From Muribaculaceae bacterium (GTDB lineage: Bacteria > Bacteroidota > Bacteroidia > Bacteroidales > Muribaculaceae), in the NCBI GenBank assembly GCA_022510425.1, contig JAFLTO010000015.1, positions 1 through 64,000 on the forward strand: DNA of 64,000 bases, read 5' to 3'. The notes under the pieces are model-generated. The model made no database searches, had not been told where the DNA came from, and saw only the letters and a list, made by a program, of their open reading frames with translations. Each line of letters begins with the position of its first letter. The first letter of the stretch is position 1. The position numbers and the translations under genes are program-made. Shown piece after piece: positions 1 through 64,000 of this stretch.

Positions 1-27
1 ATATAATCGCTGTAATACAAAAATACT

Positions 28-64
28 AAAGGCCGGTTCTTCTGTAACAGTTGAACCGGTCTTT
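28..64. terminator. Hairpin, possible bidirectional terminator
   Basis: An inverted repeat AAAGGCCGGTTC / GAACCGGTCTTT encloses a 12-nt loop. On the minus strand it is followed by a T-rich stretch, so it could end the minus-strand lipoprotein run whose last gene stops about 230 bp away. It could equally belong to a gene left of the window. The stem is clear; the assignment is inference. Confidence 0.4.
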
Positions 65-296
65 GTAAATCTACAAAAGTACAGATCCCTGAACACCTCT
101 AAAAGGTGTACTTCAGTTTATGCTTACTCTTTTCGAATTCCTCCTGAGTTATCACCAGCTTAACTAAATTAAAAAGCCGCCAGAAAAATTTATGTTTAAT
201 CTGACAGCTTCTTGTTACTCAATATGTGTTGGATTTATCCCAACATATATTTATCGATAGCTAATTGTCTTATTTTTCTGTCTTAATTTAATGTCC
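65..296. other. Intergenic stretch, no gene seen
   Basis: AT-rich DNA with only short overlapping ORFs that look like noise. A weak imperfect inverted repeat (ATATG..TTGG / CCAACATAT, about 219-249) is the only structure noticed. Confidence 0.5.
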
Positions 297-1580
297 TTAA
301 TTGAATTCGGAAACTTTTTCCAACACAACATTACCATCCACATACTTGGCAGTAATGTATTTAGTAATCTTAGACTGCCCGTCCTGTACATTGACTTTGA
401 AAACTCCCTCTCCTTCATAGGATACTGTAACATCATGCGATCCGATACTTTCACTATCCTCAGAACGGAAAATCCAAACTCCTAAACCATCATTTTCACC
501 CGTATTTTCTTCATATTCTTTTCTTAGAGTTGATATCAAACTAGGAGAAAGATGTTTTTCATAATAGCTTTTATCAGATGATAAATTCTGGGTTCCAAAA
601 ACATATTTCCGATAGAACTCCTTTATAAAAACCTTAATTTCATCTACATGTTGACCTGCAGTATTTGCTGCTTCTTCATTAATTTCACTTACAGTTGCAT
701 ATGTAGCAGGATTGTTTATATTAACTCCAGGATTCTGTTTTAGGAAATCGTTATATTCATTACCATTGAAATCACCCATAAATACTAATACACCGGCAAT
801 AGATTGATTTTTTGGTAAAATTTGAGCAGAAATAGCCACATTATAATTATGAAAATATTTATAAAGATTTTGGTCTGTTACAACAAATACATGGCTTTCG
901 TCAGGCATAAGATTGACACCCGGTTCAACATAAAGCTTCGAATTATTTAACCCGGGTCCATAGGCTACATTTATTTCCAAATTATATTCATCTCCTTTAA
1001 TCTCATGATTAAGTTGATTGGTCAGTTTGGCACTTATCTTCACATTATTTCTAAGGCCTTCAATATTATTTCCAGCCACCCAATGAATATCCTGATAATT
1101 AACAACAAGTGACTCTCCATTTTTATTATATGTTTGTTCCGTCAGAAACAAAGTGTATTTTGATGGTTGGAAAAGTAAATCCAATTGGTAATCATCAATT
1201 TTCTTTACAGGGACTCCTGTAAGCTGGGCCAATTGAAAGACACTTGGATCAAGTTTAACTATACCTCTACTATTGATAATTTCCGCTTCCTTATTATCTT
1301 TCACATCAATATAAAGAAGTTGTCCACCTGGTTCATATTCTGCTACATATATTGAATCCTGAAGATTGACTTTGACCTTTTTATAATCTAAAGAATCTAC
1401 CACATTTGAAACCTTCATTTTCGACACAAGAGGATATAAAGAATTTACAGCTGAAAGATCCTTATCATTTACCGCCAATGCAAATTCCTTTGCAACTCTT
1501 TCCGCTTCGCCTTTCTTGCTATCGCAAGAAACTGTTAGCAATAAAAATATTCCACTAATTAAAAAAAGTTTTGTGTGCAT
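297..1580 (-). CDS. Secreted lipoprotein of unknown function
   Basis: A 427-aa protein starting with a lipoprotein signal: short hydrophobic stretch and a lipobox ending LLTVSC at about residue 19, so it should be lipid-anchored in the envelope. I recognise no catalytic domain. The mature part is mostly predicted beta-rich, with an early segment resembling the snoaL/DUF4878-like 'EAERVAKEFALAVNDKD' style often seen in lipoproteins, but this is weak. It is the last gene of a minus-strand run of lipoprotein and secreted genes (97 bp after the 301-aa lipoprotein gene), and is probably co-transcribed with them. Start chosen at the ATG directly before the signal peptide. Confidence 0.8.
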   Translation of the reverse strand: MHTKLFLISGIFLLLTVSCDSKKGEAERVAKEFALAVNDKDLSAVNSLYPLVSKMKVSNVVDSLDYKKVKVNLQDSIYVAEYEPGGQLLYIDVKDNKEAEIINSRGIVKLDPSVFQLAQLTGVPVKKIDDYQLDLLFQPSKYTLFLTEQTYNKNGESLVVNYQDIHWVAGNNIEGLRNNVKISAKLTNQLNHEIKGDEYNLEINVAYGPGLNNSKLYVEPGVNLMPDESHVFVVTDQNLYKYFHNYNVAISAQILPKNQSIAGVLVFMGDFNGNEYNDFLKQNPGVNINNPATYATVSEINEEAANTAGQHVDEIKVFIKEFYRKYVFGTQNLSSDKSYYEKHLSPSLISTLRKEYEENTGENDGLGVWIFRSEDSESIGSHDVTVSYEGEGVFKVNVQDGQSKITKYITAKYVDGNVVLEKVSEFN

Positions 1581-1677
1581 ATTTATTAATGTAAATATAG
1601 ATAAAGATCACTTATACTAAAAATAACTGATAGTCTTTATCTTAAAATGAAAAAGGTTTTTGTATTAGTTTAATTAT

Positions 1678-2583
1678 TTATTTAAACTTTTGCAAGTCTT
1701 TTAGATAATCAGCATTGATTTTTTGATATTTCACTATTATAGAAGGATCGTCACATTTGTTGGCCAATTCCATTATTTTTGTTGCTTGAGCAGTGCACTC
1801 ACTTGTTTTTTGTATTAATTCTAAGTTAGCATCTGTGTCTCCTTCTTTTACTTTTTTGGCCAATGCTAATGCCTCTTTAGTAAGAGTTTTGTATTGCTGA
1901 AGTGCTTTTTCACATTCTTCTTTTATATCTTCAGTTGTTCCAGCTGAAGAGTTTTCTTCAAAGTCATAACCGGTTATTTCTTCAGTTTCTACTGAAACTG
2001 TTTCTATTTCTTCAATAGGAATTTCCATAATATTTTCTTGAAGGACAGTGGAAGAACCTCCTCCTTTATAAGCTATAAATTTAGCAGACCTGGAATTAGG
2101 CTTTACCACTAAATATTTGCCTCTTTTACATATTTGATTCCAATGTTCTTGACTGTCATCTTCTTTCCATTCTTGAAGAGTCTGAGATTCTTGCATTCTA
2201 GCTCTTGTCGAACCTGGTTGTATAACATAATGAAATTCACCATTATCCCAATCATAATCGTAATCTATATGGTATGACGGGAGATCTGAAATTTCAATGT
2301 GATCCTCATCTTCAACCGTAACAGATAATCCAAAACTATAATCTGAGGCAACGCTTTTATTAACCTTAATAGACAATGAAGAAACTAAACTTTTTACATT
2401 TTCACCATCTTCTTTTTCATCTATTAATTTTATTGTAGCCTCATTATCGGAAATACTTATAAAGTTACCTAATTGACCAAGTTGAGGGTCAACTGTTAAC
2501 GTTACAGAATTGGAGTCACTTCCTCCGCAGGAAGCCAATGTGACGAGTATTGATATACTCAAAAAAGTTTTAATCTTTTTCAT
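1678..2583 (-). CDS. Lipoprotein of unknown function with C-terminal helical region
   Basis: A 301-aa protein with a clear lipoprotein signal (MKKIKTFLSISI..., lipobox LASC|G). The first part of the mature chain is beta-like (VTLTVDPQLGQLGNF); the last ~80 residues are rich in K, E and A and probably helical or coiled-coil. Its start overlaps the end of the 279-aa lipoprotein gene by 14 bp, indicating tight co-transcription. A decayed copy of its N-terminal part lies at 3754-3971, so this family has been duplicated locally. No function can be assigned. Confidence 0.8.
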   Translation of the reverse strand: MKKIKTFLSISILVTLASCGGSDSNSVTLTVDPQLGQLGNFISISDNEATIKLIDEKEDGENVKSLVSSLSIKVNKSVASDYSFGLSVTVEDEDHIEISDLPSYHIDYDYDWDNGEFHYVIQPGSTRARMQESQTLQEWKEDDSQEHWNQICKRGKYLVVKPNSRSAKFIAYKGGGSSTVLQENIMEIPIEEIETVSVETEEITGYDFEENSSAGTTEDIKEECEKALQQYKTLTKEALALAKKVKEGDTDANLELIQKTSECTAQATKIMELANKCDDPSIIVKYQKINADYLKDLQKFK

Positions 2584-3409
2584 TTAATTTATCTTGAAAT
2601 GATGATACTCTTTCTTGTATTAGTTTAGTGTATTTTGCTTCCATCTCCTTATATTTTTTCGTTTGTTCCGGAGAAAGAGTTTCAGGATATTTTATTAATT
2701 CTTCGTTTAATTCTTTTGATAGATTTAATAATATTTCAGCTCTATTGGTAATGGCAGTAAAATTATCAGGATCCACATTTGCGGGATTTAATATACCTTC
2801 ATATATTTGTGAATAAAGGTTAAGTATCTGATCTCCACTGATCCCTTTTTCCTGGGCTGTTCTTGCAATTTCTCCCCATGTTTCCCAAGAAAGATTTCCT
2901 GCAATGCCAATAGGCATAAAGTAATTTATTGATTTTATAGTTTCAGCTATTTTATCGTCTTCATCTGCTTTATTCCGATATGTAAATGTAAAAGAATCAG
3001 TAGATCCCTTTTGTCTCTTTAAAAATTCATAAAATCGGAGAAGTTCCGGTCTCTCAAGATCAAATTTGATTCCATAACCTTGCTTTTCAAAATCTTTATC
3101 ATAAAAAACTATACTTGTTGCCACAGCTGTAATTTTCTCGTCTGCTTCTTCTGTGGTCATCTCCTTAAGTTCTGGTATTTCGAAATTAAGAACCAGATTT
3201 ACTGTAAAATTTAGTTCTGCAGAATCATTGCTATTGTTTTTGTAAGTTCTATAGCTTAATTCAGCTTGGGTGTTTACAAGGGAAATCAAATTCTTTAAAT
3301 TACCATCTTCATAGATAGTAACTAAAGATTCAATGTCTTTCCCACCTTTTGAGCAGGCACTAAATAGTAGCCCTATTATCATTAAATTTAATAAAAAAGT
3401 TTTATTCAT
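2570..3409 (-). CDS. Lipoprotein of unknown function
   Basis: A 279-aa protein with an N-terminal lipoprotein signal (lipobox LLFSAC|S). The C-terminal ~80 residues are charged and helical (LNEELIKYPETLSPEQTKKY). It overlaps the downstream 301-aa lipoprotein gene by 14 bp, so the two are probably translationally coupled and may act as a pair in the envelope. I see no known enzymatic motif. About 590 bp upstream lies the next intact gene; that gap contains two pseudogene fragments. Confidence 0.8.
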   Translation of the reverse strand: MNKTFLLNLMIIGLLFSACSKGGKDIESLVTIYEDGNLKNLISLVNTQAELSYRTYKNNSNDSAELNFTVNLVLNFEIPELKEMTTEEADEKITAVATSIVFYDKDFEKQGYGIKFDLERPELLRFYEFLKRQKGSTDSFTFTYRNKADEDDKIAETIKSINYFMPIGIAGNLSWETWGEIARTAQEKGISGDQILNLYSQIYEGILNPANVDPDNFTAITNRAEILLNLSKELNEELIKYPETLSPEQTKKYKEMEAKYTKLIQERVSSFQDKLNEKD

Positions 3410-3477
3410 AATTCATAATTATTAAGCGACTAAATTCATATAACAGTAAGATTTAATTCGCCATTATTCATATTAAA

Positions 3478-3732
3478 TTACAATAATGGCCTTCTATTAG
3501 ATGCTGAACCAACATAGTTTACTAAGCCGGTTTATTATTTACACGAATCCATTTATATTTTACATTTCCATGATAAGTGATGTCTGTAACCCATTTATAC
3601 CATGTATTATTTCCTATCTGATCATCTTCTCTAAGAGTTAGTCCCAATTCCTTTAGCATTTGAAATTTCATTCCAGTTTTAATATTACTCCTTGTGGCAT
3701 TTATAACATTGGCCTTAAATATTTCGCATAAT
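3478..3732 (-). pseudogene. C-terminal remnant of a paralogue of the 624-aa secreted protein
   Basis: Translated on the minus strand this stretch closely follows the last ~85 residues of the neighbouring 624-aa gene: DDQIGNNTWYKWVTDITYHG against DDQIGNYTWYKLATDITYHG, then KWIRVNNK against RWIRVNNK. After NNK the frame is broken by a stop; the tail (NYVGSASNRRPLL then stop) continues in a shifted frame and matches the parental NYVGTSRKTSLF-like end. No start codon or upstream body remains. This is a clear fragment of a duplicated gene. Confidence 0.85.
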
Positions 3733-3753
3733 GTTTATTCCAATGATCATTCT

Positions 3754-3971
3754 TTAATTAACCTTAATCAATAAAGAAGATACAAAAGATTTTACATCTT
3801 CTCCTTCTCCGATTTCTTTTCTCTCAATCAAGTTACTGTTGTTTCATTGTAATTAACGTATATAAAATTACCGAGCTGTCCTAAATGAAGATCCACAGTT
3901 AAAGTTACTAAGTTTGTGTCCTTACTTTCACATGATGTAAGAAGAAGAAACCTCGATAATCCTAAAATGAT
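3754..3971 (-). pseudogene. N-terminal remnant of a paralogue of the 301-aa lipoprotein
   Basis: The minus-strand translation contains LLLTSCESKDTNLVTLTVD followed by LGQLGNF, matching the signal-peptide and early mature part (TLASCGGSDSNSVTLTVD, LGQLGNF) of the intact lipoprotein at 1678-2583. After an in-frame stop the similarity resumes in another frame (GEDVKSFVSSLLIKVN against GENVKSLVSSLSIKVN), so there is at least one frameshift, then it ends. The initiator ATG also appears lost. Confidence 0.85.
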
Positions 3972-4004
3972 ATGAGACTAATTTATAGGATAGTTTTATT
4001 TTAT

Positions 4005-5879
4005 TTAAAATAAGGAGGTCTTGCGACTTGTTCCTACATAATCAATAACACCCGTTTTATTATTTACACGGATCCATCTATATTTAATATCGCCATGATA
4101 AGTTATGTCTGTAGCTAACTTATACCAAGTATAATTTCCGATCTGATCATCTTTTGTTAGTGCACAGTTCATATCAATTAGCATTTGTAATTTCATTCCA
4201 TTTTCAATATTTCCAGCAAGTGCTTTGTCAACATTGGCTTTACCATATAGATTGTATAATTTCTGAAGAAGAGCTTTCCCTGCTTTTTGTCTTTCTTGTT
4301 GAGCCAAAGTCTCATTTTGACTATTTACATATTGATATTCTTGACCAGAAACGGTAGTTAGTATCCCATCGCCATATAACAGATTTCCATTATTATATCC
4401 CCTAATAAAATTATTAATAACATTCAAACCATTACTACCATGATCTCCTACGAAAATATTACCATTAGGATGAGAAACCCGATATTTAGATGCCTCTGGA
4501 AAAACTTCTATTATTGTACCATCCTGTAAGGTCAAATGAGCCTTTTTCACTGATCCTCCACTGAAACTTATATAATCATCATTTTTGAAACTTACTTCAG
4601 TATAGCTGCCCTTATCTACAGAAATAACCTCAAAATTAGGAATTCTCAATTCTCTAATACCATCAGGATTTAATCCAGTCTTAGTTATTTTATAATATTG
4701 AGGCGATTTACTATCACTAAAATCATAACCATATTTTAAAGTTGCAAGATTAGTATTAGGAATAACTGTTTGGATATAATAAAACTCTAAATCAATTTGT
4801 TTTTTAGTTCCATCTGATTTAGTGTATTCAAAATACATCTTATCAAGATCTTTTTCTGCTTTATGATTAATTCCTTCAATTCTACCTTCTAATGGCTCAT
4901 TAAAATATTCATATCCTAACCCATACAGTTGATTTACGCTTTTTATCTTTTTATCATCATTTAGATTTATTTCTTCTACACTTCTAGTATTCAACCATTT
5001 AGTAATCATTTCATCTCCATTAGGGAATAATACACTATCATTAATCCCACTTCCTTTTAAGATTACACCATCTGGTAAAGTTATTTGATAATCGCCGATT
5101 ACATTGGCATCATATTCTAAATCTTGATCTGCACCTTTCTTTAACGATAGAGTTTTATCATCTCGTTTATCTTTAGGTTCTACAAAAGAGGCAAAGTCGC
5201 CATTAGATTTTTTTATAAATCTTATTCCTTCCTTATAATGTTCAATAATGGTTCCGTCATCTAAATTGTCAGTTCTTTCTAAAGTAAATCCTGCTTTTTC
5301 CGGTGTAGTATATAAAGATTTTTCAAAAGCTTGTTGAGCTTGAGATTGTTTCTCCTCTAAATAAGATGTGGTAAGAGCCAAGGGGTCTTTTGAAGGATCA
5401 AGCGTTACATAGATATTTTTAAGAATCGCACTGTTGAATCCGTAATTATCACTCACTCCTGTTACAGACGTCACTACTGCAGCCCCTTCTAAATCAAATA
5501 TTGTCCACTCTCCATTAGTTGGAAGAACTTTTTTCTTAGTCTTTTTCCCTTTTTCTGTAATATCAAAACCATTTGAAATCACTATTTCGTCTTTTTCTAT
5601 GTTTGGCACTCCATTATTCATATTAAAACGTTGTAAATGAAGGGCGGTAAGAGGAAGAAACTCACTTGCATTCTTTTTATAAGCTAATTTTGAAACAAAT
5701 CTCAAATCAGAATCATTTGTTGAACCCGGAAAGATAGTATTATTAGCCAGTTTATATGTATCCTTAAGATAATCTTGAAGGCTTACCCAGTTTTCATCAC
5801 TCGTTTGAGAGTAGAGCTTAAACGGAAGAATAGTCACAAAAGTAACTACTATCAAAAATGTGAATAAAAGCTTTTTCAT
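4005..5879 (-). CDS. Secreted MORN-like repeat protein, function unknown
   Basis: A 624-aa protein with a classical signal peptide (MKKLLFTFLIVVTF...LYSQ) and no lipobox, so exported and probably periplasmic or surface-exposed. The middle contains several short glycine/aspartate turn units of MORN-repeat style (LPDGVILKGSG, FPNGDEMITKW, LQDGTIIEVFP, HPNGNIFVGDH), spread over roughly residues 200-530. The C-terminal ~90 residues form a separate conserved block (DDQIGNYTWYKLATDITYHG) that also survives as a pseudogene fragment downstream. It starts 20 bp after the 198-aa gene, so the two are probably one operon. MORN-like units often act in protein or membrane contact; the actual role here is unknown. 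Confidence 0.8.
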   Translation of the reverse strand: MKKLLFTFLIVVTFVTILPFKLYSQTSDENWVSLQDYLKDTYKLANNTIFPGSTNDSDLRFVSKLAYKKNASEFLPLTALHLQRFNMNNGVPNIEKDEIVISNGFDITEKGKKTKKKVLPTNGEWTIFDLEGAAVVTSVTGVSDNYGFNSAILKNIYVTLDPSKDPLALTTSYLEEKQSQAQQAFEKSLYTTPEKAGFTLERTDNLDDGTIIEHYKEGIRFIKKSNGDFASFVEPKDKRDDKTLSLKKGADQDLEYDANVIGDYQITLPDGVILKGSGINDSVLFPNGDEMITKWLNTRSVEEINLNDDKKIKSVNQLYGLGYEYFNEPLEGRIEGINHKAEKDLDKMYFEYTKSDGTKKQIDLEFYYIQTVIPNTNLATLKYGYDFSDSKSPQYYKITKTGLNPDGIRELRIPNFEVISVDKGSYTEVSFKNDDYISFSGGSVKKAHLTLQDGTIIEVFPEASKYRVSHPNGNIFVGDHGSNGLNVINNFIRGYNNGNLLYGDGILTTVSGQEYQYVNSQNETLAQQERQKAGKALLQKLYNLYGKANVDKALAGNIENGMKLQMLIDMNCALTKDDQIGNYTWYKLATDITYHGDIKYRWIRVNNKTGVIDYVGTSRKTSLF

Positions 5880-5898
5880 TTCGTTATTTCTTAGTTTT

Positions 5899-6495
5899 TT
5901 AATTATATATTTTCAATTCATATTCTTTTGTGATATCTATTCCATCTTTAATGAAATATTCTTTCATTATACAGAGGATATTTTCAATATGAATAGGAGA
6001 AAGAGAAGGGAAATACTTCCTAAATTTTTCAACTGGCAATCTCTTTTCTTTAATTCTTTCCCCTAAAAGTATTTCTGCTCCCTGCTTTGCACCACGAGAA
6101 AGATAAACAAACTCTTTTGGCTGGATCCCAATGGCATTTCCAATCCTTTTTGCTACATCAAATACCGTAAGATCACCTACATATTTAAAATTATGAATAG
6201 TCTCCTCGACATTTTCATATAAATCCTCAAAGTCTTTATAATTATTATTCCAATGTTTAGCATCCATTAATTTTGATACTACTTTATCGTAAGCTTCTTT
6301 ACGCCATATAAGATGTTTTTGATGAGCATTTCTTAATAGGGCTCTCGCTTTCTCCTGATCCTTATTCTCGGGAAAAAGAATGATCTCTTTTGTTTCTTCT
6401 AATTCTTTTTTAAGAGGTAAAGTAATATTATTAATATAGAAATCAACTAATTCATCTAATGAATCAAATTTTCTTTTTATTTTTTTAGATTTCAT
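5899..6495 (-). CDS. Unknown helical protein, 198 aa
   Basis: The ORF track begins upstream at 6600, but the first 35 residues have no protein-like character; the ATG at 6495 (MKSKKIKRKF) is the likely start. The product is charged and mainly helical, without signal peptide or membrane segments, so probably cytoplasmic. The C-terminal half (LSRGAKQGAEILLGERI, then RKYFPSLSPIHIENIL) looks like a small conserved domain but I do not recognise it. It is the first gene of the minus-strand run leading to the MORN-like protein and lipoproteins. Confidence 0.65.
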   Translation of the reverse strand: MKSKKIKRKFDSLDELVDFYINNITLPLKKELEETKEIILFPENKDQEKARALLRNAHQKHLIWRKEAYDKVVSKLMDAKHWNNNYKDFEDLYENVEETIHNFKYVGDLTVFDVAKRIGNAIGIQPKEFVYLSRGAKQGAEILLGERIKEKRLPVEKFRKYFPSLSPIHIENILCIMKEYFIKDGIDITKEYELKIYN

Positions 6496-6849
6496 CAATT
6501 GAAAATTTTTTATTTCTTGCAAAGATAGGTTAAGGAATTGTAAAAAGCTATGAATCAGCGTGTCGGATGTTGTCGCAATTCGAGTCCAATTTGGACACAT
6601 TTAATTCCCAGAAAATCAAATTCACCCCAAAGCCAACCTGCCTCGCTGAATTACAAACATGCTCACCCCATTATACACCGGATTCGCATAGATTCAGTTT
6701 TTTCCTATATCACCTATCTTATTTCCCTTCGAAGAGGTCACGGAAGAAGTTGAAATGCTGAATTTTCATATATTGACAAATCGTATTTTACTTGTTTTCA
6801 GAATATTAGGCTAAAACTTTGCATTTATAGCATTTTTAAGACCTAAAAC
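6496..6849. other. Intergenic stretch holding the left cassette repeats
   Basis: No convincing gene; the short plus-strand ORFs here are noise. The stretch carries the left copies of two repeats that recur after the ATPase gene (28-bp unit at 6721 and 77-bp unit at 6791), listed separately. Confidence 0.6.
6721..6748 (+). repeat. Left copy of 28-bp imperfect direct repeat
   Basis: ATTTCCCTTCGAAGAGGTCA-type sequence, repeated with four substitutions at 8316-8343 on the other side of the ATPase gene. It lies outside the 77-bp repeat, so the cassette is bracketed by two nested repeat pairs. Confidence 0.7.
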
Positions 6850-6867
6850 TTTGCATTTATAGCATTT
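6791..6867 (+). repeat. Left copy of exact 77-bp direct repeat
   Basis: Identical over 77 bp to 8217-8293. Inside each copy a 23-bp unit (AAAACTTTGCATTTATAGCA..) occurs twice. The second internal TTTG doubles as the -33 element of the ATPase promoter. Confidence 0.95.
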
Positions 6868-6881
6868 AATATTTACATTTG
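6850..6881 (+). promoter_or_regulatory. Bacteroidetes-type promoter of the ATPase gene
   Basis: TTTG (6850-6853), 20-nt spacer, TACATTTG (6874-6881): a full match to the Bacteroidetes sigma-70 pattern. Transcription would begin about 7 nt later, leaving a leader of only ~12 nt before the ATG at 6900. The -33 box lies in the 77-bp repeat while the -7 box lies outside it. Confidence 0.7.
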
Positions 6882-6899
6882 CATATATATTAGGGTTTT

Positions 6900-8186
6900 A
6901 TGGATTTTATAAAGATACTTGCTGAACAAAAAGAAGAACTTCATTCAATCAATCTTGATAAATTAGTAAAAAGAGCTGAAGAAAAAGACATTGATCTTGA
7001 CAGTAAATTTGCTCAAGTAGTGATCGGGGTCAGAAGATGTGGGAAATCCACTCTATGTCAAAAGGTGTTGATTGAACATAATGTAAAATTCGGATATATA
7101 AATTTTGACGATGACAGGTTAATAGGTCTTAAAGCTGAACATTTCGACGAACTTCTTTCTGCTTTGTATAGACTGAATGGTGATTTTTCCCATCTTTTTC
7201 TTGATGAAATTCAAAATATCGAGCATTGGGAATTATTTGTAAACCGACTGCTCAGACAATCTATAAAACTTTTAATAACCGGAAGTAATGCAAATCTTTT
7301 AAGTGGAGAATTGGCCACACATCTAACCGGCCGATACAATTCTATCGAATTACTACCATTTTCTTTTTCTGAATACTGTGAGGCTAAATCAATAAGTAAT
7401 AACCAGTTCACTACAAAAAGCAAAGCTCTCTTAAAAAAAGCGTTTGATGAATATCTGTTACGAGGAGGCTTTCCGGAAATAGTTGAGGGGAGTGCCCCTA
7501 AAAATTATGCTATGAATCTTTTATCCACAATAGTAAATAAAGATGTAGCTCGTAGGTATCGTGTGAAATACACTGATGTTTTATGGAAACTTACAAATGT
7601 ATTGTTGGAAAATACCGGAAGAATTATTTCTCCTGCTAATTTGGCAGAGGAACTTGGTGTGAAATCATATCATACAATTGAAAAATATATTGAATATCTC
7701 GTTAACGCTTATTTAATTGTACCAGCCAAAAAATTTTCTACCAAATCAATTGAACGGAAAAATTCTTCCAAATCTTATGCCATCGATATGGCTTTTATTT
7801 CCCAACACGGAGATAAATTTCAAAGTGAAGATTTAGGATGGAGAATTGAGAATATTGTGGCGTTGGAATTGATAAGGAGAAAGCCCAGAACCAATGTTGG
7901 GGAAGTGTATTTTTTAAAAAAAGGAAGAGAATTTGACGTGGATTTTGTGCTGACTGATAGCTCAAGAATAACAGAACTTATTCAAGTGACTTATGATTTT
8001 AAAGATCCTTCTATAAAACTATTTAATAGGGAAATTGGAAATCTTATAAAAGCTTCTAAAAGTACAGGATGTAAAAATCTTACATTAATTATAGGAGAAG
8101 GGGAACCAAAAGAAATTATTAAGGAGGGATTGACTGTAAAAGTAAAAATGATTGAGAACTGGTTGTTAAATCCTTTCCATAATTAG
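6900..8186 (+). CDS. AAA+ ATPase with DUF4143 C-terminal domain
   Basis: A 428-aa protein of the AAA_14/DUF4143 family, very common in Bacteroidetes and often multicopy. Walker A is GVRRCGKST (about residues 42-51) and Walker B is LFLDEIQNI (about 99-107); TGSNANLL matches the sensor-1 region. The C-terminal part (about 200-410) is the DUF4143 region with a PD-(D/E)XK-nuclease-like look, including KKGREFDVDFVL near residue 340. The family's role is not settled. Length is normal and the frame intact. The gene stands alone, bracketed by the 77-bp repeats, which suggests it moves or spreads as a cassette. Confidence 0.92.
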   Translation: MDFIKILAEQKEELHSINLDKLVKRAEEKDIDLDSKFAQVVIGVRRCGKSTLCQKVLIEHNVKFGYINFDDDRLIGLKAEHFDELLSALYRLNGDFSHLFLDEIQNIEHWELFVNRLLRQSIKLLITGSNANLLSGELATHLTGRYNSIELLPFSFSEYCEAKSISNNQFTTKSKALLKKAFDEYLLRGGFPEIVEGSAPKNYAMNLLSTIVNKDVARRYRVKYTDVLWKLTNVLLENTGRIISPANLAEELGVKSYHTIEKYIEYLVNAYLIVPAKKFSTKSIERKNSSKSYAIDMAFISQHGDKFQSEDLGWRIENIVALELIRRKPRTNVGEVYFLKKGREFDVDFVLTDSSRITELIQVTYDFKDPSIKLFNREIGNLIKASKSTGCKNLTLIIGEGEPKEIIKEGLTVKVKMIENWLLNPFHN

Positions 8187-8216
8187 GAATTACAAGATTA
8201 AGACTGAATTAACCAT

Positions 8217-8293
8217 CTTGTTTTCAGAATATTAGGCTAAAACTTTGCATTTATAGCATTTTTAAGACCTAAAACTTTGCATTTATAGCATTT
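8217..8293 (+). repeat. Right copy of exact 77-bp direct repeat
   Basis: Identical to 6791-6867. Here the TTTG is not followed by a TAnnTTTG at the right distance, so this copy should not act as a promoter. Confidence 0.95.
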
Positions 8294-8315
8294 TGCGATA
8301 AAGATTTGAAGGACC

Positions 8316-8343
8316 ATTTCCCTTCGGAAAGGTCGCGGAAAAA
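8316..8343 (+). repeat. Right copy of 28-bp imperfect direct repeat
   Basis: ATTTCCCTTCGGAAAGGTCG-type sequence matching 6721-6748 with four substitutions. Confidence 0.7.
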
Positions 8344-8367
8344 TCATGGTTGAGTATATTTGCATCA

Positions 8368-8385
8368 GACGTGGCACGCCACGTC
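8368..8385. repeat. REP-like palindrome
   Basis: GACGTGGC-AC-GCCACGTC is a perfect 8-bp inverted repeat with a 2-nt centre. Short GC-rich palindromes of this kind are often dispersed through genomes; whether this one is repeated elsewhere cannot be seen from the window. Confidence 0.6.
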
Positions 8386-8395
8386 CCTACAATCG

Positions 8396-8424
8396 TTTGA
8401 TTTTCAATTATAATTTTAATTTTG
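8396..8424 (+). promoter_or_regulatory. Possible promoter of the symporter gene
   Basis: TTTG (8396-8399), 17-nt spacer, TAATTTTG (8417-8424). It would give a leader of about 155 nt before the symporter ATG. The spacer is slightly short for the Bacteroidetes pattern. Confidence 0.4.
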
Positions 8425-8585
8425 GGGAACTATCGGGATAATCATATAAAATATTTAGGCAACAATAGATTTATGGCTGAGGATTGCCATAAAGTCATGA
8501 AGATATCAGAGAAGTATGGAAATAAATAAAAGTATATATTTTTTCGTTATTAAGTAGGATGTAAAAAGTAATCTTTTTCGGATAA

Positions 8586-9788
8586 ATGTCAGCAATAAAG
8601 AAACCTAATCTGTTAGTATTAATTATATCAGCCATTATTGGAGGTATACTTTGCGGATGGTGGATGAATGAATCCGCAACACGTATTTTTGTTACATTCA
8701 ATTCCCTCTTCAGTAATTTTTTAGGTTTCTGCATTCCCTTAATAATTATAGGATTCGTCACTCCGGCTATTGCCGATTTAGGATTAAAAGCCGGAAAGAT
8801 GCTGTTAACCACTGTAATTTTGGCTTATGGAGTGACTCTGGGAGCAGGTTTGTTAAGTTATTTTGTAAGCGACAGTTTCTTTCCTTCAATGTTAACTGTA
8901 GAAACAATAGATTCCACCATTGAAGAAGCTCAGGTATTGCCACCATATTTTAACATCGCGATGCCTCCTCTTCTTGATATAATGTCAGCTTTACTTTTAT
9001 CTTTTCTTGTAGGCATAGGCCTGACCCGGATTAATTCTGAATCCAACACTATAAAGAAAGGATTCATGGAATTTCGTGAAATCGTTTCTTGGATAATCAG
9101 AAAGATTATTGTGCCTTTATTGCCTGTGTATATTTTCGGGATATTCCTCAAGATGTCGTATTCAGGCGAGGTAAACTCTATTATGGTAGATTTTTCAAAA
9201 GTTATACTTGTAATTTTTGTGTTGCATCTTGTATGGCTTTTTGTTCTATATCTGGCTGGTAGTTTCTTCTCGAGGAAAGAGAAAAATCCCTTGAAATTAT
9301 TATGGACCATGCTTCCTGCATATTTCACCGCTTTGGGTACCTCTTCATCAGCGGCTACCATACCTGTAACTTTGCGCCAGACTATCAAAATGGGGGTGAA
9401 TGAAGATATAGCAGGATTTACGATTCCTTTGTGTGCCACAATCAACCTTTCGGGAAGTGCTTTGAAAATAGTAGCTTGTTCGGTAGCTCTTATGATAATG
9501 AAGGGTATGCCTTATGATTTTGGAATGTTCGCCTACTTTGTGGCAATGATGGGTGTAGCTTTGGTGGCTGCACCGGGTGTACCCGGTGGTTCCATCATGG
9601 CAGCTTTAGGTCTTTTAACCTCAATCATTGGATTTTCAGAGAGTGACTGCGCATTAATGATTGCTCTATACATTGCTATGGATAGCTTCGGAACAGCATG
9701 TAATGTCACCGGAGACGGTGCTATATCCTTGGTGGTTGACCGCTTCTTCTCAAAAAAAGCTTCTTCCTACCAGCCAGTTTTCAACTAA
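8586..9788 (+). CDS. Dicarboxylate/amino acid:cation symporter (DAACS family)
   Basis: A 400-aa integral inner-membrane transporter. It carries the serine-rich signature of the GltP/SstT/DctA family (GTSSSAATIPVT, about residues 260-271) and the following LCATINLSGSAL segment, typical of the re-entrant loop and ion-binding site. About eight hydrophobic spans are visible and length fits the family. It should import an acidic or neutral amino acid or C4-dicarboxylate with Na+ or H+; the substrate cannot be decided from sequence alone. Its 3' end overlaps the convergent yifB-like gene by 8 bp. Confidence 0.9.
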   Translation: MSAIKKPNLLVLIISAIIGGILCGWWMNESATRIFVTFNSLFSNFLGFCIPLIIIGFVTPAIADLGLKAGKMLLTTVILAYGVTLGAGLLSYFVSDSFFPSMLTVETIDSTIEEAQVLPPYFNIAMPPLLDIMSALLLSFLVGIGLTRINSESNTIKKGFMEFREIVSWIIRKIIVPLLPVYIFGIFLKMSYSGEVNSIMVDFSKVILVIFVLHLVWLFVLYLAGSFFSRKEKNPLKLLWTMLPAYFTALGTSSSAATIPVTLRQTIKMGVNEDIAGFTIPLCATINLSGSALKIVACSVALMIMKGMPYDFGMFAYFVAMMGVALVAAPGVPGGSIMAALGLLTSIIGFSESDCALMIALYIAMDSFGTACNVTGDGAISLVVDRFFSKKASSYQPVFN

Positions 9789-11394
9789 ACGACACACCGT
9801 AGTCGGAGCGGTCGAGGTTGCGGTAGCCGATGGCTTCGGCTATATGATGCGACAATACCGGTGCATTCACAACTGATGAAAGAGATGTAGAATATTCCGG
9901 AGAGGTGGGTGATGCAAGATTCTGTGCCGATTCCAAGTCCGCTATTGTGCGGGCTACTCGCAGGATACGGTCGAAAGATCGGGCACTCATATTATTTTTC
10001 TCCATCCTTTCCTTCAATTTTGAAAGTCCAGATGGATCTGGCCATGCATATTTCCTTAACAACCTTGTATTCATTTGGGAATTGGAATAGACCCCCTTGT
10101 CTCCCTTGAACCTTTCTTGCTGGATTACTCTGGCTTTAACCACCCTATCTCGTATTACAGAACTACTCTCTGCCGGAATCGTGTTGGCTATATCATCGAA
10201 TTCAACAGGCTGTATCTCTATCTGTATGTCGATACGGTCCATCAACGGTCCTGATATTTTGTTCATGTATTTGTTTACCTGTCCGGGCATGCAGGTGCAT
10301 TTCTTCTTGGGATGACCGTAATAACCGCATGGACATGGATTCATGGAGGCTATCAACATAAAAGATGCCGGATAACTCACCGTATATTTGGCTCTTGCAA
10401 CTGTAATGGTTCTATCCTCTATGGGTTGGCGTAAAACTTCCAATACTGATCTTGGAAATTCAGGAAATTCATCTAGGAAAAGAACTCCGTTATGAGCCAG
10501 ACTTATTTCTCCAGGCATGGGATTGGTGCCTCCTCCTACCATTGCAACAGGGGAAACTGTGTGATGGGGAGTACGGAAAGGACGACGTGTCATCAACATC
10601 GACCCCCGAGAAAGTTTACCTGCCACAGAATGTATTTTAGTGGTTTCCAAAGCTTCTCCCAAACTTAAAGGCGGAAGGATGGTGGGCACTCTTTTGGCCA
10701 TCATTGATTTGCCCGCACCAGGAGGACCTACCATTAAAAGATTATGACCACCGGCACAGGCCACTTCAAAGGCTCTTTTCACACTATCCTGACCTTTCAC
10801 CTCAGAAAAATCTATATCGAAAAGAGCTGATTCATTGGCAAAAATTTCTCTTGTATTGATCAGTGTAGGTTGAAGATCGGAGGCTTCAGCAAGAAGTGCT
10901 ATAGCTTCTGCAAGATTTTTAACTCCAAAAACCTCCACCTTGTTTATCACAGCAGCCTCTGTTACATTTCCTTCGGGCACAATAAGCCTTTTGAATCCCA
11001 TTTCCCTGGCTTTTATAGCCATAGGAAGGGCCCCTCTTACCGGCAAAACCGAACCATCGAGTGATAGTTCCCCCATAATCATATACTCATCCAATTTTTT
11101 TTGAGGCACCTTAATCACTTCATGAGCGGTAAGCACTCCCAATGCCATCGGAAGGTCGAAAGAAGCTCCCTCTTTTTTCACATCTGCCGGCGCAAGATTT
11201 ATTATTGTTCTTCTATGAGGAAAAGTGACACCACTATGATTTACAGCCGACACCATTCTCTGCTGACTCTCTTTTACTGCAGTGTCAGGCATTCCCACTA
11301 TTGAGAAAATTGCTCCTTTATCGCCAAAGGTTTCAATAGTGACAGGAAATGCATCTATTCCTTGTATTGAGGCTGAATATATCTTGGTGAGCAT
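9781..11394 (-). CDS. YifB/ComM-family Mg-chelatase-like AAA+ ATPase
   Basis: A 537-aa protein with the three parts of the family: an N-terminal Lon-protease-like fold domain (about 1-190), an AAA+ core with Walker A MVGPPGAGKS (about 217-226) and Walker B LFLDEFPEF (about 306-314), and a C-terminal Mg_chelatase-type helical domain. A cysteine cluster (CPCGYYGHPKKKCTC) in the insert is usual for the family. Homologues include ComM, a hexameric branch-migration helicase used in natural transformation; the role here is inferred from that. Slightly longer than the common ~510 aa. Followed 30 bp upstream by the thioredoxin-fold lipoprotein gene on the same strand. Confidence 0.95.
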   Translation of the reverse strand: MLTKIYSASIQGIDAFPVTIETFGDKGAIFSIVGMPDTAVKESQQRMVSAVNHSGVTFPHRRTIINLAPADVKKEGASFDLPMALGVLTAHEVIKVPQKKLDEYMIMGELSLDGSVLPVRGALPMAIKAREMGFKRLIVPEGNVTEAAVINKVEVFGVKNLAEAIALLAEASDLQPTLINTREIFANESALFDIDFSEVKGQDSVKRAFEVACAGGHNLLMVGPPGAGKSMMAKRVPTILPPLSLGEALETTKIHSVAGKLSRGSMLMTRRPFRTPHHTVSPVAMVGGGTNPMPGEISLAHNGVLFLDEFPEFPRSVLEVLRQPIEDRTITVARAKYTVSYPASFMLIASMNPCPCGYYGHPKKKCTCMPGQVNKYMNKISGPLMDRIDIQIEIQPVEFDDIANTIPAESSSVIRDRVVKARVIQQERFKGDKGVYSNSQMNTRLLRKYAWPDPSGLSKLKERMEKNNMSARSFDRILRVARTIADLESAQNLASPTSPEYSTSLSSVVNAPVLSHHIAEAIGYRNLDRSDYGVSFS

Positions 11395-11424
11395 AATATA
11401 GAGATAAAGTATAATGGATATGGG

Positions 11425-12480
11425 TTAAGGGTTTAAGGTGGAATCCTTGGAGTTGAAAAGAGTGCGATATTCTGTAATTGCATCTGAAAGTTCCGTTCCT
11501 CTATAAGATTGCACTCCTTCTTTATTGAAAACAATATAGTAAGGTATGGCAGTCACCTTGAATTTCATCATGGTAGGATCCGTCAGTCCAGTAGGCGACC
11601 AAAATCTTTTCATCTCCTTAAATAAGGAATCTTTTTTCATAGCGTTCTTCCAACCTATGGAATCTATATCCAGACATACGTCAGCTATTATTCTCAAGGA
11701 ATCAGGAAATTCTTTTTCCAATGACTTGATAGAATCAATTATTACCTTTCTATTGGTATATCCCGTCTCCCAAAACAATAAAAATATGGGATTCTTATGA
11801 TCTATGAAAAGAGTGTCGCCTCCTTTTTTTGCCGATCTCATTACCATACTCTCAAGACGGGCAGGATAAGAATAGGAATGATATATCTGGTCGGTCCTCC
11901 CTATCATTCCTAACCATTCAGGATCCTTAGCATCTCCTTTCAGCATACCCATAAGTTCTTCATATCTTCTTTCCTGCACTTTTCTATTGAAATAGCACAG
12001 CATAAGAATTGTTGAAACAGGGTTTTCGGGATTTTCCTCAACAAAACTTCCCACAGCCTTATTGACACTGTCCGGAGTGCATTTCACCATTATTTCCTTA
12101 TTCTCTATTCTCCATTCAGAAAGAGTTTCATTTATCAAATTACCCCTTACTTCCCAATCCAAAGGATCTTTGTTTTCTCCTGAAATTTCAATTTTATTGT
12201 TTCTTTCAGCATAAATCACCAAAGGAAGCACTGAAGCACGTTGGGTGATATAAACAATGGTGGGGCGTTTTGTGTAGCCTTTCAAGTCACATTTACCCTC
12301 TCTAACTGAAGCCACAGCCTGTATGGTTCTGCCCCCTTTTGTGTCGGAAGCATAATAATTTACATTATAATTTTCAGTGACATCTGTAGCCAACTGAAAT
12401 TCAAGATTGAATTCATTTTTACCACAGGCAGTAAAAACCACCAGCGACAATAAAAAAAGATAGCGTATTAAGGATACCAT
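11425..12480 (-). CDS. Thioredoxin-fold lipoprotein lacking the CxxC motif
   Basis: A 351-aa lipoprotein (lipobox VFTAC|G). The ORF track starts at a TTG; the ATG at 12480 (MVSLIRYLF) gives a better signal peptide. The N-terminal mature part (about 22-110) resembles DUF4369, which precedes thioredoxin-like domains in many Bacteroidetes lipoproteins. The C-terminal ~140 residues look like a TlpA/AhpC thioredoxin fold with the cis-proline loop (VTAIPYYIVF). At the place where the active-site WCxxC should be it reads FWETGYTNRK, so both cysteines are absent and disulfide chemistry is unlikely. Probably a periplasmic binding or structural member of the family. Confidence 0.8.
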   Translation of the reverse strand: MVSLIRYLFLLSLVVFTACGKNEFNLEFQLATDVTENYNVNYYASDTKGGRTIQAVASVREGKCDLKGYTKRPTIVYITQRASVLPLVIYAERNNKIEISGENKDPLDWEVRGNLINETLSEWRIENKEIMVKCTPDSVNKAVGSFVEENPENPVSTILMLCYFNRKVQERRYEELMGMLKGDAKDPEWLGMIGRTDQIYHSYSYPARLESMVMRSAKKGGDTLFIDHKNPIFLLFWETGYTNRKVIIDSIKSLEKEFPDSLRIIADVCLDIDSIGWKNAMKKDSLFKEMKRFWSPTGLTDPTMMKFKVTAIPYYIVFNKEGVQSYRGTELSDAITEYRTLFNSKDSTLNP

Positions 12481-12503
12481 ACGCAAAAATACAATTTTTT
12501 TAC

Positions 12504-12511
12504 TAATTTTG
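12504..12511 (+). promoter_or_regulatory. -7 box for pyrH-frr
   Basis: TAATTTTG, a perfect -7 element, 56 bp before the pyrH ATG. No clear TTTG is found at the -33 position, so confidence is limited. Confidence 0.35.
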
Positions 12512-12566
12512 GATTCTAACTCATATACTTATTAAAATACAGACAGATAAAATTTATAAAACAGCG

Positions 12567-13274
12567 ATGAAATACAACCGCATACTTTTAAAACTCTCCG
12601 GCGAATCCCTTATGGGAAAGCAGGGCCATGGAATAGATCCCGACCGATTGAATTCCTATGCCAGCCAGATACAAGCTGTGTCCAACAAAGGAGTACAGAT
12701 AGGTATAGTGATCGGAGGGGGCAATATTTTCCGAGGCCTCTCAGGAGCAGCTAAAGGATTTGACAGGGTGAAAGGCGATCAAATGGGCATGATGGCCACT
12801 GTGATCAATTCTCTGGCACTCAGTTCAGCTTTAGAAGCTATCGGTCAACCGGCTAAAGTATTTACAGCCATACCTATGTTTCCTGTTGGATACCCTTATT
12901 CAAAATGGGAAGCCATCAAAGCCATGAAAGAGGGTAGTATAGCTATTATGAGTTGTGGCACCGGGAGCCCTTATTTCACCACCGATACCGGTTCAGCTCT
13001 TAGAGCCATTGAAATAGAAGCCGATGTCATGCTAAAAGGAACACGAGTGGATGGTGTTTACACTGCAGATCCGGAAAAAGACCCTTCGGCCAAAAAATTT
13101 GATAAAATCACTTATGATGAAGTGATAGCAAGAAACCTGAAGGTGATGGATATCACCGCAACAGCCCTATGTAAGGAAAACGATATGCCAATCTATGTTT
13201 TCAATATGGACAAGGAAGGCAATCTTGAAAAAATGATCGAAGGGGAAAATGTGGGAACTCTCGTCTGCAATTAA
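12567..13274 (+). CDS. pyrH: UMP kinase
   Basis: A 235-aa bacterial-type UMP kinase that phosphorylates UMP to UDP with ATP in de novo pyrimidine nucleotide synthesis; cytoplasmic hexamer in the family. Visible signatures are LLKLSGESLMG at the start, GIVIGGGNIFRG, and SCGTGSPYFTTDT at the catalytic/nucleotide site, followed by DGVYTADPEKDP. Length is normal. It is followed 45 bp later by frr, the pairing found in most bacteria. The start is the only ATG before LLKLSGES. Confidence 0.98.
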   Translation: MKYNRILLKLSGESLMGKQGHGIDPDRLNSYASQIQAVSNKGVQIGIVIGGGNIFRGLSGAAKGFDRVKGDQMGMMATVINSLALSSALEAIGQPAKVFTAIPMFPVGYPYSKWEAIKAMKEGSIAIMSCGTGSPYFTTDTGSALRAIEIEADVMLKGTRVDGVYTADPEKDPSAKKFDKITYDEVIARNLKVMDITATALCKENDMPIYVFNMDKEGNLEKMIEGENVGTLVCN

Positions 13275-13319
13275 ATTTAAAATTCAACTTTATACTATTA
13301 ACTTTAAAACATATACACC

Positions 13320-13877
13320 ATGGAAGTAAAAGATTATCTCGACAAAGCCAAAGAGAATATGGAGATGGCCGTGGAATATCTTGACGATGCTCTGGCTCAT
13401 ATCAGAGCCGGGAAAGCTTCTCCACGTCTGCTGGATGCAATAAGAGTGGATTATTACGGTTCTAAGGCTCCTATTTCAAATGTAGCTAATGTTTCAGTGC
13501 CTGATGCCCGCACCATAGCCATCACCCCTTGGGAAAAGACAATGTTTAAAGAAATAGAAAAGGCTATAATCAATTCCGACCTTGGCATCACTCCGGAAAA
13601 CAACGGTGAAGTAATTAGACTATCCATACCTCCTTTGACAGAAGAAAGACGTAAACAACTCGTGAAACAAAGCAAGGCTGAAGCTGAGAATGCTAAAGTG
13701 TCAGTGAGAAACGCGCGGCGTGACGCTATAGAGGGTCTTAAAAAGGAAATAAAGAAAGGCATGAGCGAAGACGTTGAAAAAGACGGAGAAGCCGAAGTTC
13801 AAAAACTTCATGACAAATACATGAAGAAAATCGACGAAGTATTCGCAGCCAAAGAAAAAGAAATTCTCACTGTCTGA
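13320..13877 (+). CDS. frr: Ribosome recycling factor
   Basis: A 185-aa RRF, which with EF-G splits the post-termination ribosome. The N-terminal [21 protein letters not shown] and the C-terminal three-helix segment with VRNARRDA and [20 protein letters not shown] are diagnostic. Full length, in the usual pyrH-frr order. Its last 11 bp overlap the convergent TrmH-type gene. Confidence 0.98.
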
Positions 13878-14400
13878 ACTCCACCATCTTCCAAAGAGCT
13901 ATCCCCACACTCACGGATACATTTAATGAATGTTTCACACCGTGTTGAGGTATCTCTAAGATAATATCAGCCAAATCCACTATTTCTTGACTTACACCCT
14001 CAACTTCATTACCAGCCACAAGAAGATATTTAATATCTGAAGAGGGTATAAAATTTTGAAGAGGGATGCTTCCGTGAGCCTGTTCGAGCACACATATGAG
14101 CCATCCCTCTTTTTTCATATCTTTCACCGCCGTTAAAGCACTTTCACAATACCTCCATTTCACACTCTCTTCAGCTCCCAAAGCTGTTTTGGATATTTCA
14201 GGATGAGGAGGGCAACCAGTGATTCCACATAATATCACTTCAGAAATAAGAAAAGCATCGGAGGTGCGAAACACTGACCCCACATTATACATCGACCTTA
14301 CATTATCAAGCAAAACAGCCACCGGCAACTTCTCCATCTGTAGATACTGACTCACACTGCAGTTGGTAAGTTCGAAGATATTTTTCTTTTCCCTATCCAC
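13867..14400 (-). CDS. SpoU/TrmH-family RNA 2'-O-methyltransferase
   Basis: A 177-aa protein with the SPOUT knot signatures: [19 protein letters not shown] (motif 1), [11 protein letters not shown] (motif 2) and [20 protein letters not shown] (motif 3). It should methylate a ribose in tRNA or rRNA using S-adenosylmethionine; the precise target is not decidable here. It begins with GTG at 14400, supported because the core motif needs ~25 residues before DNVRS and no upstream ATG exists. It lies 12 bp after nadA on the same strand, so probably the same transcript. Confidence 0.92.
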
Positions 14401-14412
14401 CTTTATTTCCCC

Positions 14413-15360
14413 TTAATTACTCATTTCCAACATCCGTTGGATAGGTTTCACTGCTTTTTCGGCTATTTCCTTTTCCATGATGATTTCGGGGGTTTCATCC
14501 CGCAGACATTCATACACTTTCTGAAGAGTATTTATTTTCATGAAATCACATTCATTGCACTGGCATTCCGAATCTTCAGCAGGAGCCGCAAGGAAAGTTT
14601 TTTGTGGACATTTATTCCTCATTTCAAAAAGAATGCCACTTTCGGTAACTACAATATATTCCTTGGAATCATCTTTCTGAGCGAAATCCAATAAAGCAGC
14701 TGTGGATCCCACTTTATCAGCTATCAATTGAAGCGGCCTTCTGCATTCAGGATGGACCAATATTTTGGCATCAGGATGCTCTTTTTTCATCTCTATAATC
14801 TTTTTAAGAGAGAAACGGTCGTGAACATGGCAGGCTCCTTTCCATAAGAGCATATTTCTTCCGGTGACACTATTGATATATTCACCCAAGTTGCGATCGG
14901 GTCCGAATATTATTTTTTCATCCTCCGGAAGTTTTTCCACAATCTGACGGGCATTGCCCGAAGTCACCACAATATCAGTGAGAGCCTTAACAGCTGCCGA
15001 TGTATTTACATAACTTATCACAGTATGTCCGGGATGGGAGTCTACAAATTCTTTGAATTCCACAGGGTCGCAGCTGTCTGCCAATGAACAGCCTGCTTTA
15101 GTGTCAGGTATCAGCACTTTTTTTTCAGGGCAAAGAATTTTGGCCGTTTCCCCCATAAAATGCACACCACACATCACTATTATATCAGCATCAGTTTTTG
15201 CCGCTTGTCTGGCCAATGCAAGAGAGTCGCCTATAAAATCAGCAATTTCCTGAATTTCTTCCCGCTGATAATAATGAGCCATGACAAGAGCGTTTTTCTC
15301 TTTTTTTAGTTTATTGATTTCTTCACGAAGCCATTCAACGCTTTTTGTTTCAGACCCCAT
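14413..15360 (-). CDS. nadA: Quinolinate synthase A
   Basis: A 315-aa enzyme that condenses iminoaspartate with dihydroxyacetone phosphate to quinolinate in NAD synthesis, using a [4Fe-4S] cluster. Conserved blocks: AHYYQREEIQEIADFIGDSL, CGVHFMGETAKIL, DTKAGCSLADSC, WKGACHVHDRF and the C-terminal CQCNECDFMK. The three cluster cysteines expected in the family sit in the AGC, GAC and C-terminal C..C blocks. Partner nadB is not in the window. Followed by the TrmH-type gene. Confidence 0.97.
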   Translation of the reverse strand: MGSETKSVEWLREEINKLKKEKNALVMAHYYQREEIQEIADFIGDSLALARQAAKTDADIIVMCGVHFMGETAKILCPEKKVLIPDTKAGCSLADSCDPVEFKEFVDSHPGHTVISYVNTSAAVKALTDIVVTSGNARQIVEKLPEDEKIIFGPDRNLGEYINSVTGRNMLLWKGACHVHDRFSLKKIIEMKKEHPDAKILVHPECRRPLQLIADKVGSTAALLDFAQKDDSKEYIVVTESGILFEMRNKCPQKTFLAAPAEDSECQCNECDFMKINTLQKVYECLRDETPEIIMEKEIAEKAVKPIQRMLEMSN

Positions 15361-15437
15361 TTTTTTATTTTTTATTTATTAGTTAATTATAAAAATTTAA
15401 ATTTTAAATAATATGAAAAATAAACAACAAAAAAGGA

Positions 15438-15811
15438 TGTGGATAACTACTATAACTTTTTTATGAAAAATTTGGATTTTATAGTTTTAGTTTCCTTTAG
15501 TGCATTTATCTTCATGGTTTCTACAAGTATAAATTTTGATTATTAGTGAAATATGAACTTTATATACATCTTGTAGATAACTGCAAATTTAATAAATTCC
15601 GCAAAAAAGACAGGGTTTTATTGTGTAAAAGATATCCTGAAGAAGTCAAAAAGCTTGAAAAAAACTTTTCTTTTTTATTCTCATTTTTTTATTTGCAAAA
15701 ATCATTTTTTGTTTTGGATATAAGAAAACTAAAAAACTAAAAAAATTAAGAGGTTTTCTTATAGATTAATTTTGATTAGGAATGAAACAGGATTTACACA
15801 AGTTATCTACA
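15438..15811. other. DnaA-box-like cluster, candidate replication origin
   Basis: TGTGGATAA (15438-15446) is the exact complement of the consensus DnaA box TTATCCACA. TGTAGATAA (15572-15580) and TTATCTACA (15803-15811) are one-base variants on opposite strands; TGTGTAAAA (15622-15630) is a weaker match. The DNA between is strongly AT-rich, as in a duplex-unwinding element. dnaA is not in the window and AT-rich DNA yields such matches by chance, so this is only a candidate. Confidence 0.35.
15721..15761. repeat. 9-bp inverted repeat
   Basis: TAAGAAAAC / GTTTTCTTA, perfect, 23 nt apart, directly before a TAATTTTG -7-like box at 15767-15774. Possible operator or weak terminator; nothing more can be said. 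Confidence 0.4.
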
Positions 15812-16001
15812 GGTTAATGAATAAGAAACGGGAGCTACGGGATTTCTCCTGCCGCCCCCGCAACATCAAGGTTACGAAAAGGTTATATTTTCTACCCGGG
15901 AAAATACTTCCCGCACATCATGAAAGGTTGCTATAAATTACCCGGCCGGCAAAAGGCTATTGTTTACATCTTATTGCCGACCGGGATGATTTTTTTCTTT
16001 T
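15781..16001 (+). ncRNA. Candidate small RNA ending in an intrinsic terminator
   Basis: A -7-like TAATTTTG (15767-15774) is followed ~215 nt later by a strong terminator, with no ORF between. The stretch includes a further hairpin (CGGGAA..TTCCCG) and complementary GCAAC/GTTGC segments flanking it. Its length is in the range of 6S-type RNAs, but I recognise no conserved motif and the -33 box is missing. Confidence 0.3.
15941..16001 (+). terminator. Strong intrinsic terminator
   Basis: CCCGGCCGGCAA pairs with TTGCCGACCGGG (11 of 12) around a 21-nt loop and is followed by TTTTTTTCTTTT. No plus-strand protein gene lies upstream, so it must end an RNA transcript or be a leftover. Confidence 0.8.
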
Positions 16002-16035
16002 CATAACTCAGACAAAATCTCTTCACTTAATGCTT

Positions 16036-16099
16036 CTTGGCATCCATCTTTAATAACTCCCGCGCTCTTAGGCATCCGGTGAGGCTCGATGTGCACTCG
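16036..16099 (+). repeat. First copy of ~64-bp imperfect direct repeat
   Basis: Starts CTTGGCATCCA and includes GGCATCCGG; the second copy lies at 16133-16197. Similarity is about 70 per cent. Within each copy GGCATCC occurs twice. Confidence 0.65.
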
Positions 16100-16132
16100 T
16101 TGCTTGTCTGTGAAAATCCTTTCTTCTCCGTG

Positions 16133-16197
16133 CTTGGCATCCACTTTTAAAAGATCCGTGCTCTGGGGCATCCGGGTTGGCTTTCAGTGTGCTCTCG
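16133..16197 (+). repeat. Second copy of ~64-bp imperfect direct repeat
   Basis: Matches 16036-16099 with scattered substitutions. Function unknown; it does not encode a plausible protein on either strand. Confidence 0.65.
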
Positions 16198-16352
16198 CTT
16201 AGCGGTTCGGAACATCCTTGTCACATAATTATAACTCATGAAGGGTTAATTAGGTTCACGAACATTAAAAAATTTTTCAAAAAAAATTATTAATCCATTA
16301 ATAATTTAATTAATAGACTGAAAACTAATAAGATATAAAAATTGTAGGACTC

Positions 16353-16931
16353 CTAAGAATTAGTGGCTCTTTCCGTTTCAATAGAGGAAGAAAGATCTGA
16401 TTTGGAAGAACTCTTTTTACGAGTGATAAAATCTATAAAAGCTATGGCTTTTGAATCGAAATTAGATTTATGATATACAAAATTTCGTTGAAGCACGAAA
16501 TTCCAACCCAAAGAAACAATACCGGAGACAGCAAGACGAGCAGCTGCAAAATACCCGTCGGGTTTAAAACCTATAGTTTCAAGCCAAGGCCAATGCATAA
16601 GTCCATAATAAAGAAGTTCAGTGCCAAATGAATTCAGCAGCAGGCTTCCCACCCATACCAAAGCATATTTCACTATCACAGCCTTCCACGGGCAAGAATT
16701 TGCATGAAAAGTGAATCTGTAATTTAGCACACAATTTATCACACCCCCCACAAAAGCCCCTATAGCAGTGGAAGCCCAGGGAGCGAAATGAGCGAAAGCA
16801 AAAAGCACGAAAGCCGTGCCCAGGTCAATCCAGGAAGCAAATTGGGCTGCACCTGCCGACCTTATGAAAGTGAACACAAGTTGGTCACTATTAATAATGT
16901 TTGATCCTATTTTCTTTACTTTCTCATTCAT
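16353..16931 (-). CDS. GtrA-family membrane protein
   Basis: A 192-aa protein from the ATG at 16931; the ORF track's earlier start is a TTG. Four hydrophobic spans and the family blocks FIRSAGAAQFASWIDLGTAF, GGVINCVLNYRFTF and the late VSLGWNFVLQRNFVY identify the GtrA/DPMS family. Such proteins are thought to flip or transport lipid-linked sugars for cell-surface polysaccharide or glycosylation; the substrate is unknown. The C-terminal tail is serine-rich and charged, beyond the usual domain. Divergent from the PurF-like gene. Confidence 0.85.
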   Translation of the reverse strand: MNEKVKKIGSNIINSDQLVFTFIRSAGAAQFASWIDLGTAFVLFAFAHFAPWASTAIGAFVGGVINCVLNYRFTFHANSCPWKAVIVKYALVWVGSLLLNSFGTELLYYGLMHWPWLETIGFKPDGYFAAARLAVSGIVSLGWNFVLQRNFVYHKSNFDSKAIAFIDFITRKKSSSKSDLSSSIETERATNS

Positions 16932-17082
16932 GGGCAAAGAAAACCACTTATGCAAAAATACATTGAAAATTCCATAAAGACAAACAACTAAAATTTCATC
17001 CCAATGTTGCTTTTTTATAATTTGTTATTGGTTGGTTGTCATGGATAATGTAAATTTGCAATGTAAACCCAAAGGAGGATAC

Positions 17083-18969
17083 ATGGACCCGCTAAAACAT
17101 GAATGCGGCATTGCAATGATCAGGCTTTTAAAGCCAATCTCTTATTATAAAGAGAAATACGGGAGTTATGCCTGGGCTCTCAAAAAGCTATATCTTCTCA
17201 TGGAGAAGCAACACAACCGCGGTCAGGAAGGTGCCGGTATAGGGGTTGTGAAGCTGCACGCTCTGCCGGGGTCGGAATTTGTTTTCCGTGAAAGAGCTTT
17301 AGGAACGCAAGCTATCAGAGAAATTTTTGATAATATTGGTCCCGAACTTGAAAAAATTCAGCTGGAACATATGTCACCTCAAGACGTGGAGCAAAAAGCT
17401 CCTTTTGTTGGTGAGATATACCTTGGTCACCTCAGATATAGCACAACCGGAAAATCGGGCATGAGTTATGTCCATCCTTTCTTGCGCAGAAACAACTGGC
17501 CGTCGCGAAATCTTCTTCTATGTGGAAATTTCAACATGACCAACGTGGATGAGATTTTCAAGAAAGTGGTAGAAAAAGGTCAGCATCCGCGTATCTATAG
17601 CGACACAGTGATGCTGCTGGAACAATTAGGTTATGCCTTGGATAAGGAAAACCATAAGGTTTATAGAAAATATCGAGATACTCTTCCTGAACTGGAAATC
17701 ACCAAAAAGATAGAAGAGGAGATAGATATAAAAGCAGTCTTGAAGGCAGCTGCACCTACATGGGATGGGGGTTATGTGATATGTGGCGCCACCGGTTCGG
17801 GAGATATGTTCGCCCTTAGAGATGCAAAAGGAATACGCCCTGCCTATTATTATCAAGATGAGGAAGTGGTGGTGGTGGCTTCAGAACGACCGGTGCTTCA
17901 AACCGTGTTCAATATAGCCCGAAAAGATGTAAAGGAACTGGAACCGGGATTTGCCATAACTGTTACTGCAAAAGGAAAAACTGAAATTTCCCAAATATTG
18001 GATGCCACAGGCCATCAGAAATGCTCCTTTGAAAGAATTTATTTTTCACGGGGAAGCGACGCCGATATTTATCAGGAAAGAAAACAGCTTGGCAAGAACC
18101 TTGTGCCCGAAATTCTTGAAAAAATAGGTAATGATATAGACCACACTGTTTTCTCTTTCATACCCAATACCGCTGAAGTGGCTTTTATAGGCATGATTGA
18201 AGGTCTTGAATATCATTTGAACAACCTTAAGATAGAAAAAATCCTTAAGGCCCGAGACAGAAATGCCCTGACTGATGAAAGAGTAAAGAAAATAATAGGA
18301 CAAAAGCTCAGGATAGAAAAAATAGCCATAAAAGATATCAAGCTTCGCACATTTATAACCGAAGGTGAGTCGCGCGATGAACTTGCCGCCCATGTATATG
18401 ATGTCACTTACGGATGCGTGGCAAACAATGAAGATAATCTGGTGGTGATAGACGACAGTATAGTGCGAGGCACTACCTTAACTCAGAGTATCCTTAGAAT
18501 TCTTGACAGGCTGCATCCTAAGAAAATAATTGTAGTGAGTAGCTCGCCACAGGTGAGATATCCCGACTATTATGGCATAGACATGTCAAGTCTGGGTGAA
18601 TTTGCTGCGTTCCGTGCCGCAATCGCTTTGCTGAAAGAGAAAGGAATGGAACATGTGATAAAGAATGTGTACGAAAGATGCTTGGAAATGGCCAAACTTC
18701 CCGACAATCAACAGGTGAATTGTGTAAAGGAGATTTATGCTCCCTTCTCACAACAGGAAGTGGCGGCCAAAATGGCTGAAATGTTGACTCCTCCAGGCAC
18801 TCATGCAGAAGTGAGATTGATATTCCAGACTTTGAAAGGTCTCCATGAAGCTATTCCGGGTCACCAAGGTGATTGGTATTTCTCAGGCCACTATCCCACT
18901 CCGGGAGGCGTAAGATTGGTCAACAAGGCTTTTGTGGCATTCTATGAAAAGAAAAATCCTCGAAATTAA
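17083..18969 (+). CDS. Long amidophosphoribosyltransferase-like protein
   Basis: A 628-aa protein: N-terminal class II glutamine amidotransferase domain and C-terminal phosphoribosyltransferase domain, as in PurF (first step of purine synthesis). The start at 17083 is favoured over upstream TTG/ATG codons because it has an AAAGGAGG site 5 nt before it and places the nucleophile Cys8 in MDPLKHECGIA close to the N-terminus. The PRPP loop is VVIDDSIVRGTTL. It is longer than canonical PurF (~470-500 aa), with extra segments in the middle and at the end; Bacteroidetes often carry this variant besides canonical purF. Whether it is the main purine enzyme is unclear. pyrG follows 28 bp later. Confidence 0.88.
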   Translation: MDPLKHECGIAMIRLLKPISYYKEKYGSYAWALKKLYLLMEKQHNRGQEGAGIGVVKLHALPGSEFVFRERALGTQAIREIFDNIGPELEKIQLEHMSPQDVEQKAPFVGEIYLGHLRYSTTGKSGMSYVHPFLRRNNWPSRNLLLCGNFNMTNVDEIFKKVVEKGQHPRIYSDTVMLLEQLGYALDKENHKVYRKYRDTLPELEITKKIEEEIDIKAVLKAAAPTWDGGYVICGATGSGDMFALRDAKGIRPAYYYQDEEVVVVASERPVLQTVFNIARKDVKELEPGFAITVTAKGKTEISQILDATGHQKCSFERIYFSRGSDADIYQERKQLGKNLVPEILEKIGNDIDHTVFSFIPNTAEVAFIGMIEGLEYHLNNLKIEKILKARDRNALTDERVKKIIGQKLRIEKIAIKDIKLRTFITEGESRDELAAHVYDVTYGCVANNEDNLVVIDDSIVRGTTLTQSILRILDRLHPKKIIVVSSSPQVRYPDYYGIDMSSLGEFAAFRAAIALLKEKGMEHVIKNVYERCLEMAKLPDNQQVNCVKEIYAPFSQQEVAAKMAEMLTPPGTHAEVRLIFQTLKGLHEAIPGHQGDWYFSGHYPTPGGVRLVNKAFVAFYEKKNPRN

Positions 18970-18991
18970 TTGTATCAGATATAAGGAATAA

Positions 18992-20614
<1,623 letters not shown>

Positions 20615-20635
20615 TAAACTTAACTCTGTTAAACA

Positions 20636-20669
20636 AAACCCTCACTATGTAATTCCATGGTGAGGGTTT
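20636..20669. terminator. Bidirectional terminator between pyrG and a convergent gene
   Basis: AAACCCTCAC / GTGAGGGTTT perfect 10-bp stem with a 14-nt loop, placed between two converging genes. Confidence 0.8.
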
Positions 20670-20692
20670 GCTTATTCTAAACGGACTATTTT

Positions 20693-21946
20693 TTATTCTT
20701 CGTATCTGATCTTTGCTTTGCGGATCACTTTCCAGCAACCTCCTTCAAACACGGCTGTACCCGAGGTTTCAGTGATGATACGTGAAACATCGTAAGTGTC
20801 ATACAAATCATGACCGGTGCAGGCTGTTTCGAGATATTCTTCGGGATTAGATAAAGCCAAACTCCATGCCGCAGGTGAATCAGCTACTCTGAAAGTCCCG
20901 GTAAAACCATCTGAGGTGTCAAGCACAAACACTGAATGGCCCGCATTGAGAGTTCTGTCAGCTCTTACAAAAATTCCTCTTGCATTGGCTCTTCCTAAGA
21001 AAATGGTTCTTAATACGGGTCGGTTGGAAGGTGTTTCTTTTGATTCGGGTCTTCTTGGAGATGGCTCGGCTTTAGAAGCTGCTTTCAAAGCACCGATTTC
21101 TGAAGCCATCGCATCCAATTTCGTCTTTAGTTCTGAATTTTGTTTTGTGGCTGCTTCAAGTTTTTTCTTCAACATTGAGATTTCCACATCCTTGTCGGCC
21201 ACTAAGGATTCATAATGCTCTAATTTGTCCAAGTCTTCCTTTTGATGGTAGGCCTCATTTGAAGATTGATTACCGGTTTTCTTCATCACATTGGCAGCAT
21301 ACACCACTAAAGCCACAACGATAGCCACCAAAATTCCTAAGACCATAATATAGACCCAGGTATAATTTGTGGCTTTTTCCACATTTAATTCTTCATCTAA
21401 ATTATCATCATTTTCCAAGATAGGTGAAGCTGCCATGGATCCCAAACTGTCTAATGAAGTTAAGTTATTTTGGGAAGAGGCCGTGTCAGAGGGTTGCACA
21501 TGTGCAACAGGAGTGGTTGGAGAAGACGTGCCTCCCCCTTCAGCCTGAGGGGGTGCAATAGTCATTTTATTAATTTGAGAACGGGCACGAAGTCTTCCTC
21601 CACGTCCTTTTTCCAATAATCCTTTATTTTGAAAGGCGGTCACAGCCCAATATTCCACCAATTTTTCTTTATTCCAGTCTTTATAATCGGTAGGCACAGG
21701 AATGGCCTTGAAAGCCTTGATGTTTTCTTTCTCTTTTGGTTTTAGACTTGCCTCAAGTTCTTCCATGGTTTTGGGATTGAGGTCATCAAGGTAGCCGGAA
21801 CCATCGTTGGCATATCTAATATAGGCCTTTGCCGCAATGGTTCGAGCTTGTTCCATTTCCTTTTGTGTCACGGCTAATGCCAAAAGAGGCAAGAACATAA
21901 CCAGAAATGCCAAAATAGTTTTAAATTTCAAAATTTTCTTTATCAT
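20693..21946 (-). CDS. Membrane-anchored coiled-coil protein of unknown function
   Basis: A 417-aa protein: signal peptide (ILAFLVMFLPLLALA), periplasmic part with a short conserved helical block (about 25-115), Ser/Thr/Pro linker, transmembrane span (YIMVLGILVAIVVALVVYAA, about 198-217), a coiled coil (about 240-290, EHYESLVADKDVEISMLKKK), and a C-terminal small beta-rich domain (about 310-417). Because the coiled coil follows the span, the C-terminal domain probably faces the cytoplasm. Located 72 bp after rpoN on the same strand. No function known to me. Confidence 0.75.
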   Translation of the reverse strand: MIKKILKFKTILAFLVMFLPLLALAVTQKEMEQARTIAAKAYIRYANDGSGYLDDLNPKTMEELEASLKPKEKENIKAFKAIPVPTDYKDWNKEKLVEYWAVTAFQNKGLLEKGRGGRLRARSQINKMTIAPPQAEGGGTSSPTTPVAHVQPSDTASSQNNLTSLDSLGSMAASPILENDDNLDEELNVEKATNYTWVYIMVLGILVAIVVALVVYAANVMKKTGNQSSNEAYHQKEDLDKLEHYESLVADKDVEISMLKKKLEAATKQNSELKTKLDAMASEIGALKAASKAEPSPRRPESKETPSNRPVLRTIFLGRANARGIFVRADRTLNAGHSVFVLDTSDGFTGTFRVADSPAAWSLALSNPEEYLETACTGHDLYDTYDVSRIITETSGTAVFEGGCWKVIRKAKIRYEE

Positions 21947-22018
21947 ATATAATTTTCTCCTTTTCTAACACAATCCCTTCATCATTTATTTATAAATCTC
22001 TTATCCCTTATATTGGTA

Positions 22019-23398
22019 TCACATTTCCTTCCTAAGGCGTGCTACAGGGATGCCCTTTCTGTCTCTATATTTAGCTATGGTTCTTCTTGACACATCATAA
22101 CCTTTATCAAGCATTTCAAGACGTATTTTCTCATCGCTAAGAGGATGTTTCTTATCCTCTTTATTTACTATCTTAGTAATCTCAGCTTCGATTTTTCTGT
22201 TGGTGAGAACTTCCACGTCTTCAGAATTTTCAGAACCGATAGAGTCACTGAAAAAGAATCTCAAAGGGAAAACACCCCAGGGAGTATTGACATGTTTATT
22301 GGTAGTGGCTCTTGATATCACAGAAAGATCATATCCTGTGAGGGCTGCTATATCCTTGATCATCATAGGTTTCAGCCTATAGATATTTTGGGTGAGGAAA
22401 TATTCTTTCTGAATTTTCACGATTGCAGTCATCACATTGATCAAGGTGTCTTGTCTTTGTTTCAGAATCTTTATGAAATCGCGAGCGTCATTATAACGAG
22501 ATATTATAAATTCGTTTCCTTTTTTTGCTCTTCTATTTGCACTTGCATTGAGTTCTGCCACTGCTTCGGAAAATGTCCTGTCTATGGTTAGTTCCGGTAT
22601 GCGGTTGTTGGTTGAAATAGAGATTTCACCATCTTCCACATTCACATTTAGATCCGGCACAATCACATTAGAGGTATCGAGTGAAGAGGTAAAGATTGTT
22701 CCGGGTTTTGGATTCAGACTTTTGATCAGATCCACAGCCTGTTTCACTTTTTCAGGCGGCAATTTAAGTGAGGTCACCAGTTTATGAGAATGTTTCATAG
22801 AAAACGCCTCAAACTGATTGTCGATAATATTGAGGGCATCCTTCACTGTCTGAGTGGGTGGCATATGAATCAATTGTAGACGCAGACATTCCTTTAAATC
22901 AGCTGCTCCAACCCCATAGGGTTCAAAATCCTGCACTGTTTCTAAAGTTTTTTTAGCAGTTTCTTCATCTACAATGATGCCGGGTCCGAAAGCCATATCG
23001 TTTATGATTCCGCTTAAAGGCCGGCGAAGATACCCATTGGTGTCAATGTTTCCAATGATATATCGGGCCATAGTTCTCTCAAGATCGGGCATAGTTCTTT
23101 CAGAGAGTTGCCTTAACAATGCATCTAATAGAGTTTCCCCGGTGTCGGCAGGTGAGAAATCATATGCTTGGTCTTCCTGAGGGGTGTTTTGTGAATATAG
23201 CCTGTAACGCGGTATCTCTTCCTGTGCCACCGGTTGGTCTTCATCCACTTCCAAAGCCGGATTCTCTTCAAGTTCACGATCTATGGCTTCTTCCAATTCC
23301 GGGGCAGTATATTCCAATAATTTAGTAAACCGGAGCTGCTGTTGAGAAAGCCGCATCACGGTCTTTTGTTCAAGTGCTAATGATTGGTCGGAAGCCAT
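22019..23398 (-). CDS. rpoN: RNA polymerase sigma-54 factor
   Basis: A 459-aa sigma-54. The N-terminal activator-interacting region has the glutamine/leucine-rich SLALEQKTVMRLSQQQLRF; the core-binding region follows, then the HTH, and the diagnostic RpoN box RRTIAKYRDRKG near the C-terminus, which reads the -24 element. Length is normal. It needs an AAA+ enhancer-binding activator, none of which is in this window. The 148-bp gap to the divergent TPR gene should hold promoters for both. Confidence 0.97.
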   Translation of the reverse strand: MASDQSLALEQKTVMRLSQQQLRFTKLLEYTAPELEEAIDRELEENPALEVDEDQPVAQEEIPRYRLYSQNTPQEDQAYDFSPADTGETLLDALLRQLSERTMPDLERTMARYIIGNIDTNGYLRRPLSGIINDMAFGPGIIVDEETAKKTLETVQDFEPYGVGAADLKECLRLQLIHMPPTQTVKDALNIIDNQFEAFSMKHSHKLVTSLKLPPEKVKQAVDLIKSLNPKPGTIFTSSLDTSNVIVPDLNVNVEDGEISISTNNRIPELTIDRTFSEAVAELNASANRRAKKGNEFIISRYNDARDFIKILKQRQDTLINVMTAIVKIQKEYFLTQNIYRLKPMMIKDIAALTGYDLSVISRATTNKHVNTPWGVFPLRFFFSDSIGSENSEDVEVLTNRKIEAEITKIVNKEDKKHPLSDEKIRLEMLDKGYDVSRRTIAKYRDRKGIPVARLRKEM

Positions 23399-23546
23399 TG
23401 TTTTAACATTACCTTGTTTTACTTTGCGAAATTAGGAAAAAAAAAGATAAAAAATTGTGGGTAACGTAAAAATTGTGTAATTTCGCAACTTGTAGGGAAA
23501 TAGGGAAAAAGTTACAACATAAAAACAAAAAATTTACAACTAAAAA

Positions 23547-24227
23547 ATGGCATCCCATAGAGATAAACATCAGGAGGAGACCGCAATTGACCGTATGAAC
23601 TCTCATCTCACTGATGCAAGCAGTAAAATAGCAGACAACAAGAAAATTATAATCATAGCAGTCGGCATCATTCTTGTGGTGGCGGCTTTCGTGCTAAGTT
23701 ACTTGTTTATTTATAAAAACCCACATGTTGAGAAGGCATTCGAGGCTTACAACGGAGTGGAAACCCAAGCCTTAAATGATTCAACAGCCGCAGCACAATA
23801 TATGGAAGTGGCTGACCAATATGGCAGTGATGATGCCGGTAAATTGGCTGCATTAAGTGCAGGCGAGGCTCTTTATAATCAAGGTAGATATGAAGAAGCT
23901 GTTAAATATCTTAAAAAATTCTCGACAAAAGATGATATCCTTGAAGCCAATGCCCTCGTTCTCACCGGCGATTGCTATGTAAACCTCGAGAACTACGACG
24001 AAGCGATCAATTATTTCCAGAAAGCTATAAGAAAGGCTAACGGTAATCCGCAAATCGTGCCAAGAGTGCTCCTTAAGGAGGCTAATGTGTATGACGCTCA
24101 AGGCAACTTCGGTAAAGCTCTTGAATGCTATCAACAGATAAAAAACAATTTCCCGGAATTTAAATTGGGTAATGGCATGGAAATGGATGCCTATATAGCA
24201 AGGGAAATTGCAAGAATGGGCGAATAA
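23547..24227 (+). CDS. Membrane-anchored tetratricopeptide-repeat protein
   Basis: A 226-aa protein with a short cytoplasmic N-terminus, one membrane span (IIIIAVGIILVVAAFVLSYL, about 35-54) and an outer part with about three TPR units (GEALYNQGRYEEAVKYL, TGDCYVNLENYDEAINYF, EANVYDAQGNFGKALECY). The layout resembles YfgM-type ancillary proteins of the Sec translocon, but this is inference from architecture. Ends just before a terminator. Confidence 0.85.
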   Translation: MASHRDKHQEETAIDRMNSHLTDASSKIADNKKIIIIAVGIILVVAAFVLSYLFIYKNPHVEKAFEAYNGVETQALNDSTAAAQYMEVADQYGSDDAGKLAALSAGEALYNQGRYEEAVKYLKKFSTKDDILEANALVLTGDCYVNLENYDEAINYFQKAIRKANGNPQIVPRVLLKEANVYDAQGNFGKALECYQQIKNNFPEFKLGNGMEMDAYIAREIARMGE

Positions 24228-24283
24228 TTATCTCTGAAGTTTTTCAGACTTCATAAAATAATAAAACACTTGCTTATTTTATG

Positions 24284-24319
24284 AAAAGGGGCAACATCCT
24301 TAGGGGTGGGTGCCCTTTT
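24284..24319. terminator. Intrinsic terminator between convergent genes
   Basis: AAAAGGGGCA pairs with TGCCCTTTT and is followed by TTTTCTATT on the plus strand. Shared by the TPR gene and the GSCFA operon. Confidence 0.75.
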
Positions 24320-24347
24320 CTATTGTAATCCTTATTCCAAACTTTCC

Positions 24348-25238
24348 CTAAGTCAACTTCTTCCCTAAAGCTCCTGTTTTGGGTCGGTGGTGTAAGGCCT
24401 TAAATTTTTTAGAACCTTCATTAAGTATCCGGTTACCCTCTTCATCCAAAAATGTCTCCCGGAATTTCTCCCAGATGTACTCAATCGCTTCGTCAGAGGG
24501 ATGCGAAAGATCGGAGGCATAAAATCTATAATCCCGCAAATCATCAAGCATTATTTCATAGGCCGGGAAATAAAAACATTTGTCATCATATTTGCATATT
24601 TCCTCCACACCTAATTGTAACACTGCTTTTGAACGTGAATTACCCACAAAACCATTCTTTAGATGTCTCACGGGACTCACAGTGAATATTATAGCTATAT
24701 CCGGAAATCTCTTTTTAAGGCTTTCGATTAAAACATGCCAATAGATGAAAACATCGCCTTCCGACATTCGCTTTTCATAAAACAATTCTGAGGGTTGTTT
24801 ATGACAATTCCCTACTATGCTTTCGTCTTTCTTTAGATGATAACATATGGAAGTGCCGAAAGTCACTATCAAAACCTTTCCTTGACTGAGGTTTTCAAGA
24901 AATTCTTTTTGACGGTTTAAAAATTCCTGAATACAATCTTCCTTAATGCGGGATGAAAAAGAGGAATCAAAGCAGTGGGAATTCCAGATTCCTCTGAATT
25001 CAAACAGAGTTTGTTCAAATCTTTCATAACCCTTTTCAAGATCGAGCATCAAGTCTATGGCCTTGCATATGGAAAAAGGATTATATAGGGTTCCGAAGGG
25101 ATTCACGGCTTTCCAAAGATGCTCCCTCATTTTTTCAGCTATATTTTCCGAAAAACAAGAGCCTGCCATCACCACAGGTTTCAGAGGCGATAATGTCAGA
25201 GAAGATCTCTGGCTTAAGTATTCTGTCCTGAATTTCAT
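24348..25238 (-). CDS. GSCFA-domain (SGNH-hydrolase-like) protein
   Basis: A 296-aa protein of the GSCFA family, named after the motif seen here as AGSCFSENIAE (about residues 25-35). Other family blocks: NPFGTLYNP, TFGTSICY, FTVSPVRHLKNG, and DLSHPSDEAIEYIWEKF, the last giving the D..H pair of an SGNH-type esterase. The substrate is unknown; a role in acyl or acetyl transfer or removal is plausible. Its ATG overlaps the stop of the GH3-like gene (ATGA), a sign of coupling in the MATE-GH3-GSCFA operon. Confidence 0.9.
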   Translation of the reverse strand: MKFRTEYLSQRSSLTLSPLKPVVMAGSCFSENIAEKMREHLWKAVNPFGTLYNPFSICKAIDLMLDLEKGYERFEQTLFEFRGIWNSHCFDSSFSSRIKEDCIQEFLNRQKEFLENLSQGKVLIVTFGTSICYHLKKDESIVGNCHKQPSELFYEKRMSEGDVFIYWHVLIESLKKRFPDIAIIFTVSPVRHLKNGFVGNSRSKAVLQLGVEEICKYDDKCFYFPAYEIMLDDLRDYRFYASDLSHPSDEAIEYIWEKFRETFLDEEGNRILNEGSKKFKALHHRPKTGALGKKLT

Positions 25239-26767
25239 TCTTTGTTGAGCTCCAGAAGATTTTCCATCATTTCACGGCTGTTGCTGAGTCGGGGCACTTT
25301 CCTTTGGCCACCCAATTTATGGGATCCCTTGGTCTTAAGCCAGTCATCAAACACTCCTTTTCGTGCATTGACTATTTCTGGCATTTCAAGGAATATATTT
25401 CCGGAACGTTTAGCATCGTAATCTGAATTTAATTTTCTGAGTTCATCATCCAATGTAACGATGAAGGCCTTGATGTCGGAGGGTTGTTTATCCCACTCTA
25501 TAAGCCATTGATGTCTACCCTTCTTGTTTCTTTTAGCATACACCGGAGCCGCTGTATAATTCAATATGTTTGAGTTATGGATATGACAGGCAGCCGCTAT
25601 TGCCCTTTCGGCATTGTCTTCCATTAGTTCTTCTCCGAAGGCATTGATGAATGCGCCGGTTCTTCCGGCTATTCTTATCTTCACCGGATTTATAGAAGAG
25701 ATCCTCACAGTATCTCCCAGTCTGTATCTCCAAAGGCCGTTGCTTGATGTGATCACCATTTCATAGGTATGATCTGGCTTGACTTCCCACACAGGAATTG
25801 GATCGGAATCAGGTTCCGTCACAGGTATGAATTCATAGAATACGTCTCTGTCAATTATTAATAGCATCCCCTTGTCGTCGGGATTGTTTTGCACTGCGAA
25901 AAATCCTTCAGAGGCATTATAGGTTTCAAGGAAATGCATGTCGAGCCCCTTGGTGATTTCCAGATATTCATCTCTATAAGGTTCAAAGGAAATTCCCCCG
26001 TGGAAAAATACTTCCAAACCGGGCCAAACATCTTTCAGACTTGTGGCTTTCTTGTTGTCAAGAATATGTCTGAGCACTGTGAGAAACCATGATGGCACTC
26101 CTGAAATATTGGTGACATATTCTTTTGAGGCTTCCTCCACAAGCGCCGGAAGCTTTTGGTTCCAGTCACTTAGAAGAGCAGTTTTCTTAGACGGCACTCT
26201 CACAAGTTCAGCCAAAGGAGTGATATGGTTGATTAGTGTGGCGCTTAAATCCCCGATATGGATTGTGCCTGCAGGGATGTTTAATGTATTGGAAAAAGAT
26301 CCTCCTAAAATAAAACCTTTACCGGCAAACATGTGGCTTTTGGGGTTGTTGTTGAGGTAATGAGCCACAGCATCTTCCCCTCCCCTATAATGGTTGCCTT
26401 TAAGGGAATCATCGGTGATTGGAAGATACTTTGATTTTCCTCCGGACGTGCCCGATGACTGGGCGAAATTCCTGCACACACCCGGCCATAGAATATCCTT
26501 CTTGCCTTTGATCATTTTCATCACGTCTTCGCGTATATCTTCGTAATGAACTGTAGGCACTTTTTTTGAAAATTCTTTATACGGATCTTTACAATTTGCT
26601 ATCTCGGCAAATCCGTATTTTTTGCCTATTTCAGTTTGGGATGCCCGTTTTAAATGGGATGTAAGCAAATCTCGTTGAATTCTCTCCGTGTTGCCTTTCC
26701 AATAATCCACTCTTTTTGCTATCCTCGTAAAATAAGGTCGTACTATGGGGGTAAAATCTATCCTCAT
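25235..26767 (-). CDS. GH3-family acyl-adenylate-forming protein
   Basis: A 510-aa member of the GH3 auxin-responsive-promoter family, relatives of plant enzymes that adenylate a carboxylic acid and join it to an amino acid. ATP-site motifs are visible: SSGTSGGKSKYLPIT (about 108-122), ETYNASEGFFAVQ (about 285) and WRYRLGDTVRI (about 348). Bacterial substrates are not known. It overlaps both neighbours by 4 bp (MATE upstream, GSCFA downstream), implying that an adenylated product, an esterase-like enzyme and an exporter act together; that is inference. Confidence 0.92.
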   Translation of the reverse strand: MRIDFTPIVRPYFTRIAKRVDYWKGNTERIQRDLLTSHLKRASQTEIGKKYGFAEIANCKDPYKEFSKKVPTVHYEDIREDVMKMIKGKKDILWPGVCRNFAQSSGTSGGKSKYLPITDDSLKGNHYRGGEDAVAHYLNNNPKSHMFAGKGFILGGSFSNTLNIPAGTIHIGDLSATLINHITPLAELVRVPSKKTALLSDWNQKLPALVEEASKEYVTNISGVPSWFLTVLRHILDNKKATSLKDVWPGLEVFFHGGISFEPYRDEYLEITKGLDMHFLETYNASEGFFAVQNNPDDKGMLLIIDRDVFYEFIPVTEPDSDPIPVWEVKPDHTYEMVITSSNGLWRYRLGDTVRISSINPVKIRIAGRTGAFINAFGEELMEDNAERAIAAACHIHNSNILNYTAAPVYAKRNKKGRHQWLIEWDKQPSDIKAFIVTLDDELRKLNSDYDAKRSGNIFLEMPEIVNARKGVFDDWLKTKGSHKLGGQRKVPRLSNSREMMENLLELNKE

Positions 26768-28152
26768 ACAGCCAATTCAAGTTTTTTCTTTTTAATGTGT
26801 TTGATTTGTATTGTCAGCATTATAGCTGTCACAACCGCTGCTGCAAAGTCGCAAACGGGATAACAAGACCAGACTCCGTTGAGACCGAATCTTGGAGGCA
26901 AGATGAGCAGCATGGGTATCATGAATATTATCTGTCGGGTAAGGGAAAGGAATACGGCTCTTCCTGCCATACCCAAACTTTGGAAAAAGTTGGTGCCAAC
27001 TATCTGGAAGCCCACCATCCAGAAGGTGAGAGTGGTGATTCTCAAACAATTTATGGCACAATTTATCTGAGCCTCGTCTTGCATAAAAGCCGCAGCGATT
27101 ATACCCGGATTGAAAGCTCCCACAAGGCTGCCGATTGAAGTGACACATACACCACTGATAATGGCAAGCCGTAAGGTGGCAAACAATCGGTTAAGTTTTC
27201 CCGAACCGTAATTGTATCCCAGGATTGGTTGCATACCTTGGCATATACCGATCACGACGAAAACGAATATCGTGACAAAACGATTGAAAACAACTACGGA
27301 TGCAATTGCGTCATCACCACCATATTTAAGAAGGGAATTGTTTACAATGGCATTGATTGCGGAGCCGGCTACATTGATAAGAAAAGGAGACATACCGATG
27401 TAAAGGATTGCCTTTATCACCTTCCAATCAAGTTTGAATGTACCTCTCACAAAGTGTAAAGTGACATCTTTCTTAAAAAAATGGCTCATCACGAAGAAAG
27501 CCGTCACAAGCATTGAAATATCAGTGGCTATGGCTGCTCCCTTGATACCCCACTTAAAACCGAATAAAAATAAAGGGGCAAGAATTGCATTCATTCCGGC
27601 TCCTATCATGTTTGTGTACATGGCTCTGCTCGGATAACCCGTGGCACGCATAATATTGTTGTAGGAGAAAGTGAGGTTCATCAGTACCATTCCGGGCAAA
27701 ATCCAGAGCATGAATTCACGTGCATATGGCAGTGAATTTGGTGACGCTCCAAACATTTTCAAAATCGGTGTGATGAATATAGCGAAGAGTGTGATATATG
27801 CGATTCCGATAAATACTGTGAGTTGCACTGAATTGCCTAAGATTATCTCTGCCTGCCGTTTGTTGTCTTGCCCCATTACAATGCTCACCCTTGTAGCGGC
27901 TCCGGCACCTATAAGCATACCCAGTGCGGTGCCCAAGTTCATCACTGGAAAGGTGACTGCTATCCCGCTCACCACATTCGGATCGTCGATTGCATGGCCG
28001 ATAACAATAGAGTCGATTATATTATATACAGCTGTCACCACAGTGCCTACCACTGCCGGCAGGCTGTATTTCAGGAGCAGGCGCCATATCTTGGCATTAC
28101 CCAGTTCCTGCAGTCGCTCATGAGGCGTTTCAGTGGTGGCGTTTAGCGGCAT
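26764..28152 (-). CDS. MATE-family multidrug/metabolite efflux protein
   Basis: A 462-aa integral membrane protein with about 12 spans, typical of MATE/MatE antiporters (NorM, DinF groups), exporting organic cations or metabolites with Na+ or H+. The two-fold pattern is visible with PAVVGTVVTAVYNIIDSIVIGHA at the start of the first half and MSPFLINVAGSAINAIVNN in the second. The ATG at 28152 (MPLNATTETP) is preferred to the TTG at 28170. First gene of the three-gene operon with GH3 and GSCFA proteins. Confidence 0.92.
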   Translation of the reverse strand: MPLNATTETPHERLQELGNAKIWRLLLKYSLPAVVGTVVTAVYNIIDSIVIGHAIDDPNVVSGIAVTFPVMNLGTALGMLIGAGAATRVSIVMGQDNKRQAEIILGNSVQLTVFIGIAYITLFAIFITPILKMFGASPNSLPYAREFMLWILPGMVLMNLTFSYNNIMRATGYPSRAMYTNMIGAGMNAILAPLFLFGFKWGIKGAAIATDISMLVTAFFVMSHFFKKDVTLHFVRGTFKLDWKVIKAILYIGMSPFLINVAGSAINAIVNNSLLKYGGDDAIASVVVFNRFVTIFVFVVIGICQGMQPILGYNYGSGKLNRLFATLRLAIISGVCVTSIGSLVGAFNPGIIAAAFMQDEAQINCAINCLRITTLTFWMVGFQIVGTNFFQSLGMAGRAVFLSLTRQIIFMIPMLLILPPRFGLNGVWSCYPVCDFAAAVVTAIMLTIQIKHIKKKKLELAV

Positions 28153-28200
28153 ATTAATGAATTTTTGCAAATTTACTTATTTAGACCCCATTCCACAAAA

Positions 28201-28230
28201 AAGCGGCAAGTGTATTTTCACCTGCCGCCT
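28201..28230 (-). terminator. Intrinsic terminator of the aquaporin gene
   Basis: On the minus strand GCGGCAGGTG..CTTGCCGC is followed by TTTTTT. It lies 25 bp after the aquaporin stop. Confidence 0.85.
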
Positions 28231-28254
28231 TATATATTTATTGTCTAATCTTAT

Positions 28255-29076
28255 TTAGAGAGGAGCATCAAGTTCCGCGCTTTCAGGCTTGAAGTTGCAG
28301 ATTCTCCAGGCATAAGCTGCAAGCATTGCACCGACAGCAGGACCTACTACCATCACCCAGAATGTACACCAAGAAAGAGCGTTCGGATTGAACAATGCCG
28401 GACCAAAACTACGAGCCGGGTTAACTGAACAGTTGTCTACCGGAATACCAACGATATTTACAAGGCCTAACGCAAGACCGATGGCAATGCCGGCGAATTT
28501 ACCATAACCCTTCTGAGCGTCGGTGGAACCGAGCACAACGAAAACGAAGAGGAAGGTGAGAACTATTTCAGACACAAGAGCCATCCAGACTGTTGCTCCG
28601 GGTTGAAGCACATTGGCTGCATATTGTACTTCTGTCACAGCGGCCTGAGTGCCATCAGGAAGTGTGGCCATGCCATTGGCAACATGGCTTGCAGGAGCTG
28701 CGATGCCAAAGGTATCGTTGATCAAATATGTTATGCCACCGAAGCTGTAGGGGAAACCGTCGGAGCTGAATTCTACCAGGAGCCATAGGAACCAGGCACC
28801 TACTGTTGCACCAATCAATTGTGCGATTACATACCATACGAAGTCTTTCACGCTCATTCTCCCGCTGACAAACATAGCGAAAGATACTGCCGGGTTTACG
28901 TGGCAACCGGATATGTTGCCAATAGCATAACATAGGCACAACAGCACGAGGCCGAAACATAGCCCGATACCTAATACGCCGATTGATGGTCCTGCCAATA
29001 CCGCACTGCCGCACGCTAACAGAACCAGGAACATCGTTCCAAGGCCTTCGGCGAAATACTTTTGAATACTATTCAT
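28255..29076 (-). CDS. aqpZ: Aquaporin (MIP family)
   Basis: A 273-aa channel protein. Six hydrophobic spans and both half-helix NPA motifs are present: HVNPAVSF and SVNPARSFGPALF; the arginine after the second NPA is the selectivity-filter residue. Narrow-filter AqpZ-like features favour water over glycerol, and no glycerol genes are nearby. The ORF track starts 44 residues earlier; the ATG at 29076 (MNSIQKYFAEGLGT) is the family start. A family-longer loop between spans 3 and 4 (GITYLINDTFGIAAPASHVA) is seen, as in other Bacteroidetes copies. The gene is monocistronic. Confidence 0.93.
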   Translation of the reverse strand: MNSIQKYFAEGLGTMFLVLLACGSAVLAGPSIGVLGIGLCFGLVLLCLCYAIGNISGCHVNPAVSFAMFVSGRMSVKDFVWYVIAQLIGATVGAWFLWLLVEFSSDGFPYSFGGITYLINDTFGIAAPASHVANGMATLPDGTQAAVTEVQYAANVLQPGATVWMALVSEIVLTFLFVFVVLGSTDAQKGYGKFAGIAIGLALGLVNIVGIPVDNCSVNPARSFGPALFNPNALSWCTFWVMVVGPAVGAMLAAYAWRICNFKPESAELDAPL

Positions 29077-29257
29077 TATTTTTGTTTTTAAGGTTATTGT
29101 TTTCTTTTGATGTCGGGTTAGATTATCTTGAGGGCGCACTTTCCCTCTTGAAGAAACAAAATTAATTAAAATCTCACAATCACCAAACCCAAAGTAAATT
29201 ATTTTCAAATTTCATTTAATTTCACTACTTTTAATCTTCTTCAGCCGGATCTTATTT

Positions 29258-29794
29258 ATGCTATATCCTTCTCCTTTCGGGCCTATTTACTTGAAATCTT
29301 TTCAAGGTTCAATTATATTTTGTAATTGGATCTCACCGGATTGCCTTGGTAAATTATTAAAGATAGAATCAATTGCCGGAAACCAACAGACATCATCTGA
29401 AGATGCCGGTGTGCTCAATGAGGCCATTGGTCAGCTCAATCAATATTTCTCCGGCGTCAGAAAAGAATTCGATCTTCCTTTAACATTGATCGGCACAGAG
29501 TTTCAAAAGAAAGTATGGCAATTGCTACCGACTGTTGCCTATGGATCAACTATCTCCTACAAAGAATTATCCCAACGTTTTGGTAATCCCAAGGCTGTGA
29601 GGGCCATTGCCCGGGCTTGTGGAGCCAATCCATTGGCTATTATCCTCCCTTGCCATCGCATTGTGGCCTCCGGCGGAAAAGTAGGTGGATATACCGGCGG
29701 AATCGATAAAAAACTTGAACTTCTCACCCTCGAACAATCCTTTCTCCCTGAAGACGATTTGACTCTTTTTTCTCATTCCAAAAATAACAATTAA
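29258..29794 (+). CDS. ogt: Methylated-DNA--protein-cysteine methyltransferase
   Basis: A 178-aa suicide repair protein that moves the methyl group from O6-methylguanine to its own cysteine. The active site is ILPCHRIVASGG (about 128-139), preceded by the DNA-binding helix region NPKAVRAIARACGANPLA. The N-terminal ribonuclease-like domain is short as in Ogt/MGMT. The ADA AraC and AdaA parts are absent, so it is a stand-alone Ogt type. Divergent from the aquaporin. Confidence 0.95.
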   Translation: MLYPSPFGPIYLKSFQGSIIFCNWISPDCLGKLLKIESIAGNQQTSSEDAGVLNEAIGQLNQYFSGVRKEFDLPLTLIGTEFQKKVWQLLPTVAYGSTISYKELSQRFGNPKAVRAIARACGANPLAIILPCHRIVASGGKVGGYTGGIDKKLELLTLEQSFLPEDDLTLFSHSKNNN

Positions 29795-29799
29795 ATTTG
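29792..29799 (+). promoter_or_regulatory. -7 box for the RND operon
   Basis: TAAATTTG fits the TAnnTTTG pattern, 85 bp before the adaptor gene ATG, but the -33 region reads only TTTT. Confidence 0.35.
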
Positions 29800-29884
29800 T
29801 GTAAACATTTGATAATAAAGCCTCCTGAATTAGTTGAATATCGACTATAAGACAGGGTGATGGAGTTTCGAAAATAAAATAAAT

Positions 29885-30937
29885 ATGAAGCAATATTCTT
29901 TTTGTTTGGTAGTGTGTTTGAGCGGCCTAATGTTGCTCTCGCAAGGTTGCAGGCAAGAAACAGTTAAAGAGGATAAATTGAAGAACGTGGTTTTAACAGG
30001 AGTCACTACTTTGTCGGCAGATGGTTCCACTAATTATCCCGGAGTAGTGGAGGAAGGAGCCAGTGTCGGTGCCGCTTTCATGGCAGAAGGGAAAATTGGA
30101 TCTATATTGGTGAAGGAGGCAGACCGTGTTAGAAAAGGACAGCTTATCGCCACTCTTGATGACAGCGACTACCGAATCGGCGTATCCCAGCTCGAAGCTC
30201 AGTTCAATCAGTTGACCAAAGAAAAAGAACGTATGGATGCAATGTTTGAGAAGCAGAATATTGCACCAAATGATTATGAGAAATTCTGCACCGGATACGA
30301 GCAGATGAGACTTCAGCTCGAAATGGCTCAAAGAAAATTAGACTATACCCGGCTTTATTCGCCGGCAGATGGATATATCTCCACTAAATATCTTAATGTT
30401 GGTGAGTTGGTTGGTGCCGGCACTCCGGTTTTCAATATTATTGACGACACTCATCTTAATGCTATAGTTGATTTGCCAGTGGGGGTGTATCTTAACAAAG
30501 GCAATATCCTCTCGGCTAAGGGAAATGTACCGGGCATTAATGGCGATATTCCACTGGCTTTAGAAAGTTTCACACCGGTTGCTGACAATAATATGCTCTA
30601 CCGCATGAAGCTCTCAATTCCGGCTTCCTATGCTAAAGAGCTTACCTCCGGTATGAATATTTCAGTTTGGCTCACAACGAAAGAAGACACAAATTCAGAG
30701 ACTATGGTACCTTCGAGGTCAATATTTTCTGATGGAGGCCAAACCTATGTTTGGATTTTCAACTCTTCAGATTCCACAATTACCAAAAAACCGGTAAAAA
30801 TTGAAGGGGCTCCGGAGGGTCGTATGAGTATCGTCAATGGTCTTTCAGGTAATGAATCTATTGTTGAGACGGGGGTCAAACAACTTTACGAGGGTCAGAA
30901 AGTGAACGTGTTGAACCGTAAAGATATCGGTATCTAA
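29885..30937 (+). CDS. RND efflux periplasmic adaptor (membrane fusion protein)
   Basis: A 350-aa lipoprotein (lipobox LLSQGC) of the HlyD/AcrA type. It links the inner-membrane pump with the outer-membrane channel. The biotinyl-lipoyl-like half motifs are visible (EGKIGSILVKEADRVRKGQLIATLDDSDY; and YSPADGYISTKYLNVGELVGAGTPVFNI) on both sides of a coiled-coil hairpin (about 95-145). First gene of a three-gene efflux operon, 2 bp before the pump. Confidence 0.93.
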   Translation: MKQYSFCLVVCLSGLMLLSQGCRQETVKEDKLKNVVLTGVTTLSADGSTNYPGVVEEGASVGAAFMAEGKIGSILVKEADRVRKGQLIATLDDSDYRIGVSQLEAQFNQLTKEKERMDAMFEKQNIAPNDYEKFCTGYEQMRLQLEMAQRKLDYTRLYSPADGYISTKYLNVGELVGAGTPVFNIIDDTHLNAIVDLPVGVYLNKGNILSAKGNVPGINGDIPLALESFTPVADNNMLYRMKLSIPASYAKELTSGMNISVWLTTKEDTNSETMVPSRSIFSDGGQTYVWIFNSSDSTITKKPVKIEGAPEGRMSIVNGLSGNESIVETGVKQLYEGQKVNVLNRKDIGI

Positions 30938-30939
30938 GA

Positions 30940-33900
30940 ATGGAAAAACTCACAAAATTCTTTATGCAACGCCAGACATTGTTCTGGTCGTTGATGGTAT
31001 TGATAGTCGCGGCAGGAGTGTTGACTTATATCCGTATGCCTAAGCTCGAAGACCCTGCTGTGTCGGTGAAACAAGCCTCTGTGGTGGTTTTATATCCGGG
31101 AGCCGAGACTCAACGTGTGGAAAAAGATGTTGTGACCGTCCTTGAGCAACAACTTCGTGCGCTTCCGGATGTGAAGAAGATTTCGAGCACTGTAAAACCG
31201 GGCCAAGCCTTGATAACGGTGGAATTCAACTATGAGACCCCTATCGATGAGGTGGAGCAACACTTCGACTTGTTGCGTCGTAAAGTGGCAGACACCGAAA
31301 TGTTGCTGCCTCCCGGGGTTATGAGTCCTATCGTGATAGACGATATGATGGATGTGTATGGCATCTTCTATGCCCTCAGTGGTAAAGATTACACTATAGA
31401 AGAACTGGAAACTTTTGCCAAGACCCTGAAGCATGAAATTATGACTGTGAAGGGAGTAAAGCGTGTTAACATTGGTGGTGCCAGTCGTGAGGTGATAGAT
31501 ATAGCATTCTCCCCGGAGCAGATAAGACAGGATGGAATGTTGCCTATGTTGATTGCAAGTGCCTTGCAATCAACCACTAAAGCCATCAATGCCGGGAAAA
31601 TAGACAATGGATCCGACCGACTGTCTATTAATGTCACTAAAGGAGCTTCCACTGTTGAAGAAATTTCTGACATCGTAATTAATCTGCCCGATGGTAAGAA
31701 AACTCGTATTGGCGACATTGCAAAAGTAAGCCGTCATGAGGCGGAGTCATCCACAGGGGGATTTTATCTTAACGGTGACCCGGCAATTGTCATACTTGTG
31801 GCAATGGAGAATTCAGCAGTGGTGCCTGATGTCGGGGCGGAAGTGGATAAAATTGTCAATAACACTCTTTCTATGCTCCCGGTTGGTCTTACAATAGATA
31901 AAGAATTCTTCCAACCCGATCAAGTGAATGAGGCCGTATCTTCCTTTATCATAAACCTTATAGAATCGGTGCTTATTGTAGTGTTTGTGCTTATGATAGC
32001 CATGGGATGGCGATCGGGACTGATAATAGGACTCGGACTTATCCTGACTGTCTTGCTCTCTTTCCCTATTCTGTCTTCTTTAGGCACGACATTGCAACGT
32101 ATTTCCCTGGGGGCTTTCATTATTGCTATGGGTATGCTCGTGGATAATGCTGTAGTGATAATGGACGGAATTATGGTAGACCGAAAGAGGGGTTTGCCAA
32201 AATCAGTATATCTTTATCGGATAGGTAAACAGACCGCCATGCCGCTATTGGGTGCAACTATTATAGCTGCGGCCACTTTTCTGCCCATATTCCTTACAAG
32301 CGGCACAGTAGGCGAATTTGCAGGAGACCTTTTCTTGGTGGTATGTGTAAGTCTGCTGGTGAGTTGGGTCCTGGCTCTTATTCAGGTGCCTGTATGTGCC
32401 GACCAATGGCTTAATCCCAATGATATCAAGGGTGATATTGAGGGTCAACCAAAGCTTAACCGGGTGCAGAGAATGGTAAAAAGGTTGGTGGAATATCTTA
32501 TCCGTCATAAGTCAATAGCCATCACAGCGGCGGTGCTTCTCTTGGCGTGTGCCGGAGGCGGTGTCTTTTTGGTGAAAAATGTATTTTTCCCCGATTTTAA
32601 TTACGACCAATTTGTGCTTGAATGTTATTATCCGCCTGAGAGCAATCCTGATGCTGTAAGAGAACGTATGTTCCAGCTTTCAGACAGCATAATGTCGGAT
32701 AAAGATGTGCGTAATGTTGCAATAAGCCTTGGAGGAGCTCCGGGTAGATATTGCCTTGTACGTCCTGTGCCTGAAGGTGGCGACGATTATGCTGAATTCA
32801 TAGTACAATGCAAAGATTACCATGCCGTGCAACGTCTTGCCAAGGAAATGACTTCCAAACTTCGTGAAATAGCTCCTGAAATTTATATCAGGGCACGAAA
32901 ATATAATTTCTCGGTGTCATCATCCCATTTGGTGGAAGTGGAGTTTGCCGGACCCGATGCCGCAGAATTACGACGTCTCAGCGAAAAAGCTGCAAATATA
33001 ATGCGCAACTCTCCTTATGTTGACCCCTATACTGTGCAGACAAACTGGAATGATCCCTCTCGACAATTGTCAGTGGCCTATTCCGCTCAATCGGCAGCCC
33101 GTGCCGGAGTTAATAGAGAAGATGTGGGGAATGCCCTGATGGCTGCCACAGATGGTTACACTGTTGGTGTGATAAGCGATAAAGACAATCTTATACCAAT
33201 TAACATAGTGATACGCGACAATGGTAAAAAGCTTTCAGACCTGTCGAATATCCCTGTATGGACCATGATGAATGTAAACCTTTCCGACAAAGATATAGAA
33301 GGATTGATCCGAGGCTCTTTAAGTCAGGAAGATATTCGTAAAAAGATGTTCGTAACCACCACGCTTGCAAATTGTGTCGACAGCATAACTACCATTTTGG
33401 ATGAATCGCTGATCTATCGCTACAACGGACAGAGGGCAATACAGGTGGAATGCGACCCCGATCCATATAATCCCGAAGCCACGCCCGACAAATTGTTGAG
33501 ATCGGTAAAATCAGAGATTGAAAAGATAAAATTGCCAAATGGCTACACAATGCGCTTTGTGGGAGAAAGCGAGGTGTCAGACGATGCTATGGGCAAAGTG
33601 TTCCAGAATCTCCCCGTAATGGTGGTGATTCTGATAATAGTGCTGTTGTTATTGTTCAACAACTGGCGTAAACTGGCGGTTATCATCTTGTGCTTCCCCT
33701 TTGTGTTGTGTGGCATTGTTCCTGCATTGCTTTTAACGGACACTCCGTTCACTTTCCTTGCCATTCTGGGTTTGATGGGTCTTGTGGGCATGATGATGAA
33801 GAATGCCATAGTGCTCGTGGATGAAATAAATGCTCTGACCACTCAACAGCGCTTAGACCTTTTTCCGGCAATAGTGCAAGCCACCTTATCGCGTGTGCGC

Positions 33901-34080
33901 CCGGTGCTTCTTGCTTCATTTACCACCGTGGCCGGTATGATACCTCTTGTGAGCGATCCGATGTATGGGCCCTTGGCTGTTACAGTCATCGGGGGGTTGA
34001 TAATTGGCACAATGGTTACGCTGCTTTTCCTCCCGGTGCTTTATTCTCTGTTTTTCAATGTTAAAGCTCAGAAAAAATGA
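30940..34080 (+). CDS. RND-family efflux pump (AcrB/HAE1 type)
   Basis: A 1046-aa inner-membrane proton antiporter with two sets of six spans and two large periplasmic loops. TM4 has the paired acidic residues in GMLVDNAVVIMDGI and TM10 the lysine in MMMKNAIVLVDEINAL, both needed for proton relay in the family. Length is normal. Sequence style (FFMQRQTLFWSLMVLIVAAG, short N-terminus) fits the HAE1/MdtB-like hydrophobe exporters, not the heavy-metal CusA group. Overlaps the TolC gene start by 4 bp. Confidence 0.95.
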   Translation: MEKLTKFFMQRQTLFWSLMVLIVAAGVLTYIRMPKLEDPAVSVKQASVVVLYPGAETQRVEKDVVTVLEQQLRALPDVKKISSTVKPGQALITVEFNYETPIDEVEQHFDLLRRKVADTEMLLPPGVMSPIVIDDMMDVYGIFYALSGKDYTIEELETFAKTLKHEIMTVKGVKRVNIGGASREVIDIAFSPEQIRQDGMLPMLIASALQSTTKAINAGKIDNGSDRLSINVTKGASTVEEISDIVINLPDGKKTRIGDIAKVSRHEAESSTGGFYLNGDPAIVILVAMENSAVVPDVGAEVDKIVNNTLSMLPVGLTIDKEFFQPDQVNEAVSSFIINLIESVLIVVFVLMIAMGWRSGLIIGLGLILTVLLSFPILSSLGTTLQRISLGAFIIAMGMLVDNAVVIMDGIMVDRKRGLPKSVYLYRIGKQTAMPLLGATIIAAATFLPIFLTSGTVGEFAGDLFLVVCVSLLVSWVLALIQVPVCADQWLNPNDIKGDIEGQPKLNRVQRMVKRLVEYLIRHKSIAITAAVLLLACAGGGVFLVKNVFFPDFNYDQFVLECYYPPESNPDAVRERMFQLSDSIMSDKDVRNVAISLGGAPGRYCLVRPVPEGGDDYAEFIVQCKDYHAVQRLAKEMTSKLREIAPEIYIRARKYNFSVSSSHLVEVEFAGPDAAELRRLSEKAANIMRNSPYVDPYTVQTNWNDPSRQLSVAYSAQSAARAGVNREDVGNALMAATDGYTVGVISDKDNLIPINIVIRDNGKKLSDLSNIPVWTMMNVNLSDKDIEGLIRGSLSQEDIRKKMFVTTTLANCVDSITTILDESLIYRYNGQRAIQVECDPDPYNPEATPDKLLRSVKSEIEKIKLPNGYTMRFVGESEVSDDAMGKVFQNLPVMVVILIIVLLLLFNNWRKLAVIILCFPFVLCGIVPALLLTDTPFTFLAILGLMGLVGMMMKNAIVLVDEINALTTQQRLDLFPAIVQATLSRVRPVLLASFTTVAGMIPLVSDPMYGPLAVTVIGGLIIGTMVTLLFLPVLYSLFFNVKAQKK

Positions 34081-35381
34081 AAATAAGAATTTTAACCCTG
34101 CTGATTGGATGTAATGCCTGCTTATCTGTAGCTGCCCTTGATTTATCGCTCAAGGAGTGTCGCGAGCTGGCTCTGCAAAACGACGAAGATATGCACATTG
34201 CACAAAACAGGGTAGCACAGGCTGATCTTGATAAGGGTATAGCCAAGACCGGCTATCTTCCAAAATTCGATATTAACGGAGGTGCTTTCTATCTTACCCC
34301 AAACCCTTCTATGGGGTCTACGATGGATATTCAGATGCGTGGAGTGTATATGGCTGGAATTAGTCTGATGCAACCCGTTTATACCGGAGGAAAGATAATA
34401 ACCGGTAACAAACTTGCCTCCATAGGAAGTGAAGTCTCACGATATCAGTTGGATGCGACAAGAATGGATATTATAGCGGATGCAGAAAAGAGTTACTGGA
34501 TGTATGTGGCGGTGCTGTCTAAGATTGATATGATAAATTCTTATATATTACAATTGGATTCGATATATTCTTATACTAAAACAGCATATGAATTAGGACT
34601 TACAACCAGGCTTAGCCTCGAGCGTGTTGAGTCACGTCGTTCGGAGTTGGACTACCGGCTTCGGCAGGCTCAATCGGGAGCCGATATTTGCCGGATGGCG
34701 CTATGTCGAATCATTGGAGTGGATGAATTCACACCTATTGTTCCTACTGAAAGTCTCGATAATATGAGCCATTCCGAAAATTCTTTTGCAGGAATAGACA
34801 ACCGGCCCGAATTGCTTATGTCACAGAAAAATATTGATGTGAAAAAGCTCGATGTGAAAATGGTTCTCTCAGATTTCTTACCTCTTGTGGGGTTGCAGCT
34901 TGGCTGGAATGCTTTCGGCAATATGAAGATGACAAGCTATACTCCCTTGCAGGATGGAACGATGTATCCTTTCTCTCAAACCATTGACTATCGTGGTTTT
35001 GTAGGTGCTGTATCTGTATCCATACCTGTTTTTCATTGGGGAGAAGGATATAGAAAAGTGAAAAAAGCCAAAATTGAAGTGGAGAATGCCACTTTATCTT
35101 TTGAACGTAACAGGAAGCTTATGGAACTTCAGGCACGTCAGGCATATAGCAATTATATTGACGGCTATGACCTGATAGTGACGGCTACAAAAGCCTTGGA
35201 TGAAGCTCAGAATAATCTCACCTCCATAACAGATCAATATAGAAGCGGCCTAATGACTCTCACGGATTTACTTGAGGCTCAAGCTCAATGGCAAACTTCA
35301 TATGCCAATTTGATAGAAGCCAAGACCCAATATAAAATAAACGAAGTGGATTACCTCCGAAACGTTGGATTACTTGAATAG
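34077..35381 (+). CDS. TolC-family outer-membrane efflux channel
   Basis: A 434-aa protein with a signal peptide (LLIGCNACLSVAA) and two OEP repeats of long helices, typical of TolC channels: LSLKECRELALQNDEDMHIAQN begins repeat 1, and the second repeat ends with RSGLMTLTDLLEAQAQWQTSYANLIEAKTQYKINE. With its neighbours it forms a full tripartite pump. The start codon lies inside the pump gene (ATGA overlap). Confidence 0.94.
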   Translation: MKIRILTLLIGCNACLSVAALDLSLKECRELALQNDEDMHIAQNRVAQADLDKGIAKTGYLPKFDINGGAFYLTPNPSMGSTMDIQMRGVYMAGISLMQPVYTGGKIITGNKLASIGSEVSRYQLDATRMDIIADAEKSYWMYVAVLSKIDMINSYILQLDSIYSYTKTAYELGLTTRLSLERVESRRSELDYRLRQAQSGADICRMALCRIIGVDEFTPIVPTESLDNMSHSENSFAGIDNRPELLMSQKNIDVKKLDVKMVLSDFLPLVGLQLGWNAFGNMKMTSYTPLQDGTMYPFSQTIDYRGFVGAVSVSIPVFHWGEGYRKVKKAKIEVENATLSFERNRKLMELQARQAYSNYIDGYDLIVTATKALDEAQNNLTSITDQYRSGLMTLTDLLEAQAQWQTSYANLIEAKTQYKINEVDYLRNVGLLE

Positions 35382-35465
35382 CAACGGTGTATTTCCCTTT
35401 AATAATGAACCGTCGTTAGCCTTTGACTTTAAAAACACAAAAAACGCAAAAACTTTCCATATGAA

Positions 35466-35497
35466 TTTGGTGGAATGAAAAATTCTCCCTAAATTTG
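35466..35497 (+). promoter_or_regulatory. Promoter of tRNA-Phe
   Basis: TTTG (35466-35469), 20-nt spacer, TAAATTTG (35490-35497), about 46 bp before the tRNA. A full match to the Bacteroidetes consensus. Confidence 0.75.
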
Positions 35498-35543
35498 CAC
35501 TCGCAATGCAAAGGAACTATCCTGAAATTGCAAAACATGGCAT

Positions 35544-35616
35544 GGTGTCATAGCTCAGTTGGTAGAGCAAAGGACTGAAAATCCTTGTGTCCCCGGTTCG
35601 ATTCCTGGTGACACCA
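35544..35616 (+). tRNA. tRNA-Phe (GAA)
   Basis: 73 nt folding as a normal cloverleaf: acceptor GGTGTCA/TGACACC, D stem GCTC/GAGC, anticodon loop CTGAAAA giving GAA, T arm CCCGG/CCTGG with TTCGATT. The CCA end is not encoded (ACACCA then CA). A second, odd tRNA-Phe copy lies at 50950-51065. Confidence 0.97.
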
Positions 35617-35873
35617 CAGAAAACAAAACCCAAGTAATTGATTATCAATTACTTGGGTTAAATTTTTGTCTTCAACTCTTCAAATTTGAAGGCATTTTGA
35701 AGGCAACTTCAAAAATACTTCAAAAAGTTTCTGAAATCAAAACATGCCGTCACAGCTGGATTTAGCAACCATTTCCATTATTCATCCAAAGAGAGTTTCA
35801 AATAATCTTCGCTTATTTTCTCTTTTTTTCACAAGCTTTCTTTATCTATACTTGATCTATAACTGATTGACAT

Positions 35874-35904
35874 TTTGTCAGATTGTAAAAAATCTGTAAT
35901 TTTG
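35874..35904 (+). promoter_or_regulatory. Orphan Bacteroidetes promoter
   Basis: TTTG (35874-35877), 19-nt spacer, TAATTTTG (35897-35904). No ORF of note follows within 300 bp; downstream sequence has hairpins (CCCCA/TTGGGG; AGCAGAC/GTTTGCT) and ends at a T-tract. It may drive a small RNA or be the promoter of a gene since lost. Confidence 0.55.
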
Positions 35905-36131
35905 TCTTTACAAGCCTGAACAAAGCCCCAGGTTGGGGATGAGGGAGGGCGAGCAGACATTTTGGGAAAGCGTTTGCTGACACTTGATTCTTGAAGGCAT
36001 AAAATTCGCAGCTTTCAAATCTCAGTCAAGGATGAAGTAACAGCAGATGCCAGCGAATATGATGTATTTGCATGGGAAATGATGTGGACCAACATCGTTT
36101 CCTTGTTCGTATACATATTTTGTTGGTTTCT

Positions 36132-36213
36132 GCGTAACTCGTTTACTGAGATAGGGTAATGAGAAGACCTTATGCCATAGGACGAGTAACAGTACAGACT
36201 CCTACGCTTTTTT
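36132..36213 (+). terminator. Possible terminator of the orphan transcript
   Basis: GCGTA-ACTCGT pairs with ACGAGT and TACGC across a 39-nt loop, with an asymmetric 15-nt bulge, then TTTTTTATTTT. The T-tract is good; the stem is imperfect. Confidence 0.4.
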
Positions 36214-36446
36214 ATTTTATAACCTAACATTTTTCATTCTTTTCAGGGGAGTCTATAAGAATTTTTATTTGAAATCCCAGTTCTCCTCTCAATATACCTT
36301 ATTGGAATAAACAACAGGTCTTTGTTTTTCCATTTCCGAATAATAAATAATATAAGCATGCAGCACTTACCCTCTTACTCTCTTCTTACAAATCACATAT
36401 TGTAGAGTTTTCAACCAATAAAATTCTTGTTATAAGGTTCGATTAG

Positions 36447-36686
36447 GGTAACAGCAAAGGAACCACCGGAATCAATTCTCCGTCTTCTTCAGTAGTTAAG
36501 ATCACCGGCATCAACAATGCTGTTTTGATTTCCGGAGGTGAAGGCAAACAATTCCAAATTTATTCAATCGAGGGTCGCCTGATAAAATCTTTCAGGGCAG
36601 AAAGCGATGCTGAAAAAGTGAGCCTTGTACCCGGATGGTATATCGTATTTACCGAAGGAATTTCAGAAAAAGTGATTGTTAAATAA
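36447..36686 (+). pseudogene. Remnant of a T9SS-sorted surface protein (C-terminal domain only)
   Basis: In one frame the DNA encodes ~79 residues ending at a TAA (36684-36686): ...FQIYSIEGRLIKSFRAE...VSLVPGWYIVFTEG..EKVIVK. This matches the C-terminal sorting domains of the next two genes (NISIYSIDGKLIKSL, YLAPGVYAVI, KVNVK). A stop codon lies directly before the fragment and there is no start codon, so the body of the gene has been deleted. It ends 15 bp before the next intact gene. Confidence 0.85.
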
Positions 36687-36700
36687 AAATTAATCCTGAC

Positions 36701-39700
36701 ATGAAACTATTTTCAACATATAAAAGAACAGCTGCATTTTTTGCTGCTATCCTGACTACAACAGTCCTGTCTATCCCGGCTTTCAGTGCCGTCGGAGATA
36801 CATTAAGCGACAGTTACTTTCAATATGAAGTAACTGATGAAGAAAATTTAACCTGTAAACTCACAGGTCTTCTTAATACTACAGTTACCGGCACCTTAAC
36901 AATTCCATCCTTAGTTTATGACAATTCAAATATCAAGCAATATAAAGTGACTTGTATTGCAAGCAGAGCTTTTGATGGAACCATTATGGGATCTGCCACA
37001 ATAAAAATCGGAGATAATGTGGAAATAATAGAAAGCTATGCATTCAACGGTGTTAAGGCTTTTACAGGTCTCCTAAAAATACCCAATTCTGTAAAAATTA
37101 TAGGAGAATACGCCTTTTATAGTTGTACAGGTTTTGAATCTATAGAATTAGGTGAAAATGTAGAATCTATAGGAAATTATGCTTTCTTTGAATGTTCCGG
37201 ACTTAAGGGTTCACTTATCATTCCTGACAAAGTTAAGACAATTGGGGAAAAAGCTTTCTATCAACTTAATTTTGATGGTAATCTTACTCTTGGGAAAAGT
37301 TTGGAGAACATAGGAGAATCTGCATTTGCCCAAACGAAATTTAAGGGAAATCTTATACTGCCATCAAATTTACAAACCATGGGTACAGATGCTTTCTTTA
37401 GTTGTAATGGTTTTACCGGTTCCTTGGTAATACCTGATGAAATAAAGACAATAGAGGAGGGTGTGTTTGCTAAGTGTTCGGGGTTTAATGGTACGCTTAC
37501 ACTTGGTGAAGGTTTAACACAAATAAAGGCAGGTGCTTTTTATTATTGCTGGTTTACCGGCGATTTGATAATCCCTAAAAACATAAAATCAATTGAAGGC
37601 GAAGCTTTTTACAATGGAAAATATAATAATCTTATTTTACAGAGTAATACAACCTTAGGCGGAGTTTCTACAGGAAGATTTAACAAAAATAAAGTTTTTG
37701 ATAGCATTGATTTTAAATCAATAACTTGTCTGAGTGAACTGCCTCCCTCTGCCGGGGGAGCTGAATTTTCTAATCATATTTACGAGTATGCAGATTTATA
37801 TGTGCCGAAAAACGCTTTTTCAAGATATAGCCAGCATAGTGAATGGAAAAAATTCAGTTTTTTTCACTTTATTGTGCCAGTGTCTTCAGTAACAGTAAAT
37901 TCATCAAAAAATAGTTACAAAGTAGGGGAAACCATAACTTTAACCACTACAGTATCTCCATCGGACGCAACAAAACCACTCGATACGTCTTGGACTTTTT
38001 CAAACAGCATTGTATATCCTAAAGAAAATAATGAAAGCTTTATTGCATGTAATAAAGGTACAGTTGAAATTACTGCTAAAGTAACTAATGAAGTTACCAT
38101 AGGAGGTGTGGAAGGAACAACGACAATAAATATTCAGCCAAGTTATATTGAAGCCGATAAAACTTTCTCAGCCATCAAAGCAGGTCAAACAGCAACTGTT
38201 AAGTTAAATGTGGACGAAAATCTCGATGACACTTTCTCTTATTCCGGTTTTGGATTCAAAATTACATTGCCTACAGGAGTAAAGGTGAAAAGTGTTACAA
38301 CTTCTGAATCTCTTTCTAATTTTACAACCCTATCATCTACAGATAAGGATGGTAACTATATAGTGAATTCTTATGCTTCTGATGCGGTACCCTCTTCAAT
38401 TAAGGAGGCATTCCTAACCCTCACTTTGGAAGCTGAAAAATCGGTTAAAGCCAATAACTTGGCTTCCCTTAAAATTTCAGAAGTGATATTTACTTCTCCG
38501 GAAGCAATGGATATTAATTTCGATGATTCGGAGGAATATACTTTCGAAATTATAAACACTCCTATTACAGATGAAGATATCACTGTAAATAGTTCTGATA
38601 GGGAAGACAACGACAATCTCCCCGACAATGATGAAACAAAACGTGATTTCAATGAGATTTATGTCAATGAGAAAATCACTTATACGGCAGAGGTAGCTGA
38701 AACAGTGACAATAAAGGAACTTAAATGGCAACTCATAGACGACACCGATATTGTTTCAATAAAAGATAATGGAGACAACTCTGTCGACGTAACCGGTCAA
38801 AAATTAGGCACTGCCAAATTGAAGGCGGTATCCGAGGCTTATCCTGAATTCAGTTATGAACTCACGGTTAATGTAATCCCGATGCCGGTAACTGTTCACA
38901 TAAAGGTTCTGGAAAACACCGATCTCAAGAATCTGAATGTGGATGATGAAGTTGAGCTGATATACACCCTTACGCCGGATAATGAATTGTTGACCGGCAA
39001 AATCAACCTCGCCTGGAGGGCAACTTCTGCTACAAATAGCATATCGGTTGAAAATGGAAAGATAACAGCCAAGGCCCTTGGCGATGCCAGTGTCATTCTC
39101 ACAGCTTCTTACGTAAATACATACGCAGCCGACAAATATAAAACCGTACCGAATGATCAGGTAGAAGTAAAAGTAGTACCGGTACCTGCAGACGAAGTTA
39201 CGGTTACTGTAGCTCCTTCTGTGACTGGTAAAGATGCTGAAGTTGTCGTGGGTGAAAGTTTAGAACTTTCCGTAGCTATTTCACCGGATGAAACTTACAC
39301 GGGTCCGGTTGATATCTCATGGAGCTCAGCCGATAATGAAGTGCTCTCCGTAAACGCCGGTGCTGACGGAAAAACTTGCACCGTAACTGCAAAAAAATAC
39401 ACCGAAAATAAGGTGAAAGTAACCGCTACAATCACTTATGATACTGACAAGGTTGTAACCGGTGAAATCGAGGTCACAATTCTTCCAAAGGCAGCAGAAT
39501 CAGTTAATATAACTGCAGAATTTTTAAAGAGTTGTACACATACCGATCATATAAAAGTAGGTGAAGAACTGCAGTTCATAGCCGAGGTACTTCCTGAAAT
39601 CACAACTTTCAAAGATGTGGAATGGAAAGTGGAAGACCCTGAATATGCTTCAATTACCCCTGATGGTATTTTGACAGCCATCAAGGCCGGGACAACCAAT

Positions 39701-40597
39701 GTGGTTGCAACTGTGAAGAATACTTCAGTAACTAAGAAATTTGCCCTCTTTATAACTGAAGGTATCCAAGGCGATGCCAATGACAATGGCAGCGTAAATA
39801 TCGCAGACGTAGTGGCTATCCGTAATGAGGTACTTAAAAACGAAGAATCGGAAAATGCCAACTTCTGCCATGCAAATGCTGATATCGACGGCGCCAACGG
39901 GATTGAAGTGTTAGATCAGGCAGCTGTACTCAACTATGTATTGACCGGTAGCTTTAACGCTACTTCTGAAAACACACGCGCCGCAAATGTAATCACAGGG
40001 TGCCTCACTGCTGATAATTTCGATTCTCAAAAGGGAAAGACCGACATCAGCGTTGCACTTGACAATCCTTCAGATTTCATCATACTCCAGGCCGATATCA
40101 TGATTCCTGCAGGTATGTGTGTGGAAGAAATTAAAACCGGCAAGCAAGCTGACGCCCACAATCTTTTCTACAACTATATCGAAGAGAACATTCTTAGGAT
40201 TGTGCTTGATTCACCTTACAATCAGAACTTCAGCAACAGCAATGGATCTTTGTTCTCTCTCTCGGTTTCGATGGATCAAAATTGCGGTGACCTGCAAATA
40301 AGCAATATTGTGGCTGCCGATAGAAATATCAACCGTCGTGAACTTACTTTCAGAGGTGGCCATGACGATGGTTCTACTTCAGTAAGTATGGAAACTGAAG
40401 ACGGATTTAAAGTCATGACAGTACAAGGTGGTATAACCATACTTAACGGTCAAGGTAAAAATATCTCTATTTATTCTATTGACGGAAAACTGATAAAATC
40501 GCTCAATCCGGTTAAAGACAGAGAAACTCTCTATCTTGCTCCCGGCGTTTATGCAGTGATAAAGGATAATCAGTCTGTCAAAGTAAACGTGAAATAA
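36701..40597 (+). CDS. Secreted BspA-like LRR / Ig / cohesin-like / dockerin-like protein with T9SS C-terminal domain
   Basis: A 1298-aa exported protein. Order: signal peptide (AFFAAILTTTVLSIPAFSA); BspA-type leucine-rich repeats, about 60-340, each with IP..VK.IGE.AF-like units; Ig-like segment (about 390-480); cohesin-like beta-sandwich (about 485-640, AGQTATVKLNVDENL.., FGFKITLPTGVKV); three or four BIG2-type Ig domains; a dockerin-like pair of calcium loops (about 1021-1085: GDANDNGSVNIADV and ADIDGANGIEVLD); another cohesin-like domain (about 1105-1220, VALDNPSDFIILQADIMIP); and a type-A T9SS C-terminal domain ending KVNVK. It is probably attached to the surface through T9SS. Role likely adhesion or scaffolding; ligands unknown. 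Confidence 0.85.
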   Translation: MKLFSTYKRTAAFFAAILTTTVLSIPAFSAVGDTLSDSYFQYEVTDEENLTCKLTGLLNTTVTGTLTIPSLVYDNSNIKQYKVTCIASRAFDGTIMGSATIKIGDNVEIIESYAFNGVKAFTGLLKIPNSVKIIGEYAFYSCTGFESIELGENVESIGNYAFFECSGLKGSLIIPDKVKTIGEKAFYQLNFDGNLTLGKSLENIGESAFAQTKFKGNLILPSNLQTMGTDAFFSCNGFTGSLVIPDEIKTIEEGVFAKCSGFNGTLTLGEGLTQIKAGAFYYCWFTGDLIIPKNIKSIEGEAFYNGKYNNLILQSNTTLGGVSTGRFNKNKVFDSIDFKSITCLSELPPSAGGAEFSNHIYEYADLYVPKNAFSRYSQHSEWKKFSFFHFIVPVSSVTVNSSKNSYKVGETITLTTTVSPSDATKPLDTSWTFSNSIVYPKENNESFIACNKGTVEITAKVTNEVTIGGVEGTTTINIQPSYIEADKTFSAIKAGQTATVKLNVDENLDDTFSYSGFGFKITLPTGVKVKSVTTSESLSNFTTLSSTDKDGNYIVNSYASDAVPSSIKEAFLTLTLEAEKSVKANNLASLKISEVIFTSPEAMDINFDDSEEYTFEIINTPITDEDITVNSSDREDNDNLPDNDETKRDFNEIYVNEKITYTAEVAETVTIKELKWQLIDDTDIVSIKDNGDNSVDVTGQKLGTAKLKAVSEAYPEFSYELTVNVIPMPVTVHIKVLENTDLKNLNVDDEVELIYTLTPDNELLTGKINLAWRATSATNSISVENGKITAKALGDASVILTASYVNTYAADKYKTVPNDQVEVKVVPVPADEVTVTVAPSVTGKDAEVVVGESLELSVAISPDETYTGPVDISWSSADNEVLSVNAGADGKTCTVTAKKYTENKVKVTATITYDTDKVVTGEIEVTILPKAAESVNITAEFLKSCTHTDHIKVGEELQFIAEVLPEITTFKDVEWKVEDPEYASITPDGILTAIKAGTTNVVATVKNTSVTKKFALFITEGIQGDANDNGSVNIADVVAIRNEVLKNEESENANFCHANADIDGANGIEVLDQAAVLNYVLTGSFNATSENTRAANVITGCLTADNFDSQKGKTDISVALDNPSDFIILQADIMIPAGMCVEEIKTGKQADAHNLFYNYIEENILRIVLDSPYNQNFSNSNGSLFSLSVSMDQNCGDLQISNIVAADRNINRRELTFRGGHDDGSTSVSMETEDGFKVMTVQGGITILNGQGKNISIYSIDGKLIKSLNPVKDRETLYLAPGVYAVIKDNQSVKVNVK

Positions 40598-40666
40598 AAT
40601 TAAGTCGTAAATTTTCAAAGAGGAAATAAAACGGTAAAAATAAAACTCATAAATATATTTGATTTT

Positions 40667-43459
40667 ATGAAAATCAATAGTCTGATAAGTAAATTTTCAC
40701 TGTTTGGGGCTCTCTTTCTCTCCAACACAGCCTTTATATACGCCCAAGACACGAATGTGCAGAAGCCTGAGTTCTCTGTTGATAATTTCTCAATCACAGC
40801 CGGGAGTTCTGTAAACAATATTGGGGTGAACATCAGTTTGCCACAGAATACACAATCTATCACTTATAGCGGTTTTCAGTTTGATATAACTCTCCCGGAA
40901 GGAATCACTTTGGACAATATATCGGCCAATTCCAATCTTTCAGGCATTACACTACGGAGTGCAAAACTAAACACCGGCAACACATGGAGAGTGGCAGCAT
41001 TGAATTACGAAGCCAATACCACGTATACCGTGACCCAAGAGGTTGTATATCTCAATCTGTCAGCCGATAAAACTGTTGCAGCAACCACCGATGCGAAAAT
41101 ATCCTTCACCGATGCATTGTTGGTTGCTCAGGATGCTACAGATATTGATTGCTCCAATTCCTCCTCTAATTTCACAATAGTGAACGTCCCGATCACAGGC
41201 ATAGAGATTGTTCCCGGCAATTCTTCAGCCGGCTCCTCCTCTCATGCCAACAATCAAATATACATTGACGAAGAAATTGAATATACCGTAAAAATTACTC
41301 CTTCCAATGCTACAATAACTGATCTGGAATGGACACTCACCCAGACTGATGATTTCGTTTCTTCTTCAGATATCACCAATGGTAAGAAACTTACAGGCTT
41401 GAAATTCGGCGAAGCTACCTTGACAGCAAAGTCATCTATATATAATGTCACAGGGGAATTTAAGGTGAATGTAGTGCCAATGCCTATTGAAAAGGTAACT
41501 GTTACTGCCGGGAATGTATCATTGGAACCGGAGGGCACCACAACTCTTACGGCTGTAGTGACACCAGCCGAGAAATACACCGGACCGGTCTCTATAACAT
41601 GGTCGGCAGATAATTCAGGTCATGTTTCCGTGAATCCGACCACAGGTGTTGTGACCGCTGTATCTGTCGGCAAGGCTGTGGTGACCGTTACTGCAACTTA
41701 CGATAACGGTAAAACCGCTACCGGAACTATTGAAATCACGGTTATTCCTATTTCTTCCGATAAGGTTACGGTAAAGGTTTCATCCTCTGATGGCGATGCC
41801 TCAAGCGACGGCTCTATTTCTATTGTACCAGGTAAATCTAAACAGCTGAACAGCTATATCTCACACGATACCAAATATACCGGGGAAATTACCACAACTT
41901 GGACTTCCTCAAATTCGAGTGTATTATCTGTTGATAATGCCGGATTAATAACTGCTAACAAATATGACAACCAAACCGTGACTGTGACTTCTACCGTGAA
42001 GTATGGAAATTATACTGTAACCGGCAGTATCAAAGTTAATATCACGCAGGTACCCATTGAATCTGTGACCGCCTCCGCTCAAAAGACAGAAATCAATATA
42101 GGGGAAAGCATCAATCTTTCAGCCGCAGCTTCTCCTGCCACTACTCTTACAGGTAATGTTAATTACACCTGGAAGACCGCAAATACCGACTTAATAACTC
42201 TCGGCTCCGATGGCAAAGTGACCGGTAAAGCTCCCGGAACTGCAACTATTACCGTTACAGCAGCCAACAATGTAAGCTCGAAGGAGGGTATAATACAAAT
42301 AAAAGTGCTTGCCACACCGGCAGAGTCTATTGAAATACAAACGCTATCTCTGGAAAGATATGCTAACAAAGATATTATCAAACTCGGTGAAACTTTAAAC
42401 TTCAAGGCAACCATATATCCGGAAAATGCCACTTACAAAGATGTGGAATGGTCGGTTGACAATCCTTCCATAGCCACCCTAACCTCAACTACCGGCGAAT
42501 ACGACATGATTTTGACTGCTAAAAGCTTAGGAAATGTAGTGGTGACTGCAAAAGTGAAAGCTACTCCAACAATATTAGCTACCTATAATATCTCTGTGGT
42601 AAAAGAGGTTCTCGGTGACGCCAACGACAATGGGATTGTCAATATCTCTGACCCACTGGCTGTAGGTAACGAAATCGTGGCCCTGAAGAATAATACTGTA
42701 TCAAAAAATGCAAAATTCAGTTTCATAAATGCTGACGTGAATATAGATAAAATCATTGATGTAACCGACCAGGCTCTTATCACGGATATGCTCTACGGTC
42801 TCTTTGATCCTTATCAACCCACCACGCGGACCCTCAACAACGATTTAATCTATTTTTCCGACTCTCTTGTTGCAGATGATTTCAAGGTGAATGAAGGAAA
42901 TGTGGAAATCGGGTTTAAACTCGACAACCCTTCCGATTACATCATCCTACAAGCTACAATTCATCTTCCGGAAAATATGAGGTTGTCTGACATTGCGAAA
43001 GGCCCGCAGGCTGCAAATCATGAATTTATTTACAGTATTAATGAAACCAACGACCTTACAATAGTTATCTATGCAATGCCGAACACATCTTTTTCCAACC
43101 TCTCAGGAAATCTGTTCTCTATTGTGGCAGAGGCATCCGATAACACCGGCGATATCTTTGCGGAAGATATAATCGTTGCCGACAATTCCCGCAGAAAGTA
43201 TGTATTGGATTTCAGAGGCGGCCACAATCAAGACACCACAGGCATCTCATCGGTTGAGACAGAATCTTTCTCTGTGATCAGTTCTCACGGCAGTCTGACA
43301 ATTATTAATGCTGCCGATAGGTTAGTAAACATATATTCTGTAAACGGTCAGCTGGTGAAATCTTTAGTGCCGGCGTCACGAAATGAGTCCGTGTATCTTT
43401 CTCCGGGCATTTACATCGTTAATTCAGGCGAGTCAACTTTCAAAGTAATTGTAAAATAA
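40667..43459 (+). CDS. Secreted cohesin-like / Ig / dockerin-like protein with T9SS C-terminal domain
   Basis: A 930-aa exported protein, sister of the preceding one but without LRRs. Signal peptide (FSLFGALFLSNTAFIYAQ); N-terminal cohesin-like domain (about 26-170, SGFQFDITLPEGITL); about five Ig-like BIG2 domains (about 175-640); dockerin-like pair (about 648-712: GDANDNGIVNISD and ADVNIDKIIDVTD, with the 1-3-5-9-12 acidic pattern of F-hand calcium loops); second cohesin-like domain (VEIGFKLDNPSDYIILQATIHLP); C-terminal sorting domain (NIYSVNGQLVKSL..VYLSPGIYIV..KVIVK). Its promoter is not evident, so it may be co-transcribed with the first protein; a strong terminator follows. Confidence 0.85.
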   Translation: MKINSLISKFSLFGALFLSNTAFIYAQDTNVQKPEFSVDNFSITAGSSVNNIGVNISLPQNTQSITYSGFQFDITLPEGITLDNISANSNLSGITLRSAKLNTGNTWRVAALNYEANTTYTVTQEVVYLNLSADKTVAATTDAKISFTDALLVAQDATDIDCSNSSSNFTIVNVPITGIEIVPGNSSAGSSSHANNQIYIDEEIEYTVKITPSNATITDLEWTLTQTDDFVSSSDITNGKKLTGLKFGEATLTAKSSIYNVTGEFKVNVVPMPIEKVTVTAGNVSLEPEGTTTLTAVVTPAEKYTGPVSITWSADNSGHVSVNPTTGVVTAVSVGKAVVTVTATYDNGKTATGTIEITVIPISSDKVTVKVSSSDGDASSDGSISIVPGKSKQLNSYISHDTKYTGEITTTWTSSNSSVLSVDNAGLITANKYDNQTVTVTSTVKYGNYTVTGSIKVNITQVPIESVTASAQKTEINIGESINLSAAASPATTLTGNVNYTWKTANTDLITLGSDGKVTGKAPGTATITVTAANNVSSKEGIIQIKVLATPAESIEIQTLSLERYANKDIIKLGETLNFKATIYPENATYKDVEWSVDNPSIATLTSTTGEYDMILTAKSLGNVVVTAKVKATPTILATYNISVVKEVLGDANDNGIVNISDPLAVGNEIVALKNNTVSKNAKFSFINADVNIDKIIDVTDQALITDMLYGLFDPYQPTTRTLNNDLIYFSDSLVADDFKVNEGNVEIGFKLDNPSDYIILQATIHLPENMRLSDIAKGPQAANHEFIYSINETNDLTIVIYAMPNTSFSNLSGNLFSIVAEASDNTGDIFAEDIIVADNSRRKYVLDFRGGHNQDTTGISSVETESFSVISSHGSLTIINAADRLVNIYSVNGQLVKSLVPASRNESVYLSPGIYIVNSGESTFKVIVK

Positions 43460-43470
43460 AAATTTATAAA

Positions 43471-43513
43471 AAGGGTATGCCATGGCTTTAATGACATATC
43501 CTTGTCTTTTTTT
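43471..43513 (+). terminator. Terminator/attenuator inside the surface-protein locus
   Basis: AAGGGTATG pairs with CATATCCTT (one G-U), then TTTTTTT. It separates the 930-aa and 1519-aa protein genes, only 12 bp before the latter's ATG; partial readthrough would lower expression of the last two genes. Confidence 0.75.
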
Positions 43514-43524
43514 ATAACCAAAAC

Positions 43525-46500
43525 ATGAAACGCTTTTTCCTTAATTTGAAACTGTTGATGGTAATGCTGTTGTTACCGGCAGTTTCCTTAGCGAATGCTC
43601 AAAGTGAGGGTAATTTATCCGTTTCTTTTTCTTCCGGGAACATCTCTATTGATTCCGGGGAGGATCAGGAAATAGGAATAGTGGTTTCCAATCCTTCAGC
43701 CATTAAATTTATAGGTTTTCAGGGTGACCTGGTAATTCCGGTGGGTCTTGAACTCAAATCTCTTTCCTTGGGGAGTGCCCTTCAAGAATCAGGTTTTAGT
43801 CTCCGTCCCATAGTCACCAATCCGGTGACCGGCAACGTGAGATTGACCCTTACTGATTTCAGCCTTGTCGGTTCGGAAATCACTTCGGGAGAAATAATAA
43901 AACTGACCTTGGTAACTACCGCCGGAGTAAATCCCGCGAATGTCACTCTTTCTCTCCGTGACATCCTTTTCACCGCTGAGGATGGAAGTGATATGAACTT
44001 AACGGGCTCACCTGCCACGGACGTGGATATAAAAGTGCCAGCTTCGGGAATTTCTTTGGATGCAAAAGACCTTACTATAGAAATCAGGGAATCAGTGTAC
44101 CTTACAGCAACAGTCACTCCCTCCAATTCTTCTGACACAGATATTATATGGACTTCAGATGCTCCCGGGATTGCATCCGTAGACAACGGTAAAGTGACCG
44201 GTGTGTCTGTCGGTACGGCCAATATAACCGCAACTTGTGGCAATGTGTTTGCCACATGCAAAGTTACGGTAAAATATCCGATGCCTACTTCTATAGCTGT
44301 CTCTTCCGAATCGCTTGCATTAAAAGAGGGTGAGACATCAAATCTGACATATACTCTTACTCCTTCAGATGCCGTCACAACCGTGACATGGACTTCTGCT
44401 GACTCTTCCGTTGCAACAGTCGATAATACCGGCAAGGTGACAGCCATCAAGGAGGGTCAGACTTCGATAACCGTGACCACGGCCGAAGGTCAGACAGCTA
44501 CCTGTACCGTGAAGGTTTCAAAGAATATAGTCATAGTTTCGAACATAACTGTTACTCCTTCTACAGCTCAGGTTAAGGTCGGTGAGACAGCTACTCTGAC
44601 TGCCACAGTCACTCCGGACAACGCAACTGACAAGACTGTGACATGGTCTACTTCCGACGCTTCTGTTGCAACTGTGGTTAATGGTGTGGTTACAGGGGTA
44701 AAGGTCGGGTCTGTGACTATTACAGCAACAGCCTCTAACGGCAAGAGTGCTTCGGCCACCGTGACCGTTACTCCTCCCTCTCCCACCGCGATTTCGGTTT
44801 CTCCGACGACACTCGCTCTCAAGGAGGGTGAGGACGGTCAGCTGACAGCCACACTTACTCCGGCTGATGCTGCCACCACCCTCACATGGACAAGCAGTGA
44901 TCCTTCAATCGCTACTGTGGACAACACCGGCAAGGTTACTGCCCTCAAGGAGGGTCAGGCAGAAATAACGGTTTCAACTGCCGAAGGTCAGACAGCAACT
45001 TGTTCGGTTACTGTTTCAAAGGATATAATCGTAGTTTCGAACATAACTGTTACTCCTTCTACAGCCCAGGTTCAGGTCGGAAAGACTATCACACTCACTG
45101 CAACCGTTTCGCCCGAGAACGCTACAGACAAGTCTGTAACATGGTCAATTTCTGACGCATCAGTGGCAACCGTCAACAACGGAGTAGTGACAGGGGTCAA
45201 GGCCGGCGTGGTTACAATAACTGCAACCGCCTCAAACGGCAAGAGTGCTTCGGCCACCGTGACCATTACTCCTCCCTCTCCTACCGCGATTTCGGTTTCC
45301 CCCACAACCCTCGCTCTCAAGGAGGGTGAGGACGGTCAGCTGACAGCCACACTTACTCCTTCAGATGCTTCCACCACCCTAACCTGGACAAGCAGTGGTC
45401 CTTCAATCGCTACTGTGGACAACACCGGCAAGGTTACTGCCCTCAAGGAGGGTCAGGCAGAAATAACGGTTTCAACTGCCGAAGGACAGACAGCAACTTG
45501 TTCGGTTACTGTTTCAAAGGATATAATCGTTGTTTCGAACATAACTGTTACTCCTTCTACAACTCAGGTGAAGGTCGGTGAAACCGTAACCCTCACTGCT
45601 ACCGTAACTCCGGACAACGCAACTGACAAGACTGTAACATGGTCAACTTCTGACGCATCAGTGGCAACCGTCAACAACGGAGTAGTGACAGGGGTCAAGG
45701 CCGGCGTGGTTACAATAACAGCAACCGCCTCAAACGGCAAGAGTGCTTCGGCAACCGTGACCGTTACTCCTCCCTCTCCCACCGCGATTTCGGTTTCTCC
45801 GACGACACTTGCTCTCAAGGAAGGTGAGACAGGTCAGCTGACAGCCACACTGACTCCGGCTGATGCTGCCACCACACTTACCTGGACAAGCAGCAATCCT
45901 GCAATTGCAACAGTCGATAACATCGGTAAGGTAATAGCCCTCAAGGAGGGTGAAACCTTAATTACCATTGAAACAGACAATGGTTTTTCAGCTACCGTTA
46001 CAGTCAAGGTAAGCAATAATATAGTGGATACTACAGATATAATCCTCAGTGCGGAAGACATATATCTTCTTGCAAAAACCTCCTATAGCCTCATAGCCCA
46101 GATAATACCGGATAATGCTACCAACAGACAAGTGACATGGAGAAGCAACCATGAGGAAATCGCCGAAGTTAATGCCGATGGTGTAGTGACCGGAATTAAA
46201 GAAGGAAAAGCCATAATAACTGCAATATGCGGCACTGCTTCAGCTAATTGCCAGGTAACGGTTTTCAGTCCAATAGAAATAACTGTCGACCCGGCAGAGG
46301 ACACTACCCAAGGAAACGAGGATGATTCTCCTGCTGATAATACAGAAAACGGAGGTGCAATTATCGGCAATGATGTTTACGTAAGGATCGGTCAGACTGC
46401 CTCGATAAACCTTACATTGCCCGATAATCTTTCAACCGTACCCCGGTTAAAATGGTCGCTTGAAGCCGGAGGCGAAAAGCTTGTAGATTTAAATGTCAAT

Positions 46501-48084
46501 GAAAATACTTTGGGTGCTTCTATCACCGGTAAACAACAAGGTGAAACTGCATATAACGTTTCATTGTGGGACAACGATGATGTTATAGTCAATGGCAAGA
46601 TAACTGTCATTGCAGAGACTCCCATGACATCTCTGACGGTAAATCCCTCCGCCATTGATTTTATGCTCGGAGATCAACCCATACAGCTTGAAACACAATT
46701 TACCCCTGAGAATGCTTCAAACACCTCTATAGTATGGATAAGCAGTAACCCGGATGTGGCGACCGTATCACCTGAAGGTATGGTGACACCGATTGCCGAA
46801 GGCGAATGTCTCATTACTGCCACTGCCAATGATGGAAGCGGGTTGAGCGCAACCTGTCAGGTGACTGTAACTTCTATTCCTGAAATCACAATCGAGGTTT
46901 CACATTCTCCGGACTTCATCACGGTAAATTCAGGCGACAACGTGACTTTATGGGTGAATGCAGCCGGAGGAAATCCCGAAGGATGGAGCTTCCTATGGAC
47001 TTCAGAGGGTCAGGTAATAGCTAATGAAAATTCTATTTCCTTTATTGCCGTGAATGACTATGATACTGCACTTCAGACTATCTATACAGTAAACATAACC
47101 AATGAATTCAATGGCCTGATAGTTTACTCAGAAAACTTCAACTTTACAGTAGAAGTATTGCCCGTCATTATCCTCCCTGATGAAGAAGACCTCGATATTT
47201 CAGGAATCAATGTATCGGATGATTCTTCATTGATCAAAATCAGAGAAGGAAATAATCTCACTTTGAGCGTCAAGGAACCGACAGGTGGTTTTGTTGACAA
47301 TTGGGATTACCTTTGGAGGGACAATAATCAGACAATAGGAACGGGAAGGACAGTAGAGACCACGGCCACTATGCCGGCAGGTAGTAGCAAAGAGATTTTT
47401 GAAAACCTCTATTCTGTAACCCTCTCTAATTATAGTCCGGAAGGTGAATTATGGGCAGAAAAAACAATTTATCTTAAACCTGTAAACGTTTACCGTCGTC
47501 CTCAGACTCCGGCTCAATTGCTTCGTAAAGGCAATGGCAGTTCCTGCACATTTATTACCATGATGGATCTCAACGACAGTCAGATAAGTGAAAACGGATA
47601 TAATTTCGTGTATGGATATATTGATCCTGAAGGTGAAAACCATGTCTTGACATCCACACCTAACCGATATTGCCATATCACATCATCAATCTACCATAAT
47701 AGTGCCAACAAATTCTGGGTATATGCCACATGGACTTACGAAGATGGAAGTGTGGTAAGCAGCGGACTTCGATATCTGAACGGTGAAGCAGATGAAAAAT
47801 TCGATGCTTCCGATTTTAGCCTGCAAACCAAGGGACTCGACGCAACTAATACGGATAACTGGATAAGGAATTATAATGGATCGATTCTTATAAATGTCGA
47901 AAGTAATGACGATGTAACAGTCACCGTACATACCTTCTCCGGCAGATGTGTGTATTCGCAAAGTTTTGAAGGAAGTGGCGTGATAAGCAAAATCCTTAAT
48001 AAGGAGAATCTGGTTCCGGATTTCTATATCGTGACTGTGATTTCCGGTAAAAACAAGGTGTCGAAAAAAGTTGTAATACGTTAA
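43525..48084 (+). CDS. Giant Ig-repeat (BIG2) surface protein with cohesin-like head and T9SS C-terminal domain
   Basis: A 1519-aa exported protein. Signal peptide (LLMVMLLLPAVSLANAQ); cohesin-like domain (about 28-175, FIGFQGDLVIPVGLELKSL); roughly ten tandem BIG2 domains (about 178-1130), each with a S..LALKEG..LTATLTP..A...WTSS..S.ATVD..GKVTALKEG pattern; an acidic linker (EDTTQGNEDDSPADNTENGG, about 930); PKD/Ig-like C-terminal domains (about 1120-1400); and a sorting domain (VHTFSGRCVYSQ...FYIVTVISGKNKVSKKVVIR). Unlike the two upstream proteins it has no dockerin-like segment. The middle carries three near-identical 498-bp repeats. The start follows a terminator hairpin. Probably an extended adhesin or scaffold stalk. 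Confidence 0.87.
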   Translation: MKRFFLNLKLLMVMLLLPAVSLANAQSEGNLSVSFSSGNISIDSGEDQEIGIVVSNPSAIKFIGFQGDLVIPVGLELKSLSLGSALQESGFSLRPIVTNPVTGNVRLTLTDFSLVGSEITSGEIIKLTLVTTAGVNPANVTLSLRDILFTAEDGSDMNLTGSPATDVDIKVPASGISLDAKDLTIEIRESVYLTATVTPSNSSDTDIIWTSDAPGIASVDNGKVTGVSVGTANITATCGNVFATCKVTVKYPMPTSIAVSSESLALKEGETSNLTYTLTPSDAVTTVTWTSADSSVATVDNTGKVTAIKEGQTSITVTTAEGQTATCTVKVSKNIVIVSNITVTPSTAQVKVGETATLTATVTPDNATDKTVTWSTSDASVATVVNGVVTGVKVGSVTITATASNGKSASATVTVTPPSPTAISVSPTTLALKEGEDGQLTATLTPADAATTLTWTSSDPSIATVDNTGKVTALKEGQAEITVSTAEGQTATCSVTVSKDIIVVSNITVTPSTAQVQVGKTITLTATVSPENATDKSVTWSISDASVATVNNGVVTGVKAGVVTITATASNGKSASATVTITPPSPTAISVSPTTLALKEGEDGQLTATLTPSDASTTLTWTSSGPSIATVDNTGKVTALKEGQAEITVSTAEGQTATCSVTVSKDIIVVSNITVTPSTTQVKVGETVTLTATVTPDNATDKTVTWSTSDASVATVNNGVVTGVKAGVVTITATASNGKSASATVTVTPPSPTAISVSPTTLALKEGETGQLTATLTPADAATTLTWTSSNPAIATVDNIGKVIALKEGETLITIETDNGFSATVTVKVSNNIVDTTDIILSAEDIYLLAKTSYSLIAQIIPDNATNRQVTWRSNHEEIAEVNADGVVTGIKEGKAIITAICGTASANCQVTVFSPIEITVDPAEDTTQGNEDDSPADNTENGGAIIGNDVYVRIGQTASINLTLPDNLSTVPRLKWSLEAGGEKLVDLNVNENTLGASITGKQQGETAYNVSLWDNDDVIVNGKITVIAETPMTSLTVNPSAIDFMLGDQPIQLETQFTPENASNTSIVWISSNPDVATVSPEGMVTPIAEGECLITATANDGSGLSATCQVTVTSIPEITIEVSHSPDFITVNSGDNVTLWVNAAGGNPEGWSFLWTSEGQVIANENSISFIAVNDYDTALQTIYTVNITNEFNGLIVYSENFNFTVEVLPVIILPDEEDLDISGINVSDDSSLIKIREGNNLTLSVKEPTGGFVDNWDYLWRDNNQTIGTGRTVETTATMPAGSSKEIFENLYSVTLSNYSPEGELWAEKTIYLKPVNVYRRPQTPAQLLRKGNGSSCTFITMMDLNDSQISENGYNFVYGYIDPEGENHVLTSTPNRYCHITSSIYHNSANKFWVYATWTYEDGSVVSSGLRYLNGEADEKFDASDFSLQTKGLDATNTDNWIRNYNGSILINVESNDDVTVTVHTFSGRCVYSQSFEGSGVISKILNKENLVPDFYIVTVISGKNKVSKKVVIR
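44536..46029 (+). repeat. Three tandem 498-bp coding repeats
   Basis: Near-identical units begin at 44536, 45034 and 45532 (GTTTCGAACATAACTGTTAC at each start), each encoding two BIG2 domains (166 residues). The last unit diverges after about 400 bp. Such high DNA identity suggests recent duplication or gene conversion, and copy number is likely to vary between strains. Confidence 0.9.
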
Positions 48085-48097
48085 ACTGAAGATCCAT

Positions 48098-49057
48098 ATG
48101 AAAAGTTTAATCAAATATACATTAGTGGCACTATCGGCAACGGCAGTAGCCACTCCCCTTTCAGCTCAGACTGAGGAGGAAGAAGAAATCATAATCTATG
48201 AGATTAAAGAAACTTCCGGTTCAGACAAGACCGAGGGATCTATCTTTTCAATAAAACTTAGTGCCAATATCGGTTTGGGCAATACTCTCCAAGCCAAATA
48301 TTCTCTTAACTCGATGACTCAGAAGTCAAATTCCGGAGATTATTCAGTGGAATTCGGCTGGAAGTTCTGGGAAAAGAAAAACAACAGTCTCGAATTGTTT
48401 GCAGGTCTTGGGTATAGCCCGGTGTCAACAAAACTTAACATTGGCGACATCAGCTATAATTACAATGCGCCTGCTTCGGCTGATATGGACGGAGACACTT
48501 ACATCCGGTATTACGAGCTGAAAGATTTGGAACAAAAGATTTCCTTGAGCCGGCTTACCATACCTCTTTATCTAAGATACACCTTTAAATGCAACGATCT
48601 GATCGGTATTTACGGGGATTTAGGTTTCAGACTGGGATTTCCGGTAAATTCTTCAATCTCTTCCATAAAAGGGAGTTCCTATAGCTATGGTATTTATCCG
48701 CAATATGAGGACCTGAAGATTGATGAAAGTTATCTTAATGATTTCGGCCAGACAAACCTTGAAGACAGCTATAAGTCAAAACCTGACCATAATTCCTTCT
48801 CCGCTTCTTTCCTTGTGGGAGCCGGAGTGGAATTCAATATCATAAGGCAACTTTCTTTAGGGGTAGGAGTGAGATATGATCTGGGATTTGCCAACTTATA
48901 TAAAAACAAAGATATCTCCGGCAAATTCACTTCCGAAACAGCTCCTGTGACCTATACAGTTAAGGATGGACAGACCATCAAACCCTTAAGTGACTGGTTA
49001 AAATCTTCCAAGTTGTCACAAATAGCAATCAATATAGCTTTGACCTATAGATTTTAA
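48098..49057 (+). CDS. Outer-membrane beta-barrel protein
   Basis: A 319-aa protein with a signal peptide (YTLVALSATAVATPLSAQ), an acidic stretch (TEEEEEIIIYEI), then alternating amphipathic strands (FSIKLSANIGLG, NSLELFAGLGYSPV, LTIPLYLRYTFK, FLVGAGVEFNI, LSLGVGVRYDLGFA) and a final strand ending in F (IAINIALTYRF), as expected for BAM-inserted barrels. It lies 13 bp after the giant Ig-repeat gene and is probably co-transcribed, which recalls the order of sprB and its barrel partner sprF, though I see no PorP/SprF sequence signature. Followed by a terminator. Confidence 0.82.
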   Translation: MKSLIKYTLVALSATAVATPLSAQTEEEEEIIIYEIKETSGSDKTEGSIFSIKLSANIGLGNTLQAKYSLNSMTQKSNSGDYSVEFGWKFWEKKNNSLELFAGLGYSPVSTKLNIGDISYNYNAPASADMDGDTYIRYYELKDLEQKISLSRLTIPLYLRYTFKCNDLIGIYGDLGFRLGFPVNSSISSIKGSSYSYGIYPQYEDLKIDESYLNDFGQTNLEDSYKSKPDHNSFSASFLVGAGVEFNIIRQLSLGVGVRYDLGFANLYKNKDISGKFTSETAPVTYTVKDGQTIKPLSDWLKSSKLSQIAINIALTYRF

Positions 49058-49080
49058 TTAAGGTATTGATTTCTCATGGA

Positions 49081-49112
49081 GAGGGAGCCTCTTGGCTTCC
49101 TTTCTTTATTTT
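49081..49112 (+). terminator. Intrinsic terminator of the surface-protein locus
   Basis: GGGAGCC-TCTT-GGCTTCC hairpin (one G-U) followed by TTTCTTTATTTT, 24 bp after the barrel gene. Confidence 0.8.
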
Positions 49113-49209
49113 ACAATTGCTGTTCGATAAAATTTCAAATCAATAAATTTACTGGGCTCAATCGTAGAAATAAAGCGGTTGAGTCCAAATTTTTTAAATT
49201 GCAAGCCCT

Positions 49210-49422
49210 TCAATCAAAAAGGGAAGGTTGCGGAGGTGGATTATTAGAATTTTCAAGAATAATTTCCCAGTCTTTTTCAGGGTGATTGAAAAGGCTGTAA
49301 AAATCCACATAATACATCATGTTTATCCTTACCATAGTGGCAAGTCCCGAGAAACTCCATTTACGTCTGAGACCTTTCTGCATGACAATAAGCAGGAGAT
49401 TTGCTATCAAAGTCACCCAAAT
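49210..49422 (-). pseudogene. C-terminal remnant of an IS4-like transposase
   Basis: The minus-strand frame reads IWVTLIANLLLIVMQKG, RRKWSFSGLATMVRIN, and FNHPEKDW, and ends PQPSLFD. This is the characteristic tail of a family of Bacteroidetes IS4-type transposases. A TAG precedes it in frame and the catalytic DDE part is gone. It abuts the truncated 5' end of the NADAR-like gene, so the insertion or its decay probably removed that gene's start. Confidence 0.65.
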
Positions 49423-49858
49423 CTACCTTGACTCCTTTGACAATGAACAGATAGATGAGGGGAAGTATACAGGAACAACTTCAATGAGTGTTGAAGGTAT
49501 CTGGCAAGGATTGAAAGTTTTTGAATCAACTGACATTGATAGAAATTCTTTCCGTAATGGAACCATGAAAGGAATTAAGCGTACCGTCAGAACCAATGGA
49601 AAATGTTTAGGACATAGGAAAGGTATAAACGGTAAAGAACTGTTAGGATATATTGACGCAAGAAAAGAGATTTATGTTCCCTCTTATAATTGGGTACTGG
49701 AGAATAAATGTCAGGAACAAATTAAGAAGATCAGAATAATGTCACAATCTAAACCAGTAATTCTTTTGGATTAAGATACTAATGATGATGTAGAGAATCC
49801 GACCAAGCCATTATCCCATGCTTCTCTAATCAAGAAATTTATTGAGGAAAACAAATGA
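49418..49858 (+). pseudogene. NADAR/DUF6939-like gene, 5'-truncated and broken by a stop codon
   Basis: The frame contains SVEGIWQGLKVFESTDIDRN, GIKRTVRTNGKCLGHRKG and LLGYIDARKEIYVPSYNWVL, which I recognise as a DUF6939-type (NADAR-related) family; NADAR proteins remove ADP-ribose. After VILLD an in-frame TAA (49772-49774) interrupts the frame, which continues without shift as DTNDDVENPTKPLSHASLIKKFIEENK to a TGA at 49856-49858. The N-terminal region is replaced by transposase-derived sequence. So it has two lesions. The exact left border is uncertain. Its final TGA overlaps the next gene's ATG, showing the old operon order. Confidence 0.75.
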
Positions 49859-50085
49859 AAGATATTTTAAGAATGTTGTTAGCCATTGGACTAGTATTGA
49901 TTGCTTTAGTAATCTTTTCAGTCTTTGACATTACATCTTTAAAATTATTGATATTATTAGGCGTAGGGATGGTTATTGCCTTTATAATCGCAGGAGTTCA
50001 AATATTCCTTGACCGAAAAAATCTGGCAAAACTGGATGAGATAGGCTTGAAGGATACGGATAATGAAAAACCGACACAAGGATAA
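49855..50085 (+). CDS. Small membrane protein
   Basis: 76 aa with two hydrophobic spans (MLLAIGLVLIALVIFSVF, and LLILLGVGMVIAFIIAGVQIFL) and a short charged tail. The ATG overlaps the TGA of the broken NADAR-like gene (ATGA). It might have been an accessory to that gene; function unknown. Confidence 0.6.
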   Translation: MKDILRMLLAIGLVLIALVIFSVFDITSLKLLILLGVGMVIAFIIAGVQIFLDRKNLAKLDEIGLKDTDNEKPTQG

Positions 50086-50100
50086 TATAAGAGAAATTAT

Positions 50101-50108
50101 TAACTTTG
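50101..50108 (+). promoter_or_regulatory. -7 box of the mntA-hepT pair
   Basis: TAACTTTG, 17 bp before the MntA-like ATG; no good TTTG upstream. Confidence 0.35.
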
Positions 50109-50124
50109 CAGAAAGGGAATTGCT

Positions 50125-50427
50125 ATGAAACTGATAGAACTGAATATAGAGAAAATCTATGAACTTTGCCGTAAATATAAGGTAAAGACACTTTCCGTGT
50201 TTGGTTCTATCCTGACCGACAGGTTCAATGACGAGAGCGATGTGGATTTCTCTGCAACTTTCTATCCGGAAGAAGATCCTCTTGTTTCTGGAGATAATTT
50301 TATAAATCTTTATATGGAATTAGAAAAATTGATGGGCAGGAAAATTGATTTAGTTTCAGAAGAAGCAATTCGGAACAAATATTTTAAAGAAGAACTTGAA
50401 GAAACCAAACAATTAATATATGGATAG
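50125..50427 (+). CDS. mntA: MntA-family nucleotidyltransferase antitoxin
   Basis: A 100-aa minimal nucleotidyltransferase with the signature FGS-(x)n-D-x-D: SVFGSILTDRFNDESDVDF (about 24-42). In known MntA/HepT pairs the MntA enzyme adds AMP to the HepT toxin and silences it. The gene overlaps hepT by 8 bp. The first ~42 residues are almost identical to the second MntA at 61214, but the rest (YPEEDPLVSGDNF...) is unrelated, implying a chimeric or recombined origin. Confidence 0.88.
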   Translation: MKLIELNIEKIYELCRKYKVKTLSVFGSILTDRFNDESDVDFSATFYPEEDPLVSGDNFINLYMELEKLMGRKIDLVSEEAIRNKYFKEELEETKQLIYG

Positions 50428-50761
50428 GAAACTCAAGAAATATTTAGAGGATATAAGACTGGCCATTGAAGACATCGAATCTTTTTTGGCTCAAAGGCCA
50501 AGAATGTACTCAGTATTTCTTGAAGATTCTATGTTCAGAAGAGCTATAGAAAGAGAAATTGGAATTATAGGAGAGGCAATGAACCAAATATTAAAACTTG
50601 ACCCAAATATTTCAATCACTGATGCAAGAAAAATAGTCGGTACAAGAAATTATGTAATTCATGCCTATGATACTCTTCGCCCAGATATGATTTGGGATAT
50701 TGTTATTAATGATATACCGATACTTAAGGAAGAGGTAAATGCATTATTATCTGAAAACTAA
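50420..50761 (+). CDS. hepT: HepT-family RNase toxin
   Basis: A 113-aa HEPN-type RNase. The catalytic RxxxxH is seen as RNYVIH (about residues 81-86), preceded by the conserved EREIGIIGEAMNQI helix and followed by AYDTLRPDMIWDIV. Full length and apparently active, paired with its MntA antitoxin. Known members cleave tRNA or mRNA; the neighbouring odd tRNA-Phe, 190 bp downstream, is noted separately. Confidence 0.9.
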   Translation: MDRKLKKYLEDIRLAIEDIESFLAQRPRMYSVFLEDSMFRRAIEREIGIIGEAMNQILKLDPNISITDARKIVGTRNYVIHAYDTLRPDMIWDIVINDIPILKEEVNALLSEN

Positions 50762-50949
50762 TTTATGGTAGTTTTCCAATTATTTTTGTTACTTTTGTAA
50801 TTGGGAAATGTGTCAGAATGATTAGACATAAATTCCGAAGAGAACAATAAACATTTATTAACAAATACATTCTGTTTAAACTGAGGTTTAAACCAGACAA
50901 AAATTAGGTAACAATACACTCACTAACTGCTTAGTTGGGATAAAAGAAA

Positions 50950-51065
50950 GGTGTTATAGCTCAGTTGGTTGTCTCTGAAAGATGAGCGAAGCGAGTCTTT
51001 TAGAGACCGAAGAGAGCAAAGGACTGAAAATCCTTGTGTCCCCGGTTCGATTCCTGGTGACACCA
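50950..51065 (+). tRNA. tRNA-Phe-like gene with a 43-nt hairpin inserted in the D-loop
   Basis: The outer parts match tRNA-Phe at 35544: acceptor GGTGTTA/TGACACC (pairs fully with one G-U), D stem GCTC/GAGC, anticodon loop CTGAAAA (GAA), identical T arm. From the anticodon arm onward it is the same as the normal copy. Between AGTTGGT and AGAGC of the D-loop, 43 extra bases are inserted (50970-51012). They form a stem GTCTCTGAAAGA/TCTTTTAGAGAC (one G-U) capped by an inner GCGAAGC mini-hairpin. Either a pseudogene hit by a short repeat or a tRNA with an intervening sequence. No clear promoter is seen directly upstream. Confidence 0.75.
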
Positions 51066-51166
51066 CATAGAAAAACCTAATTTGTTGTTATATATCAAAT
51101 TAGATTTTTGTTGTATTTAAAAAATGTCATTTTCGGTCTGCAACGTGACCATGGTTGAAAAATCTG

Positions 51167-51382
51167 ATGGAAAACAAGGAAGTTCTCGAGTTTGTGACAT
51201 ACTGTATAAGTAAGTTGGGTCAGTTCCTAAACATGTCCCAACGAGATGTTTATATACGATTAAAAAAATCAGGTATCCTTGACGGGTATATCATTCACTG
51301 TTACGATATACTCCACACCTTTGGTTCACGTTATCTGATGGAAGACATAACTGAATATATGAGGGAGAAAGGTGTTCTATGA
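51167..51382 (+). CDS. DUF3791 small protein (probable antitoxin)
   Basis: 71 aa from ATG 51167 (the ORF track starts at a TTG). The pattern EFVTYCISKLGQFLNMSQRD and YDILHTFGSRYLMEDITEYM fits DUF3791, short helical proteins commonly upstream of DUF3990. Its stop overlaps the DUF3990 start (ATGA). Likely antitoxin by context. Confidence 0.75.
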   Translation: MENKEVLEFVTYCISKLGQFLNMSQRDVYIRLKKSGILDGYIIHCYDILHTFGSRYLMEDITEYMREKGVL

Positions 51383-51822
51383 TACTTTACCACACGTCAT
51401 ACACCACGATAGAAAAACCAGACATTTCACACTCACGGGATTTTCTTGATTTCGGTAAAGGTTTTTACCTTACCCATTTACGGGAACAGGGAGAAAGATA
51501 TGGTGTCAGGTTTACAAGACGTGGGAAAGATAGTTGGTTGAACATCTATGATTTCGATTATAGTGACACAGACTGGAAAGTATTGAGATTTGAAACTTAC
51601 GACAAGGAATGGTTGGACTTTGTGTCAAAATGTAGGGTTGGATTGGACTGTTCTGACTATGACATGGTTGTGGGAGGTATTGCGGATGACAAGGTCATCA
51701 GGACACTAGACAGATATTTCAACGGAGAAATTAGTGAGGATGAAACACTGGGACTGTTGAATATGAAAGACCCAATATCCAGTATTGTATCAGGTCACAG
51801 GAAATGTTGGACAGTTGTCTGA
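51379..51822 (+). CDS. DUF3990 protein, ADP-ribosyltransferase-like toxin
   Basis: 147 aa. The start LYHTSYTTI and the block DFGKGFYLT carry the His and Tyr positions expected of an ADP-ribosyltransferase fold, which DUF3990 is grouped with; DYDMVVGGIADDKV is also typical of the family. Such proteins probably modify a protein or nucleic acid with ADP-ribose and act as toxins. It is translationally coupled to DUF3791. A NADAR-like gene, a possible remover of ADP-ribose, lies broken 1.5 kb upstream. Confidence 0.75.
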   Translation: MILYHTSYTTIEKPDISHSRDFLDFGKGFYLTHLREQGERYGVRFTRRGKDSWLNIYDFDYSDTDWKVLRFETYDKEWLDFVSKCRVGLDCSDYDMVVGGIADDKVIRTLDRYFNGEISEDETLGLLNMKDPISSIVSGHRKCWTVV

Positions 51823-51844
51823 AACATAAGGAAAGTGTAAGACT

Positions 51845-52063
51845 ATGACAGACGAAACTACGATAGTATTGAGGGGTGAGAAAAATGCTGGTATAATACG
51901 TTCGATGTGTGAACTGTATGGTCTTGACATGGGAACATCGACAGACATTTTTTATAAATCTGATACATCTACACTGATAGAAGAGAAAGTGTCAGACCTC
52001 CATTGTAGGAGTGATAGATACCTTGCGACCCTTGTGATGGATGAGTTCAAAGAGAAATACTAG
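51845..52063 (+). CDS. Small protein following DUF3990
   Basis: 72 aa, 22 bp after the DUF3990 gene. The C-terminal SDRYLATLVMDEFKEKY resembles other short DUF3791-type partners. Probably a third component of the toxin-antitoxin module; function inferred only from position. Confidence 0.55.
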   Translation: MTDETTIVLRGEKNAGIIRSMCELYGLDMGTSTDIFYKSDTSTLIEEKVSDLHCRSDRYLATLVMDEFKEKY

Positions 52064-52095
52064 ACTGATTAAATATTATAGTCCCCCTTTATAAA

Positions 52096-52390
52096 TTAAC
52101 GTGAGTTCGACATAAAATTAGAATAAAGAAGGCCAGGGATTATCTACTAAATCAAGATTAATTGAGGATTTCTTAGGTTGAAAACTTTGCAGAAGTCATC
52201 GACAAGACAGAAAATTTCGGTAATTTAGGCTTCAGTAAACATGGCGTAAAGGTTTGTCAATCTTGTAAACAGGCACTATAAAATTACCTAAATTTACCCA
52301 TATTTACAAGTAAATCAGCCAATTAGTTAACCCTGAATGGCTGGTTTATCCTTATATAATTATTGTCTTCTTATATCGAACTCACGTTAA
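52096..52390 (-). mobile_element. MITE-like remnant of an IS982-family element
   Basis: Perfect 15-bp terminal inverted repeats TTAACGTGAGTTCGA / TCGAACTCACGTTAA, extendable to ~20 bp with mismatches, bracket 295 bp. The minus strand inside reads ITEIFCLVDDFCKVFN, matching the start of IS982-type transposases, then breaks with stops. So it is a deletion derivative kept as a small non-autonomous element. Confidence 0.75.
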
Positions 52391-52451
52391 ATTATAATCT
52401 GTCAATAAACTAATTGTTCCCCAATTGGGCTATATTCTAATTAAAATTTTC

Positions 52452-52459
52452 TATCTTTG
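52452..52459 (+). promoter_or_regulatory. -7 box of the RelB/RHH-like antitoxin gene
   Basis: TATCTTTG, a perfect -7 element 20 bp before the ATG at 52479. This decides the start: the ORF-track start at 52425 lies upstream of the promoter. Confidence 0.5.
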
Positions 52460-52478
52460 CAATCTAAATGATATCACA

Positions 52479-52730
52479 ATGGATATAGCATTAGAAAAGA
52501 AAGCACATGTCTTCAGACTACCTGTCTATCTCTTGGAGAAATTAAAGGAACTGGCTGAAAAAGATAGAAGAAGCCTTAATAATTATGTGGAAGGTCTTCT
52601 ATTGGATGCAGTCTTTCATGAACCCAATGAGGTGACTTTACAAGCCTTGAAAGATGCCAAAGAGGGAAAGACTGAAGGACCTATTGATACAAGCAGTGTA
52701 GAAGCCATGCTTAAATCAATGGGATTATGA
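52479..52730 (+). CDS. Ribbon-helix-helix-like antitoxin
   Basis: 83 aa from MDIALEKKAHVFRLP. A short strand followed by LPVYLLEKLKELAEKDRRSLNNYVEGLL has the look of an RHH DNA-binding domain; the C-terminal half (ALKDAKEGKTEG) is the probable toxin-binding tail. Its stop overlaps the ATG of a YafQ-like toxin fragment, the usual antitoxin-toxin coupling. It should also repress its own promoter. Confidence 0.75.
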   Translation: MDIALEKKAHVFRLPVYLLEKLKELAEKDRRSLNNYVEGLLLDAVFHEPNEVTLQALKDAKEGKTEGPIDTSSVEAMLKSMGL

Positions 52731-52861
52731 AGAATATCAGATATACATCCCAATACAAGAAAGACTTAAAAAGATTTCTTAATCACCCAAAGAAACTCAA
52801 GGCACTTCAAGAGGTAATTGACAAATTAAGGAATGAGGAGGTTTCCCCTTGCTATAACTAA
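52727..52861 (+). pseudogene. Truncated YafQ-like toxin
   Basis: 44 codons: IRYTSQYKKDLKRFLNHPKKL and ALQEVIDKLRNEE match the start of YafQ/RelE-fold mRNA interferases, but the frame ends at PCYN-stop before the catalytic H-D-H/R part. Downstream there is no continuation I can recognise. So only the antitoxin remains functional. Confidence 0.8.
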
Positions 52862-52928
52862 CTTCTACCGGACCTAGTTTGTCTTTCTTTTCTTATGGTG
52901 AATCTTACAGTATAGATTAAAAAATCCA
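52862..52928. other. Short gap, no gene
   Basis: Nothing recognised between the truncated toxin and the AraC fragment. Confidence 0.4.
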
Positions 52929-53114
52929 TTATTTCCTACAATTTTTAGGTGAAATTCCCTTTAGTCTTTTAAAATATTTGCTGAAGCTTCCTTGGTCGGC
53001 AAAGTTCAGTTCATCAGCTATTTCCTTGATATTATAATCTGTTGATTTAAGAAGCCAGGTCGCTTCCATCATCAGCATCCCGCCCAATAAATTCAAAGAG
53101 TTTGTGTATGTCAT
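52929..53114 (-). pseudogene. C-terminal remnant of an AraC-family regulator
   Basis: EATWLLKSTDYNIKEIADEL followed by NFADQGSFSKYFKRLKGISP is the second HTH of an AraC/XylS regulator. The first HTH and ligand domain are missing; the preceding residues of the ORF are unrelated. An ORF in another frame (53047-53268, minus, 73 aa) covers the junction and I cannot assign it. Confidence 0.75.
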
Positions 53115-53412
53115 CTTTGAATTTTACAGGGATTACAACTTTCCGAGTAACCGTCTTTAAGGTGTTCTCTATTGAAGGATCGATAACATCAGGCTGAATA
53201 CTCTCCTGACGGGTCGAAAAAATTATATATCTATCTTCCAACCATTGTGTAAAATATTCAATCAACATAAATTTTTAGTTCTTATCCATTTCTTAAGGAG
53301 TATGACGGATTGGAGGCGCAATATGACGTGTTTAAAAGAAAAGCTCCGACTATCTTTCGACAATCGGAACCATCCATCTGAAAAATCCGCCAAATTTTAG
53401 AGAGACTGATGC
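53115..53412. other. Junction region without clear gene
   Basis: Contains the rest of a doubtful 73-aa minus-strand ORF (MLIEYFTQWLEDRYIIF...) of unknown origin. No other feature seen. Confidence 0.4.
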
Positions 53413-54684
53413 TTATTTTATTAAATCATTGATTATATATTGTCGACTTCGATTATTTTCATCCTTGATTTCAAGATTTAAGATGTAAAAAGAACCTACT
53501 TCCAAAGTGAAATTATGTTTCCTTGAAGATGATAAGGTTATTAGATTTGGTATAATTTCATCATTAATTTTAAGTCCTACCTGATTTTTTACTCCAGGTA
53601 TTATTGCTATTTCTTTACGAGTTGGAGTTGTTAAAAATTTCCCTAATATTGGATAGAAAGATTTATTACCATTATTATCTTGTAAAATTATTTCTATATC
53701 ATATCCTATTATATCAAGGGGCAAAAAATCTTTTAAATCTCCGGTCATTACCTTAATCCGCAGGATTAGACCCAGAATCATGAATTTAAGGTCTCTCTCG
53801 TAACTTTGTGGAATTATATTTTCTTCTAAGTATTCATAAACTCCATCCCCGATTTCCAACTTAAGTTCTAGATTTTCGTAAACAACTCTATATCTACCTT
53901 CACCGAAAAAACCTTGGTCATAGGCTAATTTTCCTGTGGCAAATAATGCAGCCTCCTTATAAATTCTAACTCTATTTAAAATACCGGAAGCTTGAAGGGA
54001 ATTTTTGAAAGACTTAACATTGGGTCGTGAAATTATAATAGTGTCTGTTTCCCTTAGCGTTCGTAAATTAGAAGCAAGAAAAGATTCTCCATAATTCTTG
54101 CATCCATGGAGGTAATCCTGTTGAATATCCAATGATTGAACATAATGGTAAATATCAGCAACGGATTGATTTCTACATTTTTGCAAATCGATAGTTAAAA
54201 TCTGTCCGGTACCAGCTATACACACTGTCAGGATATCTCCTTTAAGATAAGCTATTGAAAAATCAGCATCCGGATCGCAAGTGTCCTCTTTCTTAATCTC
54301 CTCCTTAGAGTTTTGAGTTGGGATTGGCGGTGGTACAACTTTTTCTTCATTAGTTGTGGGTATGACTATTTTTTCTATTTTATTAACCTGATCTTCCGTA
54401 AGATTGAGCGATGATGCAAGTCTATTCAACAAGCGTCGGGTAGAAGGACTAATATCAGGGTCATCTGACAGACAAGCCCTATATTCTTCCAAGTATTCCT
54501 TTTCAGGCTCGCTTAAAGGATTATTTACTGCGGATTCTATTTTAGCTATTTGCTCTTGTGACAGGCCAAGGCTTTTAGCCAGTCTGTCTAACAGCCTTCT
54601 CTCGCTTGTACTTACTTGCCCATCATTAAGACAAGCCTCATATTCTTGTTGGTATTCCAACTCTTCCCTCGTAAAGGTATCCAT
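53413..54684 (-). CDS. TerB-like repeat / degenerate Hsp70-like protein
   Basis: A 423-aa cytoplasmic protein. Residues ~8-105 hold two ~48-residue helical repeats (EYQQEYEACLNDGQVSTSER.., LGLSQEQIAKIE; EYLEEYRACLSDDPDISPS..) resembling half of a TerB/DjlA-type domain. After a proline linker (VVPPPIPTQ) the rest looks like a worn Hsp70: ASGILNRVRIYKEAALFATG recalls the AGL..R...EPTAAA-like segment, and DFLPLDIIGYDIEI..ILGKFLTTPTRKE..IIPGVKNQVGLKI follows the Hsp70 domain junction (PLSLGIE..TTIPT..DNQ.V.I). The N-terminal ATP-binding motifs are not evident. Last gene of a five-gene operon, 12 bp after the zinc-ribbon gene. The Hsp70 link is my inference. Confidence 0.75.
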   Translation of the reverse strand: MDTFTREELEYQQEYEACLNDGQVSTSERRLLDRLAKSLGLSQEQIAKIESAVNNPLSEPEKEYLEEYRACLSDDPDISPSTRRLLNRLASSLNLTEDQVNKIEKIVIPTTNEEKVVPPPIPTQNSKEEIKKEDTCDPDADFSIAYLKGDILTVCIAGTGQILTIDLQKCRNQSVADIYHYVQSLDIQQDYLHGCKNYGESFLASNLRTLRETDTIIISRPNVKSFKNSLQASGILNRVRIYKEAALFATGKLAYDQGFFGEGRYRVVYENLELKLEIGDGVYEYLEENIIPQSYERDLKFMILGLILRIKVMTGDLKDFLPLDIIGYDIEIILQDNNGNKSFYPILGKFLTTPTRKEIAIIPGVKNQVGLKINDEIIPNLITLSSSRKHNFTLEVGSFYILNLEIKDENNRSRQYIINDLIK

Positions 54685-54696
54685 ATCGGAAGTATA

Positions 54697-56208
54697 TTAT
54701 GCTTTAGATTTTATTACTAAATTTTCTATTTCTTCTGCCCTTTCAGGAGTTATATCCAACGATGTGGCCAATCGGATTAAGATGCGTCTTTCCCGGTCAG
54801 AAATCACACCGTCATCCTCTAAACAGGCTTTAATTTCTTCCGCATATTCTTGTTCTTTATCTGATAAAGCATTTGGATTCACTTGCTCTTCCAATTCTTT
54901 AGCTCGTTCCTCTGAGATGCCTAATGATTTACTCAATCTACTTAAAAGTCGCCGTTCCCTGTCAGTTATTTCAGTTTGTTCCGAGTATATCAACTTTAAT
55001 TCTTCAATGTACTCTTTCTCATTATCTGAAATTTCATTCTTCTTAACTACTTCTTTATAAGCTGTTGATGATGATTGTGCAGATTGTTCTACACTTGAAT
55101 TAAACAGTTGATCCTTAGTTAGGGTAATCCACGATTTCCATAAGCACTTTTTAGACACCTCGAAAATCTCGTCTTGATTCAAATTGTAACTATTACCTAC
55201 CTTGACAACCATATCAAAATCGGCCTGACTTAATCCTCCTTTATCTGATGATAAAGCATATAATTCTTGATAAAGTGAATTTTGAGCATTAGAACTAAAA
55301 GGAGTTTCTAATGCAGAATTTATCGAACTCTTTCCAGTAGTATCCCTCACTTGCTCTCTGTGAGAATTATTGCTACCATTTACATTTCCATAAGATTTTG
55401 GGATTTTATATCCGCTGAAAATAGTAGACCTTGATTCCGGTTGATAATCAGAAAAGAAAATATTTCCACCATTTTTATAATCATTCCTCAAATTAATTAA
55501 CACCGCATAAATTTCATCTTCAGTAAGTCTATAATGAATTCCCCTTTCAACGACATATCGATAATCGAAGGGACTCCATCTGTTACGATTCGTGATTAAA
55601 TCCTGTGTTAATTTCCCTTGATTTTTAGCCAGTGGTGAGTTGATAGTATTAGAATATCCAGTAGTCACAGAATTATTAGACTTAGAGAATGAATTATTCC
55701 CAAATAATTCTAGCATAGAAGGTTTTACTCCATTTTTCCACATACATTTCTTAGCAACCTCATATATTTGATCTTTTGATAAGCCATAACTATTACCAAG
55801 ATTTATTATGAGGGCATAGTCACTATTAGAGAAACCTCCTTTATCAGAAGATAATGTTCTTAATTCTTTATGGAGGGCATTCTGTTTGGGAGAACTAAAT
55901 TGTGTTTTGTTATGAGATCCTCCTGAATTCGACTTTTCTTTGTTAGACACGAACACAGTATTAGAAGATTGCTGATATGTATCTTCTTTTGTGAAATTAT
56001 GTCCACATTTTTTACAAACATAATTTTGAGATATCTCGTCTGCTATACTTTCTGCGATATCTCCACCCATTTGACCCGAACTGCCAAAGATATAATTTTC
56101 AAGGAAACTACCAACCATATTAGCACCTCCCTTAATCAGTTTATCTCCCCAATGGCGATCAACATCTTTAGAGCCACACTTGGGACATTTTTTATTCTCT
56201 TCTGCCAT
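54697..56208 (-). CDS. Zinc-ribbon protein with two repeat types including TerB-like repeats
   Basis: A 503-aa protein. The N-terminus has a two-part zinc ribbon (CPKCGSKD...YVCKKCGHNF). Then a ~65-residue motif occurs twice (HKELRTLSSDKGGFSNSDYA...GNSYGLSKDQIYEVAKKCMWK and YQELYALSSDKGGLSQADFD...), with Asn/Ser-rich linkers. The C-terminal ~100 residues carry two TerB-like helical repeats (EYIEELKLIYSEQTEITDRER, EYAEEIKACLEDDGVISDRER). No enzyme motif. It begins 2 bp after the small gene at 56211, so it is co-translated. Likely a scaffold linking the same partners as the other TerB-like proteins here. Confidence 0.78.
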   Translation of the reverse strand: MAEENKKCPKCGSKDVDRHWGDKLIKGGANMVGSFLENYIFGSSGQMGGDIAESIADEISQNYVCKKCGHNFTKEDTYQQSSNTVFVSNKEKSNSGGSHNKTQFSSPKQNALHKELRTLSSDKGGFSNSDYALIINLGNSYGLSKDQIYEVAKKCMWKNGVKPSMLELFGNNSFSKSNNSVTTGYSNTINSPLAKNQGKLTQDLITNRNRWSPFDYRYVVERGIHYRLTEDEIYAVLINLRNDYKNGGNIFFSDYQPESRSTIFSGYKIPKSYGNVNGSNNSHREQVRDTTGKSSINSALETPFSSNAQNSLYQELYALSSDKGGLSQADFDMVVKVGNSYNLNQDEIFEVSKKCLWKSWITLTKDQLFNSSVEQSAQSSSTAYKEVVKKNEISDNEKEYIEELKLIYSEQTEITDRERRLLSRLSKSLGISEERAKELEEQVNPNALSDKEQEYAEEIKACLEDDGVISDRERRILIRLATSLDITPERAEEIENLVIKSKA

Positions 56209-56210
56209 TT

Positions 56211-56432
56211 TTATCCGATCCGTTGTACGTCAAGATATGCCATATTGACAGCACCGGCTTTTTTAATATCGACCCCATAGATACGCATGAAGGCATCAAT
56301 GACAGATTGTCCGCCATTAGTCACCACAGGATTGCTCATTGAATTTGAAACAACGTCAACAGACATTCCTCTTTCCAATCTTACGCCGTTACATAATTTT
56401 GGCTGTTTTACTGTTACTCTAAAAAGTGGCAT
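56211..56432 (-). CDS. Small conserved protein (DUF6140-like)
   Basis: 73 aa: MPLFRVTVKQPKLCNGVRLE, then TNGGQSVIDAFMRIYGVDIKKAG. I recognise it as a DUF6140-type small protein of Bacteroidetes, of unknown function; the N-terminal half looks like a small beta-barrel. It sits between two TerB-like repeat genes with gaps of 2 and 8 bp, so it belongs to the system. Confidence 0.7.
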   Translation of the reverse strand: MPLFRVTVKQPKLCNGVRLERGMSVDVVSNSMSNPVVTNGGQSVIDAFMRIYGVDIKKAGAVNMAYLDVQRIG

Positions 56433-56440
56433 AATATTAT

Positions 56441-58459
56441 TTATTTTAAGTTTTCCAATTTATTTATTTGGTCCTCCGTCAGACCAAGAGTTTTAGCCAT
56501 TTTGCTTAATAACCGTCTTGTTGATGAACTAAGCTCTGGATCATCTGCAAGGCAGGCCCGGTATTCATCCAAATATTCCTTTTCTTCATCGGTCAATGGA
56601 TTACCGGCACTTTTTTCAATCCGTTTCACTTGCTCCGGAGATAAACCAAGTTTGCCGGCGAGTCTATCCAAAAGTCGTCTTTCACTTGCAGCTATTTCTC
56701 CATCAGCCAAGCAAGCCTCATATTCTTCCTTGTATTCCAATTCAGCTTCTGTATAAGTAGAAAGGGTAGGAGGTGGAAGAGTTGGAGTCTCGGATTGTAT
56801 ATTTGAGAATTTTATATCTACAGATAGCACAAGATTATTGTGTTCTGAATACCGGGAATCTTCGTTTTTATTCCAATTCAGATGAAGATCGGCGAATATT
56901 GATTCAATCTCTCCTTTCAATTGATTTGAGGCAGTTCCCGAAATCACTCTGGATGACTTTGTTTCTATTACTTCTCTATGCGATGTGAGGCCTCCCTCTA
57001 ATCTTTGCTTGATTAACCGTTGCCAACTTGGTTCTCCCTGAAGCCATATTGTATTAGTAGGCTGTGAAATCGTTGATTTGGGAGTAAATGTTTGGTGACG
57101 GTTAAACATATGCTCGAAATTGATTTCTTCGTCTCTTGAATAAGATGTATCTTGACTTGCTCCAAGGTTAGTTTGTGTCCAATGCTCAACTCTACCTGAT
57201 TGACTCATCGAACCCTTATTTTCATTCCGGCTCCCATGACTGCTGATAACTTTAACATCAATTTCTGTAGCACCCAAGGATTGAGCTATTTCTGAAAGTT
57301 CCCGAAGCTTATCCTGTAGAATCTCAATTTCATAATTATCATAAAGAAGATAGACATTAGGATTATAGGGATGGGCAACATACAGTTGATTTACCTGAGG
57401 ATGAATCAAGGGGAATTGCAGATTGGTATTAGCCAACAACGAATCCAATTCAACCGGCATCACTTGGTCTTGTGATATGGTAGAAAGATTGAAAATATTA
57501 TTTACGGGGAAAATAAGTTTCCTTTCTGCGTATGGTCTTGTTGTAAGATTCTCTCCGAAATAATCTTTTTCTAATTCACGGATTTCGTTTTTGGCCTGTT
57601 CCCAAAGAAGAATGTCATCGTTAAATTTAACTTCTTTATTACCTTTGGCTGTGTCAAATAACAATTTCCTGACATTAGGACTATTCTTGTCTTCTTCGTA
57701 TAAGATATTGGAACACCAATAATTGGCTTGGGAACGCCATGAGTCCGCTATATCATCTCCTTTCAGAGATTCCATAAACATCTTCCATGCTCTATCATAA
57801 TCTTTTATATACCAGTAGGCTACATATCCCAAATTCCATTGTATTGCTCTTTCCCAATCTGGGTATTTACCTAATGCCTCGGATCCAATTCTCCATGCTT
57901 TTTCCGGATCTGATTCTTCATACTTATCCATTTCCTGAATTACTAGTTGTCCAGGCGGAATTTGAGGTATGGCGGCCTTTGCCAACTTTTGAAATAATCC
58001 GGCAAGTTGAGCTGAATTATATTTATTAATGTTGTCTTTAAAGAAAAAAGATTCATGAACATAAGAGGCGGAACCTTCTTCTTTATTTTCTGAATACCAA
58101 AAATAGAATAATTCATCTTTATAAGTCACATCTACTATATCTTCCCACCAAATCTCAATAATTTCAGAAGGCTTATCATTATCTGGGATAACTCTAATTC
58201 CTTTATCGGTAACTACCGTTCCCTGGTCTCGATTGTCCCAAAAAGATGTATCCCGACAATATAATAGTTCTTCATTAGACCCAACATTAAAGTTGATACG
58301 AAACAAATTTGGACTTGCAATGTTAGGCCGAATCATGGAATCTGTAGTATTTAAACCCGCTGAATTCCAAAGCCTTTTATTATTCTCAAAAACTGAAACT
58401 ATATTAGTATTCATAACGTTATGAATTTGGAGTGATCTGATTATATCGGCAATATTCAT
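56441..58459 (-). CDS. PH-like / TPR-like protein with C-terminal TerB-like repeats
   Basis: 672 aa from ATG 58459 (MNIADIIRSLQ); the ORF-track start runs through the upstream gene. Residues ~50-150 look like a PH-like barrel (GTVVTDKGIRVIPDND, IEIWWEDIVDVTY); ~160-250 are TPR-like helices (PEKAWRIGSEALGKYPDWERAI, YIKDYDRAWKMFMESL); the middle (~290-560) is unassigned, including a Ser/Asn-rich part; the last ~95 residues have two TerB-like repeats (EYKEEYEACLADGEIAASER, EYLDEYRACLADDPELSSST). Second gene of the operon, 13 bp after the EF-Tu-like gene. Cytoplasmic; no catalytic motif. Confidence 0.75.
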   Translation of the reverse strand: MNIADIIRSLQIHNVMNTNIVSVFENNKRLWNSAGLNTTDSMIRPNIASPNLFRINFNVGSNEELLYCRDTSFWDNRDQGTVVTDKGIRVIPDNDKPSEIIEIWWEDIVDVTYKDELFYFWYSENKEEGSASYVHESFFFKDNINKYNSAQLAGLFQKLAKAAIPQIPPGQLVIQEMDKYEESDPEKAWRIGSEALGKYPDWERAIQWNLGYVAYWYIKDYDRAWKMFMESLKGDDIADSWRSQANYWCSNILYEEDKNSPNVRKLLFDTAKGNKEVKFNDDILLWEQAKNEIRELEKDYFGENLTTRPYAERKLIFPVNNIFNLSTISQDQVMPVELDSLLANTNLQFPLIHPQVNQLYVAHPYNPNVYLLYDNYEIEILQDKLRELSEIAQSLGATEIDVKVISSHGSRNENKGSMSQSGRVEHWTQTNLGASQDTSYSRDEEINFEHMFNRHQTFTPKSTISQPTNTIWLQGEPSWQRLIKQRLEGGLTSHREVIETKSSRVISGTASNQLKGEIESIFADLHLNWNKNEDSRYSEHNNLVLSVDIKFSNIQSETPTLPPPTLSTYTEAELEYKEEYEACLADGEIAASERRLLDRLAGKLGLSPEQVKRIEKSAGNPLTDEEKEYLDEYRACLADDPELSSSTRRLLSKMAKTLGLTEDQINKLENLK

Positions 58460-58472
58460 ATATATACCGTCT

Positions 58473-58799
58473 TTATATACTATTTGTGTGACAAATAATA
58501 TCACTTACCTGAATATTAGAAAAATCTCCTCTTTCGAATCTAATGAGCAGACCTACTTCATCCCCTTCTTCCCCTTGATCAAATATTCTTTGAAACATTT
58601 CTACTCCAGTAATGATACCTATTGGATAAGGCTTCTTTCCTAAAAACACAATCTTATCTCCTATTCGTGCAATGCCGGAATCAATTTTTCCGGTATAAAC
58701 TTTCCTTCCATCCGGGAAATCAAATATCCCTTCAATTTGCATCACAAAAGGATCTTTATCAATTGTTGATGAGACTGGATGATTGGGATCTCTCTGCAT
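58473..58799 (-). CDS. Stand-alone EF-Tu domain-2-like beta-barrel protein
   Basis: A 108-aa protein that closely follows translation-factor domain 2: DPFVMQIEGIFDFPDGRKVY, TGKIDSGIARIGDKIVFLG, ITGVEMFQRIFDQGEEGDEV, GLLIRFERGDF. In EF-Tu this barrel follows the GTPase domain and contacts aminoacyl-tRNA; here the GTPase and domain 3 are absent. It is the first gene of the five-gene operon. Perhaps a decoy or binding module for tRNA or ribosome factors; this is inference. The gene begins 26 bp after an intrinsic terminator, suggesting control by readthrough. Confidence 0.82.
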   Translation of the reverse strand: MQRDPNHPVSSTIDKDPFVMQIEGIFDFPDGRKVYTGKIDSGIARIGDKIVFLGKKPYPIGIITGVEMFQRIFDQGEEGDEVGLLIRFERGDFSNIQVSDIICHTNSI

Positions 58800-58824
58800 A
58801 CTAATCTGAATTTAAGGTTAATGA

Positions 58825-58859
58825 CAAAAAGAAGACGCGAGACTTGTTAGCCTTGCGTC
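58825..58859 (-). terminator. Intrinsic terminator upstream of the EF-Tu-like operon
   Basis: On the minus strand GACGC-A-AGGCT, loop AACA, AGTCT-C-GCGTC form an 11-position stem with one mismatch, followed by TTCTTTTT. It lies between the operon's promoter and its first gene. Confidence 0.8.
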
Positions 58860-59197
58860 CATTTGCCATAAGGTAAGCCGACGTTAAGATATTCTTTCAG
58901 CCGGCTCCTGCCAAGGAAACCTTCGAAAGAATGGACCGACTATAAATCTCACGTCTTGCCTACAATAATAGCGTCAATTGGCACATATAGCACCAATAAC
59001 AATTATAAGCAAAAAGTGAGCATCAGTCTGGATCCACCTTCAAACCTTGGCAGTGTTTTATGGCATGGACCGCTTTGCTGTGCCTTCTTCTGTCGCAGCG
59101 GCATTTCTCTTCCGCTTTGACTTTGTAAAGTTAAGCAATTTTTATAGACTGATACTCATTATCTGATATTTATTTTTCATTTCTTGTCAATTTTTCA
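58825..59197 (-). ncRNA. Candidate ~370-nt structured RNA or attenuated leader
   Basis: The minus strand has a full promoter at 59204-59235 and a terminator at 58825-58859 with no ORF between. Near the 3' end AAGACGTGAGATT can pair with AGTCTCGCGTCTT (two G-U), competing with the terminator hairpin. Inside, GTCCAT/ATGGAC and TTCTTTC/GAAAGAA form nested helices and AGCCGGC/GTCGGCT would give a pseudoknot. I checked by eye for tmRNA, RNase P and SRP motifs and found none convincing. It could be a stand-alone RNA or a leader controlling the operon. Confidence 0.5.
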
Positions 59198-59203
59198 ACG
59201 ATG

Positions 59204-59235
59204 CAAAATTAGATTATCTAACAAGCCTTATCAAA
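59204..59235 (-). promoter_or_regulatory. Promoter of the structured RNA / EF-Tu-like operon
   Basis: Minus strand: TTTG (59235-59232), 20-nt spacer, TAATTTTG (59211-59204). A perfect Bacteroidetes promoter facing the operon; start near 59197. Confidence 0.7.
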
Positions 59236-59331
59236 TTTTGTATGAAAATAAATGGGTAAAATCTTAACTTTGTACCAATTTTAAACTCCTATGATACAAA
59301 CGACTCCAAAATACATAATCCAAGGTAAGAT

Positions 59332-59365
59332 TTTGTAAAATTAAGTTTCAATCATTATAATTTTG
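59332..59365 (+). promoter_or_regulatory. Promoter of the divergent 444-aa gene
   Basis: TTTG (59332-59335), 22-nt spacer, TAATTTTG (59358-59365). The -7 box overlaps the ORF-track start, so translation must begin at the later ATG 59390, which has GGAG 5 nt before it. Confidence 0.5.
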
Positions 59366-59389
59366 CAGGCAGAAATAATCGGAGTATTT

Positions 59390-60724
59390 ATGTTGAATAG
59401 TGAAATAATAAGTAAAATCATTGAAAGCAATCTGTTGGCCGCTTCACCCTCTCGGTTAGCTGTCGACTTAGGTTATGCCGGAAGGATGACAATCAATCGC
59501 CTTCGTACCGGAACCGCCGGAGAAGAAGCCACGCATGAATTTTGTAATCGCTTGAATGATTTAACCGGACTCACCAATGAAGATCTCATTTGGCTTGGGA
59601 GAATGTTAGAAAATACAGATGATTTCAACGACCAAATGATCTCGGAATTTGGAGAACTGACAGAAAACTCCAAGTATGATATCCTGTTTGCTTTTATATC
59701 CGATGACTATTCAATTTTTTCTCCCAATTACAGAGACCTCAAACTCAATCGATGGCTTCTGATGAAAGGGCATGAAAAAGATTCTTTCTTCTTCATGTTG
59801 TCCTTATTTCTTTTTGTCGATCACACCAAATCCTTCTACGACAAGCATCTTTCCACAAAGGATCGATACAATTTAATATTAGACCCCTTGCTTATAGCTT
59901 TAAAAGATAGATATCCCAAACATTCTATAGGAAATACTTTGTCATCCGGTATTCTGGAAACTCCTATGGCAAAATTGGCTTTCCCTTGTTTTCTGACTTG
60001 TGTAAGATTAGGAGGTATCATTCTCAAAGGTTATGTGTCAGGTTATTCCGAGGCTTCGTCTCATGATTCAATGATAAAAATTGACGGACTTCCCAACCGC
60101 ACTTTCTGGAATGAAAGAGAAAATCATAATGAAGTAATATTTTTAAAATTCGTGCCGGTTAATGATAAGGGGAACGGTATATATGAATATTTCATATTTA
60201 ATTTCAAGACAGGTAAGACAGAAAATCCGGCACAGCTATATTTTTATGGAGAAGATTTAGGATTGTTCTTGAAAAAAGAAAGGAAACTCGTGTTCGGGAA
60301 CTGCTGCCTTGACGATATGACAAAACTGAAGATTATATTATATATTGACAGGTATAAGAAATCAGAATTTGTATGGAAACGATTGATGCCTGAAAATTCA
60401 GAACGTGTAAGAGAGATTGACAGGCTTTTCACCGACAGTTATATCAATAATGTGAAATACGAATCGCTGGGCATGGAGTTGTCGTGTGGTGTCATCATCT
60501 CAGAAGTGGTAGTAACAAAAACAAAAGTAATATTAATAACTCTCGAAGGAAACAAGTTCTCTATATCTCGGAACAGTTACCCATTTCTCACATCAGTTAC
60601 TCCCGACATGATTCCTTTGGCTTATCGGGATATGGACAATAACAAACTATTCATAGAGTGGGAGAAGTTGGGTTGCCGTATTCCGTTAGAAGAATTTTCT
60701 CCGAATATCAAAGACAAAAAATAA
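59390..60724 (+). CDS. Protein of unknown function with HTH-like N-terminus
   Basis: 444 aa from ATG 59390. The first ~65 residues (SRLAVDLGYAGRMTINRLRT, EFCNRLNDLTGL) look like an Xre-type helix-turn-helix: they sense DNA or simply resemble such a helix bundle. The rest (~380 residues) is a mix of helices and strands with no motif I recognise (e.g. WLLMKGHEKDSFFFMLSLFL, ISEVVVTKTKVILITLEGNK). It is transcribed divergently from the TerB/Hsp70-like operon and could be its regulator. Ends at the terminator of the convergent small membrane gene. Confidence 0.7.
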   Translation: MLNSEIISKIIESNLLAASPSRLAVDLGYAGRMTINRLRTGTAGEEATHEFCNRLNDLTGLTNEDLIWLGRMLENTDDFNDQMISEFGELTENSKYDILFAFISDDYSIFSPNYRDLKLNRWLLMKGHEKDSFFFMLSLFLFVDHTKSFYDKHLSTKDRYNLILDPLLIALKDRYPKHSIGNTLSSGILETPMAKLAFPCFLTCVRLGGIILKGYVSGYSEASSHDSMIKIDGLPNRTFWNERENHNEVIFLKFVPVNDKGNGIYEYFIFNFKTGKTENPAQLYFYGEDLGLFLKKERKLVFGNCCLDDMTKLKIILYIDRYKKSEFVWKRLMPENSERVREIDRLFTDSYINNVKYESLGMELSCGVIISEVVVTKTKVILITLEGNKFSISRNSYPFLTSVTPDMIPLAYRDMDNNKLFIEWEKLGCRIPLEEFSPNIKDKK

Positions 60725-60725
60725 A

Positions 60726-60745
60726 GAGGTGGACTGCTCCACCCC
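60726..60745 (-). terminator. Intrinsic terminator of the small membrane gene
   Basis: Minus strand GGTGGA-GCAG-TCCACC followed by TCTTTATTTTTT, directly after the stop at 60750. It overlaps the end of the convergent gene. Confidence 0.7.
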
Positions 60746-60749
60746 GATA

Positions 60750-61043
60750 TTATATAAATCTTCGGATAACTTTTTTCAACTTCTCCCTATATACCGGATC
60801 CGTATCTACAATTTGACGTAGTTTTTCAGTATCAATTTTCTTCCCGGTTTCGGCATCCACAAAATGCTGAGAGAAATATTCATAAGTCGCCATTGTTGTG
60901 GAATAGATTATGAACTGATAGAAATGGATCGTGATATAAACGAGGAATGCCACAAATACCCCTACCCAAAGATTTCCCAAAATGATCCACACAGGAAGTG
61001 CAGGTATGACAGCAAAAAACAGTCTATAAATTATTTTCTTCAT
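60750..61043 (-). CDS. Small membrane protein
   Basis: 97 aa from ATG 61043 (MKKIIYRLFF). Two hydrophobic spans (AVIPALPVWIILGNLWVGVFVAFLV, and a following amphipathic stretch) and a charged C-terminal tail (DTEKLRQIVDTDPVYREKLK). Unknown; monocistronic. Confidence 0.6.
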   Translation of the reverse strand: MKKIIYRLFFAVIPALPVWIILGNLWVGVFVAFLVYITIHFYQFIIYSTTMATYEYFSQHFVDAETGKKIDTEKLRQIVDTDPVYREKLKKVIRRFI

Positions 61044-61188
61044 AGGATAAGCATTTTTCAAGAAAACGCTAACAGAATCAATTTTCTTATTTTTCTATGA
61101 GTCTACCATCTTCATAATGGTAGATATCCAAGGTTTCGCAAGTCATAAAATAGAAATTTATTTAGGAATACAAATGAAGAAATTTTAT

Positions 61189-61196
61189 TATATTTG
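61189..61196 (+). promoter_or_regulatory. -7 box of the second mntA-like gene
   Basis: TATATTTG, 18 bp before the ATG at 61214; matches the site before the first MntA copy in position. Confidence 0.4.
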
Positions 61197-61213
61197 TGAA
61201 AGGGACTAAAATT

Positions 61214-61513
61214 ATGAAACTGATAGAACTGAATCTAGAGAAGATATACGAGCTTTGCCGAAAATATAAGGTGAAGACACTATCTGTGTTCGGTTCTATC
61301 CTCACTGACCGCTTCAATGATGAAAGCGATGTGGATCTTCTTGTAAACTTCCTTCCCTACAATCGTGACAGTCTTGAGTTTGACTATGTAAGAAATTACT
61401 TTGATTTGCAGGAATCTTTAGAAAGTTTATTTGGAAGAAAGGTTGATTTAATAGAAGACGGAGATCACCTAAATCCTTTATTCAGAAAATTTGTCTACGC
61501 AAAAAAAGATTAA
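61214..61513 (+). CDS. mntA: Second MntA-family nucleotidyltransferase
   Basis: 99 aa from MKLIELNLEK (the ORF track begins 6 codons earlier). Same signature SVFGSILTDRFNDESDVDL as the first copy, then a full, typical MntA tail (LVNFLPYNRDSLEFDYVRNYFDL, FGRKVDLIEDGDHLNPLF). This looks like the ancestral form; the copy at 50125 has a different C-terminal part. Its toxin partner, 3 bp downstream, is truncated. Confidence 0.85.
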   Translation: MKLIELNLEKIYELCRKYKVKTLSVFGSILTDRFNDESDVDLLVNFLPYNRDSLEFDYVRNYFDLQESLESLFGRKVDLIEDGDHLNPLFRKFVYAKKD

Positions 61514-61516
61514 TCT

Positions 61517-61747
61517 ATGGATGAAAGAATTCAGGTTTGGCTTTTAGATATAAAAAGAGCCATAGAAGAAGTAGAATCTTTCTTTGAAAATTATCCAATG
61601 GATTACACTGTTTTTGAGAAAGACTACCTCAGAAGAAGTGCCGTGGAAAGAAAGGCAGAAATTATGGGAATTAATCAAAAATTTCTCGGTTATGTTGTCT
61701 CAATGGAAGGGCGTTTCACTAAATCTCGTTTAAAAAGGTTTTTATAA
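61517..61747 (+). pseudogene. hepT: Truncated HepT toxin
   Basis: The first ~50 residues follow the intact HepT (DIKRAIEEVESFFENYP, FEKDYLRRSAVERKAEIMG), but then the frame turns into unrelated sequence (INQKFLGYVVSMEGRFTKS) and stops at 76 codons, losing the RxxxxH catalytic motif. Its tail overlaps the end of the convergent MFS gene, so DNA loss or a junction here has joined two segments. Toxin activity is not expected. Confidence 0.82.
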
Positions 61748-63285
61748 GGCAAAATTATTGAAAGAGCCGTTGTAATGACAGCGACCAATAAAAAAGTTCC
61801 TAAAAGTTGTTTCACCGTCAATAAAGTAGCCTGTGAATTCAATGTATTGTAAAGTGAAGATACAGCCATCTGCATGGATTCATAGTCTCCGTGACCTCCT
61901 GCAATCGCACTTCTATAAGATTTCAAATACTGGTCATAAGAGGTAACGTTGTCAAGTCGTATAGTATCCGCAAGTCTCACAATGGCTCCCTGAGTCCCTC
62001 TATATAATGTGGTGGAAATTACAGCAGCCCATAAAACGGGAGCCAGAACACCTCTTATACCGATATTATAAAATAAATGGGATGGTTTTTCCTCATATTT
62101 TAAATCCTTAGTTAGGTAAATTATAAAGTTTGCAATCAGGATTATCATTCCTACTCCCTTAAAAAACACGGCTAATTCCAACGACTGGTATCTTGCGTCT
62201 GAAGCTACGTTTAAATATGCGATGGCAAAATATAATAAGTAGCAGAACATACCTGATACCACCAATCCCCGGATATGCGAAAGATAACGATGCCAAAGAT
62301 AACATACTATTCCTCCTACAATGTAGCCGGGTATTACCCAAAGATTAAGTTGAGCCGAATGAAGGTTATCAATCTTCAGCACACTACTCATATAACTGTT
62401 TATTACAGTACTGCTGGCATTAAAAAACATAACGAGGACCATAAAGCCGTAACCCAACAATCCTTCCCATCTCACCAGTTGCCACAAACGTATGTATGGT
62501 TTGGATGAATAATTGTTTTGAATCAGGAAGATTATAAAAACCAAAAGGGTAAAAATTGCAGCCGTTACGATTTTTGGAGAATTGAACCAATCAAGATTCT
62601 TTCCATAGGCACAGATGTATACAAAACCCAGCAAAGTCAAGGTTATGAGGAAAACACCGGTGTAGTCAATTTTCCCATAAGGAAAATGGAACAATAAATT
62701 AGCGTATTTAAAAAATATAAGCACTGAAAGAATGGCAAGAAGGCTTAAAACAATAAGGACATAATAGATATACTGCCATTCGAAATACAATGTAAACCAT
62801 TCGGTAGTGAAAGTAGATAATTGTCCCACCCCCATGCTGAAAGGTATAAGCCATGAAATGAAAGTGCTATTGCGGTTAGAAGGAGTAATAAAAGGCCGAA
62901 TCATTCCTAGACACGTCAACAACAGGAGGCCTTTAGCTATTCCGGTGAAGAAACATGCAATCGTGAGTACCGTCACATTATCAGTCTTGGCGCTTACCAA
63001 GGCAAGAATCACTTCCGCTATAAGACCAACTAAAAGCAAAGTCTTTGGAGTGTTGCGAAGATTAAAAAACCTCACTATGGGATAAATAATGCATAATCCC
63101 ACAGAAGTGGAATAATAACTCATGGTGATATCATCACTCACAACACTTAGGGCACCTGCAAATTCCGGTGCGGAACTCAGGCTTATACCATTCATTGTGG
63201 CAGTAATGACTATGATGAGAAGAATCGTACATACTCCGATCCATTGAGGCACCCCCTCCCTTAACGGCAAACTGCTTTGTGCCAT
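61690..63285 (-). CDS. MFS multidrug efflux transporter, EmrB/QacA (DHA2) type
   Basis: A 531-aa membrane protein with about 14 spans, as in the DHA2 family. The N-terminal QWIGVCTILLIIVITATMNGI replaces the usual longer start, and the C-terminal tail ends with FLLVAVITTALSIILPYKN. It probably exports drugs or bile-type compounds together with the EmrA-like adaptor, which ends 3 bp upstream on the same strand. Sequence diverges from classic EmrB: some motif residues are replaced, as usual in Bacteroidetes copies. Confidence 0.85.
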   Translation of the reverse strand: MAQSSLPLREGVPQWIGVCTILLIIVITATMNGISLSSAPEFAGALSVVSDDITMSYYSTSVGLCIIYPIVRFFNLRNTPKTLLLVGLIAEVILALVSAKTDNVTVLTIACFFTGIAKGLLLLTCLGMIRPFITPSNRNSTFISWLIPFSMGVGQLSTFTTEWFTLYFEWQYIYYVLIVLSLLAILSVLIFFKYANLLFHFPYGKIDYTGVFLITLTLLGFVYICAYGKNLDWFNSPKIVTAAIFTLLVFIIFLIQNNYSSKPYIRLWQLVRWEGLLGYGFMVLVMFFNASSTVINSYMSSVLKIDNLHSAQLNLWVIPGYIVGGIVCYLWHRYLSHIRGLVVSGMFCYLLYFAIAYLNVASDARYQSLELAVFFKGVGMIILIANFIIYLTKDLKYEEKPSHLFYNIGIRGVLAPVLWAAVISTTLYRGTQGAIVRLADTIRLDNVTSYDQYLKSYRSAIAGGHGDYESMQMAVSSLYNTLNSQATLLTVKQLLGTFLLVAVITTALSIILPYKNLFKRDLVKRPSIETT

Positions 63286-63288
63286 CTC

Positions 63289-64000
63289 TTAATGCTTCTT
63301 TGCTTTTTCAGCTTCAGCAACCACCATCATTCCTGCTCTGAGAAGTTCCATATCTTCCTCCGAGATATCTTCCAGATCTATCCTTACCGGGATTCGTTGT
63401 CTGACTTTTACAAAATTGCCTGCGGAATTATCCGTGGGAACCAAGGAATATTTACTTCCAGTGGCCTCAGAAATTGAAGTGACCGTACCATAAAAAGTTT
63501 TGTCAGGGATTGCATCGACATAGATACGAACAGGCTGCCCTATATAAATGTTCCCGATCTGGGTTTCGGTATAATTTGCAGTTATCCATTTGTCGTTTCC
63601 TTTTACAAGATTGGTCAATGTTTGTCCCCCTTGTACATATTCACCCTTTTCAATTGTGCGTCGGCCCATATATCCGTCGTAGGGGGCACGTACCACAGTA
63701 TATTCAAGGTTAAGTTTTGCCAGATCCACCTCGCTCTCCATCTTCAATACTTGAGCTTCTGCTGACCCGAAACGGCTATTGGTCTCGGCATACAAAGATT
63801 TTGTTGCATCTTCCTGCCTTACAAGTGCCTCATATCTTGCTTTTGCTGCATCATAATCGGCTTTCACTTGTTCGAACTGATGACGGGAAACGGATTCTTC
63901 TTCCAACAACTTTTCATACCGCTTGTATTCCTGTTCCAGTTGCCAGAGCCTCGCCTTGGCTTCCTCAATATTGGACTGTTGCACGTCTATATTAATCTTT
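63289..64000 (-). CDS. EmrA/HlyD-type membrane fusion protein, partial
   Basis: The visible 237 codons are the C-terminal part; the frame stays open to the window edge (the ORF-track GTG is internal). Coiled coil (EEAKARLWQLEQEYKRYEKL..., about 60 residues), then the HlyD barrel-sandwich block VRAPYDGYMGRRTIEKGEYV and the beta-barrel segment IGQPVRIYVDAIPDKTFYGT. With the MFS transporter it makes an inner-membrane-to-outer-membrane efflux route; a TolC partner may lie outside. Confidence 0.9.
   Translation of the reverse strand, partial: KINIDVQQSNIEEAKARLWQLEQEYKRYEKLLEEESVSRHQFEQVKADYDAAKARYEALVRQEDATKSLYAETNSRFGSAEAQVLKMESEVDLAKLNLEYTVVRAPYDGYMGRRTIEKGEYVQGGQTLTNLVKGNDKWITANYTETQIGNIYIGQPVRIYVDAIPDKTFYGTVTSISEATGSKYSLVPTDNSAGNFVKVRQRIPVRIDLEDISEEDMELLRAGMMVVAEAEKAKKH

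Follow-up and report, generated by a model that had tools for sequence, protein, structure and literature searches.

Organization of the CdA-OmpD locus

The window analyzed in this study is a stretch of 64,000 nucleotides from an uncultured Muribaculaceae bacterium of the gut, and it contains four co-oriented genes, CdA, CdB, CdC, and OmpD, together with the following features.

36486-36680, + strand: headless remnant of a DUF6383-type C-terminal sorting domain, a 79-aa open frame with a PF19910 match
36701-40597, + strand: CdA, 1298 aa
39752-39958, + strand: CdA dockerin, with two F-hand loops of which loop 2 is degenerate at ligand position 5
40667-43459, + strand: CdB, 930 aa
42596-42811, + strand: CdB dockerin, both loops canonical, halves dissimilar
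43525-48084, + strand: CdC, 1519 aa
48098-49057, + strand: OmpD, outer-membrane beta-barrel protein (OMP_b-brl_2), 319 aa, last gene of the unit
49078-49105, + strand: strong intrinsic-terminator-like hairpin that closes the four-gene unit

The coordinate differences between consecutive genes are 70, 66, and 14 bp, and these short gaps, together with the terminator after OmpD, indicate that the four genes form one transcription unit. A scan for sigma-70 promoters was uninformative (34 found versus 31.8 expected).

CdA has a signal-peptide-like start, an LRR_5 (BspA) region, Ig-like domains, a cohesin (about residues 491 to 612), Big_2, a dockerin (residues 1018 to 1086), a second cohesin (about residues 1100 to 1222), and a DUF6383 tail. 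The N-terminal LRR_5/BspA region was identified with Pfam and is absent from the account given by an earlier, sequence-only reading of this DNA. In CdB, a cohesin head (about residues 35 to 171) is followed by four Big_2 domains, a dockerin (residues 644 to 715), a second cohesin (about residues 732 to 856), and a DUF6383/T9SS tail. CdC consists of a cohesin head (residues 34 to 166), ten Big_2 Ig-like domains, and a T9SS type A sorting domain. Across the three proteins (36701-48084), there are five domains of the cohesin family and two dockerins of the F-hand type. The sequence-only reading had described two proteins with cohesin-like domains and a paired F-hand module, which are CdA and CdB, and a third with a cohesin-like head and about ten Ig domains, which is CdC; the outer-membrane barrel gene that it placed after the three was confirmed by Pfam as OmpD. 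Among the examined relatives, only L053 and L058 have an OmpD homologue after the corresponding gene pair, and the protein may be an anchoring aid or a passenger.

The sorting-domain remnant upstream of CdA matches PF19910 with an E-value of 1.6e-7 and shares 34 to 36% identity with the tails of CdA and CdB in tblastn. It is a decayed sister of these tails and the fourth DUF6383-type domain of the locus. The start previously proposed for the complex, 36447, lies at this remnant and outside CdA. Its position just upstream of CdA points to the past loss of a sister gene or to recombination at this site.

On the upstream side, the locus is preceded by an RND-type efflux operon (adaptor, pump, and outer-membrane channel; 29885-35381) and a tRNA-Phe gene (35544-35617). 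Downstream are a nucleotidyltransferase and HepT-like pair of the MntA/HepT toxin-antitoxin type (50125-50761), a DUF3990 protein (51379-51822), and three minus-strand proteins (53413-58504) that contain short repeated helical motifs and have only weak TerB/DUF533-like matches.

Identity of the cohesin and dockerin modules

In iterative profile searches that started from the window copies, the cohesin-like domains of the N side and those of the C side converged on a single family. Profiles were also built with all window rows removed and then run on the window proteins. The cohesin profile obtained in this way matches all five domains (E = 7.5e-14, 1.9e-18, 1.2e-20, and 4.3e-20, and 1.5e-9 for CdC), and the dockerin profile matches both dockerins (2.2e-14 and 4e-8), which excludes a chance resemblance. 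The cohesins of the window are divergent, since the Pfam Cohesin profile (PF00963) has no match in CdA, CdB, or CdC; 4 of 33 members of the cohesin family match it (best E = 1.3e-5), and the window members are not among them. The N-side cohesin of CdA lacks the near-invariant Q of its family. The best match of the cohesin profile to PDB sequences is cohesin 5 of Ruminococcus flavefaciens ScaB (5n5p; E = 1.3e-4), with further cohesins next. A phmmer search of the PDB with whole CdB returned Ig-like and surface proteins only and no cohesin, and the same search with whole CdA returned LRR proteins and weak dockerin matches.

Structure prediction, which had been proposed as a check, gave the cohesin fold for both the head and the C-terminus of CdB. 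The AF2 model of the CdB head (pLDDT 94.9) takes the nine-stranded jelly-roll cohesin fold, and ranks 1 to 31 of its PDB fold search are all cohesins, with TM values to the query of about 0.6 to 0.77; the best matches are non-cellulosomal modules of Clostridium perfringens. In the model of the CdB C-terminus (pLDDT 83), a two-helix dockerin, a cohesin fold, and a beta tail are separated by disordered linkers, and the best single-domain match of this cohesin fold is the Archaeoglobus fulgidus cohesin 2xdh. A chance Ig-fold resemblance was rejected, as integrin and pilin matches ranked below about thirty cohesins in the PDB fold search. Profile matches and predicted folds both support the homology of the window domains to true cohesins and dockerins.

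Pfam Dockerin_1 scores above the cut-off in CdA only (E = 0.12 for CdB), and the family dockerin profile matches solved dockerins in the PDB at 1e-10 to 1e-14, with cellulosomal ones down to 5e-14. Two calcium-binding F-hand loops, as in type I dockerins, are present in each window dockerin; both are canonical in CdB, while the second loop of CdA is without the position-5 ligand (DIDGANGIEVLD). Two-fold symmetry is typical of enzyme-borne dockerins and is not obligatory for all dockerins. The halves of the window dockerins are only 19% (CdB) and 29% (CdA) identical, whereas those of the C-terminal dockerins of g18, a genus of the same family, share a mean identity of 60%. This asymmetry makes a single binding mode the more likely one here, judging from the sequences, and a dual-binding mode is unsupported for the window dockerins.

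Genome census and gene order in related gut bacteria

A whole-genome profile search of the 2.93-Mb assembly (98% complete) counted exactly five domains of the cohesin family and two dockerins, and each of them lies in CdA, CdB, or CdC. Further dockerin-bearing genes, for which a search had been suggested, were not found anywhere else in the genome, either with the family-specific profile at E <= 0.1 or with the Pfam profile, and no dockerin was detected on an enzyme. These results bear on a cellulosome-like arrangement in which the cohesins would bring dockerin-bearing hydrolases to the surface. Such a scaffold is plausible in outline for g18, where enzymes end in dockerins, but for the present genome it was rejected because no dockerin was found outside the locus, and we consider it most improbable. 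Pfam assigns no catalytic or carbohydrate-binding domain to any of the locus proteins, and each carries one or two cohesins without a CBM, which is not the composition of a scaffoldin. Since no enzyme of the genome carries a cohesin or a dockerin, the locus does not encode a cellulosome. The earlier proposal was that the three proteins may join each other or enzymes; mutual pairing is favored by operon linkage and co-occurrence, whereas the part concerning enzymes is not supported by the census. With no dockerin found outside the locus, either only the locus proteins can be joined or the partners are too divergent for the profiles used.

In a six-frame search of the genome, TIGR04183 (T9SS type A) scores above the cut-off in CdB and CdC but not in CdA, and a DUF6383 tail is found in CdA and CdB. 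Type-A T9SS tails, which had been assigned to all three proteins, are thus retained for CdB and CdC and replaced by the DUF6383 tail in CdA. DUF6383 tails occur in this genome at this locus only, and at least 10 type-A-like sorting domains are present genome-wide. SprA, the component of the T9SS machinery that was sought, is present at full length (2645 bits). SprA and the C-terminal sorting domains are consistent with type IX export.

The gene arrangement is conserved in related gut bacteria, as judged from sequence comparison. A search of genome contigs with a single CdB fragment gave no match, and an alignment search with four rows recovered ten named loci, from Muribaculaceae-type gut MAGs. 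Among 397 sampled genomes of the family, 169 (about 43%) encode the cohesin, 165 the dockerin, and 162 both (Fisher 3e-98); among 295 genomes sampled across the order Bacteroidales, the counts are 26, 36, and 23, the last against about 3 expected (5e-22). Part of this co-occurrence is trivial, as many proteins carry both modules; gene order provides a separate test. A cohesin gene lies directly downstream on the same strand in 34 of 42 dockerin genes (loci outside g18 with room to look), a count that is not an unbiased rate since the loci were chosen as good matches and some are close relatives. The ends of the two genes often overlap or nearly touch, and there are only a few cohesin genes per genome. 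The upstream proteins of the pairs contain LRR_5 (19 of 25) and Big_2 (22 of 25), and the downstream proteins contain mainly cohesins and Big_2. Such a surface scaffold had been called rarely described in gut Bacteroidales, which holds for its description but not for its occurrence, given the frequency of the cohesin family in the sampled family genomes.

A tree of 103 cohesin domains requires 14 label changes, compared with a mean of 44.7 for shuffled labels; it was built on few columns with unsettled bootstraps, and only its broad groups are used here. Cohesins located in cis after a dockerin form a group apart from two acceptor clades, one with the first cohesins of the downstream gene (100/99) and one with its second cohesins (100/98), and the classes hold their positions across genera. 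This conserved position specificity would agree with distinct binding roles. The head cohesins of CdA, CdB, and CdC group with those of genome G065 (95/93) outside both large acceptor clades, and the window therefore carries a divergent version of the arrangement.

Larger sets of these modules are found elsewhere in the order. In g18 (genome G222, L111-L130), 25 dockerin proteins are encoded in 394 kb of one genome, most of which carry the module at the very C-terminal end. Among them are LRR proteins, a C10 peptidase, an alpha-amylase, a CBM26 protein, CotH-type proteins, a GHL10 hydrolase, and endonuclease I; a first look gave up to about 230 dockerin candidates per genome, most of them unscored. 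In another Bacteroidales family (G443:C85; L131:1-11856), three dockerin genes are followed by a scaffoldin-like ORF of at least 1716 aa, which reaches the contig end and contains ten cohesins. A 361-aa protein at L049:11529-12614, adjoining a dockerin-cohesin gene, has two cohesins and a C-terminal dockerin, which is the layout of an adaptor scaffoldin.

The arrangement can also be read as purely structural, with the cohesin-fold domains as Ig-like stalk modules and the dockerins as calcium-stiffened hinges in cis that mediate no binding between proteins; the dockerin would perhaps dock on the adjacent cohesin of its own chain. In nearly all proteins with this dyad, the cohesin begins within 60 residues after the dockerin, the cis cohesin forms its own orthologous class, and the two window dockerins are asymmetric, one of them with a degenerate loop, all of which would suit a spacer. 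However, distinct cohesin-only genes come after the dockerin genes at most loci, the g18 dockerins terminate enzymes and LRR proteins that have no cohesin in the chain, the G443 gene with at least 10 cohesins stands after three dockerin genes, and the linker between dockerin and cohesin is disordered in the AF2 model. We regard the structural reading as unlikely. Partners from outside the cell are less likely still: the cohesins might capture dockerin proteins released by other bacteria of the gut, or the locus might drive self-aggregation between cells. With five cohesins and two dockerins, some acceptors are left free, and related genera produce many dockerin proteins, but cohesin-dockerin pairs are species-specific as a rule.

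Proposed surface assembly and relation to known systems

We favor, with a probability of roughly 0.6, the reading that the operon encodes a closed cohesin-dockerin set, of a non-cellulosomal kind, for calcium-dependent assembly at the cell surface. CdA, CdB, and CdC would be exported by Sec and then by T9SS and anchored at the surface via their C-terminal tails, as the tails and SprA suggest. Once loaded with calcium, the dockerins of CdA and CdB would bind cohesins of the neighboring proteins, most likely the N-terminal acceptors of CdC and CdB; this pairing is deduced from homology, operon order, and co-occurrence. CdC would act as an extended Ig-like stalk topped by a cohesin and thereby display CdA, with the BspA-type leucine-rich head of CdA as the likely adhesive tip; judging from their families, the Big_2 stalks are expected to form an adhesive structure together with the LRR head. 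The cohesin right after each dockerin, which belongs to a separate orthologous class, probably has another role, either stabilizing its neighbor or serving as a second acceptor that extends the chain. The set is probably a small enzyme-free adhesion scaffold.

The modules and the pairing logic are already known. Clostridial and ruminococcal cellulosomes and the R. bromii amylosome are built from the two module families seen here, as judged from profiles and folds, and likewise place dockerins and cohesins on different surface proteins. Unlike them, the locus has no enzyme, CBM, SLH, or sortase element, bears T9SS tails instead, and is limited to 5 cohesins and 2 dockerins in one operon. The closest solved folds, the cohesin modules of C. 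perfringens GH84C/NagJ and GH33 (2jh2 and 2vo8), are also non-cellulosomal. Those modules are located on secreted glycosidases and have FIVAR-dockerin partners, whereas the window cohesins are on BspA/Big_2 adhesin-like proteins. The A. fulgidus cohesin matched by fold similarly comes from a non-cellulosomal host, but it is archaeal and has another architecture. CdA resembles the BspA-type LRR and Big_2 adhesins of Bacteroidales in its LRR_5 region, Big_2, and T9SS-type tail; the locus differs from them in the added cohesin and dockerin modules and in the cohesin-bearing partner gene.

Cohesin-dockerin complexes are regarded as a Firmicutes invention for the digestion of fibre. Like CdC, the TMEM132/coherin proteins of animals and choanoflagellates have a single cohesin and, after it, BIG domains in tandem, and a role in adhesion has been proposed for them; they differ in being eukaryotic membrane proteins, with no detectable dockerin in vertebrates (PMC6030884). 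Dockerins and cohesins of Bacteroidetes have already been counted in metagenomes (PMC6071333), and a 2026 study that reported 78 Bacteroidetes gut genomes with both modules termed this surprising and left it uninvestigated, since no cellulosome had been described outside Firmicutes (PMC12997984). We found no description of an enzyme-free, T9SS-tailed, operon-encoded cohesin-dockerin set in the mainly open-access literature that was searched. The chances appear evenly balanced that a Gram-negative equivalent of the clostridial cohesin-dockerin system, delivered by the T9SS, is widespread in Bacteroidales. It would extend from minimal adhesin scaffolds like the present one, through genera in which dozens of proteins, some of them enzymes, are tagged with dockerins, to scaffoldin-like genes that encode at least ten cohesins.

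The locus offers a small, testable case of the co-presence of both modules in Bacteroidetes, with seven modules in three genes and none found elsewhere in the genome, and the conserved linkage predicts which locus proteins pair. It could yield new orthogonal calcium-dependent coupling pairs, and it would show how bacteria with a T9SS build multi-protein structures at their surface.
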